Origin: Seonamhaeicola sp.
GTDB taxonomy: Bacteria; Bacteroidota; Bacteroidia; Flavobacteriales; Flavobacteriaceae
DNA length: 64,000 nucleotides
Assembly: GCF_028281565.1 (NCBI RefSeq)
Contig: NZ_JANQJQ010000006.1
Location: 124,001-188,000, forward strand
Direction: 5' to 3'
Shown: piece by piece, positions 1-64,000 of the stretch
Position numbering within the stretch: the first letter of the stretch is position 1
Layout: each line of letters opens with the position of its first letter
Program-made: the position numbers and the translations under genes
Notes under the pieces: generated by a model
The model's input: the letters and a program-made list of their open reading frames with translations, nothing else
Told to the model about the DNA's origin: nothing
The model's database searches: none

Positions 1-993
1 TCCTTGAAAATTATTCAAAATTTTAATGGTGTGTGGATGTGAGATATTTTCATGCGTCTCGGCAATACGGTACATAAATGCCAGGGTTTTATTCAGTTTT
101 AGATCCCGACGGTTTTTTAAGAATCTGATTTGCTTGAATAAAAGGCCTCTGCTCGGGGAAAATATAAATGAAACCAGCACGAAAACACTGGCTATAATAA
201 CAATTACCGGGCCTGTGGATAGATTATTTTGTGTAGCGCTTACCGCAGTTCCGAAAACGCCTGATAAGGCACCAAAAACAGCCGCTAAAAACACCATTTT
301 ACCTAAGCTGTTCGTCCATTGTCTCGCAGCGGCGGCAGGAGCTAATAACATAGCACTCATTAACACCACACCTACCGTTTGAAGTCCTAAAACAATAGCC
401 AATACGATAAAACTGGTAATTAAAATATCGATGGTTTTGGTATTGAAACCAAGAGTTTTGGTAAAGTCGGCATCAAATAGGAGCATTTTAAATTCCTTCC
501 AGAAGAGCAACAGAATGATAAGACAAATTCCAGTTACTATGGCCATCATCCAAACATCGCTTTCAACTAAGGTAGCCGCTTGCCCGAATAAGTACTTGTC
601 TAAACCAGCCTGGTTGGCATTGGGCTGTTTTTGGATAAAGGTTAAAAGTAGCATGCCGAACCCAAAGAACAATGACAAGATCAACCCTAATGCAGTGTCA
701 GATTTTAAGTGGGTTTTAGTGATGATACCTCTGATCCAAAACGTACCAATGAGTCCGCTTATTAATGCCCCTAAAAGTAACACATTACTGTCTTTTGCAC
801 CGGTGATTAGAAATGCTATGGCGATACCCGGTAAAGCCGCATGTGAAATAGCATCACCTAATAAACTTTGTTTTCGTAAAACGGCGAAACTCCCCAGCAT
901 ACCCGTTACAGCACCTAATATGGCAGTCCCTAGTGTGATGGTTCTAAGAGTGTAGTCTGTAAAAACCAGATTTATATACTCAATTATATCCAT
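1..993 (-). CDS. Metal (Mn/Zn/Fe) ABC transporter permease, partial at window edge
   Basis: Reading the minus strand from the ATG at 993 gives an uninterrupted frame to base 1 (at least 331 residues), so the 3' end lies outside the window. The product is strongly hydrophobic and begins MDIIEYINLVFTDYTLRTIT, followed by the Gly/Ala-rich LLGDAISHAALPGIA segment typical of TroC/ZnuB/MntB-type permeases (ABC-3 family). It would form the membrane channel for the ATPase and binding protein encoded just upstream. These permeases are normally about 270-290 residues. Here the hydrophobic core ends near residue 285 and a basic, hydrophilic tail continues (RRDLKLNKTLAFMYRIAETH) to the edge, so a C-terminal cytoplasmic domain is present. 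It is the last visible gene of the mntR-led operon. The metal specificity is inferred from context. Confidence 0.9.
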   Translation of the reverse strand, partial: MDIIEYINLVFTDYTLRTITLGTAILGAVTGMLGSFAVLRKQSLLGDAISHAALPGIAIAFLITGAKDSNVLLLGALISGLIGTFWIRGIITKTHLKSDTALGLILSLFFGFGMLLLTFIQKQPNANQAGLDKYLFGQAATLVESDVWMMAIVTGICLIILLLFWKEFKMLLFDADFTKTLGFNTKTIDILITSFIVLAIVLGLQTVGVVLMSAMLLAPAAAARQWTNSLGKMVFLAAVFGALSGVFGTAVSATQNNLSTGPVIVIIASVFVLVSFIFSPSRGLLFKQIRFLKNRRDLKLNKTLAFMYRIAETHENISHPHTIKILNNFQG

Positions 994-1037
994 AATTCCT
1001 GCGAAAGCTTAATTCACATTGACACTGTTTTTTTATA

Positions 1038-1090
1038 CCTACAAGGTTTCCAAACCTTGCAGGAGCGATTTTGAGTTCCCCCTTTGGGGG
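1038..1090. repeat. Two short palindromes between ATPase and permease genes
   Basis: Bases 1038-1063 form a near-perfect hairpin (cctacaaggttt, loop cc, aaaccttgcagg; one mismatch in 12 bp). Bases 1078-1090 form a second one (ccccc-ttt-ggggg). Both sit in the 108-bp spacer between two genes of one operon. They resemble dispersed intergenic repeats of Flavobacteria and could act on the mRNA by partial termination or 3'-end protection. No T-run follows either stem, so they are not typical terminators. Confidence 0.6.
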
Positions 1091-1101
1091 ATAGGGGGCT
1101 T

Positions 1102-1839
1102 CTACTCCTGAATACTCACTTTATAGTTGATACCGTAAGTTTTAGTAAGGTTATCATCATTAAAAATATCTTTTACCGGGCCGGTGGCAATCTTCTTCAC
1201 ATTTAAGAAGGTCACCCAGTCAAAATATTCGGGAACGGTCTGTAAATCGTGATGAACAACAATTACTGTTTTTCCTGCTTTCCTCAATTCTTTTAATATA
1301 TTGATGATGGCTATTTCGGTAGTGGCATCCACACCCTGGAAGGGTTCGTCCATAAAATAAATGGAAGCGTTTTGAACCAAAGCTCTGGCCAAAAAGATAC
1401 GTTGTTGCTGACCACCGGAAAGCTGGCTGATTTGACGGTTTTTAAAAGGTAGCATACCGACTTTTTCAAGCGCTTCCAAAGCCAATTTTTTTTCTCTTTG
1501 TTTCGGACGCTTTATCCAACCTAAACTACCGTAAGTTCCCATCATAACCACATCTAAAGCAGTGGTTGGAAAATCCCAGTCTACACTTCCCTTTTGAGGC
1601 ACATAAGCTACTTTTTGTCTTTGTTTATCATAAGGTTTTCCATAAATGCTTACACTACCTGCAATAGGTTTTAAAATACCTAAAACTGATTTTATAAGGG
1701 TTGATTTACCCGCACCGTTAGGGCCAACAATGGCCATAAGAACCCCTTCTGGAATTTCCAAATCGATATCCCAAAGCACAGGTTTGTAGTTATACGCTAC
1801 AGTTAGATCGTCTACTTTTACAGCAATTTGTCTATTCAT
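1102..1839 (-). CDS. Metal ABC transporter ATP-binding protein (TroB/ZnuC/MntB family)
   Basis: This 245-residue ATPase would power import of Mn, Zn or Fe through the permease encoded downstream. Walker A is GPNGAGKST at about residues 39-47, the ABC signature LSGGQQQR at 140-147, Walker B YFMDEP at 161-166, and the switch histidine lies in VIVVHHDL. Length is normal for the family. The start ATG at 1839 is followed at once by the conserved beta-strand region ([10 protein letters not shown]). It lies 59 bp downstream of the binding-protein gene and 108 bp upstream of the permease gene on the same strand. Which metal is carried cannot be read from the ATPase itself. Confidence 0.93.
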
Positions 1840-1898
1840 AACTTTTTATTGAGAACACTTGTAACTTTTACTGTAAACTGGTACTGCATACTGCCAAC

Positions 1899-2804
1899 TT
1901 ATTTAAGTGCATTAACAATGGTATTAACGTTATACTCATACATACCAATATAGGTGCCTTCTATAGTTCCAGGATCACCTAAAGCATCAGAATATAGGGT
2001 GCCTCCAATGGTTACTTCGTGGTCTTTAGATTTTACTGCCGCCTGAAGGGCTTCTATAGTGCGTTTTGGTACGGAACTTTCTACAAAAATAGCTTTTACT
2101 TTCTTTTCAATAATAAAGGCAGCTAAGTTTTGAACATCTTGCACCCCCGCTTCAGTAGCGGTAGACAGGCCTTGCAAACCAACTACTTCAAATTCAAATG
2201 ATCTTCCAAAGTAATTAAAAGCATCATGTGCCGTCACCAAAATACGTTGTTCTTTTGGTAAGGAAGCAATTGCAACCTCTATCTTTGCTTTTAAATCTTC
2301 CAGTTTATTAAGATAGTTTTCTCCGTTACTTTTAAGAGCCGCTTCTTGCTCCGGTAAAGATTCAGAAAGTATTTTTACAACATAATTTGTTACTTGTTTC
2401 CAATAGTCTATGTTGAACCAAATATGGGGGTCGTAATTAGAGGCAAAATAATCTGATCCTATCAGGGTATTTTTGTCTAAAACATCAGAAACTGCCACTG
2501 TTTTTTTATTTTTCATTTTTTCAAAAACTTCCACCAGCTTGCCTTCAAGGTGGAGTCCGCTATAGAAAATAACATCGGCATTTGCTAACTTGGTAACATC
2601 ACCTTCACTGGCTTTATACAAGTGAGGGTCTACGCCACTTCCCATTAACCCTTGTAAGTTGATGAGGTCGCCGCCAATGTTTTTAACCAGATCGGTGATC
2701 ATGGTTGTGGTGGTTACCACATTGAGTTTATCGTTGCTCTTTTTTTCGTTTTTACAAGCAAAAAGCAGGCCTAAAAGAGTTAAAAGTAAAAGCGTTCTTT
2801 TCAT
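1899..2804 (-). CDS. Metal ABC transporter substrate-binding lipoprotein (TroA/MntC/ZnuA family)
   Basis: A 301-residue periplasmic metal-binding lipoprotein. The signal peptide MKRTLLLLTLLGLLFAC ends in a lipobox with Cys17. The cluster A-I fold shows in the metal-ligand motifs: His61 in GVDPHLYK, His126 in YDPHIWFN, a Glu in FVESSVPK and an Asp in TLYSDALGD. This H-H-E-D set is typical of Mn/Zn binders. There is no long His-rich loop of the kind common in ZnuA, which slightly favours manganese (inference). The start is only 2 bp after the stop of the TonB receptor gene, so translation is probably coupled. It would pass metal imported across the outer membrane to the ABC permease. Confidence 0.92.
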   Translation of the reverse strand: MKRTLLLLTLLGLLFACKNEKKSNDKLNVVTTTTMITDLVKNIGGDLINLQGLMGSGVDPHLYKASEGDVTKLANADVIFYSGLHLEGKLVEVFEKMKNKKTVAVSDVLDKNTLIGSDYFASNYDPHIWFNIDYWKQVTNYVVKILSESLPEQEAALKSNGENYLNKLEDLKAKIEVAIASLPKEQRILVTAHDAFNYFGRSFEFEVVGLQGLSTATEAGVQDVQNLAAFIIEKKVKAIFVESSVPKRTIEALQAAVKSKDHEVTIGGTLYSDALGDPGTIEGTYIGMYEYNVNTIVNALK

Positions 2805-2806
2805 GA

Positions 2807-5059
2807 TTACTTCAAGTTATATCTTAATCCGAAAAATAGGCGTCTGCCCTGGTTTGGGGCATATACATAGGATGGGTCAAACGTTAAGGCATAAGGGTTT
2901 TCCTGAGTAGGTATGACATTACCGCTATTGTCAAACTGTACATTTTCATCAAACGGGTCATGGCTTCTGGCAATTATGAACGGATTGCCTTTGTTTGGTG
3001 TCCAGTTTAAAAGGTTCTTAACACCACCATAAAGTTCAAAATTGGTTATTCCGGTGAAAGTGAGTTGCACATTTTGGATGCTCCATGTTGGCGAATACTC
3101 ACTTCTTGGGTCTAAATCACCAAGGGTTGGTAATCGCATAGGGCCGTAAAGGTTTCCGGTATAATCTATTGTTAGATTTGTTGGATAATTTTTATAAGAA
3201 AACGACCAAACCCCGGTGAAACGTTCGGTTAATATCTGTCTTGACTTTATGCCATTTTCCTTTTGAGAAACCTCTTGAAGTGTAGCGCCAACGGAGGCTT
3301 GTATACCACTTCCAAAAATGGCATCAACGTTTAAACTAAGCCCCTTTGATGTTGAGTTTCCATCCAGGTTATCATAAATAATTTGATTGGGATTGGTATC
3401 ATAATCGGGTATTATGGCATTGGTAAAAAAGGTATACCAGGCCGAAGCATCAAGGGTAAAGATCTTACCTGATTTTGAATATATTTTTTTCAGATAGTTA
3501 AGGGTGAGATTATAAGATTGCTCAGGTTCTAAAGCCTCCTCAATAATCACATCACGAGCTCCCGTAAGGGCCGCGTGTTCTTCAGTAAACAAATTCACTA
3601 CCCTGAATCCTGTGCCGGCATTCAACCTTAAAATGTCGTCTTGGGTAGGTTTGAACCTATAAGCTATCCTTGGGGTAAAAATGGAACCGTGGCGGTCATC
3701 ATAATCATATCTGGCTCCCAATAGCAAACGTTGTTTTTCAGATAGGGTAATTTCATCCTGAACAAATATGGAAGGAATGGTGACTTCATCTGCAGTAACG
3801 GTAGCTGTTGTGTTGTCATTATAAAAGTTATAACGCGCAGCCAAACCAAATAATAAGTCATGATTCTTTACGGGTTTATCCCAAATTAATTGTCCGAAAC
3901 CAATACGTTGTTGTGCCAAATAAGGCGTGTCTCCGTAGACCGAATTTTGATCATGATCTGAATAAGAGAACTGGAAGTTTATTTTTTCATCGATAGGTAA
4001 CTGGTAATTCCCGATGATTTCATAACGTGACGTGTAAATGCTTTCACCATAGACTTCATTCCCTCCTCTAAAACTTTTATTCCATTGTAATTCACCACCC
4101 CAGCGATCTTCATAAAAATAGCGTCCTGCCAAAGAAAATAAGCGATTATCTTTTCGTTTAAAATCCCATTTTTGGAACACTGAAATGCGATCTTGCAATG
4201 TCACATCGGTAAAATTATCATTATTGTCATCTATGGGATTCGAGTAATTGTAATAATTAATGCCGGTTAGCATATGTGCTTTGCTCCCAACTTTAGCTTT
4301 AAACCCTAGGTCCAGATTTGTTTCTTCCCAATCACTCATAAAATTATCGGCAAAAACTAGAGGGGCATGTTCCGGTAGCTTGGTAATAATATTGATCAAC
4401 CCACCTACAGCTTCACTACCGTAAAGTGAGGACGCAGGGCCTTTTACCACCTCTACCTGTTCAATCAATGAATTTGGGATACCTGACAAACCATAAACTG
4501 TTGACAAACCACTAACGATGGGCATACCATCAATTAAAACTAAGGTATAAGGGCCTTCCAAACCGTTAATATGAATGTCACCCGTATTACAGACATTACA
4601 GTTAAGTTGAGGTCTTACGCCGTTCACATTTTGTAAAGCTTCAAAAACATTTGGTGTTGGGTTTTTTTTGAAAAAGGCAGGCGAATAGACTTCAACGGGA
4701 ACCGGGCTTTCTAACCTGGAAACCGCTTTTAAAGTACCGGTTACAATGACTTCGTTTAGACTTTCTGTTTCTTCTAAATTGAAGTTTATCACAATATTTT
4801 CGGTGCCTACTGCAATTCGTTTTTCCACCTTTTTGTAACCTGTATAAGACGCTATAATGGTATAGCTCCCTGGTTTAACATGATTGATTACAAAAGCTCC
4901 GGACTCATCTGTGGTACTCCCTTTGGATATGCTTTTAAGGTAAACATTGACATACGGAAGTGCCTCATCATTTGACGTTACTTTTCCTGTAATTTTTTGA
5001 GCATACATATAACTGTTCCCAATTAATAAAAGGGATAGCAATAACTTAATCGTTTTCAT
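2807..5059 (-). CDS. TonB-dependent outer-membrane receptor, probably for metal (Mn/Zn/Fe chelate)
   Basis: A 750-residue TonB-dependent receptor. The signal peptide ends near YMYAQ. A carboxypeptidase-regulatory-like beta-sandwich follows (ITGKVTSNDEALPYVNVYLK), then the plug with VLIDGMPIVSG and VVKGPASSLYGSEAVGGLINII, and a long beta-barrel ending in the aromatic C-terminus GLRYNLK. An unusual NCNVCNTGD motif in the plug carries two cysteines near the plug apex. The gene overlaps the upstream mntR-like gene by 14 bp and is followed 2 bp later by the binding-protein gene. This receptor is therefore co-expressed with a metal ABC importer and its regulator, making the operon a complete two-membrane uptake route. 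The substrate is inferred from this context only. Confidence 0.9.
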   Translation of the reverse strand: MKTIKLLLSLLLIGNSYMYAQKITGKVTSNDEALPYVNVYLKSISKGSTTDESGAFVINHVKPGSYTIIASYTGYKKVEKRIAVGTENIVINFNLEETESLNEVIVTGTLKAVSRLESPVPVEVYSPAFFKKNPTPNVFEALQNVNGVRPQLNCNVCNTGDIHINGLEGPYTLVLIDGMPIVSGLSTVYGLSGIPNSLIEQVEVVKGPASSLYGSEAVGGLINIITKLPEHAPLVFADNFMSDWEETNLDLGFKAKVGSKAHMLTGINYYNYSNPIDDNNDNFTDVTLQDRISVFQKWDFKRKDNRLFSLAGRYFYEDRWGGELQWNKSFRGGNEVYGESIYTSRYEIIGNYQLPIDEKINFQFSYSDHDQNSVYGDTPYLAQQRIGFGQLIWDKPVKNHDLLFGLAARYNFYNDNTTATVTADEVTIPSIFVQDEITLSEKQRLLLGARYDYDDRHGSIFTPRIAYRFKPTQDDILRLNAGTGFRVVNLFTEEHAALTGARDVIIEEALEPEQSYNLTLNYLKKIYSKSGKIFTLDASAWYTFFTNAIIPDYDTNPNQIIYDNLDGNSTSKGLSLNVDAIFGSGIQASVGATLQEVSQKENGIKSRQILTERFTGVWSFSYKNYPTNLTIDYTGNLYGPMRLPTLGDLDPRSEYSPTWSIQNVQLTFTGITNFELYGGVKNLLNWTPNKGNPFIIARSHDPFDENVQFDNSGNVIPTQENPYALTFDPSYVYAPNQGRRLFFGLRYNLK

Positions 5060-5705
5060 TTACGTAGATAATACTAGTGAAATCCTGATTTAGTAAAATA
5101 GTATTGTTGTTTATCAGGATTTGGGTCATTTTATTTTTACTGAATTGTTTTGATACTACCAGAGTATTGCCATATTTTAATCCGTTTTGAGCACAGAAAT
5201 CAAAAAACTCCTTATCATCGCTCATTAAACGTGAAATAATATAAGTCCTACCTTCTTTAGCATTTGATAATGAAATAGAGGTATCTGTGGTAGTGATTTC
5301 TCCATCCGCATTTGGAATGGGGTCACCATGTGGATCAAACTTGGGGTTACCTAAATATTCACTGATCTTATTTGCTAAAAGGTCAGAGGTTTGATGCTCC
5401 AGAAGCTCCGCCTCACGATGTATATCGTGTAGCGACATATCAAACATTTTGAACAATAGGGCTTCCCAAAGGCGATGCTTTCTAATGACCGAAAGTGCCA
5501 TTTTAGTGCCTTTATCGGTGAGCTTTAAAGGTTGATACTTTTGATAATGCAGTAAATCCTTAACAGCCAGTTTTTTAGCCATATCAGTGGCGGCGGCATT
5601 AGATATACCTAATTCTTTGGCAATATTACCGGGTTTCGTGTTATTGTTATCCCGCTTTCCGTTTTTGTAAATCGCTTTTACAAAATTTTCAATCGCTACA
5701 GACAT
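5046..5705 (-). CDS. DtxR/MntR-family metal-dependent transcriptional regulator
   Basis: A 219-residue regulator. An N-terminal winged helix (residues 1-70, with IAKELGISNAAATDMAKKLA as recognition region) precedes the iron-dependent-repressor dimerisation/metal domain (HRLWEALLFKMFDMSLHDIHREAELLEHQTSD, about residues 76-107; HREAELLEH is the classic metal-site stretch). A C-terminal FeoA/SH3-like domain follows (about 140-215). It would sense intracellular Mn(II) or Fe(II) and repress the operon it heads. It is the first gene, overlaps the TonB receptor gene by 14 bp, and its promoter carries a 20-bp inverted repeat just downstream of the -7 box, which fits autoregulation. Whether it is an MntR (Mn) or IdeR-like (Fe) protein is not settled by sequence alone. 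Confidence 0.9.
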   Translation of the reverse strand: MSVAIENFVKAIYKNGKRDNNNTKPGNIAKELGISNAAATDMAKKLAVKDLLHYQKYQPLKLTDKGTKMALSVIRKHRLWEALLFKMFDMSLHDIHREAELLEHQTSDLLANKISEYLGNPKFDPHGDPIPNADGEITTTDTSISLSNAKEGRTYIISRLMSDDKEFFDFCAQNGLKYGNTLVVSKQFSKNKMTQILINNNTILLNQDFTSIIYVNEND

Positions 5706-5723
5706 TCGTTATACTTTAATTAA

Positions 5724-5779
5724 TTTTTAAGTAAGCTTAAAAATATTTTCAAATGTAATTAAAAAATAATAATTAGCAA
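5724..5779 (-). promoter_or_regulatory. Promoter and candidate operator of the metal-uptake operon
   Basis: On the minus strand, TTG (5779-5777) is followed after 19 bp by TACATTTG (5757-5750), a good Bacteroidetes -33/-7 pair. Just beyond the -7 box, bases 5743-5724 form an inverted repeat TTTTTAA-N6-TTAAAAA. A repressor bound there would cover the predicted start of transcription. The proposed ligand is the DtxR/MntR-like protein whose start codon lies 18 bp further on (inference). Confidence 0.6.
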
Positions 5780-5780
5780 T

Positions 5781-5814
5781 AAAAAATTCCCTTGAATTGT
5801 TTTAATTAAGGGAA
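5781..5814 (-). terminator. Rho-independent terminator after the DUF1080 gene
   Basis: The stem TTCCCTT/AAGGGAA (5787-5793 with 5808-5814) is followed on the minus strand by a run of six T (5786-5781). It lies 29 bp beyond the stop of the DUF1080 gene and separates it from the mntR-like promoter. Confidence 0.65.
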
Positions 5815-5842
5815 TAACCATTATTAAGGAAGCGATTAAAGT

Positions 5843-6724
5843 TTACTTAAACCTCACGTTATTTGTTATTTCTTTGGGAAACTTTTTAATAGGAGTTAAT
5901 TCTAAATCTTTATAGTAGCATTCTGCCGCTTCTGATTGAATTTGGATCTGGCCACTGGTTAAAGGCTTGCCCGTTTCGGGATTAACGGCATTTTCAACCA
6001 CCATCACAATGTTACCGTTTACAACATGTACCGCATCATTGCCTATTACATAGATTTCCAAATGATTCCACTCACCATGAGGCGCATCATGTTCGGAAGC
6101 TGCATGGATATAACCACTGCCATCCGAATAGATTTCAGAATTAGGATCAAACTTCTTCTGGTTTTTAAAGTCGCCTCTGATTTCAACTTTAGGGCCGTCA
6201 ACTTTTGGTGTTTCGGTATTACCTCCCAAAGGAATGAAATCGCCTAAGTCGGTTTCCTGCACCTGGTATTCCAGGCAGGTTTTCCAGGTCTTCCAAAAAC
6301 GGCCATGGTCACCATAGCAATGGTATAAAATACCGCTGTCTCTTTTTACATCCAATCTTGGAGCCCATTTCTTATCGCCCCATTTAAAGAAAACGCTTAA
6401 ATGATAGTCTTCAAAAGACGCTTTCGTAGTTAAACCGCCGTAAATTTCACCGGTAATTTTTAAAACGGGCTTACCGTTTTCCACGATAACTGAAAACACA
6501 TTTTTAAGATTAGCATCTAACCCTATAGGTTTTCCGTTATGAACATTGTCTGATTGATAGGTGCCTTCCGGCAGGCCTTTTACCGAACTATGTGGTACAC
6601 CCTGCCAGATTTCAAAATGGCGAAGTTCAGCATCAATTAAACGAATGACATCCTTATTATTTTGAGAAAAAAGACCGATACTGGTTAGTAAGAAAAAAGC
6701 GGAGACAGCAAGTTTGAGTTTCAT
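5843..6724 (-). CDS. Secreted DUF1080 (3-keto-disaccharide hydrolase-like) protein
   Basis: A 293-residue protein starting at [21 protein letters not shown], a clear signal peptide. An in-frame start 30 bp upstream would put ten polar residues ahead of it and is less likely. The mature part is a concanavalin-A-like beta-sandwich of the DUF1080 type, with motifs such as [28 protein letters not shown] and [22 protein letters not shown]. Some members of this family hydrolyse 3-keto-glycosides; others are uncharacterised. It stands alone between the iron and metal operons, with its own terminator. No sugar gene lies next to it, so its substrate cannot be deduced. Confidence 0.85.
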
Positions 6725-6834
6725 GAAAGCAGTTTGTATTTTATTTTGGTTCAATATACAAAAAGCGTTTCCTGTTTTACCCGATCATGGAGATTTAAAT
6801 GCTCCGAGACTTGCCTCAAGGTAATTTACCTGGA

Positions 6835-6972
6835 TTAATGACAAGCGCAATCGTTGTCATTCCCACAAGCTTTTTTGGTTTTTGATTTTGGTAAGATGAA
6901 TTTTTTAATCAAAAATAGCATAGCAAGTGCTATGGCAGTGAAAACAAGTATATTTTGAATGATATCATTCAT
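6835..6972 (-). CDS. FeoB-associated small Cys-rich membrane protein
   Basis: A 45-residue ORF beginning MNDIIQNILVFTAIALAMLF: one transmembrane helix, a basic KKFILPKSKTKK stretch and a Cys-rich end ACGNDNDCACH. This is the architecture of the FeoB-associated Cys-rich membrane proteins found beside feoB in many bacteria. It starts 26 bp beyond the feoB stop on the same strand, so it is the third gene of a feoA-feoB-small protein operon. Its cytosolic cysteines may receive Fe(II) or help gate FeoB (inference; the biochemical role of this group is not established). Confidence 0.82.
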   Translation of the reverse strand: MNDIIQNILVFTAIALAMLFLIKKFILPKSKTKKACGNDNDCACH

Positions 6973-6998
6973 GATTTATCATCGTTTTTGAGACCTTG

Positions 6999-9098
6999 TC
7001 ATTTCAAAAATTGAAACGCTACTAAAGCTACAAGATAAGCAAAAGAAGACATAATTGCCAATTGCAGGACAGGCCATTTCCAACTATTGGTCTCTTTTTT
7101 TACAATAGCCAGCGTGCTCATACATTGCATAGCAAAGGCATAAAACAGCAATAATGAAATTCCTGATGCAAAAGTGAATAAGGGGCCGCCTCTAACCGGA
7201 TTAATTTCGGCTGCCATTCTGTTTTTAATGGTGTCTTCATCATCACTGCCCACACTGTAAATAGTGGCTAAAGTCCCAACAAATACTTCACGTGCAGCAA
7301 AACTGCTTATTATGGCAATGCCAATTTTCCAGTCATAACCTAATGGCCTTATAGAAGGCTCTATTAATCTTCCGGCTATACCAATAAAGGAGTGTTCCAG
7401 TTTATGCGACGCTATTTTATGTTGCAAGTCCTTCTCGCTTAAATTTTCTGAGGCATATTCGGTTTTGATAATGACTTCGGCATTGTTAAAATTGTCTCCC
7501 GGACCATAAGAAGCTAAAAACCACAAGATTATTGAGATAGCTAAAATGATTTTACCGGCGCCATACACGAAGGATTTGGTTTTCTCAACTACCGTTATAG
7601 CCACATTTTTAATCATGGGCAGCTTATAATTGGGCATCTCAACCACAAAAAATGAGCGGCTTTTAATTTTTAAACGCTTACTTAAAATGTAAGCCGATAA
7701 TACTGCCGTCGCAAAACCTAGGAAGTATAATAACATTAATGTTAATGCCTGATAGCTTAACCACAAAAATTTGCCTTTTGGAATCACCAAAGAGATGATT
7801 ATTAAATACACCGGCAATCTTGCTGAACATGTTGTAAAAGGTGTGACTAAAATGGTTATTAAACGCTCCTTCCAGCTTTCAATGTTACGGGTTGCCATAA
7901 CCGCCGGAATAGCACAGGCCGTACCCGAAATTAATGGCACCACACTTTTACCGCTAAGGCCAAAACGTCTCATAATTTTATCCATTAAAAACACCACACG
8001 ACTCATATAACCACTTTCTTCTAACACCGCTATGAATAGAAATAAGAAAGCTATTTGTGGAATAAAAATAACGATGCCTCCAAGCCCGGGAATGATCCCT
8101 TCGGCAATTAAGTCAGTAAAGGCTCCTGAAGGCAAGACGTTTTTGGTCCATTCGCTTAAAGAAGCAAAAACACCGTCAATAAAATCCATCGGAACTTCAG
8201 ACCAGTCATAAATAGCCTGAAAGATCAAAAGCAAAATGGCAATAAAAATGACATAGCCCCAAACTTTATGCGTTAATATCCTATCTAATTTAATACGGAG
8301 ATCTTTAGCTTGAGAGAGGTCAATAGTTTGCCCTTTTTTCAATACATTATTAATGAATTGATAGCGTTTAATGGTTTCTTTTTGCTGTAGACGTTTTAGA
8401 TCGGCCTTACTTTTGGTTTTAAAACTGGTAACGGCATCAATTTCCTTTCTGTCCGTTTTACCAAAGTTAACATCCTGTGTAATTACCAGCCATAGCTTAT
8501 AAAGCAATTGGTTTGGAAATGCCTTTTGTAAATTTTCAAAGTAGGCAGGATCTATATCTGTGGTTTTTAAACAAGGTTCGGTAGAAACCTCTTTGTAGTT
8601 GGTTATCAGTTCTCGTAACCCGTCAATACCCTCATTTTTGCGTGTACTTATTAAGGCAATTTTTGTTTTCAGGTGCGCTTCTAAGTAGTCAATATCCAAA
8701 GAAATGCCCTTGTATCGCATTCTATCGGCCATATTAATCACCAACAGCGTTGGGATTTCCAAATCTTTGATCTGGGTGAAAAGCAGCAGATTTCGTTTTA
8801 AATTCTCAACATCGGTAACAACTACGGCAATATCGGGGAAATCCTTGTCGTTTTTGTTTAAGAGCAGTTCAATAACAACGTTCTCGTCAAGCGATGAAGC
8901 ATTTAAACTATACGTTCCAGGTAAATCAATAATATGGGCTTTAATCCCCCGGGGCAACCTGCAAACGCCTTCTTTCTTTTCAACTGTAATGCCCGGATAG
9001 TTCCCAACCTTTTGGTTTAAACCGGTCAGGGCATTAAATACAGAGGTTTTTCCCGTATTTGGGTTTCCTATTAAGGCTACGTTGATCTGCTTACTCAT
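6999..9098 (-). CDS. feoB: Ferrous iron transport protein B
   Basis: A 699-residue inner-membrane Fe(II) transporter. The N-terminal G domain shows G1 GNPNTGKTS (residues 11-19), G3 DLPGTYSL and G4 NMAD. A helical spacer follows, then a C-terminal membrane domain with two Gate regions (including VFLMDKIMRRFGLSGKSVVPLISGTACAIPA, whose Cys is conserved). Length matches the family. The start ATG lies inside the 3' end of feoA (8-bp overlap), so the two are translationally coupled. Expression is expected to respond to iron, but no clear Fur box is visible by eye. Confidence 0.96.
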   Translation of the reverse strand: MSKQINVALIGNPNTGKTSVFNALTGLNQKVGNYPGITVEKKEGVCRLPRGIKAHIIDLPGTYSLNASSLDENVVIELLLNKNDKDFPDIAVVVTDVENLKRNLLLFTQIKDLEIPTLLVINMADRMRYKGISLDIDYLEAHLKTKIALISTRKNEGIDGLRELITNYKEVSTEPCLKTTDIDPAYFENLQKAFPNQLLYKLWLVITQDVNFGKTDRKEIDAVTSFKTKSKADLKRLQQKETIKRYQFINNVLKKGQTIDLSQAKDLRIKLDRILTHKVWGYVIFIAILLLIFQAIYDWSEVPMDFIDGVFASLSEWTKNVLPSGAFTDLIAEGIIPGLGGIVIFIPQIAFLFLFIAVLEESGYMSRVVFLMDKIMRRFGLSGKSVVPLISGTACAIPAVMATRNIESWKERLITILVTPFTTCSARLPVYLIIISLVIPKGKFLWLSYQALTLMLLYFLGFATAVLSAYILSKRLKIKSRSFFVVEMPNYKLPMIKNVAITVVEKTKSFVYGAGKIILAISIILWFLASYGPGDNFNNAEVIIKTEYASENLSEKDLQHKIASHKLEHSFIGIAGRLIEPSIRPLGYDWKIGIAIISSFAAREVFVGTLATIYSVGSDDEDTIKNRMAAEINPVRGGPLFTFASGISLLLFYAFAMQCMSTLAIVKKETNSWKWPVLQLAIMSSFAYLVALVAFQFLK

Positions 9099-9327
9099 TC
9101 GCTACTTTTTCAATTAAAATATGAATAGCAGTTTCCTTTCTGATAGCCAGGTGCGATCCGTTAATGTTTAAATACATGGGGTCTGCAAAAGGCGCCACCT
9201 GAACAAGCTCTACCTCGTTGCCCGGTAAACACCCCATTTCAAGAAGTTTTAAGGGGATATGATCAGATGAAACATCAGTAATAACACCGCGTTCGCCCTT
9301 TTTAAGATGTGCTAAAGTATGCTGCAA
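9091..9327 (-). CDS. feoA: Ferrous iron transport protein A
   Basis: A 78-residue SH3-like protein with the FeoA core LKKGERGVITDVSS...LKLLEMGCLPGNEVELV. It is thought to interact with the FeoB G domain. The only plausible start is TTG at 9327 (reading TTG CAG CAT ACT), as no in-frame ATG or GTG precedes the conserved region. A -7-like box TACTTTTG lies on the minus strand at 9361-9354, about 27 bp upstream. Confidence 0.9.
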   Translation of the reverse strand: MQHTLAHLKKGERGVITDVSSDHIPLKLLEMGCLPGNEVELVQVAPFADPMYLNINGSHLAIRKETAIHILIEKVANE

Positions 9328-9523
9328 GCTTATTTAGATTGATTTTAAAGAAGCAAAAGTAATGTAAAAGTTTAGAAGTAAAAAGTGAATCAAAAAGAGT
9401 TTTTAATAATATTTTTATACCAATTGACTTAATAATTCGGCAACTCATCGATAGTATATTGGGTAAAAATAGATAAAAAAGGATGTTTTGGTGTTAATAT
9501 AGCATATAAATGTGCGAAAATAC

Positions 9524-9557
9524 TTGTTTTTTACTGATTATAAGTCGCTTAATTTTG
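9524..9557 (+). promoter_or_regulatory. Promoter of the 36-residue small ORF
   Basis: TTG at 9524-9526 and TAATTTTG at 9550-9557 match the Bacteroidetes -33/-7 pattern with 23 bp between the elements. The predicted transcription start is near 9563, about 19 bp before the ATG at 9582. Confidence 0.6.
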
Positions 9558-9581
9558 CCTCTGTAATTAATATATAAAATT

Positions 9582-9692
9582 ATGGAAAGAAGTAATCGAA
9601 AAATAGTAGTGGAAACTAAAGTTGGAACATTAACAAAAACTTTTAGTAATGCAAGCTCTGTAGTTTGGAATTCAAGAAGACGTTATAAATAA
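9582..9692 (+). CDS. Small basic protein of 36 residues, unknown
   Basis: This short frame encodes MERSNRKIVVETKVGTLTKT followed by FSNASSVVWNSRRRYK. It is basic, has no hydrophobic segment and no cysteine, and matches no family I recognise. Support for a real transcript is unusually good for so short a frame: a matched -33/-7 promoter about 25 bp upstream and a strong hairpin plus T-run starting 29 bp downstream bound a unit of about 185 nt. It could equally be a small regulatory RNA that happens to contain the frame. Confidence 0.5.
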   Translation: MERSNRKIVVETKVGTLTKTFSNASSVVWNSRRRYK

Positions 9693-9720
9693 GTTATAAT
9701 GCCCCAACAAATTAAAAAAA

Positions 9721-9748
9721 GCTCCTGATGATGTCAGGAGCTTTTTTT
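9721..9748. terminator. Bidirectional terminator between the small ORF and the SCO1-like gene
   Basis: A perfect 8-bp stem GCTCCTGA/TCAGGAGC (9721-9728 and 9734-9741) with a 5-nt loop has seven T after it on the plus strand and a run of A before it, so it can stop both convergent genes. Confidence 0.85.
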
Positions 9749-9759
9749 ATCTTAAACAG

Positions 9760-10434
9760 TTAGAGTTTATACTCTTCCTTTAAATGAAAAATATCTTTTA
9801 ATAAACGTTTAATCTCTTCCGGTTTTGTGCCATCATAAAACCCGCGAATCTGTCGTTTCTTATCAATAAGCATAAAGTTTTCGGTATGGATCATGTCGAA
9901 AGGTCCCCCATCACCATTATCTTTTACCGCTAAATAACTTTTTCTGGCCAGTTTATAGATTTGTTTTTTATCACCGGTCACTAAATTCCATTTACTGTCG
10001 TTTACTCCTTTTTTTTCAGCATAACGCTTTAACTGCGCCACCGTGTCAATTTCGGGCGTAACCGAGTGTGATAATAACATCACGTCGTTATCATTCAGAA
10101 TTTCTTTTTGAATGCTTGCCATGTTTTTGGTCATAATTGGGCAAATAGTTGGGCAGGTGGTAAAAAAGAAATCGGCCACATAAATTTTGTTCTCATAATC
10201 TTTTTGAGTAACGGTTTTACCATTTTGATTGACTAATGAAAAATCGGCTATTTTATGGTATTTCTTTTTATATTGGATGGTACTGTCCACTAATTCGGTG
10301 CTTACCATAGAGGGTTGATATATTGGGAGCGGCTGATATACGTTAAGTGTATTGTAGATGATAGCCACAATAATCACCGAAATAACGCCAAAAACAATAG
10401 CGAATATCTTGTAGTCTTTGAAAAATGAAAGCAT
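9760..10434 (-). CDS. SCO1/SenC/PrrC-family copper chaperone
   Basis: A 224-residue membrane-anchored thioredoxin-fold protein. One transmembrane helix (about residues 8-30) is followed by a periplasmic domain with the copper/thiol motif CPTIC (Cys94 and Cys98) and the third ligand His183 in DMIHTENFML. SCO1 proteins deliver copper to the CuA site of cytochrome c oxidase or keep its cysteines reduced. The gene stands alone on the minus strand; in many Flavobacteria a homologue follows cytochrome oxidase genes, which are not seen here. Confidence 0.92.
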   Translation of the reverse strand: MLSFFKDYKIFAIVFGVISVIIVAIIYNTLNVYQPLPIYQPSMVSTELVDSTIQYKKKYHKIADFSLVNQNGKTVTQKDYENKIYVADFFFTTCPTICPIMTKNMASIQKEILNDNDVMLLSHSVTPEIDTVAQLKRYAEKKGVNDSKWNLVTGDKKQIYKLARKSYLAVKDNGDGGPFDMIHTENFMLIDKKRQIRGFYDGTKPEEIKRLLKDIFHLKEEYKL

Positions 10435-10605
10435 TTTAACGGAGCACTAAATAAATTTCAGCAAAAATACAATGAAATTTGTACTTCTTCGGTTATACTG
10501 AAACTTAAATTAGTGTTAAATAGATGTACAAAGTATAAATGTCTTTTTATACTTGGTTTAAAAGTTTACTTTTGTGCGGTTATCAAAAATTTTGATTGAA
10601 GACAT

Positions 10606-11949
10606 ATGGAGTTTGTTATAAAAATATCTCAGTTTTTATTGAGTCTTTCACTACTGATTGTTTTGCATGAGTTGGGGCACTTCATTCCGGCTAAAGCTTT
10701 TAAAACCAGAGTAGAGAAGTTTTATTTGTTTTTTGATGTTAAATTTTCACTGTTTAAAAAGAAAATAGGTGAAACCGTATATGGTATTGGTTGGTTACCC
10801 TTAGGAGGTTATGTGAAAATTTCCGGTATGATTGACGAAAGTATGGATACCGAGCAAATGGCGCAAGAACCACAGCCCTGGGAGTTTAGAACCAAACCTG
10901 CCTGGCAGCGTTTAATAATTATGTTAGGAGGGGTCACGGTTAATTTTATTCTGGCCATCCTTATTTACATCGGGATGAGTTATTTTTATGGAGATAAGTT
11001 TTTGCCAAATGAAAATATTAAAGACGGTCTTTTAATTGAAAGTAGTGTGGCTAACAAAGCCGGATTATTAACAGGAGATAAGATTCTTGAAGTGGATGGT
11101 TATAAGATCCGGAATTTTTCTGAGATCTCAGAAAAGGTTCTTTTTGGAAAAGAAATCACTATTGAAAGAGATGGTGTTCAATCAACAGTTACTTTACCAG
11201 AAGATTTTTTAGCTCAGTTAATCGATTCAAAAGAAAAGCGTTTTATAGATCTTAGAATGCCTTTTGCTATTGCAAAAGTTCCGGATACATCACACAATGT
11301 AAATAGTGGCATTAGAAAAGGCGATATTTTAATTGGATTAAATGACTTTAAAACAAAATATATTGATGAGGTAAAGGTTGGTTTAGAAAAGTTCAGGGGC
11401 CAGGAAGTAAATGCCAAAGTTTTGAGAGAAGGCCAAGAAGTAGAATTGCCATTAAGTATCAATGATGATAGTAAGTTAGGATTGGTTTATAGTGGTGTTA
11501 CAGAAGATAACCTGGAAAGGCTGGGCTATTATAAATTTGATACTAAAACATATACGTTCCTTGAATCATTTCCTGTTGGTTTAAAAAAGGCAAAAGATAA
11601 ATTAGCCTCTTATTGGGAGCAATTGGGAGCTATATTTACCCCAAGTACGGGAGCCTATAAAGGCGTGGGCGGATTTTATGCCATATTTAATATATTTCCT
11701 GCTACCTGGAGTTGGCAGGCATTTTGGAATATTACGGCGTTTTTATCCATCATGCTAGCCGTTTTAAACTTGTTACCAATACCTGCTTTGGATGGTGGTC
11801 ATGTTATGTTTTTGCTATATGAAATGATATCCGGAAGAAAACCGGGAGATAAGTTTATGGAGTATGCACAAATGGTAGGCTTCTTTATTTTAATTGCTTT
11901 GGTTTTGTTTGCTAATGGAAACGATATTTATAAAGCTATTTTCGGGTAA
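10606..11949 (+). CDS. rseP: RIP metalloprotease RseP (site-2 protease)
   Basis: A 447-residue intramembrane zinc protease. The HELGH zinc motif is at residues 21-25 in the first membrane helix. Two PDZ-like domains occupy about residues 140-300 (including SSVANKAGLLTGDKILEVDGYKI), and the second catalytic motif NLLPIPALDGGHVMF lies near residue 390 in a later helix. RseP-type proteases cleave anti-sigma factors in the membrane after a first cut. A -7-like box TACTTTTG (10567-10574) lies 31 bp upstream of the ATG. The tRNA genes follow in the same direction. Confidence 0.95.
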   Translation: MEFVIKISQFLLSLSLLIVLHELGHFIPAKAFKTRVEKFYLFFDVKFSLFKKKIGETVYGIGWLPLGGYVKISGMIDESMDTEQMAQEPQPWEFRTKPAWQRLIIMLGGVTVNFILAILIYIGMSYFYGDKFLPNENIKDGLLIESSVANKAGLLTGDKILEVDGYKIRNFSEISEKVLFGKEITIERDGVQSTVTLPEDFLAQLIDSKEKRFIDLRMPFAIAKVPDTSHNVNSGIRKGDILIGLNDFKTKYIDEVKVGLEKFRGQEVNAKVLREGQEVELPLSINDDSKLGLVYSGVTEDNLERLGYYKFDTKTYTFLESFPVGLKKAKDKLASYWEQLGAIFTPSTGAYKGVGGFYAIFNIFPATWSWQAFWNITAFLSIMLAVLNLLPIPALDGGHVMFLLYEMISGRKPGDKFMEYAQMVGFFILIALVLFANGNDIYKAIFG

Positions 11950-11989
11950 ATTTTTTTAAAAATTACATGGTAGTAATTAAAAATATATA

Positions 11990-11997
11990 TATATTTG
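11990..11997 (+). promoter_or_regulatory. -7 box of the tRNA promoter
   Basis: TATATTTG fits the TAnnTTTG consensus and sits 24 bp before the mature 5' end of tRNA-Asn. No convincing -33 TTG is visible. Confidence 0.5.
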
Positions 11998-12021
11998 CGC
12001 TCGCAAAAGCGGAAATAACCT

Positions 12022-12095
12022 TCCTCAGTAGCTCAGTTGGTTAGAGCATCTGACTGTTAATCAGAGGGTCGTTGGTTCGAGCCCAACCTGAGGAG
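12022..12095 (+). tRNA. tRNA-Asn (GTT anticodon)
   Basis: The full cloverleaf can be drawn: acceptor TCCTCAG/CTGAGGA, D arm GCTC...GAGC, anticodon arm TCTGA-CTGTTAA-TCAGA with GTT at 12056-12058, and T arm GTTGG-TTCGAGC-CCAAC. The CCA end is not encoded. Confidence 0.97.
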
Positions 12096-12135
12096 CGACT
12101 TAAGATAACCATCTAAGAAATTAGGTGGTTTTTTT

Positions 12136-12207
12136 GGCTCCATAGTTCAAGGGATAGAACAAAAGTTTCCTAAACTTTAGATCCAGGTTCGAATCCTGGT
12201 GGAGTCA
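12136..12207 (+). tRNA. tRNA-Arg (CCT anticodon)
   Basis: The cloverleaf pairs well: acceptor GGCTCCA/TGGAGTC (one G-T pair), D stem GTTC/GAAC, anticodon arm AAAGT-TTCCTAA-ACTTT with CCT at 12169-12171, a four-base variable loop AGAT, and T arm CCAGG-TTCGAAT-CCTGG. It lies 40 bp after tRNA-Asn, probably in the same transcript. Confidence 0.95.
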
Positions 12208-12210
12208 CAA

Positions 12211-12307
12211 AGAGAGGTAGCCAATAGTGCAGAGCACTGATAAAGCGTAGCTTTATGATTCGAGGTTTATCCTGAGGGAAGTCGAAGGGAATCCTGGAGG
12301 AGTCACT
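12211..12307 (+). pseudogene. Broken tRNA-like remnant carrying a dispersed-repeat insertion
   Basis: The last 18 bases of the tRNA-Arg 3' half recur at 12289-12306 with one change. In the copy, the T-loop TTCGA (12259-12263) is separated from the rest by about 26 bp (12264-12289) containing CCTGAGGGAAGTCGAAGGG, which looks like a short dispersed repeat. The 5' part folds into small hairpins (12241 region ATAAAG/CTTTAT) but not into a normal cloverleaf. It is best read as a duplicated, decayed tRNA 3' end. Confidence 0.6.
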
Positions 12308-12328
12308 AGATTACTGAGCTTATCTACA

Positions 12329-12356
12329 AAGACTTGTACAAAACAAGTCTTTTTTG
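12329..12356 (+). terminator. Terminator of the tRNA transcript
   Basis: A 9-bp stem AAGACTTGT/ACAAGTCTT (12329-12337 and 12343-12351) with a 5-nt loop is followed by a T-run. It closes the tRNA unit before yegP. Confidence 0.85.
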
Positions 12357-12448
12357 TTTCCGGGGGCATTGAATTTTCCCCATAAATGTGACCAATCATA
12401 GTCTCTTGTGTCTTAACGGTATACTTGAATTATTAAAACCCTTTCAAC

Positions 12449-12778
12449 ATGGCAAAATTTGAAATTTACAAAGACAAAAAAGGCGAATTTAGATTTAGAT
12501 TAAAAGCTGGTAATGGACAGACCATCCTGGCTAGTGAAGGTTATGCTGCTAAATCAGGATGTAACAATGGCATTGAATCCGTTAAGAAGAATGCACCGGA
12601 CGATACCAGATATGACCGTTTAGAATCTAAAAGCGGAAAACCATATTTTAATCTAAAAGCTGGAAATAGCCAGGTGATTGGAACTAGTGAAATGTATTCT
12701 TCTTCCAGCGCCATGGAGAATGGTATTGCGTCTGTTAAAACTAATGCCCCGGGTGCTACTGTCGAAGATTTATCATAA
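12449..12778 (+). CDS. YegP-family (DUF1508) protein
   Basis: A 109-residue protein made of two tandem DUF1508 repeats. Residues 1-50 contain FEIYKDKKGEFRFRLKAGNG...SEGY, and residues 58-105 contain SGKPYFNLKAGNSQVIGTSEMY. Each repeat forms a small beta-sheet followed by a helix (NGIESVKKNAP and NGIASVKTNAP). The function of the family is unknown; it is widespread and often stress-linked. The gene is monocistronic, with terminators on both sides. Confidence 0.92.
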   Translation: MAKFEIYKDKKGEFRFRLKAGNGQTILASEGYAAKSGCNNGIESVKKNAPDDTRYDRLESKSGKPYFNLKAGNSQVIGTSEMYSSSSAMENGIASVKTNAPGATVEDLS

Positions 12779-12813
12779 ATTAATCAGTTTAGTTTACCCT
12801 AAAATTGATAGCT

Positions 12814-12843
12814 GAGGGCCACAAGACATTGTGGCTCTTTTTT
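12814..12843 (+). terminator. Terminator between yegP and the UmuD-like gene
   Basis: An imperfect stem GAGggCCACA/TGTGGCTC (12814-12823 and 12830-12837, two bases bulged) is followed by a long T-run. It may also serve the convergent gene on its right. Confidence 0.7.
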
Positions 12844-12861
12844 TCTACCTAATACATTTGT

Positions 12862-13305
12862 TTATACCTTTTTTATCACATTAGTAACAATCCCCCAGAT
12901 TACAAAACTATTTTCCGGTGTTACTTTAATAATAGGGTAATTGGGGTTCTCAGGTTGTAACCAGACTTCACCGTTCTTAACTTTCAGGCGTTTTACGGTA
13001 AACTCGCCATCTAAAAAACAAACGGCTATTTTATTGTTTTCCGGTTCCAGGCTTCTGTCAATTACCAGTAGATCCTTATCATCCAATCCAGCGCCTATCA
13101 TAGACTGGCCGCTGACGCGTGCAAAAAAAGTAGTGTCCTTGTTTTTTACAAGCTCTCTATCTAATGATAAACGCTGTTCTTTAAAGTCCTCGGCAGGCGA
13201 TGGGAATCCCGCTGAAATTCCGGTGTCAAAAAATAGGGCTCCAAGGGCGTCTTTTACGACTTCCGGAGTAAATAATGTCAAGTTTGTAGATTGGTGTAGC
13301 ATCAT
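12862..13305 (-). CDS. UmuD/LexA-like S24 self-cleaving protein (orphan)
   Basis: A 147-residue member of the UmuD branch of the LexA (S24) family. The catalytic Ser is Ser68 in SGQSMIGAG, the Lys is Lys105 in FTVKRL, and the likely self-cleavage site is Ala32-Gly33 (ISAGFPSPAEDF). There is no N-terminal winged helix, so it is not a repressor. In E. coli, cleaved UmuD pairs with UmuC to form DNA polymerase V. Here no umuC follows: a terminator and the convergent yegP lie directly downstream. It is either an orphan partner of a polymerase encoded elsewhere or a stand-alone SOS protein. No clear LexA box is visible upstream. Confidence 0.88.
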   Translation of the reverse strand: MMLHQSTNLTLFTPEVVKDALGALFFDTGISAGFPSPAEDFKEQRLSLDRELVKNKDTTFFARVSGQSMIGAGLDDKDLLVIDRSLEPENNKIAVCFLDGEFTVKRLKVKNGEVWLQPENPNYPIIKVTPENSFVIWGIVTNVIKKV

Positions 13306-13381
13306 ATAAGTCTGTTGTTTAGAGATCCGGATTATACCAGTGCCTATAAAGATACAAGAAAATGACTTTAAAAAAAGCCTG

Positions 13382-13969
13382 TTAGATATCTAAAATTACA
13401 AGATCTAAACTTTTATCTCCCTGAGCGAAGTTTTTTAAAAGTTTAAACCCAACAGCTCTGTGTGCGGCTATGGAGCGTGTATTTTTAACATCAATTAATG
13501 TAATGATTGTTTCAAATTGATGATTGAGTTCTTGTTTCATGTGATGGTATAACCCTCTAAACACCCCTTGGCCCCTATACGATTTATCTACACAGATTTG
13601 CCCCATGACTACATAATTAAGGTTGGTTTTTAACGAACTATCAATTTGCTGAAACATGGGTTTCAGAATATCAATTTTATCTCTAAAATCTTTGGTCATA
13701 GAAAGGGCATACCCAACAACGTTGTTATTATGTTTGGCAATAATATGAGCGCATGCATTATTCATGGCTTGTAAGATATCAAAGTTATGATGCACCGTAA
13801 CAAAACCTTCCTTTTGTTTTTCTTCCTCTGAAATAGAAGCGATACTATTCGCTTTTTGAAGTTTTAAAATTTGCTGTAATTCTTCATCTGTTGAAGCTCT
13901 TTGATATGTTATGTTTGTTTTCAATTCTGAAACGTAATTTACCTTACTAAAGATATGTATTTTATACAT
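13382..13969 (-). CDS. GNAT-family N-acetyltransferase
   Basis: A 195-residue acetyltransferase-like protein. The acetyl-CoA motif A is seen as VVMGQICVDKSYRGQGVFRGLYHHM (about residues 120-144; Q/RxxGxG variant YRGQGVFRGL), followed by motif B with SIAAHRAVGFKLLKNF. The substrate is unknown. The start codon at 13969 lies inside the promoter of the divergent gene at 13977, so the two genes are nearly back to back (7 bp apart) and their 5' control regions must overlap. Confidence 0.85.
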   Translation of the reverse strand: MYKIHIFSKVNYVSELKTNITYQRASTDEELQQILKLQKANSIASISEEEKQKEGFVTVHHNFDILQAMNNACAHIIAKHNNNVVGYALSMTKDFRDKIDILKPMFQQIDSSLKTNLNYVVMGQICVDKSYRGQGVFRGLYHHMKQELNHQFETIITLIDVKNTRSIAAHRAVGFKLLKNFAQGDKSLDLVILDI

Positions 13970-13972
13970 TTG
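13965..13972 (+). promoter_or_regulatory. -7 box abutting a start codon (gene at 13977)
   Basis: TACATTTG ends only 4 bp before the ATG at 13977. If it is used, transcription would begin at or within the start codon and the mRNA would be leaderless or nearly so. Confidence 0.45.
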
Positions 13973-13976
13973 TTTA

Positions 13977-14522
13977 ATGTCTAAAGCAGACCTTATTATA
14001 AGAGAATCAAGTAAACCAATAATTAATAAAATTATTGTATCATTGCTTTATGCAGGTTTTTTTACCTATACCATTTACTTGTTTATGCATAAAGATATAT
14101 GGAATCATCCGGATAGATGGACAGTCATAATACTTTTATCCATTTTACTCATTATCATATTTTCCTCCACATTTATGTCTATTGCTTCGCATAGTATTCA
14201 CATTAGAATTGAAGACAAAAAAATTCAGCATCAATACAGAGTAGGTGTTTTTAGATACAAGGAAGTATGGCAAAACTTGGTAGATCCAGAGTACATTTCT
14301 GTATTCAAAAATGGTGGTTATTACCTAATTAACCTGTGGTATCAAAAAAATGGCATTTTAAATCTAATGGCTTTAAAAAATTACGATAAGGCAATTGAAA
14401 AAGGACTCTTAATCTCAGAAAAACTAAATATTGATTTGTTAGATGCCAGAGAAAGAGGACATCACAAATGGGTAAATAAAAAAGCCACCAAAGAAGCCGG
14501 TAAAATTGTATACGCAGATTAA
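13977..14522 (+). CDS. Membrane protein of unknown function with a PH-like C-terminal region
   Basis: 181 residues. Two transmembrane helices (about residues 18-37 and 48-69) are followed by a soluble part that reads as a small beta-rich domain (IHIRIEDKKIQHQYRVGVFRYKEVWQNLVDPEYISV) and a basic tail. The pattern resembles small two-helix membrane proteins with a PH-like domain, but I do not recognise a named family. It is divergent from the GNAT gene and convergent with the gene at 14525. Its mRNA may be leaderless. Confidence 0.75.
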   Translation: MSKADLIIRESSKPIINKIIVSLLYAGFFTYTIYLFMHKDIWNHPDRWTVIILLSILLIIIFSSTFMSIASHSIHIRIEDKKIQHQYRVGVFRYKEVWQNLVDPEYISVFKNGGYYLINLWYQKNGILNLMALKNYDKAIEKGLLISEKLNIDLLDARERGHHKWVNKKATKEAGKIVYAD

Positions 14523-14524
14523 CT

Positions 14525-14977
14525 CTAAAATAACTTTATCTTTTTTACAATACTGTGTCCGGTGCGTTTGTAGGTAACTTTTGTGCCATTGACGCAAAAG
14601 TTATAGGTGCCACTTGCTTTGGTTTCTGAAGCGGATAATAACACCACATCTTCAACATCACATTTAAGGTCTTTAGCTACTTTCTGTTTTACGTGAGCCA
14701 TAGTAGCACGCCCTTTTTTCAGTTGTGTCTGTATTTTTTTATTCAATTTTGGCTCTACAAAATCTTTAGCCAATTCACAGGTGTTACCATTTGAAGGATT
14801 AGGTTTTTGAATTTCAACTTGCTCAACTTCTTTAGGCTTTTTTAAATCTATGTATTCCCAGGTGAAGTCTGCTTTAAGCAACACACGCCTGCCATCTTCG
14901 GTTTTTACAATATGGTTGTCCTGTGAAAAGCCTGTGAACCCTATAAAAAACAGAAAAGCAACTAAGAAAGATTTCAT
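14525..14977 (-). CDS. Secreted small protein, DUF3157-like, unknown function
   Basis: The start at 14977 gives 150 residues beginning MKSFLVAFLFFIGFTGFSQ, a clean signal peptide. A longer reading frame would begin inside the divergent bioF gene and is rejected. The mature N-terminus DNHIVKTEDGRRVLLKADFTWEYI resembles DUF3157-type secreted proteins. The C-terminal half is basic and carries two cysteines (CDVEDVV and YNFCVNG) that may form a disulfide. A minus-strand -7 box TACTTTTG lies at 15015-15008. The role is unknown. Confidence 0.75.
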   Translation of the reverse strand: MKSFLVAFLFFIGFTGFSQDNHIVKTEDGRRVLLKADFTWEYIDLKKPKEVEQVEIQKPNPSNGNTCELAKDFVEPKLNKKIQTQLKKGRATMAHVKQKVAKDLKCDVEDVVLLSASETKASGTYNFCVNGTKVTYKRTGHSIVKKIKLF

Positions 14978-15026
14978 AATTAAAAAGAATACAAATTGAT
15001 ATCGATTCAAAAGTACAAATTTTACA

Positions 15027-15034
15027 TACATTTG
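15027..15034 (+). promoter_or_regulatory. -7 box abutting the bioF start codon
   Basis: TACATTTG ends 4 bp before the bioF ATG. The 15-base stretch TACATTTGTTTTATG is almost identical to the one at 13965 (TACATTTGTTTAATG), again pointing to a leaderless or very short leader. A divergent box for the gene at 14525 lies at 15015-15008. Confidence 0.5.
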
Positions 15035-15038
15035 TTTT

Positions 15039-16178
15039 ATGCAATTCCCTAAAAAACTACAGCAAAAGTTAGATGACCGTAAAGCAAACAATGCGCTGCG
15101 AACACTTAAAGATCAAACCAATCAGATTGATTTTTCATCTAATGATTATTTAGGGTTTTCTGAAAATGAAACCATTTTTAATAATGCCCATAATTATTTA
15201 ACAGGGCATAATATCAGGCAAAATGGAGCAACAGGCTCGCGATTATTATCGGGTAATTATGCTTTATATAGAGTTGTCGAAAGCATTTTAACCGATTTTC
15301 ACCATAGTGAATCCGCCCTTATTTTTAATTCCGGTTACAATGCTAATATAGGATTCTTTTCTTCAGTACCACAGCGCGGCGATGTTATTATTTATGACGA
15401 ATGGTGTCACGCGTCCATTAGAGATGGTATTTCAATGAGCCATGCTAAAGCGTATAAATTTAAGCATAATGATTTGGAAGATCTGGGTGAAAAGATGCTT
15501 CGTTTTGCTGAGAGTGATGCCAATATTTATGTTGTTACCGAATCTGTTTTCTCCATGGATGGTGATGCTCCGGATTTGGTAAAGCTAGCCGAGTTGTGTC
15601 AAATACATAAAGCGTATTTGGTGGTAGACGAAGCCCATGCCGTTGGTGTTTTTGGAAACAGGGGCGAAGGTCTTGTCCGGCATTTAAAAATAGAAAACCA
15701 GGTGTTTGCCCGTTTGATAACCTTTGGGAAAGCGCTGGGCTGTCATGGAGCAGCTATTCTTGGAAGTGACACCTTAAAAGAATACCTGATCAACTTTAGC
15801 AGAAGTTTTATTTATACCACAGCTTTAACACCACATACTCTCGCTACAATTCATGCGGTTTATGGAGCACTTGTAACAACAGACCAAAAGCAAAAATTAC
15901 TTCAAAACATTCTGTATTTTAAGAATGGTATTTTGAATAACAACCTGCAAGATTTGTTTATTGAAAGCCATTCTGCCATTCATTGCTGTATTATTTCCGG
16001 AAATGGCCTTGTAAAATCAATAGCCAAAAAGTTACAGGACCATGATTTTGATGTAAAACCCATTTTATCGCCCACAGTGCCGGAAGGACAAGAGCGATTA
16101 CGCTTTTGTTTGCACAGTTATAATTCTGAACAGGAAATCAAGGAAGTTTTAGCGTTACTTGCTAAGTATATTTATTAA
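15039..16178 (+). CDS. bioF: 8-amino-7-oxononanoate synthase
   Basis: A 379-residue PLP-dependent alpha-oxoamine synthase that condenses pimeloyl-thioester with alanine, the first ring-building step of biotin synthesis. Visible motifs are SSNDYLGFS near the N-terminus, GATGSRLLSGN (63-73), VVDEAHAVGVFG (196-206) and the PLP lysine Lys231 in TFGKALGCHGAA. Length and motif order are normal for BioF; the biotin context decides against KBL or other oxoamine synthases. First gene of the bioF-bioD-(GIY-YIG)-bioA series. Confidence 0.95.
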   Translation: MQFPKKLQQKLDDRKANNALRTLKDQTNQIDFSSNDYLGFSENETIFNNAHNYLTGHNIRQNGATGSRLLSGNYALYRVVESILTDFHHSESALIFNSGYNANIGFFSSVPQRGDVIIYDEWCHASIRDGISMSHAKAYKFKHNDLEDLGEKMLRFAESDANIYVVTESVFSMDGDAPDLVKLAELCQIHKAYLVVDEAHAVGVFGNRGEGLVRHLKIENQVFARLITFGKALGCHGAAILGSDTLKEYLINFSRSFIYTTALTPHTLATIHAVYGALVTTDQKQKLLQNILYFKNGILNNNLQDLFIESHSAIHCCIISGNGLVKSIAKKLQDHDFDVKPILSPTVPEGQERLRFCLHSYNSEQEIKEVLALLAKYIY

Positions 16179-16247
16179 TTTTGTCATTTCGCACACATTT
16201 CGAGCACCTCAATGACTGTGCGGAATCCATAACTAACACAAAAAGGG

Positions 16248-16268
16248 ATCCTGAATCAAGTTCAGGAT
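16248..16268. repeat. Palindromic repeat before bioD
   Basis: ATCCTGAA-TCAAG-TTCAGGAT is a perfect 8-bp stem with a 5-nt loop; GACAATAC and then the bioD ATG follow directly. The 60 bp upstream (16187-16240) hold further repeat-like sequence with GCACA/TGTGC arms. Confidence 0.75.
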
Positions 16269-16276
16269 GACAATAC

Positions 16277-16897
16277 ATGTCGAAAACATACTTTATAACC
16301 GGAATCTCTACTGATGTTGGCAAAACCATTGCCGCAGCCATAATTACCGAAGCTTTGAAAGCTGATTACTGGAAACCTGTTCAGGCCGGAGAACTTGACA
16401 ATTGCGATACTAAAAAAGTGAAACGATTGGTATCTAATTCCAAATCAAAATTTCATCCCAACAGTTTTGCGTTACATACGCCTATGAGCCCACATGCCGC
16501 GGCAGAAATTGATGGAATTACCATTGAAAAAACTCAAATTAACAGGCCTGAAACATCCAACCATTTGGTTATTGAAGGTGCCGGCGGGTTATTGGTTCCT
16601 GTTAATGATACCGAAACCATATTAGACCTTATGGAACCTACGGATAAAGTTATTGTGGTTTCACGCCATTATTTAGGAAGCATCAATCATACCCTGCTTA
16701 CGGTAAATAATTTAAAAGAAAAAGGTTTTGAGGTTTTCATCCTTTTCAGTGGCGATGAACATCCAACTACGGAAAGTATCATTAAGAAAATGACCGGGGT
16801 GCCCATAATAGGCCGGATAAATGAAGAGCCTTATTTTGATCGAAATGTAGTAAAGGAATATGCCAGGGCTTTTAAAGATAATTTGAAAGCTTTATAA
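16277..16897 (+). CDS. bioD: Dethiobiotin synthetase
   Basis: A 206-residue ATP-dependent carboxylase that closes the ureido ring of dethiobiotin. The P-loop is GISTDVGKT at residues 8-16. The substrate/Mg region WKPVQAGELDN and the second motif LVIEGAGGLLVPV (near residue 96) are typical. It lies 98 bp after bioF; the spacer is filled by dispersed repeats, with one palindrome 8 bp from the ATG. Confidence 0.95.
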   Translation: MSKTYFITGISTDVGKTIAAAIITEALKADYWKPVQAGELDNCDTKKVKRLVSNSKSKFHPNSFALHTPMSPHAAAEIDGITIEKTQINRPETSNHLVIEGAGGLLVPVNDTETILDLMEPTDKVIVVSRHYLGSINHTLLTVNNLKEKGFEVFILFSGDEHPTTESIIKKMTGVPIIGRINEEPYFDRNVVKEYARAFKDNLKAL

Positions 16898-16909
16898 AAG
16901 GAGCTCGTC

Positions 16910-16930
16910 ACCCTGAACTAGTTTCAGGGT
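16910..16930. repeat. Palindromic repeat before the GIY-YIG gene
   Basis: ACCCTGAA-CTAGT-TTCAGGGT, a perfect 8-bp stem with a 5-nt loop, ends 12 bp before the ATG at 16943. Its arms differ from the bioD copy but keep full pairing. Confidence 0.75.
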
Positions 16931-16942
16931 CACACAAGAAAC

Positions 16943-17221
16943 ATGAAATCAAGTTTTGTTTATATATTAACAAATAAGTATAGAACTACGTTTTATGTAG
17001 GTATTACGGCCGACCTTTCGAGGCGTTTGGAAGAGCATTATAATGAAACTGCTTCAAAATTCACCAAAAAATATAATCTTAAAGATTTAATTTATTACGA
17101 AACATTTTCCGATATTGAACAAGCGATTTCTAGAGAGAAACAATTAAATAACTGGCATAAAGAGTGGAAGCTAAATCTAATTAGGACTATTAATCCCACT
17201 TTAAAAACATTAGAATATTAA
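16943..17221 (+). CDS. GIY-YIG nuclease domain protein (YhbQ/UriA type)
   Basis: A 92-residue single-domain GIY-YIG protein. The GIY half is VYILTNKYRTTFYVGIT (Y and YVG motifs), Arg26/Arg27 fit the catalytic arginine region in ADLSRRLEEHYN, and the conserved basic end is REKQLNNWHKEWKLNLI. It sits between bioD and bioA, with no known role in biotin synthesis. A palindromic repeat precedes its own ATG and another follows its stop directly. Small GIY-YIG genes are frequent in Bacteroidetes, and their cellular role is unclear. A link between this nuclease and the palindromes is my inference. Confidence 0.9.
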   Translation: MKSSFVYILTNKYRTTFYVGITADLSRRLEEHYNETASKFTKKYNLKDLIYYETFSDIEQAISREKQLNNWHKEWKLNLIRTINPTLKTLEY

Positions 17222-17233
17222 TTTAATAATGCG

Positions 17234-17254
17234 ATGCTGAAACAAGTTCAGCAT
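17234..17254. repeat. Palindromic repeat before bioA
   Basis: ATGCTGAA-ACAAG-TTCAGCAT, a perfect 8-bp stem with a 5-nt loop, is followed by GACGAAAT and the bioA ATG, the same 8-bp distance as for bioD. Confidence 0.75.
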
Positions 17255-17262
17255 GACGAAAT

Positions 17263-18528
17263 ATGAGCCTAAAGGAGCGCGATAAAAAACACATTTGGCA
17301 TCCGTTAACGCAACATAAATTGCACCCGGAAGCCATAGCTATTACTAAAGCAAAAGGCTGCGTGCTTTATGATGAAGATGGTAATGAATACATTGATGCC
17401 ATTGCTTCATGGTACACCTGTATGTATGGACATTGTAATGACTACATAACGAGCAGGGTTTTTGAGCAGATGCAAGCGTTGGATCAGGTTGTTTTTAGCG
17501 GATTTACACATGAACCGGCCGTTAAATTATCAGAAGCACTGATCAAAATATTACCTGAAAACCAAAACAAAATTTTCTTTAGCGACAACGGGTCTACGTC
17601 TGTTGAAATAGGTATAAAAATGGCCTTGCAATACCATTCCAACAATGGTGACAGGCGTAATGTTTTAATTGCTTTTGATGAGGGGTTTCACGGCGATACT
17701 TTTGGAGCTATGAGTGTTTCGGGATTATCAGTCTACAACGGGCCTTTTGAAGAGTTTTTCATTACCGTGAAACGAATTCCAACACCTGATGGAAAGAACC
17801 ATCGGGAGATCCTGGGTCTTTTGCAGGACATGGTTAACAACAATAAAGTAGCGGGGTTTATTTACGAACCCCTGGTTCAGGGTGCTGCAGCCATGAAAAT
17901 GTATGATACTATTGGATTGAATGACATTCTAAAGTTTTGTAAAGAGAACAATGTTATAACCATTGCCGATGAGGTCATGACCGGTTTTGGAAAAACAGGA
18001 AGCTATTTTGCCTCGGATGATATTGCAACAAAACCGGATGTTATTTGTTTGAGCAAAGCTTTAACAGGTGGTTTGGTCCCTATGGCTATTACAACCTGCA
18101 CTCAGGAAATCTATGACGCATTCTATAGTGATGATATAGGTAAAGGACTCTTTCATGCCCATACTTATTCTGCTAACCCCGTGGCATGTACGGCAGCATT
18201 GGCCGGTATGGAATTATTGCAATCTGTAGAAATTCAGAATAATATTAAGGACATCATAGCGTCACATAAACATTTTGGAGCGCGTGTAAAAGACCATCCG
18301 AAAGTAAAATCAATACGTCAAACAGGTGTCATTTTTGCACTCGATCTCAATGTGGAAATGGAACGCTACGGTGATTTACGGGACAAGCTTTTTAAATTCT
18401 TTATGGAACAGGGCGTTTTTCTGCGCCCTCTGGGAAATACCATTTATATTCAGGCACCCTATGTAATCACCAAGACACAAATGGATACCATTTACAAAGT
18501 CATTGAAGCCGCGTTAGATACTCTCTAG
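17263..18528 (+). CDS. bioA: Adenosylmethionine-8-amino-7-oxononanoate aminotransferase
   Basis: A 421-residue class III PLP aminotransferase that converts KAPA to DAPA using S-adenosylmethionine as amino donor. It shows the BioA hallmarks WHPLTQHKLHPEA near the N-terminus, ASWYTCMYGHCN, the FHGDTFGAMSVSG region, IADEVMTGFGKTG for PLP binding, and the PLP lysine in CLSKALTGG. Length is normal. Its last 15 bp overlap the end of the convergent gene at 18514, with no terminator between them. Confidence 0.96.
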   Translation: MSLKERDKKHIWHPLTQHKLHPEAIAITKAKGCVLYDEDGNEYIDAIASWYTCMYGHCNDYITSRVFEQMQALDQVVFSGFTHEPAVKLSEALIKILPENQNKIFFSDNGSTSVEIGIKMALQYHSNNGDRRNVLIAFDEGFHGDTFGAMSVSGLSVYNGPFEEFFITVKRIPTPDGKNHREILGLLQDMVNNNKVAGFIYEPLVQGAAAMKMYDTIGLNDILKFCKENNVITIADEVMTGFGKTGSYFASDDIATKPDVICLSKALTGGLVPMAITTCTQEIYDAFYSDDIGKGLFHAHTYSANPVACTAALAGMELLQSVEIQNNIKDIIASHKHFGARVKDHPKVKSIRQTGVIFALDLNVEMERYGDLRDKLFKFFMEQGVFLRPLGNTIYIQAPYVITKTQMDTIYKVIEAALDTL

Positions 18529-18945
18529 CTCTTTTTTGAGTAAGTTAATACTTTCCTGGGTTCCCTTTATGGTAACATATAAAGATTCATAGTGCCATTC
18601 ACCATCTGTTTTGGTTCCAATCACTGTAATAGACCCTGTTCCGTATGAACCTTTTATGGGTATTGAAAAATTGGCTTCGCCATCATTATTTTTTAAGGAA
18701 ATATTACCACTAATGATACCGTCAGACTCAATAGGTTCACCTAGAGCAGCAATAACCTCGGTATTGTTTGATGCTTCGCTTAAAGCATATTCATAAGGCG
18801 CAGAAGATGTAAACATTTTGGAAACACCAACAAACAACGTTCCTATTCCCAAAACTGCTAAAACGATCAGGGTCAGGCAACCTCCAACCGGGACCACCCA
18901 AAGCCAATTTCTGCCAAACCAACTTTTTTGTTTTATTTCCTCCAT
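18514..18945 (-). CDS. Coa1/Tim21-like membrane-anchored protein
   Basis: 143 residues. A basic N-terminus and one transmembrane helix (about residues 15-40, WVVPVGGCLTLIVLAVLGIG) precede an extracytoplasmic domain with ALSEASNNTEVIAALGEPIE and GEANFSIPIKGSYGTGSITVIG. This resembles the cytochrome oxidase assembly factor (Coa1)-like domain found in many small bacterial proteins. Its function in bacteria is unproven. It is convergent with bioA, overlapping by 15 bp. Confidence 0.75.
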   Translation of the reverse strand: MEEIKQKSWFGRNWLWVVPVGGCLTLIVLAVLGIGTLFVGVSKMFTSSAPYEYALSEASNNTEVIAALGEPIESDGIISGNISLKNNDGEANFSIPIKGSYGTGSITVIGTKTDGEWHYESLYVTIKGTQESINLLKKELESI

Positions 18946-19059
18946 AGTATCTATATAATTTTACATAAAGATAGGTGTGTTTTCTCCATTAGTTGTTACA
19001 CTATTTTAAGAATTTGTTTTTCTCACTATGAATTACTGTGAAATAAAGGAGAGAACATG

Positions 19060-19106
19060 TACTTTTGCCTACCAACTAAAGTGAGATGCTGAAATAAACT
19101 CAGCCT
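19060..19106 (+). promoter_or_regulatory. -7 box and degenerate palindrome before the ketosynthase gene
   Basis: TACTTTTG (19060-19067) is a good -7 box. The palindrome ATGCTGAA-N5-CTCAGCCT (19086-19106) follows, an imperfect member of the family seen before bioD, the GIY-YIG gene and bioA. GACA comes next and the ATG is at 19118. Confidence 0.5.
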
Positions 19107-19117
19107 GACAAAAGCGT

Positions 19118-20305
19118 ATGCAAAAACCAATTTCTATAACTGCTGTTTCATCAATTTCCCCGTTGGGAAAATCTTTAACCGAAGCCTGGGAAAATTATCA
19201 AAGCAGCACGCATTGTATTTCTGAAAGATCATTTCAAGGCGAGCAAGCTTTAGTTGCGCAACTTCCTCAGGAAGTAAAAAAAGAAATTGAGGCCTTACGT
19301 CAGTCAGATCCAAAATACAAATTACTTGATGACACGGTTTTATATGCTATGTATGCGTCAAGGCAGGCTATAAAGCTAGCCCACTGGCAGGCGTCTGATA
19401 ATTTTGGGATCAATATTGGATCATCCAGGGGAGCTACAACACTTTTTGAGAATTACCATAGAAGTTTTTTAAAGCATAATAAGGCAAAAACCCTAAGTTC
19501 GCCAACAACTACTTTGGGGAATATAGCTTCCTGGGTGGCACATGATTTGCAAACCCAGGGCCCTGAAATTAGTCATTCCATTACCTGTTCAACGGCTTTG
19601 CATGCCATGCTGAATGGTATTGCCTGGATTAATTCGGGAATGTGCAATAAATTTTTAGTGGGCGGAAGTGAAGCACCTCTAACGGCTTTCACCATTGCAC
19701 AAATGCAAGCTTTGAAAATTTATTCAAAAGCCAAATTAAATAGCAATGATCATGCTGAGTTTGGCGAAGCATCTTTCCCTTGTCGTGCATTAGATTTGAA
19801 AAAAAAGCAAAACACGATGATTTTAGGCGAAGGGGCGTCTATGGTTTGTTTGGAGGAAGGCCAAAAAGATAACGCTTTGGCTGTTATAAAAGGGTATGGT
19901 TATGCTACCGAAATTTTAGAGCATAATATTTCCATTTCCAGTGATGCCCAGTGTTTTCAGCATTCCATGAAAATGGCTTTAGGGGATAACCCACCGGAAT
20001 CTGTAGATGTGATTGTGATGCATGCACCCGGTACCGTTAAAGGTGATTTGAGTGAATACAAGGCCATTGAAAAAATATTTTGTAACAATATGCCTGCTTT
20101 AACTACAAATAAATGGAAAGTAGGCCACACATTTGGGGCTTCAGGTACCTTAAGCTTAGAATTAGCCATCTTAATGCTAATACATCAAAAATTTGTTGGT
20201 GTTCCTTATTTAGAGGATCAAAAACAACCCCATACCATTAAAAATATCCTGGTAAACGCTGTAGGCTTCGGTGGCAATGCGGTGTCTATTTTTCTTTCAA
20301 AATAA
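19118..20305 (+). CDS. Beta-ketoacyl-ACP synthase-like protein in the biotin region
   Basis: A 395-residue thiolase-fold ketosynthase related to FabF/FabB. The Cys-His-His triad is intact: Cys157 in HSITCSTALHAM, His302 in VMHAPGTVKGD and His337 in KVGHTFGASGT. The ending NAVGFGGNAVSIFL is also typical. It is shorter and more divergent than housekeeping FabF (about 415 residues). It lies between bioA and bioB, shares the upstream palindrome with bioD and bioA, and no bioC, bioH, bioG or bioW is present. A role in making the pimeloyl chain is therefore plausible but unproven. An alternative is a pigment or lipid ketosynthase lying here by chance. Confidence 0.85.
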   Translation: MQKPISITAVSSISPLGKSLTEAWENYQSSTHCISERSFQGEQALVAQLPQEVKKEIEALRQSDPKYKLLDDTVLYAMYASRQAIKLAHWQASDNFGINIGSSRGATTLFENYHRSFLKHNKAKTLSSPTTTLGNIASWVAHDLQTQGPEISHSITCSTALHAMLNGIAWINSGMCNKFLVGGSEAPLTAFTIAQMQALKIYSKAKLNSNDHAEFGEASFPCRALDLKKKQNTMILGEGASMVCLEEGQKDNALAVIKGYGYATEILEHNISISSDAQCFQHSMKMALGDNPPESVDVIVMHAPGTVKGDLSEYKAIEKIFCNNMPALTTNKWKVGHTFGASGTLSLELAILMLIHQKFVGVPYLEDQKQPHTIKNILVNAVGFGGNAVSIFLSK

Positions 20306-20363
20306 AGTTGAAAAACTTTTAAAAGATCGTATATTTAATTACTAATATTTATTCTCATAAATT

Positions 20364-20996
20364 ATGACTGAGTGGTTTTCAAATTTAGAATTGCTTGCAA
20401 AGATTTATTGGCTTATAGCCATTATTGGCTCGCTTGTTTTTACCATAGTAATCATACTGGCTTTTACGGGTGGTGATGCCGAAGAGTTTGATGATATTGA
20501 TGCTGAAATGGAGGCTGATGCCGGTATCGGGTTTCAGTTTATCACCTTTAAAAACCTGGTTGGATTTTTCACCATTTTTGGATGGACCGGTATAGGGTGC
20601 TTAGAGGCTGGTCTTAGCAATCCGCTTTCCATAGCCATTTCATTTGTTTGCGGACTACTTATGATGGTCATTATGGCTGCCATGTTTTACTTTATGGGGA
20701 AATTAACAGATAGTGGTACATTAAAATATAAAAATGCTATAAATGCTATAGGCGAGGTTTACCTGACCATAGGTGCCAACCGTTCCAGAATGGGTAAAGT
20801 CAGTGTTAGAATACAGGGGGCTTTACGGGAGTTGGATGCCTTAACAGATTCTTTTGTCGATTTAAAATCAGGCACCATTATTAAGGTAGTAGATGTTACC
20901 GCCAATGGCATTTTAATAGTAGGAGAAACAAAAAAACCAATAGAACCAATAAAACAACACACTTATGAAATTACTGATCGCGCAGGAGGGTCTTAA
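20364..20996 (+). CDS. NfeD/YqiJ-like membrane protein, flotillin partner
   Basis: 210 residues. Three transmembrane segments (about 12-34, 62-80 and 88-112) with an acidic loop GGDAEEFDDIDAEMEADAG between the first two are followed by a C-terminal OB-fold-like domain (about 125-200: GEVYLTIGANRSRMGKVSVRIQG...KVVDVTANGILIVGE). This is the YqiJ/NfeD design of proteins encoded beside flotillins, where they are thought to help organise membrane microdomains. The next gene starts 32 bp before its stop, so the pair is coupled. Confidence 0.85.
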   Translation: MTEWFSNLELLAKIYWLIAIIGSLVFTIVIILAFTGGDAEEFDDIDAEMEADAGIGFQFITFKNLVGFFTIFGWTGIGCLEAGLSNPLSIAISFVCGLLMMVIMAAMFYFMGKLTDSGTLKYKNAINAIGEVYLTIGANRSRMGKVSVRIQGALRELDALTDSFVDLKSGTIIKVVDVTANGILIVGETKKPIEPIKQHTYEITDRAGGS

Positions 20997-22401
20997 TCTA
21001 GGTTTTCCTATGGCCCTTATTTTTGGAGTATTATTTATATTCCTTTTCTTAATCATTTTAATCAGACGTTATAAACGTTGCCCCTCAGATAGAATCCTTG
21101 TAGTTTACGGAAAAGTAGGCGGTGGCAAATCGGCTAAATGTATCCATGGTGGAGCCGCCTTTATTTTACCTGTAATCCAGGATTATGAATATTTAGATTT
21201 AACCCCAATTTCCATTGAGGTAAATCTTGTAAACGCTCTTTCTAAGCAGAACATTCGTGTTAATGTGCCTTCCAGGTTTACCATTGGTATTTCTACAGAA
21301 CCAGGTATCATGCAAAACGCGGCTGAGCGTTTGCTTGGGTTGGGGCAAAATGAAATTCAGGAATTAGCTCAGGAGATTATCTTCGGTCAGCTACGTTTGG
21401 TGGTGGCCTCTATGGATATTGAAGAAATTAACTCGGATAGAGATAAATTTTTAGCCAATATTTCGCAATCTGTAGAGTCTGAGTTGAAGAAAGTAGGTCT
21501 CAAGCTTATCAACGTAAATATCACCGATATTGTTGATGAGTCAGGCTATATTGAGGCTCTTGGTAAAGAAGCTGCCGCCCATGCTATAAATGCCGCTCGT
21601 AAATCGGTAGCTGAAAAGAACAGGGACGGAGCTATTGGAGAGGCTAACGCACTTCAAGATGAGCGATCTCAGGTAGCTGCAGCGAATGCGCAAGCCGTTG
21701 AAGGTGAAAATACAGCAAAAATTGCTGTTGCTAATTCAGATTCGTTACGTAGACAACGTGAAGCTGAAGCAGAACGTGTGGCTATAGCTGCCGAAAAAGT
21801 TCAGGCTGCTAAAGCATTGGAAGAGTCTTATGCCGCTGAAAAAGAAGCCGAATCAGCCAGAGCGGAAAGAGAGCGTTCCTCGCAACAGGCAGATGTTATT
21901 GTACCTGCTGAGATTGATAAACGAAAAGCTGAAATTGATGCTGAAGCCGAAGCAGAAAGAATTAGAAGGCGAGCAAAAGGAGAGGCAGATGCCATATTAT
22001 TTAAAGCGCAGGCGGAGGCTGAAGGTCTCTACGAAGTATTGACAAAACAGGCGGCCGGTTTAGATCAAATTGTTAAAGCAGCAGGTAATAACTCTAAAGA
22101 TGCCGTATTATTATTGATAGCTGATAAATTACCGGAGTTGGTTAAAACGCAGGCCGAAGCTATTAAAAATATTAAAATAGATAAAGTAACCGTTTGGGAA
22201 AACGGAAGTAGTAAAGATGGAAAATCATCAACAGCTAACTTCCTTTCCGGAATGTACAAATCCGTGCCTCCTTTGCAGGAAATGTTTAATATGGCCGGTA
22301 TGCAGCTCCCGGAATATTTAAAAGGTGCCGATATCAAAAAAGATTTGGATAAAGTGGCTGAAAAATCTAAATCTAACGGTGAAGAAAGTTCGAAAGAATA
22401 A
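20965..22401 (+). CDS. Flotillin-like protein (YqiK/FloT family)
   Basis: A 478-residue SPFH/flotillin protein. One N-terminal membrane helix (about 15-36) leads into the SPFH domain (RCPSDRILVVYGKVGGGKSAKCIHGGAAFILPVIQ, to about residue 200). A long Ala/Glu-rich coiled coil with EA-type repeats follows (about 205-380: AEAERVAIAAEKVQAAKA, AEIDKRKAEIDAEAEAERIRR), then a C-terminal tail with SGMYKSVPPLQEMFNMAGMQLPEYL. Flotillins form oligomeric scaffolds in membrane microdomains. The start at 20965 overlaps the NfeD-like gene; an internal ATG at 21010 would remove only the short leader. A terminator follows. Confidence 0.92.
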   Translation: MKLLIAQEGLNLGFPMALIFGVLFIFLFLIILIRRYKRCPSDRILVVYGKVGGGKSAKCIHGGAAFILPVIQDYEYLDLTPISIEVNLVNALSKQNIRVNVPSRFTIGISTEPGIMQNAAERLLGLGQNEIQELAQEIIFGQLRLVVASMDIEEINSDRDKFLANISQSVESELKKVGLKLINVNITDIVDESGYIEALGKEAAAHAINAARKSVAEKNRDGAIGEANALQDERSQVAAANAQAVEGENTAKIAVANSDSLRRQREAEAERVAIAAEKVQAAKALEESYAAEKEAESARAERERSSQQADVIVPAEIDKRKAEIDAEAEAERIRRRAKGEADAILFKAQAEAEGLYEVLTKQAAGLDQIVKAAGNNSKDAVLLLIADKLPELVKTQAEAIKNIKIDKVTVWENGSSKDGKSSTANFLSGMYKSVPPLQEMFNMAGMQLPEYLKGADIKKDLDKVAEKSKSNGEESSKE

Positions 22402-22431
22402 TTAAGATCGGGCATCTGAAAAAGCCAGGAT

Positions 22432-22484
22432 AACACCTAAAAAAGTTCCTATTATTAAAACTTGTTTTAGGTGTTTTGTTTTTT
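22432..22484 (+). terminator. Terminator after the flotillin gene
   Basis: An 11-bp stem AACACCTAAAA/TTTTAGGTGTT (22432-22442 and 22465-22475) is followed by a T-rich run. It ends the NfeD-flotillin unit before bioB. Confidence 0.8.
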
Positions 22485-22535
22485 AATAGCGCATATATTA
22501 TTGCGTAAAATTAAATCCAAATGCCATTTAATTAG

Positions 22536-22543
22536 TATTTTTG
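22536..22543 (+). promoter_or_regulatory. -7 box of bioB
   Basis: TATTTTTG lies 21 bp before the bioB ATG at 22565. No TTG with suitable spacing is evident. Confidence 0.45.
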
Positions 22544-22564
22544 GGGCTGATTAACTAAGCTGTT

Positions 22565-23662
22565 ATGAGTGAGACAAGACACAATTGGACAAAAGAAGAG
22601 GTCCTGGATATTTACAACAAACCCTTAATGGAGTTGCTCTATGAAGCGGCGACGGTCCATAGAAAGCGTCATGATCCTAATGTGGTTCAGGTAAGTACCT
22701 TGCTATCTATAAAAACAGGCGGGTGTTCTGAAGATTGTGGCTATTGCCCGCAAGCGGCAAGATATCATACGGATATTGAGGGTAATGATTTGATGAACGT
22801 TCAGCAGGTTAAAGCGCAGGCTTTGCGTGCCAAAGAAGGAGGTAGTTCCAGAGTTTGTATGGGTGCCGCCTGGCGTAATGTAAAGGATGGTGAAGAATTT
22901 GACCAGGTATTGGAAATGGTCCGTACCATTAACAAACTGGATATGGAAGTGTGCTGTACCTTAGGCATGCTGACGGAAAATCAGGCAAAACGTTTAGCTG
23001 AAGCCGGATTGTATGCCTATAATCATAATTTAGATTCATCTGAAGAATATTATAAAGAGGTTATTTCTACCAGAGGGTATCAGGATAGATTGGATACTAT
23101 TGACAATGTCAGAAAAACCAATGTGACCGTTTGTAGCGGTGGGATTATTGGTATGGGAGAGCGTTTAGAAGACCGTGCAGGTATGTTGGTGGCACTATCT
23201 ACTTTGAATCCGCAACCGGAAAGTACACCTATTAATGCGTTAGTTGCTGTGGAAGGCACGCCACTTGAAGACCAAAAACCGGTTTCTATATGGGACATGG
23301 TCAGAATGGTAGCCACTACCAGAATTGTAATGCCTGAAACACAAGTGCGATTAAGTGCCGGTAGGACCCAAATGACCCGTGAAGGGCAGGCGATGTGCTT
23401 TTTTGCCGGTGCCAATTCAATCTTTGCCGGAGATAAATTGTTAACCACACCAAATCCGGATGTGAATGAAGATATGGAAATGTTTGCTTTACTAGGTTTA
23501 GAACCTCAAAAACCATTTACTAAAAAAGTACAGCCGCAAACTGTTGAAGCTAAGGATTCTGAATTTGAAAGTTTAGGCGAAAAGCCTAAGTGGACCAGGC
23601 CCGAACATACTATTGAACGTAATGAAGCTGCTAAGGAACGTGCTAAAATTATAAAACAATAG
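22565..23662 (+). CDS. bioB: Biotin synthase
   Basis: A 365-residue radical SAM enzyme that inserts sulfur into dethiobiotin. The [4Fe-4S]/SAM motif is Cys54, Cys58 and Cys61 (GGCSEDCGYC). The second cluster ligands are expected in RVCMGAAWR, the CCTLG and the VCSGGIIGMGE regions, and Arg in VRLSAGR; the core motifs YNHNLDSS and FFAGANSIFAGDKLLT are present. A C-terminal extension of about 45 residues beyond E. coli BioB (QPQTVEAKDSEFESLGEKPKW) is usual in Bacteroidetes. It has its own promoter and terminator, separate from bioF-bioD-bioA. Confidence 0.97.
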   Translation: MSETRHNWTKEEVLDIYNKPLMELLYEAATVHRKRHDPNVVQVSTLLSIKTGGCSEDCGYCPQAARYHTDIEGNDLMNVQQVKAQALRAKEGGSSRVCMGAAWRNVKDGEEFDQVLEMVRTINKLDMEVCCTLGMLTENQAKRLAEAGLYAYNHNLDSSEEYYKEVISTRGYQDRLDTIDNVRKTNVTVCSGGIIGMGERLEDRAGMLVALSTLNPQPESTPINALVAVEGTPLEDQKPVSIWDMVRMVATTRIVMPETQVRLSAGRTQMTREGQAMCFFAGANSIFAGDKLLTTPNPDVNEDMEMFALLGLEPQKPFTKKVQPQTVEAKDSEFESLGEKPKWTRPEHTIERNEAAKERAKIIKQ

Positions 23663-23680
23663 CTGAACAATACTATTGTA

Positions 23681-23716
23681 AAACCCGCTCGTTAATGTAA
23701 CGTTGCGGGTTTTTTA
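23681..23716 (+). terminator. Terminator after bioB
   Basis: The stem AACCCGC/GCGGGTT (23682-23688 and 23705-23711) is followed by TTTTT. Confidence 0.85.
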
Positions 23717-23783
23717 TATCTGGGAACGGACAACTGTCAACGGAAACCTGAAATATAATATTTCCAGTTTCTTAACGTTTTCT

Positions 23784-23791
23784 TAACTTTG
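23784..23791 (+). promoter_or_regulatory. -7 box of the cupin-like gene
   Basis: TAACTTTG fits TAnnTTTG and lies 19 bp before the TTG start at 23811. Confidence 0.45.
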
Positions 23792-23810
23792 GCAATCTAA
23801 TTTCATCAAC

Positions 23811-24683
23811 TTGAAACTAAATCTACAGGACATTCCCAGGGTTAAGACCATTACCAAAGAGGCCTTTATTAAGCATTACTTTAAACCTCAAAAGCCTGTG
23901 GTTATTGAACAACTCATTGAAGATTGGCCCGCGTACAATAAATGGAGTTTAGATTATATTAAGGCTATTGCAGGCGATATTACGGTGCCTTTATATGATG
24001 ACAGGCCGGTTAATTTTGAGGAAGGCTTTAATGAACCGCATGCTACAATGAAAATGGCCGATTATATTGACCTGCTAAAACAAGAACCAACTAAATACCG
24101 CATTTTTTTGTGGAATATTTTAAAGGAACTCCCGCAATTGCAAAAGGATTTTAAGTTTCCGGATTTAGGGTTACGGCTTATGAAAGGCATACCCATGCTA
24201 TTTTTTGGCGGGGAGGATTCGCATACTTTTATGCATTACGATATTGATCTGGCCAATATATTCCATTTTCATTTTGAAGGTAAAAAACAGTGTATTTTAT
24301 TTGACCAAAGTCAAACTGATTTTTTGTATAAAATCCCACATTCATTGATTACCAGGGAAGATATAGATTTTAAGAATCCGGATTTTGAAAAGTGGCCGGC
24401 TTTAAAACATGCGAAAGGTTATATAGCCGAATTAAATCACGGTGAGACCCTTTATATGCCAGAAGGGTATTGGCATTACATGCGATATGTTACACCCGGG
24501 TTTTCCATGAGCTTACGTGCTTTGGCCAGAAACCCTAAAAATTTTGGAAGAGCTCTTTATAATATCCTGTTTATGCGCCACTATGACAACGTAATGCGAC
24601 GGTTAAAAGGTCAGGAATGGATAGATTGGAAGAATGCTGAGGCTATAAGCAGAACACATGCTAAAAACGGTTTTACCGTATGA
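23811..24683 (+). CDS. Cupin-like/JmjC-type Fe(II) 2-oxoglutarate oxygenase family protein
   Basis: A 290-residue cupin_8 (JmjC-like) protein. The start is TTG, as no ATG precedes the conserved region. The Fe ligands are visible as H-x-D in FMHYDIDLANIFHFHF and a distal His in LYMPEGYWHYMRYVTP. The fold suggests 2-oxoglutarate-dependent hydroxylation of a protein or small molecule; the substrate is unknown. The family is common as a single gene in Bacteroidetes. Its 3' end overlaps recX convergently by 11 bp. Confidence 0.87.
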   Translation: MKLNLQDIPRVKTITKEAFIKHYFKPQKPVVIEQLIEDWPAYNKWSLDYIKAIAGDITVPLYDDRPVNFEEGFNEPHATMKMADYIDLLKQEPTKYRIFLWNILKELPQLQKDFKFPDLGLRLMKGIPMLFFGGEDSHTFMHYDIDLANIFHFHFEGKKQCILFDQSQTDFLYKIPHSLITREDIDFKNPDFEKWPALKHAKGYIAELNHGETLYMPEGYWHYMRYVTPGFSMSLRALARNPKNFGRALYNILFMRHYDNVMRRLKGQEWIDWKNAEAISRTHAKNGFTV

Positions 24684-25152
24684 TATCCGACGCTTTTTCG
24701 TACACTAAATGCGATTCCCAGCCCCGATAGAGCAGATAATCGATTAATTTTTTCCTTTTTTTAGACTTGTCGCTTTCTTTTATGGAATGCGCTCTTTTTT
24801 CGGCTAAATCATTGAAAACCTCGATGTAATCCGTTTCTGCTATTTCTGCAAGTGCCTGATTTATATTAACTTTGCTTACGTCTTTTTTCTTAAGTTCATG
24901 AGTTAATCGACGCCGCCCCCATTTCTTTATTCTAAACTTACCCATTACAAATGTTTTGGCAAAACGTGCTTCGTTAAGATAGTTATGCTCTAGCAGATGT
25001 ACTATGATAACATCTATGGCTTCAGGAATCATGTTCATACCCTGTAGTTTTTGCTTAGCTTCTTGATGACAACGTTCCTGATACGCACAATAATGCTCCA
25101 GTTTTTTGGTAGCTTCTTGTACGGTAAAATTTTTTTTGGGTTGTAGTGGCAT
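24673..25152 (-). CDS. recX: Regulatory protein RecX
   Basis: 159 residues from the ATG at 25152; a TTG three codons upstream is less likely. It is built from three-helix RecX repeats: YQERCHQEAKQKLQGMNM, LNEARFAKTFVMGKFRIKKWGRRRLTHELKKK, and AEKRAHSIKESDKSKKRKKLIDYLLYRGW. RecX binds RecA filaments and limits recombination and SOS induction. The gene is not linked to recA here; it is divergent from the T9SS cargo gene and convergent with the cupin-like gene. Confidence 0.92.
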   Translation of the reverse strand: MPLQPKKNFTVQEATKKLEHYCAYQERCHQEAKQKLQGMNMIPEAIDVIIVHLLEHNYLNEARFAKTFVMGKFRIKKWGRRRLTHELKKKDVSKVNINQALAEIAETDYIEVFNDLAEKRAHSIKESDKSKKRKKLIDYLLYRGWESHLVYEKASDIIR

Positions 25153-25229
25153 GCAGTTCAAAAATAATAATAGTATATTTATATAGAAAAAAGAATTTGC
25201 CCAATACTATAAAACAAAACTACTTAATT

Positions 25230-27491
25230 ATGAAAAAGATTACTTATTTAATCCTATTGCTTATTGCCTTTAATTTTGGGTATGGGCAAAGTATTTTTGA
25301 CAACCCCGTTACCGGTACCAACCCGGGACTTACAAATCCATATGTCGCCGGTCAATCATTTAACAGCAATATTACCGTTTCCGGTATTGTTAGAGGCATT
25401 GGTGCCATAGGATTTACAGGGAATAATGGGTATTACGGCAGAAGCTGGGATACCGGATCTTTAGATAATACGGCTTATTATGGATTTACACTGACTCCAA
25501 ATACCGGATACGAGATTGATTTTGTAAGCTTTGTTTATACAGGTCAGGCTTCAGGTTCAGGGCCAAATAGTGTGGCATTTAGAAGCAGTTTAGATAGTTA
25601 TGCAGCCGATATTGGCAGTCCAACCATTGCGGGCACCACAATTGATTTATCGGGAGCTTCCTATCAGAATATTGACAGTGCTATTACCTTTAGATTTTAT
25701 GCCTGGGGAGCATCAGATGCTAATGAAACTTTTAGCTTGGATGACTTCACCTTTAATGGTACGGTTAGTGCCCTTGGCTCTTGTGCTACGGTAACTACTT
25801 GGAATGGGACTAGCTGGGATAATGGAACTCCAACCTCTACAGCGGTTGCGGTTATTGATGCTAACTACACAACTAATGTAACTAATGGGAGTTTCTCTGC
25901 ATGTACTTTAATAGTGACTTCCGGGAATACTTTAACTGTAGATAACGGCTATTATGTTGAAGTGGAAAATGATGTTGAAGTTGATGGTACAATTGCAGTA
26001 CAAACACGCGGAAGTTTTGTGCAAAATGATAATGGAGGAACTTTTACATTAAACGGCTCAAGTTATGTGAATAAAGAGACTCCTGCAAAACCACAGTGGT
26101 GGTATTATACTTATTGGAGCTCTCCCGTTTCAGGAGAAACAATTAATGGCGCTTTCCCAAGTGCGCCAACTGACAGGCGTTTTTATTTCAATGCCAGTAA
26201 TTATATTGATGCCGATGGAGATGATATTGATGATGACGGCAATGATTGGAGAGTAGCCTCAGGGACCGACGTATTGACTCCCGGAGTAGGATACGCTGCA
26301 ACGGCTTCAACCTTTCACTTTCCCGGTGGTACTGAAATTGTTACGTTTGACGGGGCGTTCAACACAGGAAATATATCAACACCGATAGTATATAATGCCA
26401 TTAATACAACCGGAAGCTGGAATTTTATAGGAAACCCGTATCCTTCTGCGATAGATTTTGACGCCTTTCATACGGCTAACTCGGGTGTCGTTGCCGGAGC
26501 GGCTTATTTTTGGTCTCAGTTTACACTTCCTGATAATACGATCCCTGGTAATGAATTAAGTAATTTTAGTCAAAACGATTATGCAACTTACACTGTGGGG
26601 AGTGGAGGAGTGGCAGGAGCAAGTGGCGTAATTCCTGATCAGTATGTGCCTTCGGGTCAGGCGTTTTTCATAGCTGGATTAGCAAATGGTAATGTAACGT
26701 TTACCAATGCCATGCGAATGGCAGATGGCACCAGTAATGCCCAATTCTTTAAAAATACTACTACTAAAAAATCAGGAACTTATACTGCAAATAAGTTATG
26801 GGTGAATTTAACATCCGATAATGGTGTTTATGGTCAAATTCTTATAGCTTATGTTGCCGGAGCCACCAATAATGATGATGGCTTATATTATGACGCGCCC
26901 AGGCTTCCTTCCGATGTTTCGGCAACCTTATATTCCAAAATCGAAAGTTCAGATAGGAGTTTTGCTATCCAGGGAAAAGCAGAAAGCAGTCTTGATGAAA
27001 ATGAAACGGTTCAATTAGGTTTTAAAACCAATATTGAGGTGGCTACTTTATATACTCTATCCTTAGCTCAGGTACAGGGCGATTTTTTAAGCACTAGTCC
27101 TATTTACATAAAAGATAACCTGTTAGATAAAGTGCATGATTTAACAACCGACGATTACACCTTTACTTCTGAAGTAGGCGAATTTAATGGACGTTTTGTA
27201 ATAGCCTATAACAGCAGTGCCTTATTATCTACAGAGGATGCGCTTCTAAGTGAGGGCGGCCTAAGCATTGTAGAACTGGAAGATGACAATGTCCGGTTCA
27301 GTGTGTCAAACAATGTAAAGCTTAAATCCGTTAAAATTTATGATCTATTAGGAAGGGCTTTATACAATTTTAAGACAGCGTCAAGTTCTGAGACGTTTAA
27401 CCTTTCAAAATTAAAAAGTTCGGTTTTTATTGCTAAAGTTGAATTATCTAACGGAATAACTATTAGTAAAAAAGCAGTTAAAAAGTATTAA
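25230..27491 (+). CDS. Secreted T9SS cargo protein with C-terminal sorting domain, function unknown
   Basis: 753 residues from the ATG at 25230, where a signal peptide begins (MKKITYLILLLIAFNFGYGQ). The frame runs further upstream into recX but lacks sense there. The N-terminal half is Gly/Ser/Thr/Asn-rich beta-structure. A middle part has FIGNPYPSAIDFDAF, typical of the large repetitive surface proteins of Flavobacteria. The last 75 residues match a type A T9SS sorting domain (SVKIYDLLGRALYNFK...KAVKKY). It should be exported by the Sec system and then by T9SS to the cell surface. No catalytic motif is recognisable; adhesion is a guess. Confidence 0.8.
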   Translation: MKKITYLILLLIAFNFGYGQSIFDNPVTGTNPGLTNPYVAGQSFNSNITVSGIVRGIGAIGFTGNNGYYGRSWDTGSLDNTAYYGFTLTPNTGYEIDFVSFVYTGQASGSGPNSVAFRSSLDSYAADIGSPTIAGTTIDLSGASYQNIDSAITFRFYAWGASDANETFSLDDFTFNGTVSALGSCATVTTWNGTSWDNGTPTSTAVAVIDANYTTNVTNGSFSACTLIVTSGNTLTVDNGYYVEVENDVEVDGTIAVQTRGSFVQNDNGGTFTLNGSSYVNKETPAKPQWWYYTYWSSPVSGETINGAFPSAPTDRRFYFNASNYIDADGDDIDDDGNDWRVASGTDVLTPGVGYAATASTFHFPGGTEIVTFDGAFNTGNISTPIVYNAINTTGSWNFIGNPYPSAIDFDAFHTANSGVVAGAAYFWSQFTLPDNTIPGNELSNFSQNDYATYTVGSGGVAGASGVIPDQYVPSGQAFFIAGLANGNVTFTNAMRMADGTSNAQFFKNTTTKKSGTYTANKLWVNLTSDNGVYGQILIAYVAGATNNDDGLYYDAPRLPSDVSATLYSKIESSDRSFAIQGKAESSLDENETVQLGFKTNIEVATLYTLSLAQVQGDFLSTSPIYIKDNLLDKVHDLTTDDYTFTSEVGEFNGRFVIAYNSSALLSTEDALLSEGGLSIVELEDDNVRFSVSNNVKLKSVKIYDLLGRALYNFKTASSSETFNLSKLKSSVFIAKVELSNGITISKKAVKKY

Positions 27492-27514
27492 CTATTATAA
27501 ACAACTAACTAATT

Positions 27515-27556
27515 AAGCCACTTTATCTGGAGTAGCCCAGTAACGGTGGCTTTTTT
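27515..27556. terminator. Terminator between the T9SS cargo gene and the TonB receptor gene
   Basis: The stem AAGCCAC/GTGGCTT (27515-27521 and 27546-27552) with a 24-nt loop is followed by TTTT. It sits between convergent genes. Confidence 0.65.
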
Positions 27557-29966
27557 ATAGGCTGTATTTTAAGGATAAAATAAAATTCCTTCCGGGGGCG
27601 GCAATACCGGATGAATAGGCTCTATAACGTTGGTCGGTTATATTTTCTAAACTGGCCGTCAGCGCAGTAGAATTACTTAGCTGATATTGTGTTCTTATAT
27701 TAAGTGTATACCATGAAGGGCTATAGGGATTCCCGTCGGCATCTGAAGCGTATAAATAATCCTTTTGAACTTCTGAAGGCGCCAATTGATTAAAAGACAG
27801 TTCGCCATTATAGTTAACAAAGGCATCAATGGTAAAATTATTAGTTGTCCAGATGAAGTGTGAATTTCCAAAATTAGGAGCTACATGTCTAATCGGAACT
27901 TCAATAGCGCCTGCTTCTTCGGTGCCACCAATAACGCTATATTGAGAGTTTAGAGTTAATTGATTTGTAAGGGCCCATTTAGCCCCGACTTCAAAACCAT
28001 AGATCCATGCTTTTGACGCATTTTGAATAGCTTGAATACTACTTAATTCACCATCATATAGGATCTCATTTTCACCATTTAAAGTATAATGCCTTCTAAC
28101 CAGTGCATTATTTAAATAAGTATAATAAGCGCTCATATCTAAAATCAGCTTCTTATTAAAGTCCAGCTTTAAACCTAACTCACCTCCATAGGCATATTCC
28201 GGTTTCAGATTTTCATTTGGCACGACAACAGCTCCCGGTTCCGAGTCAAAAACTTTACCAATATCATCAATATTAGGCGCCCTAAAAGCTGATGACGCAT
28301 TTAATTTCCATTGTATTACTTTATTGGGAGACCAGCTAATTCCTGCAGTTCCGGTTAAAGCACCGGCCTCATTTTTTGAACTGCTAAAGGGTAAATTTAA
28401 ATAAGCATTGTTTTCTTCAAAATTGGCCTTAGAGACAATATGATTAAACCTTAAGCCCGATTGAAATACAAATTTTGGATTGGGTTTATACTTGATACTT
28501 GTATAAACCGCAGCTGATTGCCAGCTCGCTCCATTAGGATATCTTGAAACAGTGGGAGATATACTATTTGTAGAAATATTTTCATTTCTCCCTTCAGACA
28601 TAACTTTGTTATACACGTATTCCAGTCCGTAAAAAATCTGGGTTCTGGGGCTAAACCTTTTTTCCAGGTCTAGGTTGAAAGAATAAGCGTCCACAGCTTC
28701 CTCTCTGATATTTCTGGTAACCGATTGAAAATTTCGGTCTTTTCTGCTTTCCTGAAAATTTTGATAGGCTATAGTGGTTTTAATCTTATCGTATAAATTG
28801 GAACGACTACTCAACTTAGTAATTTGAAAATTAGACATAAACCATTGTTGCGGGCCATAATGCCATTCTGCGGAACGCAGTGTGTCATCTTCATATCTGA
28901 TTAATCGGTCATACCTGGGAATATCTGAGGTTGTAGTGTAATATAAACCTAAGTCGAAGCTTAAATCTTCATAAGGTTCATACCTGACTTTTTGCATTAA
29001 ATTAAGTTGATTGTACCCTGAATATTTCTGAATTAACGGGTCACTATTTTGAATAATTTCATCTCCATTATTGGTGGTTATGGCAAATTCAGGTCTTAAA
29101 TAGTCATCCGGTCCATGGTTTCCCATTTTTAAATCACCGAATTGAGAGTAACTGGCATTGGTGACAAAAGCCCACTTTTTATATCCTAAATTAAAGTCAA
29201 AATGCCCTGTTTTTTCATCACTCGCCGAAGCGTATCTAAAGATTAAATTCGATTTGAACAATAAAGAATCACTATAAGATAATTGTGGCTTTTGGGTATA
29301 AAAACTCATAACGCCGCCTACAGCATCACTTCCGTAAATTACGGATCCGGAACCCAAAGTCACCTCCGTATTTTGGATTGAAAACGGATCTATTGATATG
29401 ATATTATGCAAATTACCGCCTCTAAAAATGGCATTGTTCATCCTTACACCATCTACGGTAATCAATAATCTGTTTGTTGAAAACCCACGGATCATAGGGC
29501 TTCCGCCTCCCAATTGACTTTTTTGAATAAAAACCTGGCCGGTGGTCTCTAATAGATCGGCACTGGTTTGCGGATTTGAAAAAAGGACACTTTTTGAATT
29601 AACACTAACGATTTTTTGCGGAATATCCTTTTTGCTTTGTTGGAATTTTGAAGCTGAAATAACAATTTCATCCAATCCCTGTGTATTAGACTCTAAATAC
29701 ACAATGATGGAACTCCCTAATTGACGTTTGGTTATTTTTTTTAATACATGGGATAAATGCTTAAAGTAAATAGTTTCGGTCTCTGAAAACGCACTTATAT
29801 CTGCTTCACCCCTAAAATTTGTAACCGTGTTTTTAGATTTATCTACATTGTAAATGGCCACGCCCCAAATAGGTTCCTTAGTGATACTATTTAAAACCTT
29901 TATGTTCTGGCCCTGGATATTAGATAGCACCAGTAAAAAAAAGACCATAGTGAAAAAAACCTTCAT
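27555..29966 (-). CDS. TonB-dependent receptor, hemoglobin/heme-receptor-like
   Basis: An 803-residue outer-membrane receptor. The signal peptide ends at NIQGQ, followed by a carboxypeptidase-like repeat and a plug with GGSPMIRGFSTNRLLITVDG and NAIFRGGNLHNIISIDPFSI. These two stretches are characteristic of the hemoglobin/transferrin/lactoferrin receptor branch. The barrel ends in GRNFILSLKYSL. It starts 3 bp after the recO stop, so it is the last gene of porZ-recO-receptor. The substrate (heme or another iron source) is inferred; no heme-handling genes lie nearby. Confidence 0.88.
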   Translation of the reverse strand: MKVFFTMVFFLLVLSNIQGQNIKVLNSITKEPIWGVAIYNVDKSKNTVTNFRGEADISAFSETETIYFKHLSHVLKKITKRQLGSSIIVYLESNTQGLDEIVISASKFQQSKKDIPQKIVSVNSKSVLFSNPQTSADLLETTGQVFIQKSQLGGGSPMIRGFSTNRLLITVDGVRMNNAIFRGGNLHNIISIDPFSIQNTEVTLGSGSVIYGSDAVGGVMSFYTQKPQLSYSDSLLFKSNLIFRYASASDEKTGHFDFNLGYKKWAFVTNASYSQFGDLKMGNHGPDDYLRPEFAITTNNGDEIIQNSDPLIQKYSGYNQLNLMQKVRYEPYEDLSFDLGLYYTTTSDIPRYDRLIRYEDDTLRSAEWHYGPQQWFMSNFQITKLSSRSNLYDKIKTTIAYQNFQESRKDRNFQSVTRNIREEAVDAYSFNLDLEKRFSPRTQIFYGLEYVYNKVMSEGRNENISTNSISPTVSRYPNGASWQSAAVYTSIKYKPNPKFVFQSGLRFNHIVSKANFEENNAYLNLPFSSSKNEAGALTGTAGISWSPNKVIQWKLNASSAFRAPNIDDIGKVFDSEPGAVVVPNENLKPEYAYGGELGLKLDFNKKLILDMSAYYTYLNNALVRRHYTLNGENEILYDGELSSIQAIQNASKAWIYGFEVGAKWALTNQLTLNSQYSVIGGTEEAGAIEVPIRHVAPNFGNSHFIWTTNNFTIDAFVNYNGELSFNQLAPSEVQKDYLYASDADGNPYSPSWYTLNIRTQYQLSNSTALTASLENITDQRYRAYSSGIAAPGRNFILSLKYSL

Positions 29967-29969
29967 GTT

Positions 29970-30689
29970 TTAACTAAAAACTTGATTAAATATCTGTAGT
30001 GATTTTGGGCGTTTAAAATTCCCCAAATGTAATTCAAAATATAGCAAAATCATATTTAAAAATGCCTGTCTTTGTTTTGAATTAATTTTTACTGAAGATA
30101 AATCATCAAATGTTGTGCCTAACAACTGTTTTAGAAGTGTTAAATTATCACCTGAAATGCTATAATCATCTGTTTTTTTTGTTTCAAATCTTCCTTCGCT
30201 TAAGTTGAAAAACGAATGTTCAATATGCGTTGTATCCGGATAAAACCCTAAATATTTTGTCAGATTAAGTAAAAACAATAAATGAAAGTTTGAATAGTTG
30301 GCGTGAGCATCTAACCAAAGCAAGGTGGTTTCTATATAACTAAATAATGTTTCGTTTTGTTCTTCTTCCTGCAAAGTGCCTGAAAGTATCTCAGCTAAAA
30401 ACATTACTATCGCACCCTTTAGAACATTAGTGTGCAAACTGGTGTAAACAGAGTCTAATTTTACTTCTTTGATTGTTTGCAGAGACCTGTTTTCTCTATA
30501 TTGAATAATAAGTTGTAACTGGGACAGCAGCTGAAAATAAGCTACTTTTGTATGGCTCTTTTTGCTCTTTAAAACCCCTTTTAATATGAAACTTATAATG
30601 CCGAGCTGTTCTGTATAACATTTAACAATTAAGTCATAATCTTTATATCTTAATTTTGACAGAACAATAGCTTTAGTAGAAATGAGCAT
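29970..30689 (-). CDS. recO: DNA repair protein RecO
   Basis: 239 residues. The N-terminal OB fold (STKAIVLSKLRYKDYDLIVKCYTEQLG) and the helical domain match RecO of the RecFOR recombination pathway. The cysteines of the zinc motif found in many homologues are absent, as in other Bacteroidetes RecO proteins. Its ATG overlaps the stop of porZ (TAATG), so it is translationally coupled to that T9SS gene, a conserved arrangement in the phylum. Confidence 0.92.
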   Translation of the reverse strand: MLISTKAIVLSKLRYKDYDLIVKCYTEQLGIISFILKGVLKSKKSHTKVAYFQLLSQLQLIIQYRENRSLQTIKEVKLDSVYTSLHTNVLKGAIVMFLAEILSGTLQEEEQNETLFSYIETTLLWLDAHANYSNFHLLFLLNLTKYLGFYPDTTHIEHSFFNLSEGRFETKKTDDYSISGDNLTLLKQLLGTTFDDLSSVKINSKQRQAFLNMILLYFELHLGNFKRPKSLQIFNQVFS

Positions 30690-33037
30690 TATCTAACAAC
30701 CATTAGTTTTATAACCTTGGTTTCAAAGGTATCTAAATCTGAAAGCATAACTAAATACACGCCGGAAGCCACTACATTATTGGCCAGGTTTTTACCATTC
30801 CAATAAGCTGTTCCGCCATCAATCTCAAGATTGTAGCCCCGGTATCTTTGATTTACCCTAGATTGTGCCTCCGCAACCAAATTGCCTTCAATATCGGTAA
30901 TTTTGATGTTTACGTTTTCAGAGATGTCTTTGATCTTAACTTTTTTATCAACTATATTGAACCCCGGCCTTACCGGATTAGGGTAAGCATAGGCACTGGT
31001 AAGATCTTCAAACGGACTTGAAGCTCCTGAACGGAAAGACACCAACCCTCTATTTGTTGCAATATATACGATACCGTTAGTGCTATTTAAAGAAACATCG
31101 TTGATAATGTTTGAAGGTAGTGGCGAGTTATCTTTTGTGAAATGATGGATGGTGTTTTGACCGTCTGATGAAAAGTAAAACAAACCGGAATCAGCTGTTC
31201 CAATCCATTTGTTGTTAGAGCCATCAACCTCAATATCTGTAACAAATTGTTGAAATAAAAGTTCTTTAGCAATACCATCTTCCTCAATTATAATTTCTTC
31301 AACCTGAACGTTGTCATCATCAAAAAAGTTTGTGGTATTATAAAGCACCCGAAGCCCGCTAAGCGTGCCTATCCATAATTGCCCTCTTTGGTCCAGGGCT
31401 AAGGACCTTACAAAAATGTCAGGCATGTTCTGTTCTTCTTTATCAATTTTTTTTATGATTTTTCCATTTGGATTAAATCCAATTAATCCATTTCTATAGC
31501 TTGCTACCCATACCTTTTGATCATTCCCTACTACTAAATCGGCATAGCCTAAATCTCCATTCAACCCATCAGGAATGATATCTGTAAAACTAAAAGATCC
31601 CCATTGATTGGTATTGGGGTTATATGATTTTAAAGGATCTTCTATCCTATTATTCATCAGCCAAAGAACGCCATTTTGGTCAAATGTTGAAGCACCAACT
31701 CTAATGTCACCTACATAAGACGGGTTATTTGGAAGCACTAAATCTTGTAATGCACTATTTGATTCATTGAATAAACCTGAGGGAATCTCATCGTCAATTG
31801 TGAGCAGTCCGTCAATAAAAGAGCTAATAAAAACCTGGCTACTATTAGCCGGGTTTACGGATATTGCGTTTAAGCATCTTGCTTCAAACATAATATCATC
31901 ATATCTTGTATTGATCCATTCATTTTCTTTTAAATGACTGAAGCCTCTGCTATTTAGCGGAAAAGGATTGAAAAACAGGTCGTGCTCTCCAAAGGTAACC
32001 CATACTCCGGTTGATTCAGCTTCAATGGAAAATGGGATATTCATTAAAGGCCCATCAGGGTGGATCTCTTCGTATGCAACCGGATTAATAACAGATGTTT
32101 TTAATACGCCAAAATCTTTGGTTCCTATATAAACATTATCAGCATGTATGTTAGCAGAAGTATATTCAGTATCAAAGTCGCCACTAATAGGTATCTGGGA
32201 AATTACCCCGAAATTAATATCATAAACAAAAACATCATTTTTTGTAGTAACAACCAAAGATTGATCAGCAGATTTTATATCTAACGGAACATCATTATAT
32301 AAGAACAACTCAGTCAAGACATCGTTAGAGATGTCATAAATTCTTCTACCGGTATTTATTGTGTAAAGTTTGGTTTCATGGGATTCAACAAACAAATAAT
32401 CACCTGAAAATACAGTCTGCCAATTTTGAAAATCAATCAAATTAGGATTTGAAACCTGAGCTTTTCTTATCCCGTTTCCTTCGGAACACGCTGCGTAAAT
32501 ATAATCTCCAAAAACAGCTGTTTGATTTACCTGAATCTGGCTTCCGTTGTTGCCGATAAAATAAGTGTCACCAAACTCAAGTCTTTCTAAATCGAAAACC
32601 GAAATACCATAATTAGTGGAAATATAAACAACGTTTTCATGTGCATTAAAATGATTGATTCTTTTGTCTGTAGGAGGAATGGTGGGTTTTTCAATAATAT
32701 CTACAACAGATAGGACGTCCTCTCCATTATCAAAGGCAATTTCAATCAATCCATTTTCATAGCCAACAACTAATAGTTCAAAAACTTCACTATAATAAAT
32801 AGTTGAAATGGTTTCTCCAGACAGGCCATTTATAGTATTAAATTCCTCAATTTCGTTTGTTTGGACATCTAAACTAAAAATAGCATTATCTGCGGCTGCA
32901 TAGATTTTATTACCGCCGTTTACAACTTCTTTTATGTTATAGTATGAAAAATGTCCTTGCCATAAAGCGGAAAAATCCTGTGCAAATGACAGTAACGAGA
33001 GAAAGTAAACTATTAATAAAACAAATTTCTTTCGCAT
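30689..33037 (-). CDS. porZ: Type IX secretion system protein PorZ
   Basis: 782 residues from the ATG at 33037, where the signal peptide starts (MRKKFVLLIVYFLSLLSFAQ); a TTG seven codons upstream is less likely. Two beta-propeller regions are built from repeats such as NKIYAAADNAIFSLD, LWIGTLSGLRVLYN, KWIGTADSGLFYF and VYIATNRGLVSF. The C-terminal sorting-like domain is YAYPNPVRPGFN...VYLVMLSDLDTFETKVIKLMV. PorZ belongs to the cell-surface attachment complex of T9SS and binds A-LPS in Porphyromonas. Linkage to recO supports the call. Confidence 0.9.
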   Translation of the reverse strand: MRKKFVLLIVYFLSLLSFAQDFSALWQGHFSYYNIKEVVNGGNKIYAAADNAIFSLDVQTNEIEEFNTINGLSGETISTIYYSEVFELLVVGYENGLIEIAFDNGEDVLSVVDIIEKPTIPPTDKRINHFNAHENVVYISTNYGISVFDLERLEFGDTYFIGNNGSQIQVNQTAVFGDYIYAACSEGNGIRKAQVSNPNLIDFQNWQTVFSGDYLFVESHETKLYTINTGRRIYDISNDVLTELFLYNDVPLDIKSADQSLVVTTKNDVFVYDINFGVISQIPISGDFDTEYTSANIHADNVYIGTKDFGVLKTSVINPVAYEEIHPDGPLMNIPFSIEAESTGVWVTFGEHDLFFNPFPLNSRGFSHLKENEWINTRYDDIMFEARCLNAISVNPANSSQVFISSFIDGLLTIDDEIPSGLFNESNSALQDLVLPNNPSYVGDIRVGASTFDQNGVLWLMNNRIEDPLKSYNPNTNQWGSFSFTDIIPDGLNGDLGYADLVVGNDQKVWVASYRNGLIGFNPNGKIIKKIDKEEQNMPDIFVRSLALDQRGQLWIGTLSGLRVLYNTTNFFDDDNVQVEEIIIEEDGIAKELLFQQFVTDIEVDGSNNKWIGTADSGLFYFSSDGQNTIHHFTKDNSPLPSNIINDVSLNSTNGIVYIATNRGLVSFRSGASSPFEDLTSAYAYPNPVRPGFNIVDKKVKIKDISENVNIKITDIEGNLVAEAQSRVNQRYRGYNLEIDGGTAYWNGKNLANNVVASGVYLVMLSDLDTFETKVIKLMVVR

Positions 33038-33109
33038 AGGGTTTTTTCTAAAGGTCAAATATATTTATAACTAACGAGTTTTGCTTTAAAATAATATATT
33101 TAAAACAAA

Positions 33110-33138
33110 AAAGCCTCCCTGTTAAGAGAAGCTTTTAT
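33110..33138 (-). terminator. Terminator of glutamate dehydrogenase gene
   Basis: On the minus strand AAAGCTTCTC pairs with GGGAGGCTTT (10 bp with G-T pairs; loop of about six bases) and is followed by a T-run (33110-33105). It lies 20-50 bp after the gdhA stop. Confidence 0.7.
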
Positions 33139-33158
33139 TAATATAAAAAACTAAGTGT

Positions 33159-34502
33159 TTATACTATTCCCTGAGCCAGCATAGCATCGGCTACTTTTAC
33201 AAATCCGGCAATATTGGCACCTTTAACATAGTCAATATAGCCATCTTCCTCTTTCCCATAATCAATACATGAATCATGAATATTGGACATAATTTCCTTA
33301 AGCTTTAGATCAACTTCTTCTCTGGTCCAATTAAATCTTAAAGAATTTTGGGTCATCTCCAGTCCTGAGGTGGCAACGCCGCCTGCATTAGAGGCTTTAC
33401 CCGGTGCAAATAAGATTTTAGCTTTATGAAATGCCTCAATAGCCCCTTTTGTTGATGGCATATTGGCGCCTTCACTAACACAAATACAGCCATTTTTTAA
33501 AAGGGTGTCGGCATCATTTTCATTCAGTTCATTTTGGGTGGCACAAGGTAAGGCAATATCACATTTAATTTCCCAGGGCGTTTTACCTTTTATGTATTTA
33601 GCATTGGCGTATTTATTTAAATACTCGTTTATTCTTTCTCGTTTAACGTTTTTTAAGTGCATTACAAACCTTAGTTTGTCAAGATCAATACCGTCTGCAT
33701 CATAGATATATCCTGAAGAATCTGATAGTGTCAAGACCTTACCTCCAAGCTGAATAACCTTTTCAGCCGCATACTGTGCCACATTACCGGAACCGGAAAT
33801 GACTACATTTTTGCCTTCTATGGAATCATTTCTTGTATTTAACATGTTTTCGGCAAAATATACGGTGCCGTAACCGGTAGCTTCCGGTCTAATTAATGAG
33901 CCGCCCCAAGACATACCTTTACCGGTTAACACCCCGGTAAAACCATTGCTTATTTTTTTATACATTCCAAAAAGAAATCCAATTTCCCTGGCACCAACTC
34001 CTATGTCTCCGGCAGGAACGTCAGTGTTATGCCCTATGTGTCTAAACAATTCGCTCATAAAAGCGTGGCAAAAACGCATAATTTCATTATCGCTTTTTCC
34101 TTTTGGGTCAAAGTCGCTGCCTCCTTTTCCACCACCCATGGGTAGTGTGGTAAGGCTATTTTTAAAGACCTGTTCAAATGCCAAGAATTTAAGAATACTC
34201 ATGTTAACCGTTGGATGAAAACGCAACCCGCCTTTATAGGGGCCAATGGCAGAATTCATTTGAATTCTGTAACCTCTGTTAACCTGAATTTCCCCGGTGT
34301 CATCAACCCAGCAAACTCTAAAAGTTACCACGCGCTCCGGCTCAACCATTCTTAACAGAATGTTCTTTTTGTAATAGATATCGTGTTTTACAATGTAAGG
34401 AATAACTGTTTCGGCAACTTCCTCAACAGCTTGTAAGAATTCCGGTTCATTCCCGTTTCGTTGTTTAACCAGGTCTAAAAACTCATTTATGATACTTTCC
34501 AT
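33159..34502 (-). CDS. gdhA: NADP-specific glutamate dehydrogenase
   Basis: 447 residues from the ATG at 34502. This is a hexameric-type glutamate dehydrogenase that makes glutamate from 2-oxoglutarate and ammonium. Motifs are KGGLRFHPTVNMSILKFLAFEQ, PMGGGKGGSDFDPKGKSD with the catalytic lysine, PAGDIGVGAREIGFLFG, and the Rossmann signature VVISGSGNVAQYAAEK. Length is that of the short bacterial NADP enzymes. A minus-strand -7 box TATATTTG (34555-34548) precedes it. It is monocistronic. Confidence 0.96.
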   Translation of the reverse strand: MESIINEFLDLVKQRNGNEPEFLQAVEEVAETVIPYIVKHDIYYKKNILLRMVEPERVVTFRVCWVDDTGEIQVNRGYRIQMNSAIGPYKGGLRFHPTVNMSILKFLAFEQVFKNSLTTLPMGGGKGGSDFDPKGKSDNEIMRFCHAFMSELFRHIGHNTDVPAGDIGVGAREIGFLFGMYKKISNGFTGVLTGKGMSWGGSLIRPEATGYGTVYFAENMLNTRNDSIEGKNVVISGSGNVAQYAAEKVIQLGGKVLTLSDSSGYIYDADGIDLDKLRFVMHLKNVKRERINEYLNKYANAKYIKGKTPWEIKCDIALPCATQNELNENDADTLLKNGCICVSEGANMPSTKGAIEAFHKAKILFAPGKASNAGGVATSGLEMTQNSLRFNWTREEVDLKLKEIMSNIHDSCIDYGKEEDGYIDYVKGANIAGFVKVADAMLAQGIV

Positions 34503-34636
34503 ACACAAAAATTGTAATGATTTTAAAAAAAATATAATTTATCGGCACAAATATACGTTATCTTTAAAAATTATGCTGTTTTTTTTTGAAATTCGCAATA
34601 AATATTTTTTTGATAAAAGCTTAAAATTGTTAATAT

Positions 34637-34666
34637 TTGATTGTTAAATGAGTTTTTATATATTTG
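34637..34666 (+). promoter_or_regulatory. Promoter of the 276-residue protein gene
   Basis: TTG (34637-34639), a 19-bp spacer and TATATTTG (34659-34666) match the Bacteroidetes consensus, 36 bp before the ATG at 34702. Confidence 0.6.
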
Positions 34667-34701
34667 TTCTTGAATAATGCCTCAAAAAATGAAACCTTAT
34701 T

Positions 34702-35532
34702 ATGCTTAACTTGAAACACTTAGCTTCAATTTTTTGCTTGCTTTTCCTTTGCTTTACAGCAAGTGCTCAATTAGGCTTTTCTCACGAATTAGGGGTCATT
34801 GCAGGTCCTGTTCAATTTAGATCTGATTTTGGTAGCAGAAGTGATTCCAAAACAAATTTTGGAAATTCCGGTATTGGCGTTGGCATAGTGCATTATATAA
34901 ACTTTTCTTATAGAGCTGATTGTAATTGTTACGCTACCGATACCTATTTTAGTGATCATTTTAAACTTCGTAATGAAATATCCTGGAACAGAACCAACCT
35001 GGAACATCTGGGTGAATGGGTGCGCCCTGAACTTGTAAGCCTGCAGGCAGAGCAACTTAGAGGGCATAAAGGTGTGGCACAAAACTTTGATATTGGTACA
35101 CAAATAGAGTTTTTCCCACTTAGCATTCGATCATTTCAAGGTTTTGCTTATAGGTTTGCCCCTTTTGTAAGTTTAGGAGTTCATTATACCACCTTTAGGC
35201 CAAAAGCCAGTACTACTTTTGATAACCCGGACCCAAATGCTTTTGGAGATGTATTTGACAGATCGAACATTTATTCCTATTGGTTTGACAATTTTCCTCC
35301 GGGATCTGATGATTATCCCATTAATGTAGATGGTGGTACTACCTGGTCTGTGGTATCCAGTGTCGGGGTTCGTTATAAAGTAAGTAGATTCGCCGATTTA
35401 ATGTTGGATTTAAGATGGCAGTACTACTTTGATGATTGGATTGACGGACTTGACCACAATTGGCGCGATTATGATAAGCACAATGATTGGTTGGTATGGC
35501 TTAATTTTGGCTATATATACTATTTAGACTAA
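34702..35532 (+). CDS. Possible outer-membrane beta-barrel protein (THC0290_0291-like), unknown function
   Basis: 276 residues. The signal peptide MLNLKHLASIFCLLFLCFTASA is followed by alternating aromatic beta-strands (LGFSHELGVIAGPVQFRSDF, VGIVHYINFSYRADC, RYKVSRFADLMLDLRWQYYF) and a C-terminal aromatic residue pattern (WLVWLNFGYIYYLD), as in small outer-membrane barrels. It resembles the uncharacterised THC0290_0291 family of Bacteroidetes. Two close cysteines (CNCY) may be structural. It is divergent from gdhA and has its own promoter. Confidence 0.75.
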   Translation: MLNLKHLASIFCLLFLCFTASAQLGFSHELGVIAGPVQFRSDFGSRSDSKTNFGNSGIGVGIVHYINFSYRADCNCYATDTYFSDHFKLRNEISWNRTNLEHLGEWVRPELVSLQAEQLRGHKGVAQNFDIGTQIEFFPLSIRSFQGFAYRFAPFVSLGVHYTTFRPKASTTFDNPDPNAFGDVFDRSNIYSYWFDNFPPGSDDYPINVDGGTTWSVVSSVGVRYKVSRFADLMLDLRWQYYFDDWIDGLDHNWRDYDKHNDWLVWLNFGYIYYLD

Positions 35533-35539
35533 TATTCTC

Positions 35540-36007
35540 TTAATTGCTTTTAACTGCTTTTAGCAAGGACAATACAATCCCCAGGTGAATACCTTCGTGA
35601 AACAGTATAAACTGTAAGGCTTCCTCAATGTTTGTCAGAGTATTTCCGGTTGTTGAAACCGTATATTCCTTGAAGTCTTTGTACAGGCCGCTTTTATAAT
35701 CTTCAGAAGTTTTATCAATGGTAGCCTGTAATAAGGCTTTTATTTCATTAACTTCTTCCTGGGCAATCGTTCCCTCTGGTTTTGTACCTTTCTTATATTT
35801 TTCAATTAGGTCATCATTCACAACTGTTGGCAGGCCTGATAATCTGTTTCCTAATAATTGTTCGGTAACCAGAATATGACCAATATTCCAGATGATATTA
35901 TTATTGAATCCCTCAGGGGTTTTATTTAGGTCTTCTAATGAGGTGTTCTCTAAGATTCTTTTGAAAGATTTTCGTGTATTTTGCAAAATGTCCAATGAAA
36001 AAGCCAT
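35540..36007 (-). CDS. DinB-family protein (putative metal-dependent four-helix-bundle enzyme)
   Basis: 155 residues with the DinB/YfiT metal histidines: WNIGHILVTEQLL (first His) and FHEGIHLGIVLSLL (HxxxH near the C-terminus). Family members are thiol-dependent transferases or are uncharacterised; despite the name they are not polymerases. The stop is 8 bp from that of the convergent gene at 34702. It is divergent from the ArsC-like gene. Function unknown. Confidence 0.87.
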   Translation of the reverse strand: MAFSLDILQNTRKSFKRILENTSLEDLNKTPEGFNNNIIWNIGHILVTEQLLGNRLSGLPTVVNDDLIEKYKKGTKPEGTIAQEEVNEIKALLQATIDKTSEDYKSGLYKDFKEYTVSTTGNTLTNIEEALQFILFHEGIHLGIVLSLLKAVKSN

Positions 36008-36083
36008 GGTCTTTAATTTTTGGTCAAATATAGTTTTTAAATGATATTATAGGTCTTATTTTTGTTACAAATAGTCCATGTAA

Positions 36084-36434
36084 ATGAAAAAAGTATATTA
36101 CCTGAAAACTTGCAGTACCTGTATTCGAATTTTAAAGGAATTGAACCTTTCTTCGGATTTTGTTCTGCAGGATATAAAAACGGAGCCCATTACCGTTAAA
36201 CAGTTGGAGGCGATGCATGCCTTATCTGGAAGTTATGAAGCTTTATTTAGCAAACGCTCAAAGCTGTACAAGGAAATGGGCCTAAAGGACCAAAACTTGA
36301 CGGAAAAAGATTTTAAGCACTATATATTAGAGCATTATACCTTTCTAAGCCGTCCGGTGTTTATAATAGATAATAACATTTTTATTGGGAACTCTAAAAA
36401 GAACGTGGAAGCTGTAAAAGCAGCTACTAGCTAG
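36084..36434 (+). CDS. ArsC/Spx-family thioredoxin-fold protein
   Basis: 116 residues with a CSTC motif near the N-terminus (YLKTCSTCIRILKELN), the pattern EPITVKQLEAMHALSGSYEALFSKRS and the end LSRPVFIIDNNIFIGNSKKNVE, as in ArsC/Spx/YffB proteins. Either arsenate reduction or a regulatory Spx-like role is possible. No ars genes are nearby, so I do not assign arsenate reductase. Confidence 0.85.
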   Translation: MKKVYYLKTCSTCIRILKELNLSSDFVLQDIKTEPITVKQLEAMHALSGSYEALFSKRSKLYKEMGLKDQNLTEKDFKHYILEHYTFLSRPVFIIDNNIFIGNSKKNVEAVKAATS

Positions 36435-36437
36435 AAC

Positions 36438-37238
36438 CTATTTTTGTTTATTGAAAAACACCAGGGTTTTTTCAACATGTTTTATCCAGTACGACCATTC
36501 GTGTCCACCATCAAATTCTTCATAAATGTGTTCAATATTTAAATCATTGAGTTCTTTATGAAGTAGCCTGTTGGGTTCAATAAGTTCATCTGTTACACCG
36601 CAATCAAACCTTAGTTTGGGCAATTTGTCCTGATTTAATTTAATACAATCAATAACATCCGGTAAGTCATTGTTATTGAGGTATGCTTCAAGTGGTTCTT
36701 CAACGAATAAAGCCATTTGTTCCAATTTAGTTATGGAACTATGACCGGAAATCGCTTTGAACTTTTCCGGGAATCTAGCCCCTAAGCTTAAAGCACCATA
36801 ACCGCCCATAGAAAGACCACCAATACAAGTTGCGATAGAATTTTTGGCTTCCTGGATGTTTTCTTTTATAGCGGTAACCACGTCATTGACAATCCAATGG
36901 TCAAATTTTTTTGAATGATGGGAGAAGTAAGCAGAACCATCACCCCATAAACCATCGGAAGGCATAGCAATAATAGCGGGCTCAATAGTTTTATTACTTA
37001 TCAGTTTTTCCGCTGCCTTATGGGCACCGCCTTTCATGGCCCAAATCCAAGCGCTACCATAAACACCATGCAATAAGATATAAATAGGAAGGCCATCAAC
37101 GCCTTCTTCAACCTTGGGGATATATAAACAAATATCACCACGGCCCAATAGGTTAGGTGTTTTTACGGTTAAAAAACGAAGCCCTTGAGACTCAAAAGGC
37201 GCATCCGATAATTCTATGGTTCTATAGCTACCTTGCAT
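36438..37238 (-). CDS. Esterase of the EstD/S-formylglutathione hydrolase type
   Basis: 266 residues, alpha/beta hydrolase. The oxyanion region is ILLHGVYGSAWIW, the nucleophile is Ser143 in CIGGLSMGGYGALS, and the catalytic His is in FDGGHEWSYWI near residue 250. It resembles S-formylglutathione hydrolases and related esterases. It starts 1 bp after the ADH stop and ends the P450-ferredoxin-reductase-ADH-esterase series. In that setting it would fit hydrolysis of S-formylthiol to formate during disposal of formaldehyde (inference). Another possibility is deacetylation of a sugar. Confidence 0.8.
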   Translation of the reverse strand: MQGSYRTIELSDAPFESQGLRFLTVKTPNLLGRGDICLYIPKVEEGVDGLPIYILLHGVYGSAWIWAMKGGAHKAAEKLISNKTIEPAIIAMPSDGLWGDGSAYFSHHSKKFDHWIVNDVVTAIKENIQEAKNSIATCIGGLSMGGYGALSLGARFPEKFKAISGHSSITKLEQMALFVEEPLEAYLNNNDLPDVIDCIKLNQDKLPKLRFDCGVTDELIEPNRLLHKELNDLNIEHIYEEFDGGHEWSYWIKHVEKTLVFFNKQK

Positions 37239-37239
37239 A

Positions 37240-38373
37240 TTAAAACACTATTACACCTTTGGCGTTTTTACCTGCTAGCATATCGTCAAAAGCTTGTTGC
37301 AGGTTTTCTAACGGATAGGTTCTGGTAATCATTTCATCCAGCATCAATTCGCCTTTATCGAACAGGGCTTCTAACTTTGGAAAATCCATTTCTGGTCTGG
37401 CAGCACCGTATAAGGGATTGATATAAATTTTATCCCACTCAAACAAGCGCATATCGATGGTGATTTCCTCTTCGATACCACTTACCTGAACGGCGGTTCC
37501 TGCATTACGTATCATGGCTAAAGGGGCAGCTCCTAAGGCAGGAACGGCGGTACATTCAAAAGAAAAATCGGCCCCTCTACCGCCTGTCATTGCTTTTACT
37601 TTTTCTGAAGCCTGCATTAAGCCTTTATCTTCTCTGTCTGCAAGAATCACATCTGTAGCTCCAAATTCTTGTGCCAATTTCAAACGGTTTTCGTTGATGT
37701 CTATCGCTATGATTTTGGCAGCTCCTGAAATCCTGGCTGCTTGAATAACGTTCAGTCCAACACCCCCTGTTCCTAAGACCACAACTGAACTACCCATGGT
37801 TACTTTTGCCGAATTGAATACCGATCCACAACCAGTCATGACACCACAACAAACGATTGAGGCAGATTCAAAAGATAGTTTTTTACTTGTTTTTTTAACG
37901 CAGGCGGAAGCACGTACTAATGAATATTCTGATAAGGTGCCAATGTTGAAAGAACGTTCAATAGGCTCGCCATTCCAAGTGGTGCCTTCTATAGCAACAT
38001 GCCCGCCAGGTAGTTTGCCAGCATGATTCGCAATTACCGGTGAATTTGTCTCACAGATGTGTTGATTGCCTTCCTGACATTGGAAGCATGTGTAACATGG
38101 TGTAGCCCAGTTTAAAATCACTTCATCACCCACTTTTACATTAGTTACTTCTGACCCTACTGCTTCAACTATGCCGGCGCCTTCATGCCCCAAAATAATA
38201 GGCATGCCCCATGTTAAAGAATCATGATCCGTATGACATAGACCAGAAGCCTTGATTTTAACCAGAACCTCATCTTTTTCAGGTTTACTTTTTACTTTGA
38301 TTGTTTCTATGGTGAACTTGCCATCTCCAACTGAAATGGCAGCTTTACAGGTTATTGTATTTTCTGTACTCAT
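37240..38373 (-). CDS. Zinc-dependent alcohol dehydrogenase, class III/formaldehyde dehydrogenase-like
   Basis: A 377-residue medium-chain dehydrogenase. Catalytic zinc ligands lie in GLCHTDH and GHEGAGIVEAVGSEV. The structural zinc lobe is CYTCFQCQEGNQHIC, with the cysteine spacing of class I/III ADHs. The Rossmann motif is VVLGTGGVGLNVIQAA. In porphyran-using Flavobacteria a homologous ADH beside the P450 has been connected with formaldehyde detoxification. That role suits this gene, which sits 19 bp after the reductase gene and directly before the esterase. Confidence 0.88.
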   Translation of the reverse strand: MSTENTITCKAAISVGDGKFTIETIKVKSKPEKDEVLVKIKASGLCHTDHDSLTWGMPIILGHEGAGIVEAVGSEVTNVKVGDEVILNWATPCYTCFQCQEGNQHICETNSPVIANHAGKLPGGHVAIEGTTWNGEPIERSFNIGTLSEYSLVRASACVKKTSKKLSFESASIVCCGVMTGCGSVFNSAKVTMGSSVVVLGTGGVGLNVIQAARISGAAKIIAIDINENRLKLAQEFGATDVILADREDKGLMQASEKVKAMTGGRGADFSFECTAVPALGAAPLAMIRNAGTAVQVSGIEEEITIDMRLFEWDKIYINPLYGAARPEMDFPKLEALFDKGELMLDEMITRTYPLENLQQAFDDMLAGKNAKGVIVF

Positions 38374-38392
38374 GTAATTGTACGGTTTTATA

Positions 38393-39643
38393 TTATTCAG
38401 CTAAAAAGCTATTGGGTTTAAATGGTATAGCTAAATCCGCTAATTTGGATTTATCTAATTTTTGTCCGGATTTAATAAATCTGGTACCTAAAACATAGGC
38501 TTTGGCAAAGTTTACCGCATCAACGGCCAGTAACTCATCATCTTTGAAGTACCATGCAGAAAAACTGTTGTCTGCTTCTTCATCTCTAATTACAATATCG
38601 TTAAAGCCATTGGATAAGCCTACCATTTGAAGTTTTACATCAAACTGATCTGACCAAAACCAGGGAATGGTATCATAAACTACGTCTTCTCCACAAATGG
38701 CTTTAGCAGCAGCTTTTCCTTGGTCAACGGCATTTTGAACAGATTCTAAGCGTATGTTACACTTATAATGTGGATTATAATGATAGGTACAATCCCCTAT
38801 AGCGTAAATGTTCTCGTCATTGGTTCTGGCAGTTTCATCAACTTTAATACCGTTATCAATGTCTAATCCGGCTTCTGCAGCCAATTCTGTGTTTACGCGA
38901 ATACCAACACCAACAACAATTAAATCGGCTTCAAATTTTGTGTCATCGTCACATATCACAAGGTTGCTATGACCATTTTGTTCTATAGAAACTACATTTT
39001 TACTGGTTATAACATCAACATCATTGTTTTGATGTAGCTTCGTGAAAAACTCAGACATCACGGGAGCAGTAACTCGAGCAAGAATACGTTCTTCACGTTC
39101 TAAAACGACAACGGAGGCTCCCAGTTTCTTGAGGGAAGCGGCCGTTTCCAAGCCGATATAACCACCACCAATGACTACCACACGTTTTTTTCCGGAAGCA
39201 TTAAATGCTTTTCTGATATTAACGGCATCTTCGGCGGTTCGCATGGGGAACAGGTTTTTGGCCGTATCAATGCCCTTAATTGGCGGAATAAACGGTCTGG
39301 CCCCGGTGGCAATTATTAATTTATCATAAGACTGAACAGCCCCATCACTTAATGAAATGGCCTTGTCATTACGATTGATATTTTCAACGGCTATCCCAAG
39401 TTTTAGGGTAACCTGATCTGTTTCGTAGTTTTCCCTTGGGAACAGTAAACTCTGTTCGGTGCCTGCATCGCTTGTTAAATACGCTTTCGATAATGGAGGG
39501 CGGTGATACGGGAATTCTTTATCGATATCATAAAGGATAATCTGGCCTTCCCAGCCTTCACGGCGAAGGTTAAAGGCAAAATTTACACCCGCATGACTTG
39601 CCCCGATAACAACGCATACCTGACTCTTGGTTGTAGCGGACAT
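38393..39643 (-). CDS. Ferredoxin reductase (putidaredoxin-reductase-like, FAD/NADH)
   Basis: 416 residues. The FAD motif is VVIGASHAGVNFAFNLR at the N-terminus, the NAD motif VVVIGGGYIGLETAASLKKLG around residue 155, and the second FAD motif IYAIGDCTYHYN. It belongs to the putidaredoxin/rubredoxin reductase group, which passes electrons from NADH to a [2Fe-2S] ferredoxin. The gene lies 6 bp after the ferredoxin gene, which in turn follows the P450, so the three make a class I P450 electron chain. Confidence 0.92.
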   Translation of the reverse strand: MSATTKSQVCVVIGASHAGVNFAFNLRREGWEGQIILYDIDKEFPYHRPPLSKAYLTSDAGTEQSLLFPRENYETDQVTLKLGIAVENINRNDKAISLSDGAVQSYDKLIIATGARPFIPPIKGIDTAKNLFPMRTAEDAVNIRKAFNASGKKRVVVIGGGYIGLETAASLKKLGASVVVLEREERILARVTAPVMSEFFTKLHQNNDVDVITSKNVVSIEQNGHSNLVICDDDTKFEADLIVVGVGIRVNTELAAEAGLDIDNGIKVDETARTNDENIYAIGDCTYHYNPHYKCNIRLESVQNAVDQGKAAAKAICGEDVVYDTIPWFWSDQFDVKLQMVGLSNGFNDIVIRDEEADNSFSAWYFKDDELLAVDAVNFAKAYVLGTRFIKSGQKLDKSKLADLAIPFKPNSFLAE

Positions 39644-39649
39644 AATTAA

Positions 39650-39958
39650 TTATTTAGCAACGGTCAACACAAGCCCGTCCAGGGCATCGCTCACTTTTAA
39701 CTGACATGATAAACGACTGTACTCACTAACGTTTTCATCAAATTCCAACATGTCATTTTCTAATTCATCCGGGGCACCTGTTACATTCCATTGATCCGGA
39801 TTCACATGCACATGACATGTAGCACATGAGCAAACACCCCCACAATCGCCATCAATACCTTTGATTTTATTTTGAACTGCTAATTCCATAACAGATCCGT
39901 TAGTTCCTTCTACTGTAGTTGTTTTTCCGTCGCTGGTTTTAAATGTTATTTTTGCCAT
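39650..39958 (-). CDS. [2Fe-2S] ferredoxin of the adrenodoxin/putidaredoxin type
   Basis: 102 residues. The cluster ligands are in GDCGGVCSCATCHVHV (C-x5-C-x2-C) with the fourth Cys in RLSCQL about 36 residues later. The acidic surface EELENDMLEFDENVSEYS near the third ligand is typical of P450-partner ferredoxins. It lies between the P450 and reductase genes (23 bp and 6 bp spacers). Confidence 0.95.
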   Translation of the reverse strand: MAKITFKTSDGKTTTVEGTNGSVMELAVQNKIKGIDGDCGGVCSCATCHVHVNPDQWNVTGAPDELENDMLEFDENVSEYSRLSCQLKVSDALDGLVLTVAK

Positions 39959-39981
39959 TTTTAGTGTTTTAATGTTTTATT

Positions 39982-41142
39982 TTAAAGTTTGTTAAATTTT
40001 ACCTGAATGCTATCGAACCCGACTTTACGTTCAAACTCATCAAGGTCTTCTATATTTTCCTTACAACCTAAAATTTCCATAGATTTTACTTTTTGAGTAA
40101 GGGTAGTCAAAAGGACTTTCATGATTTGACGGGCATGGGTAGCCCCTAAACAATTATGGGTTCCAAAGCCAAATGCTACATGCGGATTTACTTTTCGGTC
40201 CAGAACCACTTCATTAGCATTTTCAAAAACGCGTTCATCTCTGTTGGCAGCGGCCCAGCACATAGAGATTCTACTTTGTGCTTTTACGGCATGTTCGCAA
40301 ACTTGAGTATCTTCTGTTACCACACGCCCCATTTGTGTCAGTGGTGAAAAGTAACGGATCAACTCTTCAATGGCGGTATTCATTATTTCCGGCTCATCAC
40401 GTAAGCGTTGTAATGATGCCGGGTGGTCCGCAAAATAGGCTATAGAATTGGTAACCGCATTAATAACCGTATCCCTACCACCTGCAAAAGTCAATACCAG
40501 AACACCTTTTACCTCTTCCTTGGTCATTTTTTTACCATGAACTTCTGAGGCCAATAGCACCGAGTATAAGTCATCCCCCGGATTGGCAATAGCTTTGTCT
40601 ATTTGGGCATCTATATAATCGTATAGTATGTTGGCTTTATCGGCATCCAAAGCGGTGTCTTCACTTCTGAATACATGGGTTCCCCAGGATATCCATAACT
40701 CGGACTCCTCATAAGGGATGTTTAGTAAAAGTGTCAAAGCTCTGGATTGTAATTTTAAAGAGAATTCTTCTACAACCTCTAAGCTGCCTTTTTCTAAAGC
40801 TTCATCTACAACCCCGTTAATTATATCGGTCAATTGGGCCTGATAAGCGTCTTCCAGAGGACGCTTAAACCAAGGGTCCAATAAGTCTCTATAACCTTTA
40901 TGTTCCGGTGGGTCCACTTCAAAAGGAATTTGACGTGTCTCTCTAATGTGAACTTCAGAAGGTATTACAATACGTCCAACTTCTTCACCACCAGATTGAA
41001 AGGTCTTCCAGTTATGTGCGCATTTACGAACATCTTTATGGCCAAGTACCATTACAACCGGGTCATTCTGATCGTTCATTTCACCAAAACCTTTACCTTC
41101 TCTGGCTTCTTTAAACGGGTCTGAAAGTGTGCTTTTTTTCAT
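39982..41142 (-). CDS. Cytochrome P450, probable 6-O-methyl-galactose O-demethylase
   Basis: A 386-residue soluble bacterial P450. The heme ligand is Cys331 in FGFGTHNCLGATHARQ; the I-helix motif is FAGGRDTV (Thr225) and the ExxR pair is Glu260/Arg263. There is no membrane anchor. P450s in this setting, with ferredoxin, reductase and ADH inside an agar/porphyran locus, demethylate 6-O-methyl-D-galactose in Zobellia and Formosa, giving galactose and formaldehyde. The assignment here rests on context plus family type; substrate residues cannot be checked by eye. The gene heads a minus-strand operon opposite an AraC-type regulator. Confidence 0.88.
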   Translation of the reverse strand: MKKSTLSDPFKEAREGKGFGEMNDQNDPVVMVLGHKDVRKCAHNWKTFQSGGEEVGRIVIPSEVHIRETRQIPFEVDPPEHKGYRDLLDPWFKRPLEDAYQAQLTDIINGVVDEALEKGSLEVVEEFSLKLQSRALTLLLNIPYEESELWISWGTHVFRSEDTALDADKANILYDYIDAQIDKAIANPGDDLYSVLLASEVHGKKMTKEEVKGVLVLTFAGGRDTVINAVTNSIAYFADHPASLQRLRDEPEIMNTAIEELIRYFSPLTQMGRVVTEDTQVCEHAVKAQSRISMCWAAANRDERVFENANEVVLDRKVNPHVAFGFGTHNCLGATHARQIMKVLLTTLTQKVKSMEILGCKENIEDLDEFERKVGFDSIQVKFNKL

Positions 41143-41347
41143 CTTTACAGTTTAGTTTTATCAATTCGGTTCGGAGTAAATCCACTCTATGGATTCCTCA
41201 TTTTTTAAAGTGTGTTTAGGGCGAACAAACTTTCAAGGATACAAATATTGCCATTAAATACATATGATAATTATCTTATTTTGCTGAATAAGTAAACTAT
41301 TTTGCGTTATATTTTATATTTTGCTTAAAATTTAGGCATAATAGACT

Positions 41348-42187
41348 ATGAAACCGGTATTAGAGCAAATAAAATTAGGTGAAAAGAGATCTATTCTGGC
41401 TTTCAAATATTCGGGAGAAGATTTTGATGCGCCGTGGCATTTTCATCCGCAACATGAGCTTACTTTTATAACTAAAAGTGTAGGGACAAAATTTATTGGT
41501 GATTATGTGGGCTCTTATCAACCCGGTGAGTTGGTGTTATTACGATCTTATTTACCACATTGTTGGAAAAATTTCCAGGAGCAGGAAAAACCGGAATCCA
41601 TAGTTATTCATTGGAACAAAGGTATTTATTCCAGAGTACCTGAACTTGAAGATTTGTTTAATATGTTAAAAGCGGCTTCCAGGGGCATTATCTTTTCTGC
41701 TGAAGATGTGGTACGTTTAAAACCCGGAATTGAACATTTATTGGATGTAAGAGGGCACACCTTGTATCTCAATTTATTGGAATTGCTGTTGGATCTATCC
41801 AAATGCAAATTCAAATACTTATCTCACGCTAGTTTTGAAGATGATATTCCAACAGAATACGGTAGTAGAATGTCTAAGATCCATGATTTTATAGAAGCGA
41901 ATTATCAGCGCAAAATATTTTTAAAGGAAATGGCAGATCTGGTAAATATGTCTGAACATTCATTTTCTCGCTTTTTTAGTAAGATGATGGGCAGGCCTTT
42001 TTTTACATTTTTAAACGAATACCGAATCAATATTGCCAGCAGAATGTTAATTGATACCGATTGGTCTGTTGCCCAAATTGGTTTTGCATGCGGCTATGAA
42101 TCATTGCCCTTCTTTCATAAGCAGTTTAAAAAGGTAAAACATGTTACGCCTAATAAGTATAGGAGTAAACATTTGGCCAATAGCTAA
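41348..42187 (+). CDS. AraC-family transcriptional regulator
   Basis: 279 residues. An N-terminal cupin-like sugar-sensing region (FDAPWHFHPQHELTFI, YQPGELVLLRSYLPHCW) precedes a C-terminal double helix-turn-helix from about residue 175: IFLKEMADLVNMSEHSFSRFF and SVAQIGFACGYESLPFFHKQFKK. It is divergent from the P450 operon across a 205-bp gap and likely controls it, perhaps with galactose or 6-O-methyl-galactose as signal (inference). A strong terminator follows. Confidence 0.92.
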   Translation: MKPVLEQIKLGEKRSILAFKYSGEDFDAPWHFHPQHELTFITKSVGTKFIGDYVGSYQPGELVLLRSYLPHCWKNFQEQEKPESIVIHWNKGIYSRVPELEDLFNMLKAASRGIIFSAEDVVRLKPGIEHLLDVRGHTLYLNLLELLLDLSKCKFKYLSHASFEDDIPTEYGSRMSKIHDFIEANYQRKIFLKEMADLVNMSEHSFSRFFSKMMGRPFFTFLNEYRINIASRMLIDTDWSVAQIGFACGYESLPFFHKQFKKVKHVTPNKYRSKHLANS

Positions 42188-42189
42188 AA

Positions 42190-42217
42190 AAAAGGAAAGC
42201 GTTATACTTTCCTTTTT
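42190..42217. terminator. Bidirectional terminator between the AraC gene and the SusCD operon
   Basis: AAAAGGAAAG/CTTTCCTTTT, a perfect 10-bp stem (42190-42199 and 42207-42216) with A- and T-runs on either side, stops both convergent transcripts. Confidence 0.88.
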
Positions 42218-42246
42218 AAATCAAACTACTAAACTAACTAAATAAT

Positions 42247-43836
42247 CTAAGGTCTACTGGTTAATTTATAGACTGTTATGTCATCCATGTAAAACTTAAG
42301 TCTTTCAGTATTGGTATTAATCCCTCTTATCATATAAGATACGTCTCCCGAGGCTGCAAATTGAACCACGGCAGAACTATAGAACCATTGCCCGACTGGT
42401 GTGGCAGGCGTGAACGTTACATTATCCCCAATGCCCCAATTGGTGCCAGGTGTCCAGTACATTCTAATGTTGGCCTCGCCTGTAATGTTTCCTAAATCTT
42501 CAACATAGATCCAGGCTCCCATTTCGTAGTTGGCCCCAGATTCTACCGGGAAGGTAATATTATTGCCTCCGGCATCTCTATGCCCCATGATCATACCACC
42601 ATTAGGCCTAAACTCAATATACATACTTTTATCTCCTGTTCGCGCTCTGTCAAAAGACACATTGTAATCATATTCGCCCCATTGGCCGCCCCACCAGAGG
42701 TAAGGCCAATTGCTGTCTTCCGAAGTTTCAAAGGAATAATCTACATCAGTACTTTCAAGAACATTGGTCTTAATGAAATCAGTTAATACGGCATCTGTTA
42801 TAGCTGTAGAGGCTACAGCGTCTAACGTACTTAGTAATCCAGGGGTGTACGATACTTTAACCGTATCATCATTATACATGAGCTCATTGGCTAATTCAAT
42901 TACTAATACGTTACCCTCTTCAGAGTCTACAAGCACACTGGCTATTTCGGGATTTAAAACAGCACCTCCTGCGGTTTCAATAGTAACTGAAAAGTTATTT
43001 TTGTTAACAGTTTCCGGGTTCATTTCCCTACTAAACTCTAAACCAATTTTGGTTTGGTATTCTTTTTCAAACACTCTGTCCAATGTAACGGGCTCGGTTG
43101 ATGGAATTACTTTTATAAAGTTTTCTATAAAAATGGTATCGGCATCAGTAGGTCTGGCCCTGGATGCGATGTATTGTAAATCCCATGTACCCAGCTTGCT
43201 GAATCGCATATCTACTTCGGCCCCGTCACTCGTTTCTAGAGATGTTGGTTTTCCTCCGGCAGAAGACCAAACAATTTCCTGAGGTTCTCCTATAGCACTA
43301 TAAGTCAATCTAACATATTTACTTGCCGTAAGTTCATTCTCGGCATTGTTAGACATGTTCAAAGCGTCACCTGTTGAGCCATCTTCGTTTATGTAATAGG
43401 CTTGGATGTTAGACTCCACCCAATCCAAAACCGTTACTACTATGGTGGTATCCAGTTCTCTTCCAGCTATGGGTGATTGACTATCTTCATTGGGATAAAC
43501 ATCACCTTTAAAGGTTTGATTAAGATTTATGTTGTAAATACCGGGCTTATAAAATAAACCCTTTATGACATCTTTTGGAGATGTATTCCCGTCTTCACCT
43601 GCTATTCTGGCGGCACTTAAATCTTCAGGAAAAGACCAGGTTCTTGATTGAACCCCCCTTGATAAGTCACCAAAATCAATATGGCCACCTGGATTTATGG
43701 TGTTGTCAAAGTTCATTTCTGAAGTTACTATAACTCTATGGTTTGGTTCAACCAAACTAACCGAGTCATCTTCAAAACAACCAACAAACAAGATGGTTGT
43801 GAGAAAAAATAAGGTTAAAAATTTAATACTTTTCAT
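42247..43836 (-). CDS. Surface lipoprotein in SusE position with C-terminal carbohydrate-binding-like domain
   Basis: 529 residues. The lipobox is FVGC (Cys20) followed by acidic FEDDS, a surface-export-type signal. A PKD-like domain covers about residues 35-140, a second immunoglobulin-like part to about 240, a SwmB-like bacterial Ig domain about 250-350 (FSREMNPETVNKNNFSVTIE) and a jelly-roll domain about 365-529 (SFETSEDSNWPYLWWGGQWGEYDYNVSFDRARTGDKSMYIEF). The last resembles family 4/11-type carbohydrate-binding modules. It follows susD by 15 bp. It probably binds agar or porphyran chains at the surface; no catalytic domain is seen. Confidence 0.8.
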   Translation of the reverse strand: MKSIKFLTLFFLTTILFVGCFEDDSVSLVEPNHRVIVTSEMNFDNTINPGGHIDFGDLSRGVQSRTWSFPEDLSAARIAGEDGNTSPKDVIKGLFYKPGIYNINLNQTFKGDVYPNEDSQSPIAGRELDTTIVVTVLDWVESNIQAYYINEDGSTGDALNMSNNAENELTASKYVRLTYSAIGEPQEIVWSSAGGKPTSLETSDGAEVDMRFSKLGTWDLQYIASRARPTDADTIFIENFIKVIPSTEPVTLDRVFEKEYQTKIGLEFSREMNPETVNKNNFSVTIETAGGAVLNPEIASVLVDSEEGNVLVIELANELMYNDDTVKVSYTPGLLSTLDAVASTAITDAVLTDFIKTNVLESTDVDYSFETSEDSNWPYLWWGGQWGEYDYNVSFDRARTGDKSMYIEFRPNGGMIMGHRDAGGNNITFPVESGANYEMGAWIYVEDLGNITGEANIRMYWTPGTNWGIGDNVTFTPATPVGQWFYSSAVVQFAASGDVSYMIRGINTNTERLKFYMDDITVYKLTSRP

Positions 43837-43851
43837 AATTCATACAATTTT

Positions 43852-45585
43852 TTAGTTAGACAACCCATCGTTTGTTTGAACTTCGCCGCTTGGAATTGGG
43901 AAGTAGTTGTGCTGAGCAGGGTCATAGTTTTGAGCAGCCAGAAAAAAGTCCGGTCTTATTCTTTCTACAATAAACAGAGGTGCAACACCGCCATTATTTA
44001 CTTGTAAAATGGCATCTTTGTTAGCTTCTCTCCACACTTCATCGGCTCTTAATTCATCAAATACCTCCTGAACAATACCCCAACGTACTAAATCTTTCCA
44101 TCTGTGTCCTTCAAAACATAACTCCAAAGTCCTTTCAACACGTTGTAAATGTGTCAATACATTTTCAGTATTGGCAGGCACCAATGGGTGATCACCATGT
44201 ACTTGTTTACTAACATGGAATTGAGGGAACATGCCTCCATTATTATCCATATAGTGTTGCAGGGTAAAAACACCGGCTCGTCTTCTTACCATATCAATAT
44301 ATTCAATGGCTGTCATATAATCACCGTTGGCGTTTAAAATAGCCTCTGCGTACATCAATAATACATCGGCATAACGTATGTGTCTAAAGTTAATCCCGGA
44401 CCTGCTTTGGGCAGGTTCAGCCGGTAAATGGTACCAGTTTGAATGCTTTTTTACATAAGCACTTTGACCAAAGCCCCAACCTCTGGGTTCTCCTTGAGGA
44501 AGTAGGTAGTATAAGCCCTCAAAATTTCGAGGAGCAATAGTAGCATTCATTCTTGTAGATTCTACATTGTCATCATTTATAGGGTTATCCGGGTCTACCT
44601 CATCATATACGAGCATTTCATGGAGGTTATATGATGGTAATACCGTATTAAAGGCACCAAAGTTTAATTGACCAACTGCTGTTGCCATAGTTGAAGATTC
44701 TGCTCCGGACTCAAAAGAATTATCATCCACTGCAGCACCAGGGACTCCGGGGGCTATATCAAAGGAATAGTTAACTTCAAAGATGGATTCTTCATTGAAC
44801 TCGTTTTCATGCCAGAAATTATCTGTAATATCCCTTGTCAAGGCGTAAATGCCGGAATCAATGACATTTTTAAATAAATCAGCGGCCATGCTCCAATTGT
44901 TATCATATAAATATACTTTCCCTAAGAGCGTAGTGGCTGCTCCCCATGTGGCGCGCCCTGCATTGTTATCATCCCAGGTTTGAGGCAGATTTGCTATGGC
45001 GTATTCTAAATCAGGAATAATAATTGTAGAATTGATGTCTGCTATAGAAGAGAAGGGCTTATTAAAATCCTCAATTCCTTCAGCAACTTCCTGATGAATA
45101 ACCCCACCTCCATAAGTGTGTGCTACCTGAAAATAGTAGAATGCTCTTAAAAACCGTGCTTGCCCCTCTATTTCAGCTCTTGAATTACCACTGAATACGG
45201 CTGGGTCTGCGTCCTGGATAAACTGGATTACCTGATTAGCCCTAAAGATGCCAACATATAATTGGTCCCACTTATCGGTAACATGATAAATACCATCATT
45301 ATAAGTCAAGTTTCTGAAGGCATTAGGACGGTACCAGGATTCTGTACCACAAATATCTCCAAGCACAAATTCATATTGTAATTCACCACCACTTACACTT
45401 TGGAATTGCAAAGCTCCATAGACCGTAGTCAGGGCACTGTTAAATTGTTTTTCTGATTGCCAAAAAGTTTCTGTTGTAATGGCATTTGGGTTAATTTCTT
45501 CAAGAAAATGACTTTCGTTGCACCCTGTAAAGGCCAGCGCACATAGGAACCCAAGTTTTAATGTTATATTTTTTAATATTTTCAT
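43852..45585 (-). CDS. SusD/RagB-family glycan-binding lipoprotein (first pair)
   Basis: 577 residues. The lipobox is FTGC (Cys22) followed by NESHFLEEINPNAITTETFW. SusD hallmarks are SEKQFNSALTTVYGALQ, ARFLRAFYYFQVAHTYGGGVIHQ (TPR helix) and the C-terminal ERTLELCFEGHRWKDLVRWG. SusD proteins cap the SusC channel and deliver oligosaccharides. It begins 11 bp after susC and is followed closely by the SusE-like gene. Confidence 0.95.
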   Translation of the reverse strand: MKILKNITLKLGFLCALAFTGCNESHFLEEINPNAITTETFWQSEKQFNSALTTVYGALQFQSVSGGELQYEFVLGDICGTESWYRPNAFRNLTYNDGIYHVTDKWDQLYVGIFRANQVIQFIQDADPAVFSGNSRAEIEGQARFLRAFYYFQVAHTYGGGVIHQEVAEGIEDFNKPFSSIADINSTIIIPDLEYAIANLPQTWDDNNAGRATWGAATTLLGKVYLYDNNWSMAADLFKNVIDSGIYALTRDITDNFWHENEFNEESIFEVNYSFDIAPGVPGAAVDDNSFESGAESSTMATAVGQLNFGAFNTVLPSYNLHEMLVYDEVDPDNPINDDNVESTRMNATIAPRNFEGLYYLLPQGEPRGWGFGQSAYVKKHSNWYHLPAEPAQSRSGINFRHIRYADVLLMYAEAILNANGDYMTAIEYIDMVRRRAGVFTLQHYMDNNGGMFPQFHVSKQVHGDHPLVPANTENVLTHLQRVERTLELCFEGHRWKDLVRWGIVQEVFDELRADEVWREANKDAILQVNNGGVAPLFIVERIRPDFFLAAQNYDPAQHNYFPIPSGEVQTNDGLSN

Positions 45586-45596
45586 AATACTTTTTT

Positions 45597-48500
45597 TTAG
45601 AAATTTAACTGAACCCCTAACATAAACTGACGCGTAACAGGATAACTACCACTGTCTACGCCACGAGTAAATAGGCCGTCCCCACCAACTTCGGGATCAT
45701 AGCCTGTATAGCTTGTAAATGTAAATGGGTTTGTAGAAGTTAAAAATACTCTGACTTTGTCAATCCCTGAAGTTTCTGTAATACCGGGAACGGTATAACC
45801 TAAAGTTAATGTCCTTATTCTTAAATAGCTTCCGTCTTCCAGGAAATAATCTGATGCAGCCCTAACATTACTGTGGAAAGCATTTTGTCTGAATGTCGGG
45901 ATATCGGATGTTGGGTTTTGAGGGCTCCACATATCCAATAAGTCTCTGTGTCTTCCTCCGGTATAAGCGTAAAGTTTTGCACCATTATATATTTCAGTGC
46001 CACCAACATAGTAACCTTGAACATCAAAGTCAAACCCTTTATACTGTAAGTTTAAGTTTAAACCGGCCTCAAATTCCGGTTGTCCGGACCCTGAATAAAC
46101 TCTATCGTTGTCATTAATGACACCATCTCCATTAGCATCTTTATATCTCATGTCACCAAGTTGTGGCGTACTTACATTACTTAGATCTAACTGGTTATAT
46201 TCATCCAGTTCGGCCTGAGTTTTAATGACACCATCCGTTTGGAATAAGAAGAATGCACCGGCTTCATATCCTTCGGCCAAAAACGTTGTAAATTCAACAT
46301 TGTTTCCTCTGGATTGTATTGGTCTACCGTTGGCGTAGCCTCTTTCAACACCATTTAAATCAGTAACTTCGTTGATGTTTTTGGTAAATGTACCGGCTAT
46401 ACTGAATTTTAAATCGCCAATTTGGTCTTTATAGCTGGCGGCAATTTCAATTCCTTTATTAAACATGTTACCGGCGTTAACGTTTATAAAGTTAAATTGA
46501 GTGGCTGCCCTGGGTTGATGCGTACCTGAAGATGGCGCTATACGTTGCTGTAATAGCATGTCTCTTTTGTCATTTTGATACAAGTCCGCCGTAATATTTA
46601 ATCTATTCCTGAACATCCCCAGTTCAATACCAATATTCTTTGATATAGTTGTTTCCCAGAAAATATCCGATGTATAACGTCTTTGAACAGAGCCGAATTC
46701 AAGGTCTTCATCAAAACCAAAAGGATAATTTATTCCTGTTTCAATTACCGGTTGATAAGAGTAATCTGAAACACCTTCATACCCAAGTTCCGCCCAACTA
46801 CCTCTTATCTTAAGAGAGTTGATAAAAGGCACATTAAACCAATTTTCGTCATGAACGTTCCACCCTGCAGAAAAGCCATAAAAGTCTCCATACTTATTGG
46901 CACTTGAAAATTTAGAAGAACCATCACGCCTGTAACTTGCAGATAATAAATACTTTCCGGCGTAGTTATACTGAACCCTTCCCAGTTTACCTGCTAACGT
47001 TCGGTTGATATCGAATGAATTTGGTTTTACACCTTCCGCTCCGGCACCTAAGGTTTGAATATCATTACTTGCGTTTTCATCAAATATGACACCTACACCT
47101 AAGGTTCTTGACTTAAAGCGTTCATAAGATACAACACCTAACAAGTTTAAGTTATGCTGACCAAAACTTGTAGCATAATTTAATATATGCTCTATGGTTT
47201 CTCTTTTGGTAAAGATGTAATCTTCATCTAATGATGCCTGAGGTCTGGATGCGGTTGCGTTAAATACGCCATCTCTGGAGAAGGCCAAATATTGAGGTTG
47301 GAAGAATTTTCTAAAGAAATTCCACTCGTTTCTACCAAGGTTTAATTTGTATTTTAAGCCTTTAAGAACTTCATATTCCAAATTAAGAGCAATATTGTTA
47401 GACTTTACTTCTCTTTCATCAATATTGTCTAATTGTCTGGACAAGAAACTATAAAAAATTTCGTTTCCTACATCTAACTCCACACTATTTTGTCCTACGC
47501 TGGGAATAGTGCTTAGTGGTCTGGCCCAGGGCGCTTGTCCAATGGCATATTCGTATAAAGACCAGGGTTCCTGTGTACGGTTTTCAGTAGTAAAACCTAT
47601 AGTAGCAAAGGCCTTGAACTTACCTTTATGGAACTGACCGGTAATTCTGTTTGATAAACGATTAAAACCGGAATTAATTAAAACACCATCTTGTTTAAAG
47701 TAGTTGGTTGCAAAGTTGAATGTTAAGTCCTGAACACCTCCTGAAAGGTTTAAGTTAACATTTTGTACGATTGCGTTATCGTTTTGTACATCTCCAACAA
47801 AGTCTGTGTCAAAATCTAAGGCATCCGGTTGAAAGAAGAACGTTAATGGTTCCGTGCCTAATTGTTCGGTTGTTACCTCTAAGTTGTACAATTGCTCTAC
47901 GGTATTCATTAAAGGGGTTCCTGAAGTAATGTTCTGGATACCGGTGTAAGTAGACAGATCTACTTTCATGTTACCGGACTTCCCTTTTTTAGTGGTGATA
48001 AGGATGACACCACCGGTTGCTCTAATACCGTAGATTGCGGCAGAAGCACCATCTTTTAAGATATCTATAGATTCAATTTGTTCCGGTGGTATGTTTGGAT
48101 TGCCTTCTTGCGGAATGTTGTCCACAATATATAAAGGCTGACCACCATTAACAGAGGCCAAACCACGAATTTGTACATTGGCAGCTTCTCCGGGCCTACC
48201 GCTGGCGGCCTGAATATTAACCCCGGCAACTTTACCCTGAATGGCTGCCCCTAAGTCCGCCACAGGTGCTTTAACAATTTCGGCAGCGCTTACTTTTGCA
48301 ACAGCTCCGGTAACCTCTTTCTTTTTCTGGGTACCATAACCTACTACCACAACTTCTTCAAGTTGCGATAAGTTTTCTTCAAGGGTTACGTTAATTGTTG
48401 TTTTACTACCTACAGAGACTTCTCTGGTAGTATAACCAATAAAGCTAAAAACCAACACATCATTTGGTTGGGCGCTTATTTCATAGTTTCCGTCAAAATC

Positions 48501-48689
48501 AGTTGCTGTACCGGTGGTGGTATCTTTTACCAAAACAGTAACTCCCGGTAAAGGAAGCCCTCCTTCGGCAGATACTACTCCTTTGATAGTTTGACTTTGA
48601 GCGTGAATACTTCCACAAATAAGAGTAAACATGACAACTAAAAACGCATGTTTAATCTTTTGTTTCATACAAAAGTTCAATTTCATCAT
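45597..48689 (-). CDS. SusC/RagA-family TonB-dependent transporter (first pair)
   Basis: 1030 residues. The signal peptide ends at GSIHAQ; the ATG at 48668 (MKQKIKHAFL) is an equally possible start. A carboxypeptidase-like domain (TIKGVVSAEGGLPLPGVTVL) is followed by the SusC-specific plug (LEEVVVVGYGTQKKKEVTGAV, ILKDGASAAIYGIRATGGVILI) and a beta-barrel ending RQFMLGVQLNF. It would import agaro- or porphyran-oligosaccharides with its SusD. On its promoter side a CTTGTCAAG site (48772-48764, minus) recalls the motif shared with the GH86, regulator and porter genes. Confidence 0.95.
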   Translation of the reverse strand: MMKLNFCMKQKIKHAFLVVMFTLICGSIHAQSQTIKGVVSAEGGLPLPGVTVLVKDTTTGTATDFDGNYEISAQPNDVLVFSFIGYTTREVSVGSKTTINVTLEENLSQLEEVVVVGYGTQKKKEVTGAVAKVSAAEIVKAPVADLGAAIQGKVAGVNIQAASGRPGEAANVQIRGLASVNGGQPLYIVDNIPQEGNPNIPPEQIESIDILKDGASAAIYGIRATGGVILITTKKGKSGNMKVDLSTYTGIQNITSGTPLMNTVEQLYNLEVTTEQLGTEPLTFFFQPDALDFDTDFVGDVQNDNAIVQNVNLNLSGGVQDLTFNFATNYFKQDGVLINSGFNRLSNRITGQFHKGKFKAFATIGFTTENRTQEPWSLYEYAIGQAPWARPLSTIPSVGQNSVELDVGNEIFYSFLSRQLDNIDEREVKSNNIALNLEYEVLKGLKYKLNLGRNEWNFFRKFFQPQYLAFSRDGVFNATASRPQASLDEDYIFTKRETIEHILNYATSFGQHNLNLLGVVSYERFKSRTLGVGVIFDENASNDIQTLGAGAEGVKPNSFDINRTLAGKLGRVQYNYAGKYLLSASYRRDGSSKFSSANKYGDFYGFSAGWNVHDENWFNVPFINSLKIRGSWAELGYEGVSDYSYQPVIETGINYPFGFDEDLEFGSVQRRYTSDIFWETTISKNIGIELGMFRNRLNITADLYQNDKRDMLLQQRIAPSSGTHQPRAATQFNFINVNAGNMFNKGIEIAASYKDQIGDLKFSIAGTFTKNINEVTDLNGVERGYANGRPIQSRGNNVEFTTFLAEGYEAGAFFLFQTDGVIKTQAELDEYNQLDLSNVSTPQLGDMRYKDANGDGVINDNDRVYSGSGQPEFEAGLNLNLQYKGFDFDVQGYYVGGTEIYNGAKLYAYTGGRHRDLLDMWSPQNPTSDIPTFRQNAFHSNVRAASDYFLEDGSYLRIRTLTLGYTVPGITETSGIDKVRVFLTSTNPFTFTSYTGYDPEVGGDGLFTRGVDSGSYPVTRQFMLGVQLNF

Positions 48690-49159
48690 ATATTTAGTTT
48701 AGTTAAATGCTTCGAAATTATGAAGATGGCGCACATGTTAACTTATTTTCAACTCTATTATAACTTGACAAGTGCGAAATTTTGAAAGAAAAAAACTTGA
48801 TTAAAACTTAATTTTAAATTTGTAAAATACTTAAAATCAGTTGTTTAACAATTAAATTCTTAGTTTCTATGGTTTTTTATCAAATTATTAACTGAATGAT
48901 TTAAGGTAAATAGTCCCAAATTTGTTATCCGATACTTGTTATATTGTATGTGTGCTATTTTTTCTTGACATTTTTAGTTTACTCAGCATTATTTAATGAT
49001 TTTATTCCCTGAGAATGAGGTTTTTATTATAGAAAAATCAACTTTTAGATAAATAAAAAATTTATGGGTCATTTACCCGGTTGTGAAGTTTATGTCAAGT
49101 TTGTTTTCATAGTTATAGGAGCAGTTTAACCTATTTTAGCAGTTGCCAAATATGCTAAA
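48690..49159. promoter_or_regulatory. Divergent control region between susC and the GH86 gene
   Basis: A 470-bp A/T-rich gap. On the plus strand TTGTGAAGTTT (49081) is repeated 11 bp later as ATGTCAAGTTT (49092), and TATTTTAG at 49132 begins exactly 39 bp after the TGTCAAG core (49093). On the minus strand CTTGTCAAG (48772-48764) lies 50 bp before a TAATTTCG box (start 48720); a half site CTTGACA is at 48964-48970. No ORF of note and no stem-loop terminator is seen. Confidence 0.65.
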
Positions 49160-51808
49160 ATGATGTTAATGAAAAGAACTGCAGTTTATTTTTTATGGAT
49201 CCTTTTTCCCGGATTATGTTGCGTTAATGCCCAAACAAGTGTTACTATAAACTTCAATGTAAAACATACGGTTGGTGGTATTGATACCTTTAAGAGAGAA
49301 AAATTTATTACAATTCATGCAAACCAAACCGAAAATGAATGGGATGGAGATAATTTCACATCCGATTTAAGAGATCACTTTTTGAATGGTTATGATGTTT
49401 ATTTGGGTAGAGATACAGGTGGTATTACATGGCACTTAAACAACATGGCCGAAGATCCGGCGAGGCCTGGTTTTGCTGATCCTGCCGAAATTGCATCAAA
49501 AGGATTGAACTCAAGAAATAACTATGCTTCCAAAACACACCTGCATGCATATGAAAATAGAAAATTGAACCATGTAGTGGCTGCTCAATTACATCCTTTT
49601 TGGACTGGAGAAAGTCAACGTGCAACTAGTAATACAGGATGGAAATTGGCAAGTCCTATCGCCACAGGTGAATATATGGGGCGTTATTTTAACGAATTTC
49701 ATGGAGGTAACGGACAACCTGAACCAGACTGGGTTGAGGTTATTAACGAACCTGCTTATGAAGCCCTTGGCGGAAAAAGCAATTATACGAATTCTTTACA
49801 GGAGATTGCCGATTTTCATGTGGAGGTGGCAGAAGCTATTCGTGCTCAGAATGCCAATTTGAAAATAGGAGGTTATACGGCCGCTTTTCCTGATTTTGAA
49901 ACCGGTAATTTTCAAAGGTGGATGAATAGAGACAAACTTTTTATTGATGTGGCCGGTGAGAAAATGGATTTTTGGTCATGGCATTTGTATGATTTTCCGG
50001 TTTTTGGAGGCAAGATGGATTTACGTTCCGGAAGTAATCTGGAGGCCACTTTTGATATGCATGATCATTACAGCATGCTAAAGCTAGGTGAAACTAAACA
50101 ATATGTTATTTCAGAGTACGGAGCTCAGACACATGATTTAAGAAATGATCCCTGGAGCCCCTATAGAGATTGGTTATTTATTAAAGCTCAAAACGCCATG
50201 ATGATGTCTTTTATGGAAAGACCGGATGCTATTGCCATAGCTATACCCTTTACCATTGTGAAAGCAGAATGGGGTTTTAACAATACTCATAACGTCCCTT
50301 ATGGCGCTCGTTTAATGAGAAAATCTAATGAGCCTGCCAGTTATACGGGGCAATGGGTATATACGGATCGTGTTAAGTTTTATGAATTATGGCAAAATGT
50401 AAAAGGCACCAGGGTTGATACCAGATCGGATAATTTAGATATTCAGGTTGATGGTTATGTTGATGGAGCTAAAGCGTATGTTATTCTAAATAATTTATTG
50501 TTTACTGATGAAGAGATTGATCTTTCTATGTTTGAATTAAGTGGGAAAACCATGTCTTCAATAAATAAAAAACACTTATACCTTAGTGGGAATGCACCGG
50601 TTTTTGTAGACGAATCAATACCTGTAAATACTACCGCTGTTACCTTGAACGCTGAAAGTACCATGATTTTAGAAATCGTTTTTGACGATACAGTATCCAT
50701 AGACGAAACAAATGAAGAGGTCAAATACTATGCTACGGAATATTTGAAACCGATCACCGCAAATCAACCGGTAACGTTTCAAGTAAATCATGTTGTAAAG
50801 AACACTTATGGCGAAGCAATATTAAGAGTTGGAATTGGTAGAGATCATGGAAAAGAATTGAAACCAATTATAAAGGTGAACACTACCGAGATAAATGTAC
50901 CTGATAATTGGAGAGGTTATGACCAGGCAGATAAAGGAAGATTTTTTGGGACATTAGAGATTCCTGTTCCTTATGATATATTAGGTAATGATAATACCAT
51001 TTCCGTTGAATTTCCTGACTCCGGGGGGCATGTAAGCAGTTTGATACTACAAGTATTCAATTTTAGCAGTAATATTAGAGAAATACATCCTTCTCAATTG
51101 CCTTCCGGTAACTATAGTATTAAAGGAACTGGTGCAACGTGTGTTGGTAAAAATAACGGTAGTATTAATGTGGTGACTACATTCACTCAAAACTATAAAG
51201 TTGCCATAACAGGGCCTGACGGTTATAATGAAAGTTTTGACTTCAATAATGTGTTGGATATTCAGGATTTGTCCCCGGGAACATATCATATGGTTATGAC
51301 AGTGCCTGCATATCCGGATTATAGTATTGAGTTTGTAGTTGAAATTGGTGAGCCTGAACCGCTTAGTGTAACGTCTAAAGTAAGCGATTCAAAAAATACG
51401 ATTACGCTTAACCTTGAAGGGAGTAGTTATTACTATATAGATATTAATGGAAAGGAAATTCAAACAAGTTCTGGTATTATTACGCTAGACCTGGTTGATG
51501 GTGTTAACACTTTAAAAGTTAGCACAGATAAAGATTGCCAGGGCACCTATGAGGACACTTTTTTTATTGATACATCTTTCTTTTTGTTTCCTAACCCTGT
51601 CCGGGAAGAACTTACAGTTGTTGTATCTGAAAAATGGATCAATTCAACCGCACAAATTTATAGTGTCATGGGTACGTTGGTAAAAGAAATGTTGATTTCT
51701 AATTCTCAAAATAAAATACCGGTTGGCAACTTAAGACAAGGTGTGTATATAATCACTTTTGAAAAAAATGACAAGAGAATGGGCTTCTCTAAATTTGTCA
51801 TTAAATGA
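49160..51808 (+). CDS. GH86 beta-agarase/beta-porphyranase, T9SS-secreted
   Basis: 882 residues. The signal peptide ends at CVNAQ (the ATG at 49169 is an alternative start). A GH86 TIM-barrel covers about residues 28-420: GRDTGGITWHLN, the acid/base Glu197 in VEVINEPAY and the nucleophile Glu319 in YVISEYGAQ. Two beta-sandwich domains follow (to about 620), then Ig-like repeats, and a T9SS sorting tail (YSVMGTLVKEML...GVYIITFEKNDK) at the end. GH86 enzymes cut beta-1,4 bonds in agarose or porphyran; the nearby P450 favours porphyran, but sequence alone does not decide. It is probably the main extracellular depolymerase of the locus. Confidence 0.93.
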   Translation: MMLMKRTAVYFLWILFPGLCCVNAQTSVTINFNVKHTVGGIDTFKREKFITIHANQTENEWDGDNFTSDLRDHFLNGYDVYLGRDTGGITWHLNNMAEDPARPGFADPAEIASKGLNSRNNYASKTHLHAYENRKLNHVVAAQLHPFWTGESQRATSNTGWKLASPIATGEYMGRYFNEFHGGNGQPEPDWVEVINEPAYEALGGKSNYTNSLQEIADFHVEVAEAIRAQNANLKIGGYTAAFPDFETGNFQRWMNRDKLFIDVAGEKMDFWSWHLYDFPVFGGKMDLRSGSNLEATFDMHDHYSMLKLGETKQYVISEYGAQTHDLRNDPWSPYRDWLFIKAQNAMMMSFMERPDAIAIAIPFTIVKAEWGFNNTHNVPYGARLMRKSNEPASYTGQWVYTDRVKFYELWQNVKGTRVDTRSDNLDIQVDGYVDGAKAYVILNNLLFTDEEIDLSMFELSGKTMSSINKKHLYLSGNAPVFVDESIPVNTTAVTLNAESTMILEIVFDDTVSIDETNEEVKYYATEYLKPITANQPVTFQVNHVVKNTYGEAILRVGIGRDHGKELKPIIKVNTTEINVPDNWRGYDQADKGRFFGTLEIPVPYDILGNDNTISVEFPDSGGHVSSLILQVFNFSSNIREIHPSQLPSGNYSIKGTGATCVGKNNGSINVVTTFTQNYKVAITGPDGYNESFDFNNVLDIQDLSPGTYHMVMTVPAYPDYSIEFVVEIGEPEPLSVTSKVSDSKNTITLNLEGSSYYYIDINGKEIQTSSGIITLDLVDGVNTLKVSTDKDCQGTYEDTFFIDTSFFLFPNPVREELTVVVSEKWINSTAQIYSVMGTLVKEMLISNSQNKIPVGNLRQGVYIITFEKNDKRMGFSKFVIK

Positions 51809-51930
51809 AAACTTACTAGACAATATATAAAAATACTGAATTAAAAGACTTTACTTTTTAATTTTTAAACCAACAATAGCTTAATAACTAAAAATTAAGT
51901 AAAAACTGATTTTATTGAGGTTTTCAGGCG

Positions 51931-52003
51931 GTGTCAAGATACTAAAGTTCAGTTTTTGTCAAGTTTTAAACTAGACATTCTTGCGGATTAAGCTCTATAT
52001 TTG
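51931..52003 (+). promoter_or_regulatory. Control region of the TPR/LuxR regulator gene with TGTCAAG motif
   Basis: AGTTTTTGTCAAGT (51951-51964) has its TGTCAAG core at 51957; the -7 box TATATTTG starts at 51996, exactly 39 bp later. A second TGTCAAG occurs at 51932. No TTG lies at the expected -33 position, which suits an activator-dependent promoter. Confidence 0.7.
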
Positions 52004-52041
52004 TAATCAACTAACTAAATTAAACTTGATATTTAACTGCT

Positions 52042-53676
52042 ATGGATGCTATATTCAAAATAGTTGCGTGTAACTTATTTTTAATGTTAACTTCTTACAG
52101 TAACGCAACCACATTAATTCAAAATGATTCATTAAATCAAAGTGCCATTCATTTAAGGCAAAATGCAAATGAGATAAGATATAAATATCCTGATAGTGCA
52201 TTAGTGCTATTTGAAAAAAGTTATCAGCTATTCTTAAAATCCGGAGATACTATTGAAGCGGCTAATGCGCTTAGGTCAAAAGCAGATATTTTTGAAAACA
52301 GGGCCAATTATTCAAAATCTTATGACGCCTATTGGAGTGCCTTAATGCTTACAGATAGATTAGAAGACCAAAGTATAAAAGCTTTAATTTATCATAGGTT
52401 AGGGAGGGTTTACAGTTACTTTAAGAGAGAAGACGAGTCGTTGAAGTATCTCAATAAGGCACTTGAAATTCAAAAGGAAATGGCAAAAAGCGGGACTATT
52501 GATGAAACAGAGGTGATTCCTTACTATTACTTTATTGCTAACACTTACAGGGAGCTGAACAATATTGAAAAGACAGAGGTCTATCTTGACAGTTGCTATC
52601 AGATCATGCCGGAAACTGAGATAGATTTTCCCAAAGCACTTATACATTTTGAAAAAACGCATGTTTTATTTAAAACTAATCAGCAAGAAAAAGCTTTGAA
52701 AGTAATGGATAGCATTTTTCCGTGGTTTGAAGAAAACAATGCCTCTTATTTGGTTATATTTTATAAGCATTGGGGAGATATTCATTCTGATTTAAATCAC
52801 TTAAAAAAAGGTGAAGACTACTATACTAAAGCTTTGGGAATTTCAAAAGAATACAATTCCCATATAGATTTTACACCTTTAGTGCATGAAAAATTATCAG
52901 AGTTATATTTAAAGCGGAATGATTATGCCAATGCATTTTTACACCTTCAAACAGCCAAAGATTTAGACAGAAAGTTTTTTGATAGCAGGAGTTCAAACAA
53001 TGTGTCTTTATTGGAAATAAAGGATTCCTATAGAAAAGAAAAACTAAAGCAGGAACAGCAAATACAGGAGCAATATTTGAAACAACTGGAGCAGGAAGAG
53101 AAAATCAGAAACCTTCAGATAATTATTTTAATGGTATCGGTTGTTTTCGTAGTGGTTATTGCATTTATTTATGTAAAACACTTAAGAACCAAACATAGAG
53201 CAGAGAAGGAACTTATTAGAAAGAATCAGGAACTGGAAAACAAAAAAACGCAAGAGTTATTAGAGTTAAAGAACAAAGAACTGGCAGCCTCTGCTCTACA
53301 GTTGATTGAAAAGGAGGAGTTTCTAAAAACCCTTAAGTCTAAGGTTAGGGGGAAAGATGAAAAGATAAAAGTACATGAGGTCAATAAAGTATTGCGTTCT
53401 ATATCTGTAAGTAATAACCAGAATTGGGAAGAATTTAAATTGCGTTTTATTGATGTTAATAAAGAGTTTTATAATAAAATGTTTGCAAAGTACCCTAATC
53501 TTAGTCAGGGTGATCAAAAGATATGTGCCCTGATAAAACTGAATTTTTCCAGCAAAGAAATGTCAAGGTTATTGGGGATTTCTGTTGAGTCTGTACACAC
53601 ATCACGTCATAGAATCAGGAAAAAAATGAACCTTCCAAGAAGTATTAATCTGGAGGACTATATAAACTCATTGTAA
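52042..53676 (+). CDS. Membrane TPR protein with C-terminal LuxR-type helix-turn-helix (putative locus activator)
   Basis: 544 residues. An N-terminal signal/membrane segment leads to about six TPR-like helical repeats (residues 30-320: ALIYHRLGRVYSYFKREDESLKYLNKALEI), probably periplasmic. One transmembrane helix (about 357-378, IIILMVSVVFVVVIAFIYV) is flanked by coiled coils. A cytoplasmic LuxR-like HTH ends the protein (LSQGDQKICALIKLNFSSKEM...RLLGISVESVHTSRHRIRKKM). No kinase or receiver domain is present, so it is a one-component transmembrane regulator. Its own promoter carries the shared TGTCAAG motif, making it the best candidate for binding that motif (inference). Confidence 0.85.
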   Translation: MDAIFKIVACNLFLMLTSYSNATTLIQNDSLNQSAIHLRQNANEIRYKYPDSALVLFEKSYQLFLKSGDTIEAANALRSKADIFENRANYSKSYDAYWSALMLTDRLEDQSIKALIYHRLGRVYSYFKREDESLKYLNKALEIQKEMAKSGTIDETEVIPYYYFIANTYRELNNIEKTEVYLDSCYQIMPETEIDFPKALIHFEKTHVLFKTNQQEKALKVMDSIFPWFEENNASYLVIFYKHWGDIHSDLNHLKKGEDYYTKALGISKEYNSHIDFTPLVHEKLSELYLKRNDYANAFLHLQTAKDLDRKFFDSRSSNNVSLLEIKDSYRKEKLKQEQQIQEQYLKQLEQEEKIRNLQIIILMVSVVFVVVIAFIYVKHLRTKHRAEKELIRKNQELENKKTQELLELKNKELAASALQLIEKEEFLKTLKSKVRGKDEKIKVHEVNKVLRSISVSNNQNWEEFKLRFIDVNKEFYNKMFAKYPNLSQGDQKICALIKLNFSSKEMSRLLGISVESVHTSRHRIRKKMNLPRSINLEDYINSL

Positions 53677-53730
53677 TTTTTAGTCTAGTTCTGTCTGCAG
53701 CTTTATTAGTGTTTATAGGTATCCTGTATA

Positions 53731-53782
53731 GTTTTTGTCAAGTGCTTATAATGAGAATCACTATTTCTTTGCGCTAAATTTG
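53731..53782 (+). promoter_or_regulatory. Control region of the sugar porter operon with TGTCAAG motif
   Basis: GTTTTTGTCAAGTG (53731-53744) has its core at 53736; the -7 box TAAATTTG (53775-53782) begins exactly 39 bp later. A degenerate half site TGTATAG lies 11 bp upstream at 53725. No -33 TTG is in place. Confidence 0.7.
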
Positions 53783-53822
53783 AGAACCATGCTTTTTTAG
53801 CAGAAAACCAAACAAACTAAAT

Positions 53823-55385
53823 ATGTCAAGTAAACAACTATTCACCATTCGAATTGCTGCGATTGTGGCGTTGGGAGGTTTCTTATTGGGATTTGACGCC
53901 TCTGTAATTTCGGGCGTTGTAAAATTCATTGAACCGGAATTCAATTTAACGAAAATACAATTGGGATGGGCTGTAAGTTCCATCACTTTAACCGCTGCCT
54001 TTGGTATGATAATAGCGGGCCCGATGAGTGATAAATATGGCAGAAGAAGATTGCTGAAATATGCTGCAGTTCTGTTTACCATTTCTGCTGTAGGTTCTGC
54101 CCTGGCCGGAACATTCTTTTGGTTAATTATCTTCAGAATGATTGGAGGATTAGCAGTTGGAGCCGCTTTAATTATTGCGCCTATGTATATTGCTGAAGTG
54201 GCACCTCCCGAAAAACGGGGCCAGCTGGTGTCCTTCAATCAACTAAATATTGTTATTGGTATTTCCATTGCCTTTTTTACTAATTATTTAATCCTTAAGT
54301 GGGGGAATTCTGAGGCCGCCTGGACAGAAAGTATAGGGTTGGGAAAATGGAATTGGCGTTGGATGCTGGGATTGGAAGCATTACCGGCCATTTTGTACTA
54401 CTTCGGATTATTCATGGTGCCTCGCAGTCCGCGATGGTTGATGGTTCAAAACAGAAAAGCAGAAGCACTTGAAGTGATGAAAAAAGTGGCCACAGAAGAC
54501 CAAGCCGAAAATCAGATACATGAAGTTGCGCAAAGTATTTTAGAAGATCAAAATAAAGAAAAATCAAAGCTTGGAGATTTATTCAAAAGATCTTTGAGGA
54601 ATGTCATTATAATAGGTCTTATTGTTGGGATCTTTCAACAAATAGTGGGGATTAACGCCGTGCTATTCTACGCCCCCATGATTTTTGAACAAACGGGTAT
54701 TGGTACTGACGCCTCTTTTGTTCAGGCCGCCCTGGTTGGGTTAACCAACCTTGGATTTACCATAGTAGCTATGCTGGCCATCGATAAATTTGGCAGAAAA
54801 CCATTGCTTATTGTTGGTATGGTTGGAATCGCAGTTTGTTTGTTCCTATTGAGCTATGAATTTAATAATGCTACCTACACCTTAAGCCAGGAGGCAATTG
54901 CAAATCTTCCGGCCGAAATAAACAGGGAGCAAATTACGCCACTTCAGGATAAAGTCTTTGATAATGACCTTGATTTTAAAGCAGCCATTGCTTCAGCATT
55001 GGGAGAAGCAGCCGCTGGAGATCATGAAGCCACTTTGGTTACGGCTTCGGCAAAAATGAACACCATTTTAATTTTAATTGGTATCATTGGTTTTGTGGGG
55101 GCTTACGCCATGTCCATTGGCCCCGTAATGTGGGTATTGTTTTCAGAACTCTTCCCAAACAAAATCAGAGGAATTGCTATTTCATTTGTAGGGTTGGTCA
55201 ATTTGGGAGTTGCCTTCCTGGTACAATTATTATTTCCATGGCAATTGGCAACACTTGGTAATTCATTAACCTTTTTGGTCTTCGGCATATTTGCCGTTTT
55301 AGGATTTATTTTAATGTGGTTAAAGGTGCCCGAAACCAAAGGGAAGTCGCTTGAAGAATTGGAAGCGCTTCTCGTAAAAGAATAA
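53823..55385 (+). CDS. MFS sugar porter (XylE/GalP-like family)
   Basis: A 520-residue transporter with 12 membrane segments. Family signatures include GFDASVISGVVKF, MSDKYGRRRLLK, the APPEKRGQLVSFNQL loop, VPRSPRWLM, GIFQQIVGINAVLFYAP, KFGRKPLLIVG and PETKGKSLEELE. Between late helices is a hydrophilic insert of about 65 residues (NNATYTLSQEAIANL...), usual in Bacteroidetes sugar porters. It would bring galactose or another monosaccharide from the periplasm into the cytoplasm. First gene of the porter-GH50-lipoprotein operon. Confidence 0.92.
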   Translation: MSSKQLFTIRIAAIVALGGFLLGFDASVISGVVKFIEPEFNLTKIQLGWAVSSITLTAAFGMIIAGPMSDKYGRRRLLKYAAVLFTISAVGSALAGTFFWLIIFRMIGGLAVGAALIIAPMYIAEVAPPEKRGQLVSFNQLNIVIGISIAFFTNYLILKWGNSEAAWTESIGLGKWNWRWMLGLEALPAILYYFGLFMVPRSPRWLMVQNRKAEALEVMKKVATEDQAENQIHEVAQSILEDQNKEKSKLGDLFKRSLRNVIIIGLIVGIFQQIVGINAVLFYAPMIFEQTGIGTDASFVQAALVGLTNLGFTIVAMLAIDKFGRKPLLIVGMVGIAVCLFLLSYEFNNATYTLSQEAIANLPAEINREQITPLQDKVFDNDLDFKAAIASALGEAAAGDHEATLVTASAKMNTILILIGIIGFVGAYAMSIGPVMWVLFSELFPNKIRGIAISFVGLVNLGVAFLVQLLFPWQLATLGNSLTFLVFGIFAVLGFILMWLKVPETKGKSLEELEALLVKE

Positions 55386-55415
55386 GCAATCAAAATGAAA
55401 TAATCTAACAAACCT

Positions 55416-57515
55416 ATGAGAACATTTAAAAATTTAGCTTTTTTAGCGGTATTACTGAGCTTAGTAAGCTGTCAGGAAAAGCAGCAAGAGCATAAACTAT
55501 TGTTATTTGATTTTGAAGATATTGCACAGGCGAAACTGGTAAAACCACAAGACGCCACATTTGAACTTATTGAAGGTGAAACCAATAATTATATAAAAGT
55601 AAATAATGGTTTTACCATTAGAGAAACAGGCGTGCGTCTGGTGAGTCCGGAAAATCAATCATGGGATTTGTCGGGTTACTTTCAGGTAAAGGCGGATGTT
55701 TCTAATGCAGGCGATGAAGCTATTCAGGTAGAATTATTCGTGGGGAATGATCCGGATGGGCTGTTGCGTTGGTATTGTTCAGATTATGTGGACTTAGAAC
55801 CGGATGAAAGTAAAACCATTACGGTTGATTTAGCCTGGACGCCCTGGATTCATAAGCCTCAAATTGAAGTAAACGGACTAAGAGGCGTCCCCGGAAAGAT
55901 TAAAGCCGACCTTACAAAGGTCACTGAGTTTACTTTTTGCTCACGTTACGCCACCCAGCCCAATAATTTTACAGTGGATAACGTTAGGGCGGTTGGAAAA
56001 TACGAAGAGAAAAGTCCTGAAGGCTTCTTTCCATTTATTGATGAATATGGGCAATACATTCATAAAGATTGGCAAGGTAAAATGCATTTTGATAAAGAAC
56101 TTAAGGCATTTGCAAAAAAGGAACTGGAATATTTAAAGGCTTCCAAAGGCGCTGAAAATATTGGGAAATTTGGTGGTTGGACAGCCGGTCCGAAACTGGA
56201 GGCTACGGGATTTTTCAGAACCGAAAAAGTAAATGGCAAATGGTGGATGGTGGATCCCGAAGGCTATTTGTTCTGGACAGCCGGATTAAATTGTGTGGCC
56301 TCTGAATCAGTATTTACCGGTATTAGCCATAGAGAAGATTATTTCAAATTTTTACCTGAAAGAGACAGTATTTTAGGTCAGTTTTACGGTACGGGAACCC
56401 ATGCATCTCATGGGTTTTATAAAGACAAACTTCCTTACGACTCCTATAATTTTTATCAAAGTAATTTGTACAGAAAATATGGAGATAATTGGTTGGAGAC
56501 CTTTCAAAATATGGCGCACTTAAGAATTAAGGATTGGGGTATGAATACGATTGGGTTTATGTCTGATTTTGGAGCTACACGTCAACAAAGAACACCTTAC
56601 GTTGGGTCAATATGGATTAGAAATACCCCAAAAATTGAAGGATCAAATGGTTTTTGGGGTAAATTTCATGATGTTTTCGATCCTAAATTTAGAGAAGCGG
56701 TCAGAGCATCGGTAGAAAATCAAAAAGAAGGCGCAAATGACCCATGGTGTATTGGCTATTTTATAGATAATGAATTGTCCTGGGGTCTATTAGGGTCTCT
56801 TTCGGTTGGTACTTTGAAAAGCCCCGCCACGCAACCGGCTAAAATAGAATTTGTTAAAGATTTAAAAGCTAAATATGTAGACATTACCAAGTTAAATGAG
56901 TATTGGGGCTCTAAATACATTTCCTGGAAGAACCTGCTGGAATCTACGGAAGCACCTAATAAAGAATTGGCAAAAGAAGATTTAGTTACTTTTTATGAGA
57001 AGATAGCGCACACGTATTTCAGTACCATTTGTGAAGAATTAAAACGCGTAGCACCAAATCAAAACTATTTAGGTTGTAGGTTTGCCTGGGCAAATAATGA
57101 TGTGGTGTTAACAGCAGCGAGTCAGTATTTAGATATCATGAGTTTCAATAAATATGAATACAGTATTGAAAAGATGTCTTTGCCCGAAGGCGTTGATAAA
57201 CCTGTACTGATAGGTGAATTCCATTTTGGAGCCCTGGATAGAGGGAATTTTCATATAGGAATTAAAAAAGCAAAAGATCAGGCAGAGCGAGGGCAAATGT
57301 ATCAGGACTACATTCAAGGTGCTTTACGTAATCCCTACATAGTGGGCGCACATTGGTTCCAGTATTTGGATGAACCTAATACAGGTAGATTTGACGGTGA
57401 AAATTACAATGTTGGTTTTATTGATGTTTGTGATAATCCGTATCAGGAACTCATTGAAAAGGTCAAAGAGACTACTTACTCCATGTATGAGTACCGAAGT
57501 AATCATAAAAAATAG
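55416..57515 (+). CDS. GH50 beta-agarase lipoprotein
   Basis: 699 residues. The lipobox is LVSC (Cys19), so it is membrane-anchored rather than T9SS-secreted. An N-terminal CBM-like beta-sandwich (about 25-195) precedes a GH50 (beta/alpha)8 barrel: FFRTEKVNGKWWMVDPEGYLFW, the acid/base Glu453 in YFIDNELSWG, and the nucleophile Glu601 in LIGEFHFGALDRG. GH50 enzymes are typically exo-acting and release neoagarobiose, a fit for processing imported oligosaccharides in the periplasm. It lies 30 bp after the porter gene. Confidence 0.94.
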   Translation: MRTFKNLAFLAVLLSLVSCQEKQQEHKLLLFDFEDIAQAKLVKPQDATFELIEGETNNYIKVNNGFTIRETGVRLVSPENQSWDLSGYFQVKADVSNAGDEAIQVELFVGNDPDGLLRWYCSDYVDLEPDESKTITVDLAWTPWIHKPQIEVNGLRGVPGKIKADLTKVTEFTFCSRYATQPNNFTVDNVRAVGKYEEKSPEGFFPFIDEYGQYIHKDWQGKMHFDKELKAFAKKELEYLKASKGAENIGKFGGWTAGPKLEATGFFRTEKVNGKWWMVDPEGYLFWTAGLNCVASESVFTGISHREDYFKFLPERDSILGQFYGTGTHASHGFYKDKLPYDSYNFYQSNLYRKYGDNWLETFQNMAHLRIKDWGMNTIGFMSDFGATRQQRTPYVGSIWIRNTPKIEGSNGFWGKFHDVFDPKFREAVRASVENQKEGANDPWCIGYFIDNELSWGLLGSLSVGTLKSPATQPAKIEFVKDLKAKYVDITKLNEYWGSKYISWKNLLESTEAPNKELAKEDLVTFYEKIAHTYFSTICEELKRVAPNQNYLGCRFAWANNDVVLTAASQYLDIMSFNKYEYSIEKMSLPEGVDKPVLIGEFHFGALDRGNFHIGIKKAKDQAERGQMYQDYIQGALRNPYIVGAHWFQYLDEPNTGRFDGENYNVGFIDVCDNPYQELIEKVKETTYSMYEYRSNHKK

Positions 57516-57529
57516 TTTAACTTTAGCTC

Positions 57530-58708
57530 ATGATTGCTAAAAGGTATCAACTATTAATATTTTGCTCAACACTTTTAATGTTGAATTGCAGGCAAGGCTT
57601 AAAAAAGGACACCTTTGCTTACCATTTAGAGCAACTAAAACCTATAGACGGGCTTGAAGTATTAAAGTCAGGAGAATCAATGATAGCCGTTTCCGGGATT
57701 TATCAAGCCAGGGTTTTTGCAAGTTCCTCGAAAGGTATGAACGGGAGACCCTATGGTTGGTTTAGTTCAGATCTGATAGAGAATAATGAGCACGCCTCAA
57801 ACATGGCCTATTTGGGAGGTGAAAGCAGAATCTGGTTTGCTCCGGAATTGGGCAAATATTCTGTTTTCTTTGATGCCAATGCAGAACAGGTAGATGAAAA
57901 CATGCGGGCTCCACATGATTTAAATACTAAAAAGTTTACCGAAAAATTACGGACAGAGCATGCCATTACCTATGTTGGGGACATGGAAATTAAAAATAAT
58001 CACAACTATACATTTTCAATTAGCTTAGAACGGACCGTATCATTGCTTTCAAACAAACAGATTGAGCAAAACCTGGATATTAGTTTGGACCATATTTCCT
58101 ATGTTGCTTTTAGAGCCGAAACCACTATGACTAATAAGGGTTCTGAAAAATGGCATAAAGAAACCGGGTTATTATCCCTTTGGGAATTGGGCTGTATGAA
58201 TACAAGTGCGGATAACAGAGTGATCATTCCGTTGACAAAACAAACGGATTCTATCACAGAATATTTTACTAAAACCACCGGTGACAGGATGCAGATTAAA
58301 GATGCTGTGGTTTATTATAAAGCCGATGCCCGGGGGCTTAATAAAATTGGCACGCCACCACAGTTTACAAAAAATGTTATGGGGAGTTATTCTCCGGAAA
58401 ACAACTTACTTAACATTGTTACATTTAACTTTACAAATGATGGTGTTTATGTAAACTCATTACCGGAAAATAATACACCTTATACAGGCGATGTTATTAA
58501 TATCTTCAATGGAAACGTAGATACCGCTTTAGGACACAAATGGCCTTTTTATGAGTTCGAATCATCATCTTCGGTAAAAGAACTGGCTCCTAACGAATCA
58601 ATGTATCATTCACAAACCACTTACCATTTTGAGGGTGATTTTAATGCTTTAAATGCTATTTCCATAACTGTTTTAGGAGTGAATCTGAATGATATTCCAA
58701 AGTTCTAA
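57530..58708 (+). CDS. Lipoprotein of unknown function in the agar operon (DUF6786-like)
   Basis: 392 residues. The lipobox is MLNC (Cys20), placing it on a membrane. The remainder is beta-rich with NGRPYGWFSSDLIE, GGESRIWFAPELGKYSVFF and FEFESSSSVKELAPNESMYHSQTTYHFEGD. The closing pattern (aromatic strand, then Glu/His-containing strand) recalls galactose-mutarotase-like supersandwich proteins, and it resembles the uncharacterised DUF6786 group. It is 14 bp after the GH50 gene, so it probably acts on agar-derived sugars. An epimerase or binding role is a guess. Confidence 0.7.
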   Translation: MIAKRYQLLIFCSTLLMLNCRQGLKKDTFAYHLEQLKPIDGLEVLKSGESMIAVSGIYQARVFASSSKGMNGRPYGWFSSDLIENNEHASNMAYLGGESRIWFAPELGKYSVFFDANAEQVDENMRAPHDLNTKKFTEKLRTEHAITYVGDMEIKNNHNYTFSISLERTVSLLSNKQIEQNLDISLDHISYVAFRAETTMTNKGSEKWHKETGLLSLWELGCMNTSADNRVIIPLTKQTDSITEYFTKTTGDRMQIKDAVVYYKADARGLNKIGTPPQFTKNVMGSYSPENNLLNIVTFNFTNDGVYVNSLPENNTPYTGDVINIFNGNVDTALGHKWPFYEFESSSSVKELAPNESMYHSQTTYHFEGDFNALNAISITVLGVNLNDIPKF

Positions 58709-59063
58709 AAAACGTAATTACTTGTTAAAATTTTGAATCAGGCCTCATTTTCATTGCCTTCTCTTTTTAACAACTTAACATTTTCGAAAAATTTACGTAA
58801 ACCTTTTAGAAAATTTACGTAACACATTTTATAGGCGTTAACAAAACCTTCAAACGTGTAATAAATACAACTATTTTGAAGCTTCCTGCTTAACAATTTT
58901 TTAACAAAGCCCCCTTTTAATTAAACGCTCGTTTTGAGTCCTGTTTTCCGATTTTCTTTGGTAATCACCTTATGGAGTCCATAATTTTATGTCGAAAAAT
59001 ATACTGATTTAGTAACATACTACTCAATTTATTACCAACTTCTAAAAAGAATAAACTAAAATT
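58709..59063. promoter_or_regulatory. Control region of the second SusCD operon
   Basis: A 355-bp gap. AAAATTTACGTAA occurs twice (58788-58800 and 58810-58822), exactly 22 bp (two helical turns) apart. Each copy ends in the perfect palindrome TTACGTAA, and ACGTAA occurs again at 58712. The TGTCAAG motif found before the other agar genes is absent (only TGTCGAA at 58990). No clear terminator or -7 box is visible. Confidence 0.55.
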
Positions 59064-62000
59064 ATGAAAAACGTATTCTCAAAGATGGCATTTGTGGCAC
59101 TACTATTGTTTGTCACGTCTGCTTTTTCTCAAAGTGTTTCTGGTAATGTCACTTCCGATACTGGTCCGTTACCAGGAGTAAACATTATTGTAAAGGGAAG
59201 CACTGTTGGGGCAACAACAGATTTTGATGGAAATTTTACCATTAAAGCTTCTGCTAATGATGTATTGGTATTTAGTTATTTGGGTTACAAAACTCAAGAA
59301 GTAAATATTAATGGTCAAACTAGACTCAGTGTTTTCATGGAAGAAGACACCGGTGTTTTAGATGAAATCGTTATTGTGGGTTATGGACAAACACAGAACA
59401 AAAGATCTGTAACTACTTCCATTTCAACAGTAAGCACCAAACAATTAGAGGAATTACCGGTACAGCGGGCTGAAGCCGCACTTCAGGGAACGGTTCCCGG
59501 AGTGGTTGTAGTGCAAACGTCCGGTTCACCGGGAGCGCCACTTACAATTAGAATGAGAGGTATTGGGTCGCCCAATGCGTCTAATCCGCTTTACATTGTG
59601 GATGGTTTACCCGTTACGGATTTACAATACTTAAATTCAGCTGATATTCAATCTTACTCGCTTTTAAAAGATGCTGCAGCCACCGCCATTTATGGTGCTC
59701 GTGGTGGTAACGGGGTTGTTTTAGTGCAAACCAAAAGAGGAAAGGATACCGATGGAAAACTTAAAGTGTCTGTTTCCGGGTTTTACGGAACACAATCTTT
59801 AGGCAATAAACCGGACATAATGAACGCCAGTCAATACGCTCAATATTACAATGAGGGTGTTGCTTTGGCTGGAGGCAATCCGCCTAACGGACTAAGAGGG
59901 GCCTTCTCAGATTCCGAACTAGCTTCTTTGCCGGATACTGATTGGTACGATGCTATTTTCGACGATGCACCCATTAGAAATACCAGTGTTTCCATTATTG
60001 GAGGGAATGATCGTGTAAAGTATGCTTTGGCCGGCGGTATTTTTGACCAGGATGGTATTGTGGGAGGAAACCAGGATAAAGCAAATTTTAGAAGAGAAAA
60101 CTATAGAGGTAATGTAGATATGAATATTACTGAAAATTTTAAATTATCTACATCCTTCGATTTTTCCGATTACGGCTCAAGATTCGTAAGTTTAAATAAC
60201 GGCGGTACCGGAGTTGCTTTAATGAATTATATTAATGCGCTGCCTTCCATATATCCTATATATGCTGAAAACGGAGAGATTTTCAATATGGGACGTCAAA
60301 ACCCGGCACCTGTTTATAACGGTGTTACTTTAAATACCATTGGAGCTGTGACTAACCCTATTTGGAGTTTAGATATTCAAAACAACAGAGCTCAGTCTAA
60401 TGTTAAGTTGATTAGTGCTGCGGCTAATTGGGAACCCGTTTCAGGGTTAAGCTTAAATGCGTCATTCTCTGATTACAGAGTAAGGACTACAAATGAAAGC
60501 TTTACACCGTTTTTGGAACATCCGGAGCAAACATTTACAACGCTAGGTAATGTTAACTATTCTGGAAATATAACCACCTTTAATAGAGATCAAGTAACCT
60601 TGACGGCTCAGTACGATTTAGGTCAACATATTGATGATAATCATAGCTTAAGAGTTTTAGGTGGTTACGAGGTGTTGGAAGATCGATTAGAAATAGGGGA
60701 TAATATTAGAGTCAATGCTCCCGATATAGACCCAACAGGTTTTGGTGATTTAAGTATTGGAAGTTTATCGGAGTCCGATTTAGATGCCTTAAACGCCATT
60801 GTGAATCCCGGGGCCATTGCAGAAACAGCTTTGATTTCTTACTTCGGAAAATTGGATTATAATTTTAAAGAGAAATATTTAGCCAGTTTCACCATAAGAA
60901 ACGATCGATCTTCGAATTTTGGGCCTAATAATCGGTCGGGTTGGTTCCCGGCGGCGTCTGCTGGTTGGGTCATCTCGGAAGAAAGTTTTTTAGAAAACAC
61001 AGATGCCATTAACTTATTAAAACTTAGAGCAAGTTGGGGTATAAGCGGTCAGGATGCATCGCCAAGAAACTTAGCATTTAAATCCACGGTAAACTCTAAT
61101 ATAAGTACCGGTTACGGTGGTACACCCGGTGTTGTACTTACCGGTTTAGCTAACCCGGACTTAAAATGGGAAGAGATAACATCTGCCAATATAGGTTTAG
61201 ACTTAAATGCTTTCAATAATAGTTTTGGATTAACAGTTGATTATTATATTAAGAAAACTTCAGACATTTTGTTACAGGCTAATACACCGTTGGCAACCGG
61301 TTTAAATCCATCCGTAGTAAATGTAGGTGATGTAGAGAACAGAGGTTTTGAGATTATGACGTCATACAGAAAGAACAATCCTGACGGATTTTCCTGGAAT
61401 GCAGCCTTTAATATTGGTTTCAATACAAACGAAGTAACCAACTTAGGAGCTAACGGACAGGCCTTGGAAGGTGGATTTACTGGTCAGTTGTTTGCAGACC
61501 CCATTACCTTAACCGCAGTTGGGCATCCGGTGTCCAGTTTCTACGGATATGAAGTTGAGGGTATTGACGCAGCAGGAAATCTACTGTTTAAGGATTTAGA
61601 CGGTGTTGGATTAGATAAGACACAACCTACTATTGGAGACAAAACCTTTATTGGAAATCCGTTGCCGGACTTCACCTATGGTATCAACCTGGGAGCAAGC
61701 TATAAAGGATTTGACTTTAGTGCCTTCTTTTACGGGTCACAAGGAAATGACATTTTTGATGCTACCATAAGGTATGATGCTATTGGTTCTAACAGACCGG
61801 TTAGATACTTACAGGATAATGCCCCAAAGAACATTGTACTTGGTGGTACTAATGGCGAACAATTAGTGTCTGATTTTCACGTTCAGGATGGCTCCTTCTT
61901 AAAGCTAAAGAATATTGCTTTAGGATATACGCTGCCTGAAAGCATATCTAAAAAGATTAGGGCCGAAAAAATTAGAGTATATGTGTCTGGTCAGAATTTA

Positions 62001-62138
62001 TTGGTAATTACGGGCTACGAAGGTGTTGATCCTGAAATTGGTCAAAGTAGTGCCAATAATATGCTGGACATGGGTATTGACAGAGGGTTCTATCCTCAGG
62101 CAGAACAAATATTGTTTGGTTTTCAACTTGGATTTTAA
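59064..62138 (+). CDS. SusC/RagA-family TonB-dependent transporter (second pair)
   Basis: 1024 residues. The signal peptide ends at TSAFSQ. The domain order is carboxypeptidase-like (VSGNVTSDTGPLPGVNII), plug (LDEIVIVGYGQTQNKRSVTT, LLKDAAATAIYGARGGNGVVLV) and barrel ending QILFGFQLGF. It is clearly different from the first SusC (shorter linker, other barrel loops), so it probably takes up a different oligosaccharide. It starts a susC-susD-lipoprotein operon running off the window. Confidence 0.95.
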   Translation: MKNVFSKMAFVALLLFVTSAFSQSVSGNVTSDTGPLPGVNIIVKGSTVGATTDFDGNFTIKASANDVLVFSYLGYKTQEVNINGQTRLSVFMEEDTGVLDEIVIVGYGQTQNKRSVTTSISTVSTKQLEELPVQRAEAALQGTVPGVVVVQTSGSPGAPLTIRMRGIGSPNASNPLYIVDGLPVTDLQYLNSADIQSYSLLKDAAATAIYGARGGNGVVLVQTKRGKDTDGKLKVSVSGFYGTQSLGNKPDIMNASQYAQYYNEGVALAGGNPPNGLRGAFSDSELASLPDTDWYDAIFDDAPIRNTSVSIIGGNDRVKYALAGGIFDQDGIVGGNQDKANFRRENYRGNVDMNITENFKLSTSFDFSDYGSRFVSLNNGGTGVALMNYINALPSIYPIYAENGEIFNMGRQNPAPVYNGVTLNTIGAVTNPIWSLDIQNNRAQSNVKLISAAANWEPVSGLSLNASFSDYRVRTTNESFTPFLEHPEQTFTTLGNVNYSGNITTFNRDQVTLTAQYDLGQHIDDNHSLRVLGGYEVLEDRLEIGDNIRVNAPDIDPTGFGDLSIGSLSESDLDALNAIVNPGAIAETALISYFGKLDYNFKEKYLASFTIRNDRSSNFGPNNRSGWFPAASAGWVISEESFLENTDAINLLKLRASWGISGQDASPRNLAFKSTVNSNISTGYGGTPGVVLTGLANPDLKWEEITSANIGLDLNAFNNSFGLTVDYYIKKTSDILLQANTPLATGLNPSVVNVGDVENRGFEIMTSYRKNNPDGFSWNAAFNIGFNTNEVTNLGANGQALEGGFTGQLFADPITLTAVGHPVSSFYGYEVEGIDAAGNLLFKDLDGVGLDKTQPTIGDKTFIGNPLPDFTYGINLGASYKGFDFSAFFYGSQGNDIFDATIRYDAIGSNRPVRYLQDNAPKNIVLGGTNGEQLVSDFHVQDGSFLKLKNIALGYTLPESISKKIRAEKIRVYVSGQNLLVITGYEGVDPEIGQSSANNMLDMGIDRGFYPQAEQILFGFQLGF

Positions 62139-62156
62139 TTAAAAAAAGAGAAAAAG

Positions 62157-63668
62157 ATGTTAAAAAATAAATTTTTAGCCATAGCAGTAGTCGTTTCCAG
62201 CTTATTTGTAAGCTCTTGTAGCGACGATATATTAGACAAAGAACCCATTACTGAATTGGTTGCGGAAACTGCTTTTGAAACAGAGGCAGATATTCAAAAG
62301 GCATTAAATGCGGCTTATGATGCATTACAATGGCAATTCGTGAACGGATTTCATACGTTCCCGCAAATATTTCAGTCTATTAGAGCTGATGACCACCATT
62401 CACAACAGGCGGCGTTTTGGGCGCCCGGTTTAAACTTTGACCAGTTTTCAACCATTTTGCCTTCAAACCAAAATGTGGCAGCTGTATGGAGTAAATGGTA
62501 TCAAGGCGTTTCAAGAGCCAATTTCACTATAAAACTTGCTAATGAGTTTGATAACTTTAGCAGTCAGACAGCAAAAGATTATATCATTGGAGAAGCTAAA
62601 TTCTTAAGAGGGATCTATTACTTCGAATTAGTAAAATTATTTGGGGGTGTTCCTTTAATGACCGAAGCCATTACCAGTACGGAAGATCAGTTATTCTATC
62701 CGCGTGCAACGGCCGCCGAGGTATATGCTCAAATTGAAGCAGACTTATTGGATGCGTCTAATTTACTTCCTAAAAAAGGAGCCAGGGAAAACTGGAGGGC
62801 AGACTCCGGAGCTGCTTTAGGGTTCTTAGCTAAGGTACATTTGTATCAGGGCGAGTATTCAGATACAGTAACATACTGTGAAAAGATCATGAATGAACAT
62901 AGTTATGCATTAGAAACTAATTTCTCTGATAACTTCAAATTAACTAATGAGTTCGGCGTAGAATCTTTATTCGAGATCAATTATGTAGACGGATTAGTAG
63001 CAGGAGGCTTCGAACAAAATCAACAGCAGGAAGGTTCCGGTTCCTGGCAAATGATGTTCATGTGGATTGCCGGTAAATATACCTCCTGGGGTAATATGAT
63101 ACCAAGACAAACCCTGGTGGGTATTTATGATGATGCAGACCAAAGAAAACAAGGAACTTTCATTTTACCGGGATCAGATTTAGGGTCGCCTTGGTTAGCT
63201 TCTAGGGGCTGGGATCCGGCACCATCAAACTTTGGGTTTGCTGTAGGTTCTAACGCTATGAACAGAAAGTTCTTCTTAACCTACGAAGAAATAGATGTGT
63301 TGTTAAGTGTGCAGCAATCACCGCTTAATGAAAAAATGTTACGTTACTCAGATATCCTTTTAATGCATGCTGAAGCATCCATTATGGGTGGTGGCGGTAA
63401 TGGTCAGGCGTCGTTAGATACGGTAACCCAAAGAGCTTTTGGAGGTACAGTTCCATATACTTTGGAAAACATAAAAACCGAACGAAGAAAAGAACTGGCC
63501 ACAGAAGGATGGAACCGATTTACAGACTTAGTGCGTTGGGGCGATATTGGAGCAGCCATGACCGCAGTAGGCAAAAGTTTCACACCTGGCAGGGATGAAT
63601 TATTACCAATTCCACAATTGGAAATTAACCTGTCTGACGGACTGCTAACACAAAATCCGGGATACTAA
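62157..63668 (+). CDS. SusD/RagB-family glycan-binding lipoprotein (second pair)
   Basis: 503 residues. The lipobox is VSSC (Cys21) followed by SDDILDKEPITELVAETAF. SusD motifs are EADIQKALNAAYDALQW, AKFLRGIYYFELVKLFGGVPLMT and the C-terminal KTERRKELATEGWNRFTDLVRWG. It lies 18 bp after susC and shows the usual Trp/Tyr-rich binding helices. It is about 75 residues shorter than the first SusD. Confidence 0.95.
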   Translation: MLKNKFLAIAVVVSSLFVSSCSDDILDKEPITELVAETAFETEADIQKALNAAYDALQWQFVNGFHTFPQIFQSIRADDHHSQQAAFWAPGLNFDQFSTILPSNQNVAAVWSKWYQGVSRANFTIKLANEFDNFSSQTAKDYIIGEAKFLRGIYYFELVKLFGGVPLMTEAITSTEDQLFYPRATAAEVYAQIEADLLDASNLLPKKGARENWRADSGAALGFLAKVHLYQGEYSDTVTYCEKIMNEHSYALETNFSDNFKLTNEFGVESLFEINYVDGLVAGGFEQNQQQEGSGSWQMMFMWIAGKYTSWGNMIPRQTLVGIYDDADQRKQGTFILPGSDLGSPWLASRGWDPAPSNFGFAVGSNAMNRKFFLTYEEIDVLLSVQQSPLNEKMLRYSDILLMHAEASIMGGGGNGQASLDTVTQRAFGGTVPYTLENIKTERRKELATEGWNRFTDLVRWGDIGAAMTAVGKSFTPGRDELLPIPQLEINLSDGLLTQNPGY

Positions 63669-63692
63669 CAGAACGCTAAAATTTTTAAACAG

Positions 63693-64000
63693 ATGAAAAG
63701 AATTAATATAAAATCAAAATTAAGTATAGGTTTAGCGTTTTTAGCGTTGACCATGTTTACAATATCTTGTGAAGAAAATACCTTTTTTGACTATGATGTA
63801 TTTGCTTCCTTTAAAGACGGCATCCAGAATGGAGACGAAGAAGGGATTGATTGTGGAGGAAGTACAGGCGTAGCATGTCCTTCATGTAATGACGGTATTC
63901 AAAACCAGGGTGAAGAAGGTGTGGATTGTGGTGGTCCGTGTGCTAAATGCCCGGATGCCACACCCCGAGCTGATGCCATAAGAAATAGTACAAGTTCACC
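63693..64000 (+). CDS. Surface lipoprotein with Cys-rich repeats, partial at window edge
   Basis: The frame opens at the ATG 24 bp after susD and is still open at base 64000 (102 codons visible). It has a lipoprotein signal (MKRINIKSKLSIGLAFLALT then MFTISC, Cys26). Two copies of a Cys-rich unit follow: DGIQNGDEEGIDCGG...CPSC and DGIQNQGEEGVDCGG...CAKCP. This unit often lies between lipid anchor and functional domain in Bacteroidetes surface proteins. The position after susD suggests a glycan-binding or glycan-cutting domain beyond the edge. Confidence 0.85.
   Translation, partial: MKRINIKSKLSIGLAFLALTMFTISCEENTFFDYDVFASFKDGIQNGDEEGIDCGGSTGVACPSCNDGIQNQGEEGVDCGGPCAKCPDATPRADAIRNSTSS

Follow-up and report, generated by a model that had tools for sequence, protein, structure and literature searches.

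A direct-repeat promoter signal in flavobacterial agar loci, probably read by a remotely SusR-like TPR/HTH regulator

Introduction

Agar-utilization genes of Seonamhaeicola sp. and its relatives share a promoter element, a direct repeat of 11-bp period placed at a nearly fixed distance upstream of the sigma-A box, which is probably (we put the probability at roughly 0.78) the operator of a SusR-like, membrane-spanning one-component activator of the TPR/HTH type. This protein, encoded at position 52042 of the 64,000-nucleotide stretch of DNA analysed here (the window), would activate an agar regulon that includes its own gene. Because this short, precisely placed signal sits before agar genes and goes along with the gene for one membrane-anchored regulator, it is probably the switch for agar digestion.

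The enzymes of agar breakdown in marine Bacteroidota are well described; the portions of the literature examined yielded neither an operator nor a tested regulator for the process. The searched literature (mostly open-access papers, PMC12125979 included) yielded no account of the TGTnnAG motif described below. Related systems offer points of comparison, as far as the consulted parts of the respective papers go. CgrA, an AraC protein of the Zobellia carrageenan regulon that is needed for normal growth on carrageenan (PMC5698469), is likewise a flavobacterial regulator for a red-algal polysaccharide, but differs in protein family and substrate. The agar-induced gene cluster ZGAL_4657-4669 of Zobellia galactanivorans, which encodes a GH117 enzyme, a TonB-dependent receptor and binding-protein pair, and two regulators (PMC5613140), would fit an agar regulon, with no operator given in the consulted part of that report. 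To these we add an exactly located site with a candidate protein to read it, predicted transcription starts, and a list of targets drawn from unlinked contigs and from several genera, whereby regulons become predictable in other genomes.

Results

A direct repeat precedes three promoters of the agar locus

In the window, TGTCAAG cores lie upstream of a GH86 gene (49093), the regulator gene (51957) and a sugar porter gene (53736), and each is followed by a box (TATTTTAG at 49132, TATATTTG at 51996 and TAAATTTG at 53775, respectively) at a distance of 39 bp, start to start, exactly as a previous sequence-only reading of this DNA had reported. That reading had also described a degenerate half 11 bp upstream of the core at GH86 and the porter; both are present (TGTGAAG and TGTATAG, respectively), and the feature is not restricted to these two, as the regulator promoter carries AGTTCAG at 51946. 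Since every core has a half 11 bp upstream, the element is a direct repeat with an 11-bp period, of consensus TGTnnAG-TTTT-TGTCnAGT, whose second half lies 39 bp (38-40 bp in relatives) before a TAnnTTTG-type box. The features of the locus are as follows.

45597..48689, minus strand: first susC, possible weak target
48753..48770, minus strand: weak site at the first susC, TGTCAAG plus a degenerate half, the first half lying 50 bp from box TAATTTCG (composite score 11.4, site part 5.9)
49082..49099, plus strand: direct-repeat site of the GH86 promoter, TGTGAAG-TTTA-TGTCAAG (score with a matrix from other genomes 21.2, composite 26.4)
49132..49139, plus strand: TATTTTAG, -7 box of the GH86 gene, 39 bp past the core
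49160..51808, plus strand: GH86 gene, beta-agarase type with a T9SS tail, putative target
51932..51938, plus strand: extra TGTCAAG, 25 bp 5' of the regulator-site core
51946..51963, plus strand: direct-repeat site of the regulator promoter, AGTTCAG-TTTT-TGTCAAG (matrix 23.0, composite 29.8)
51996..52003, plus strand: TATATTTG, -7 box of the regulator gene
52042..53676, plus strand: TPR regulator with a single span and a C-terminal HTH, proposed activator
53725..53742, plus strand: direct-repeat site of the sugar porter promoter, TGTATAG-TTTT-TGTCAAG (matrix 28.3, composite 35.7)
53775..53782, plus strand: TAAATTTG, -7 box of the porter gene
53823..55385, plus strand: MFS sugar porter, putative target, probably heading an operon with the genes at 55416 and 57530
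55416..57515, plus strand: beta-agarase, matches 4bq2 (364 bits)

Transcription starts are predicted near 49144, 52008 and 53787. While TGTCAAG occurs 14 times in the window, both strands included, the extended word TTTNTGTCAAG is exclusive to the three sites. The spaced pattern TGTCAAGT-N31-TAnnTTTG has two matches (regulator and porter), versus none in 100 shuffles, the box of the GH86 gene being deviating and weaker and hence outside this strict pattern. A composite score using the matrix trained on other genomes ranks porter, regulator and GH86 first, followed by the first susC, a place inside the gene at 55416 (10.4), and then scores of at most 4.6. With the repeat part set to at least 8 bits, the three sites stand alone in the window, and the reversed window gives one (composite 6.6). 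The three promoters do lie within 5 kb, so that chance, or the copying of similar promoters within the locus, might be invoked; yet no further similarity is visible by eye in the stretch between site and box, the shuffles gave no match, and the element reappears before functionally related genes of other contigs and other genera. These results, and above all the cross-genome matrix test, contradict this explanation, which we regard as negligible.

At the first susC, the sequence-only reading had seen a palindrome, CTTGTCAAG, 50 bp from a weaker box. The box does lie at that distance; the palindrome was discarded in favour of a direct repeat with an intact distal half (48770, minus strand) and a degenerate proximal one, a geometry that fits better, though the site is weak. 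In the matrix scan the second susC of the window is without a site, so part of the locus may be under other control.

The regulator and its paralogues

The 52042 protein (544 aa) contains TPR repeats (Pfam), a strong hydrophobic span at residues 360-378 and a weaker N-terminal one. Its C-terminal HTH gives a weak profile match to EsrB (7vim, E = 0.0028) and, in Pfam, a match to Sigma70_r4_2 alone, below the cut-off. The SusR model NF058541 scores 31.7 bits over residues 152-533, against a cut-off of 480; of the five matches to this model in the genome, none exceeds the cut-off and the 52042 protein is the best. Judged by its sequence, it appears to be a remotely SusR-like one-component protein of the TPR/HTH type. 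In an AlphaFold model (60 sequences, mean pLDDT 83, pTM 0.58), TPR-like helices come in pairs, a single long helix passes through the span, and four short helices lie at the C-terminus; the 50 matches listed in a fold search are TPR and similar helical-repeat proteins, with no HTH-related fold among them.

Three paralogues are found in the same genome at E<=1e-60, and homologues of 38-45% identity adjoin the same repeat in other genomes, which would suit a scheme in which the element is read by one of several TPR/HTH paralogues, about 40% identical and with largely common half-sites, and not by the 52042 protein alone. The three paralogue loci (L035, L037 and L038) show no TGTnnAG repeat in the stretches examined; L037 has a different 11-bp repeat, found after the fact, that is equalled in length in 1 of 1000 mononucleotide shuffles, and neither L035 nor L038 has a repeat run of at least 8. 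We consider this scheme distinctly unlikely.

Upstream of the C46 paralogue of this genome, an ACTACAT-type 11-bp repeat was observed.

Further sites in the same genome

A scan of the kind proposed by the sequence-only reading, with TGTCAAG-N30..34-TAnnTTTG, returned four matches in the 5.27-Mb genome, versus one for the reversed pattern. With up to three mismatches, TGTATAGTTTTTGTCAAGT is found in 16 places (four for the reversed pattern), nine of which precede the genes for the porter, GH86, the regulator, a small secreted protein and, on other contigs, GH2, GH117, two GH16 enzymes and a SusC, whose gene starts 352 bp past the site. The TTG-started frame around the GH117 site is over-long, and the ATG that probably starts the gene lies downstream of the site. 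Three of the other seven near matches are inside frames; the four outside comprise one with a good box before a transhydrogenase/alanine dehydrogenase-like gene, a second, boxless, that a phosphofructokinase-like gene follows after 42 bp, a third close to a contig end and a fourth without a frame. The AgaD-like, GH2 and secreted-protein genes have a box at 39 bp, and GH117 has one at 38 bp; none is found at 38-40 bp for the AgaC-like gene or the susC on contig C23, though both have the repeat. The loosest repeat pattern is not enriched genome-wide (11 matches versus 8 reversed).

Several of these genes have agar-degrading counterparts. The GH117 gene matches the 3,6-anhydro-alpha-L-galactosidase 3p2n (788 bits), one GH16 gene matches beta-agarase C (6hy3, 336 bits) and the other beta-agarase D (4asm, 283 bits), and the GH86 gene of the window matches beta-agarase 8h97 (1129 bits). 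The porter operon is probable given gaps of 30 and 14 bp between its genes. From the shared site, we infer that GH2, susC and the small secreted protein also serve agar use; site-bearing genes without a known role, such as those for the small secreted protein and a glyoxalase-like protein, become candidates for such a function.

Recurrence of the site in related loci

Nine aligned regulator homologues served as the query for a homologue search, and the loci (L039-L118) of the best 80 of 191 relatives, mostly Flavobacteriaceae but also members of the Saprospiraceae, Cytophagia-type bacteria and Bacteroidales, were used. In these 1.65 Mb, pairs of TGTnnAG number 79 at a distance of 11 bp, versus 0-10 at each of the remaining distances in the range of 8-39 bp, and 2 at 11 bp in the reversed sequence. 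Aligning 76 non-redundant sites on the repeat alone gave the consensus TGTnnAGTTTTTGTCnAGT, in which the unselected columns +50, +51, +54, +55 and +56 are T, A, T, T and T in 46, 49, 62, 68 and 46 sites, respectively; these columns are the sigma-A box, and the TAnnTTTG-type -7 box of flavobacterial promoters appears in them. The scoring matrix was built from these sites. Flavobacterial sigma-A promoters also have a conserved TTG at -33. The previous reading had noted its absence from the window promoters, and among the 76 sites, too, TTG occurs in at most 5 at 16-30 bp before the box.

Matrix sites of at least 12 bits number 148, in 67 of the 80 loci, versus 6 in the reversed loci. From their second half, a TAnnTT box is found at 39, 40 and 38 bp for 57, 21 and 7 of the 148, respectively, and at other distances for a mean of 2.1 each, so the constant 39 bp originally proposed holds as the mode and not as an exact value (38 bp at the GH117 gene above; 38 and 40 bp in relatives). 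Within 1 kb of the regulator gene lie 84 of the 148 sites, a closeness that is partly ascertained, since the loci were selected by the regulator. Divergence among site variants goes hand in hand with divergence among regulators (Mantel r 0.28, 0 of 2000 permutations, 53 loci), to which common descent contributes. The remaining 13 loci lack any matrix site of 12 bits and show no clear excess of period 11 over periods 9, 10, 12 and 13. The putative activator site at a fixed distance from sigma-A boxes is supported, its motif and spacing recurring on other contigs and in other genera.

Targets across genomes

A frame of at least 100 aa starts within 450 bp of 68 of the 76 sites, and one site lies inside a long frame. 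The 68 downstream proteins cluster into 16 SusC-like proteins, 14 GH117-like, 6 zinc dehydrogenases, 6 GH2, 5 GH16-like, 5 regulators, 3 galactokinases, 2 of the porphyranase/GH86 type, 2 pfkB-type kinases, 2 small secreted proteins and 7 singletons. Pfam agrees for most clusters (Plug 15, the GH43 clan model hit by GH117 14, GH2 6, ADH_N 6, TPR_12 5, GalKase 3, BPA_C 2, PfkB 2, and GH16 in 2 of 5), some singleton names being our own reading. This is the set expected for a route from agar to central metabolism.

Orthologous loci had been expected to conserve the motif, which is the case for the regulon and only partly so for individual promoters: of the porter matches, 1 of 13 has a site within 600 bp upstream, of the GH86 matches 3 of 7, and of the GH117-bearing loci 16 of 50. 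This promoter-by-promoter patchiness may in part be due to operon rearrangement; the conserved unit is the regulon, not the individual promoter.

The motif tracks the regulator gene

Across an even sampling of the order, the strict motif occurs in all 5 genomes with the regulator (E<=1e-60) and in 3 of 191 without it (Fisher 2.4e-8); in a family sample of 299 genomes, the corresponding counts are 15 of 20 and 3 of 279 (Fisher 1.6e-18), the two samples overlapping and related genomes being non-independent. Five of the 20 regulator-bearing family genomes are without the strict motif. The family sample contains 40 strict matches, versus 3 for the reversed pattern. Excluding our own genome, 31 of 35 matches fall in regulator-bearing genomes, all 31 outside frames of at least 150 aa; for 22 of them the downstream protein is related to the first target set (one weakly, at 24% identity), 8 of the 22 being 100% identical to members of that set and hence the same genes, and the other 9 lack a frame of 100 aa within 450 bp. 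The 4 matches in regulator-free genomes comprise 2 inside frames and 2 before proteins unlike the first target set. A TAnnTT box is present at 38-40 bp for 13 of the 35. The regulator is assigned to the motif by co-occurrence and position, and this tracking of the gene's presence supports the 52042 protein as the candidate binder named in the sequence-only reading.

Two other assignments have to be weighed. The site might belong to a different agar-gene regulator, for instance the AraC-type protein at 41348 or the IclR protein beside GH2. Both genes lie near motif-bearing genes, and AraC homologues (E<=1e-40), present in 15 of 196 order-sample genomes, occur in all 5 that have the regulator and the motif. 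In only 3 of those 5 (our own, G119 and G133), however, does identity reach 60%. Among the 80 loci, at E<1e-10, an AraC homologue is found in 10 (all among the 67 with the motif) and an IclR homologue in 5 (3 among the 67), and the 350 bp before the AraC gene contain no matrix site that scores above -12.0. We consider such a regulator unlikely. The Pho box, an 11-bp direct repeat with TGTCA-like halves before phosphate genes, resembles our element in geometry and in part of its sequence, which could suggest a site for a PhoB-type response regulator. The targets differ, phosphate genes having been recognised neither at the 16 near matches nor in the set of 68 downstream proteins and its Pfam table, and the motif is rare (8 of 196 order-sample genomes), whereas PhoB-type regulators should be common throughout the order; a Pho-type site is very unlikely.

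Discussion

If the 52042 protein reads the site, its TPR part would lie in the periplasm and sense an agar-derived oligosaccharide, a ligand suggested by the targets and by SusR, which binds maltose in the periplasm (PMC3878776, as consulted in part). The C-terminal HTHs of two subunits, presumably cytoplasmic and acting as a dimer, would then bind the two TGTCAAG-like halves head to tail, one helical turn (11 bp) apart. As the flavobacterial sigma-A box, of TAnnTTTG-type consensus, spans -12 to -5 (PMC9723704, consulted part), the halves would start at about -62 and -51 and occupy about -62 to -45, just upstream of the would-be -33 element. RNA polymerase would thereby be recruited to otherwise weak promoters, with a TAnnTTTG-type box and no conserved -33 element, of a regulon that would comprise the porter-agarase genes, GH86, GH16 agarases, GH117, GH2 and susC. 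With a site in its own promoter, the regulator gene would also be a target, in positive autoregulation.

According to the consulted part of PMC3878776, SusR-like regulators of Bacteroides have predicted direct-repeat operators whose two sites lie 67 or 77 bp from each other, measured between centres. Our system would have in common with SusR a role in Bacteroidetes glycan regulation, periplasmic sensing, a C-terminal HTH, a direct repeat and activation, of which all but the direct repeat are predicted for our protein; in spacing, the operator feature compared, the two differ, the halves here being 11 bp apart. The HTCS operators of Bacteroides likewise are direct repeats before polysaccharide genes, but are about 21 bp apart and belong to AraC-like hybrid two-component proteins (same source).

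More generally, there may be a class of membrane-tethered, one-component TPR/HTH activators across several Bacteroidota orders for which an 11-bp direct repeat at about -62/-51 replaces the -33 element and each paralogue has its own half-site, the ACTACAT-type repeat at the C46 paralogue being a possible example; this is a generalization that we offer tentatively, at slightly less than even odds. If true, glycan regulons of marine Bacteroidota, agar included, could be read from DNA alone.

A long-spaced partner box of the Bacteroides SusR kind was also sought and rejected, since TGTnnAG is not over-represented 67 or 77 bp upstream in a set of 116 sites. Of the same 116 sites, 3-5 carry an extra TGTnnAG at -43, -42 or -32.

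Additional genes at the repeat and in the window

Beyond the agar locus, the direct repeat of TGTCAAG-like halves with an 11-bp period was found at further genes on other contigs of the Seonamhaeicola sp. genome, which are listed here together with two features of the window.

L008 (contig C4), 736-1503, minus strand: small secreted protein gene, downstream of a perfect TGTCAAG repeat
L132 (contig C2), 1501-2151: glyoxalase/VOC-like gene, downstream of the repeat
Window, 57530-58708: DUF6786 protein gene, downstream of the porter and agarase genes
Window, 36438-42187: adjoining genes for a cytochrome P450, a ferredoxin-reductase type protein, a zinc dehydrogenase, an esterase and an AraC regulator

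Upstream of the small secreted protein gene, TAAATTTG lies 39 bp from the repeat, and the same site precedes relatives of this gene at four other loci (L041, L089, L153 and L160). A Pfam search with the protein gave no match; it possibly plays an accessory role in agar use. A gene similar in appearance to the glyoxalase/VOC-like gene likewise follows the repeat in a Flammeovirgaceae MAG (L099).

Within the window, the DUF6786 gene probably belongs to the same operon as the porter and agarase genes. The P450 to AraC group, which we take to be reminiscent of 6-O-methyl-galactose demethylation (porphyran), was searched for the repeat site, and none was found.

A variant site and a different repeat occur on two further contigs. 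At a transhydrogenase/alanine dehydrogenase-like gene on C44, the variant site TGTATAGGTTTTGCCTAGT is accompanied by TAATTTTA at 39 bp. Upstream of the regulator paralogue on C46 lies a different 11-bp direct repeat, AACTACATTTAAACTACATTT, with AATATTTG ∼40 bp beyond it; every regulator paralogue may have a half-site of its own.
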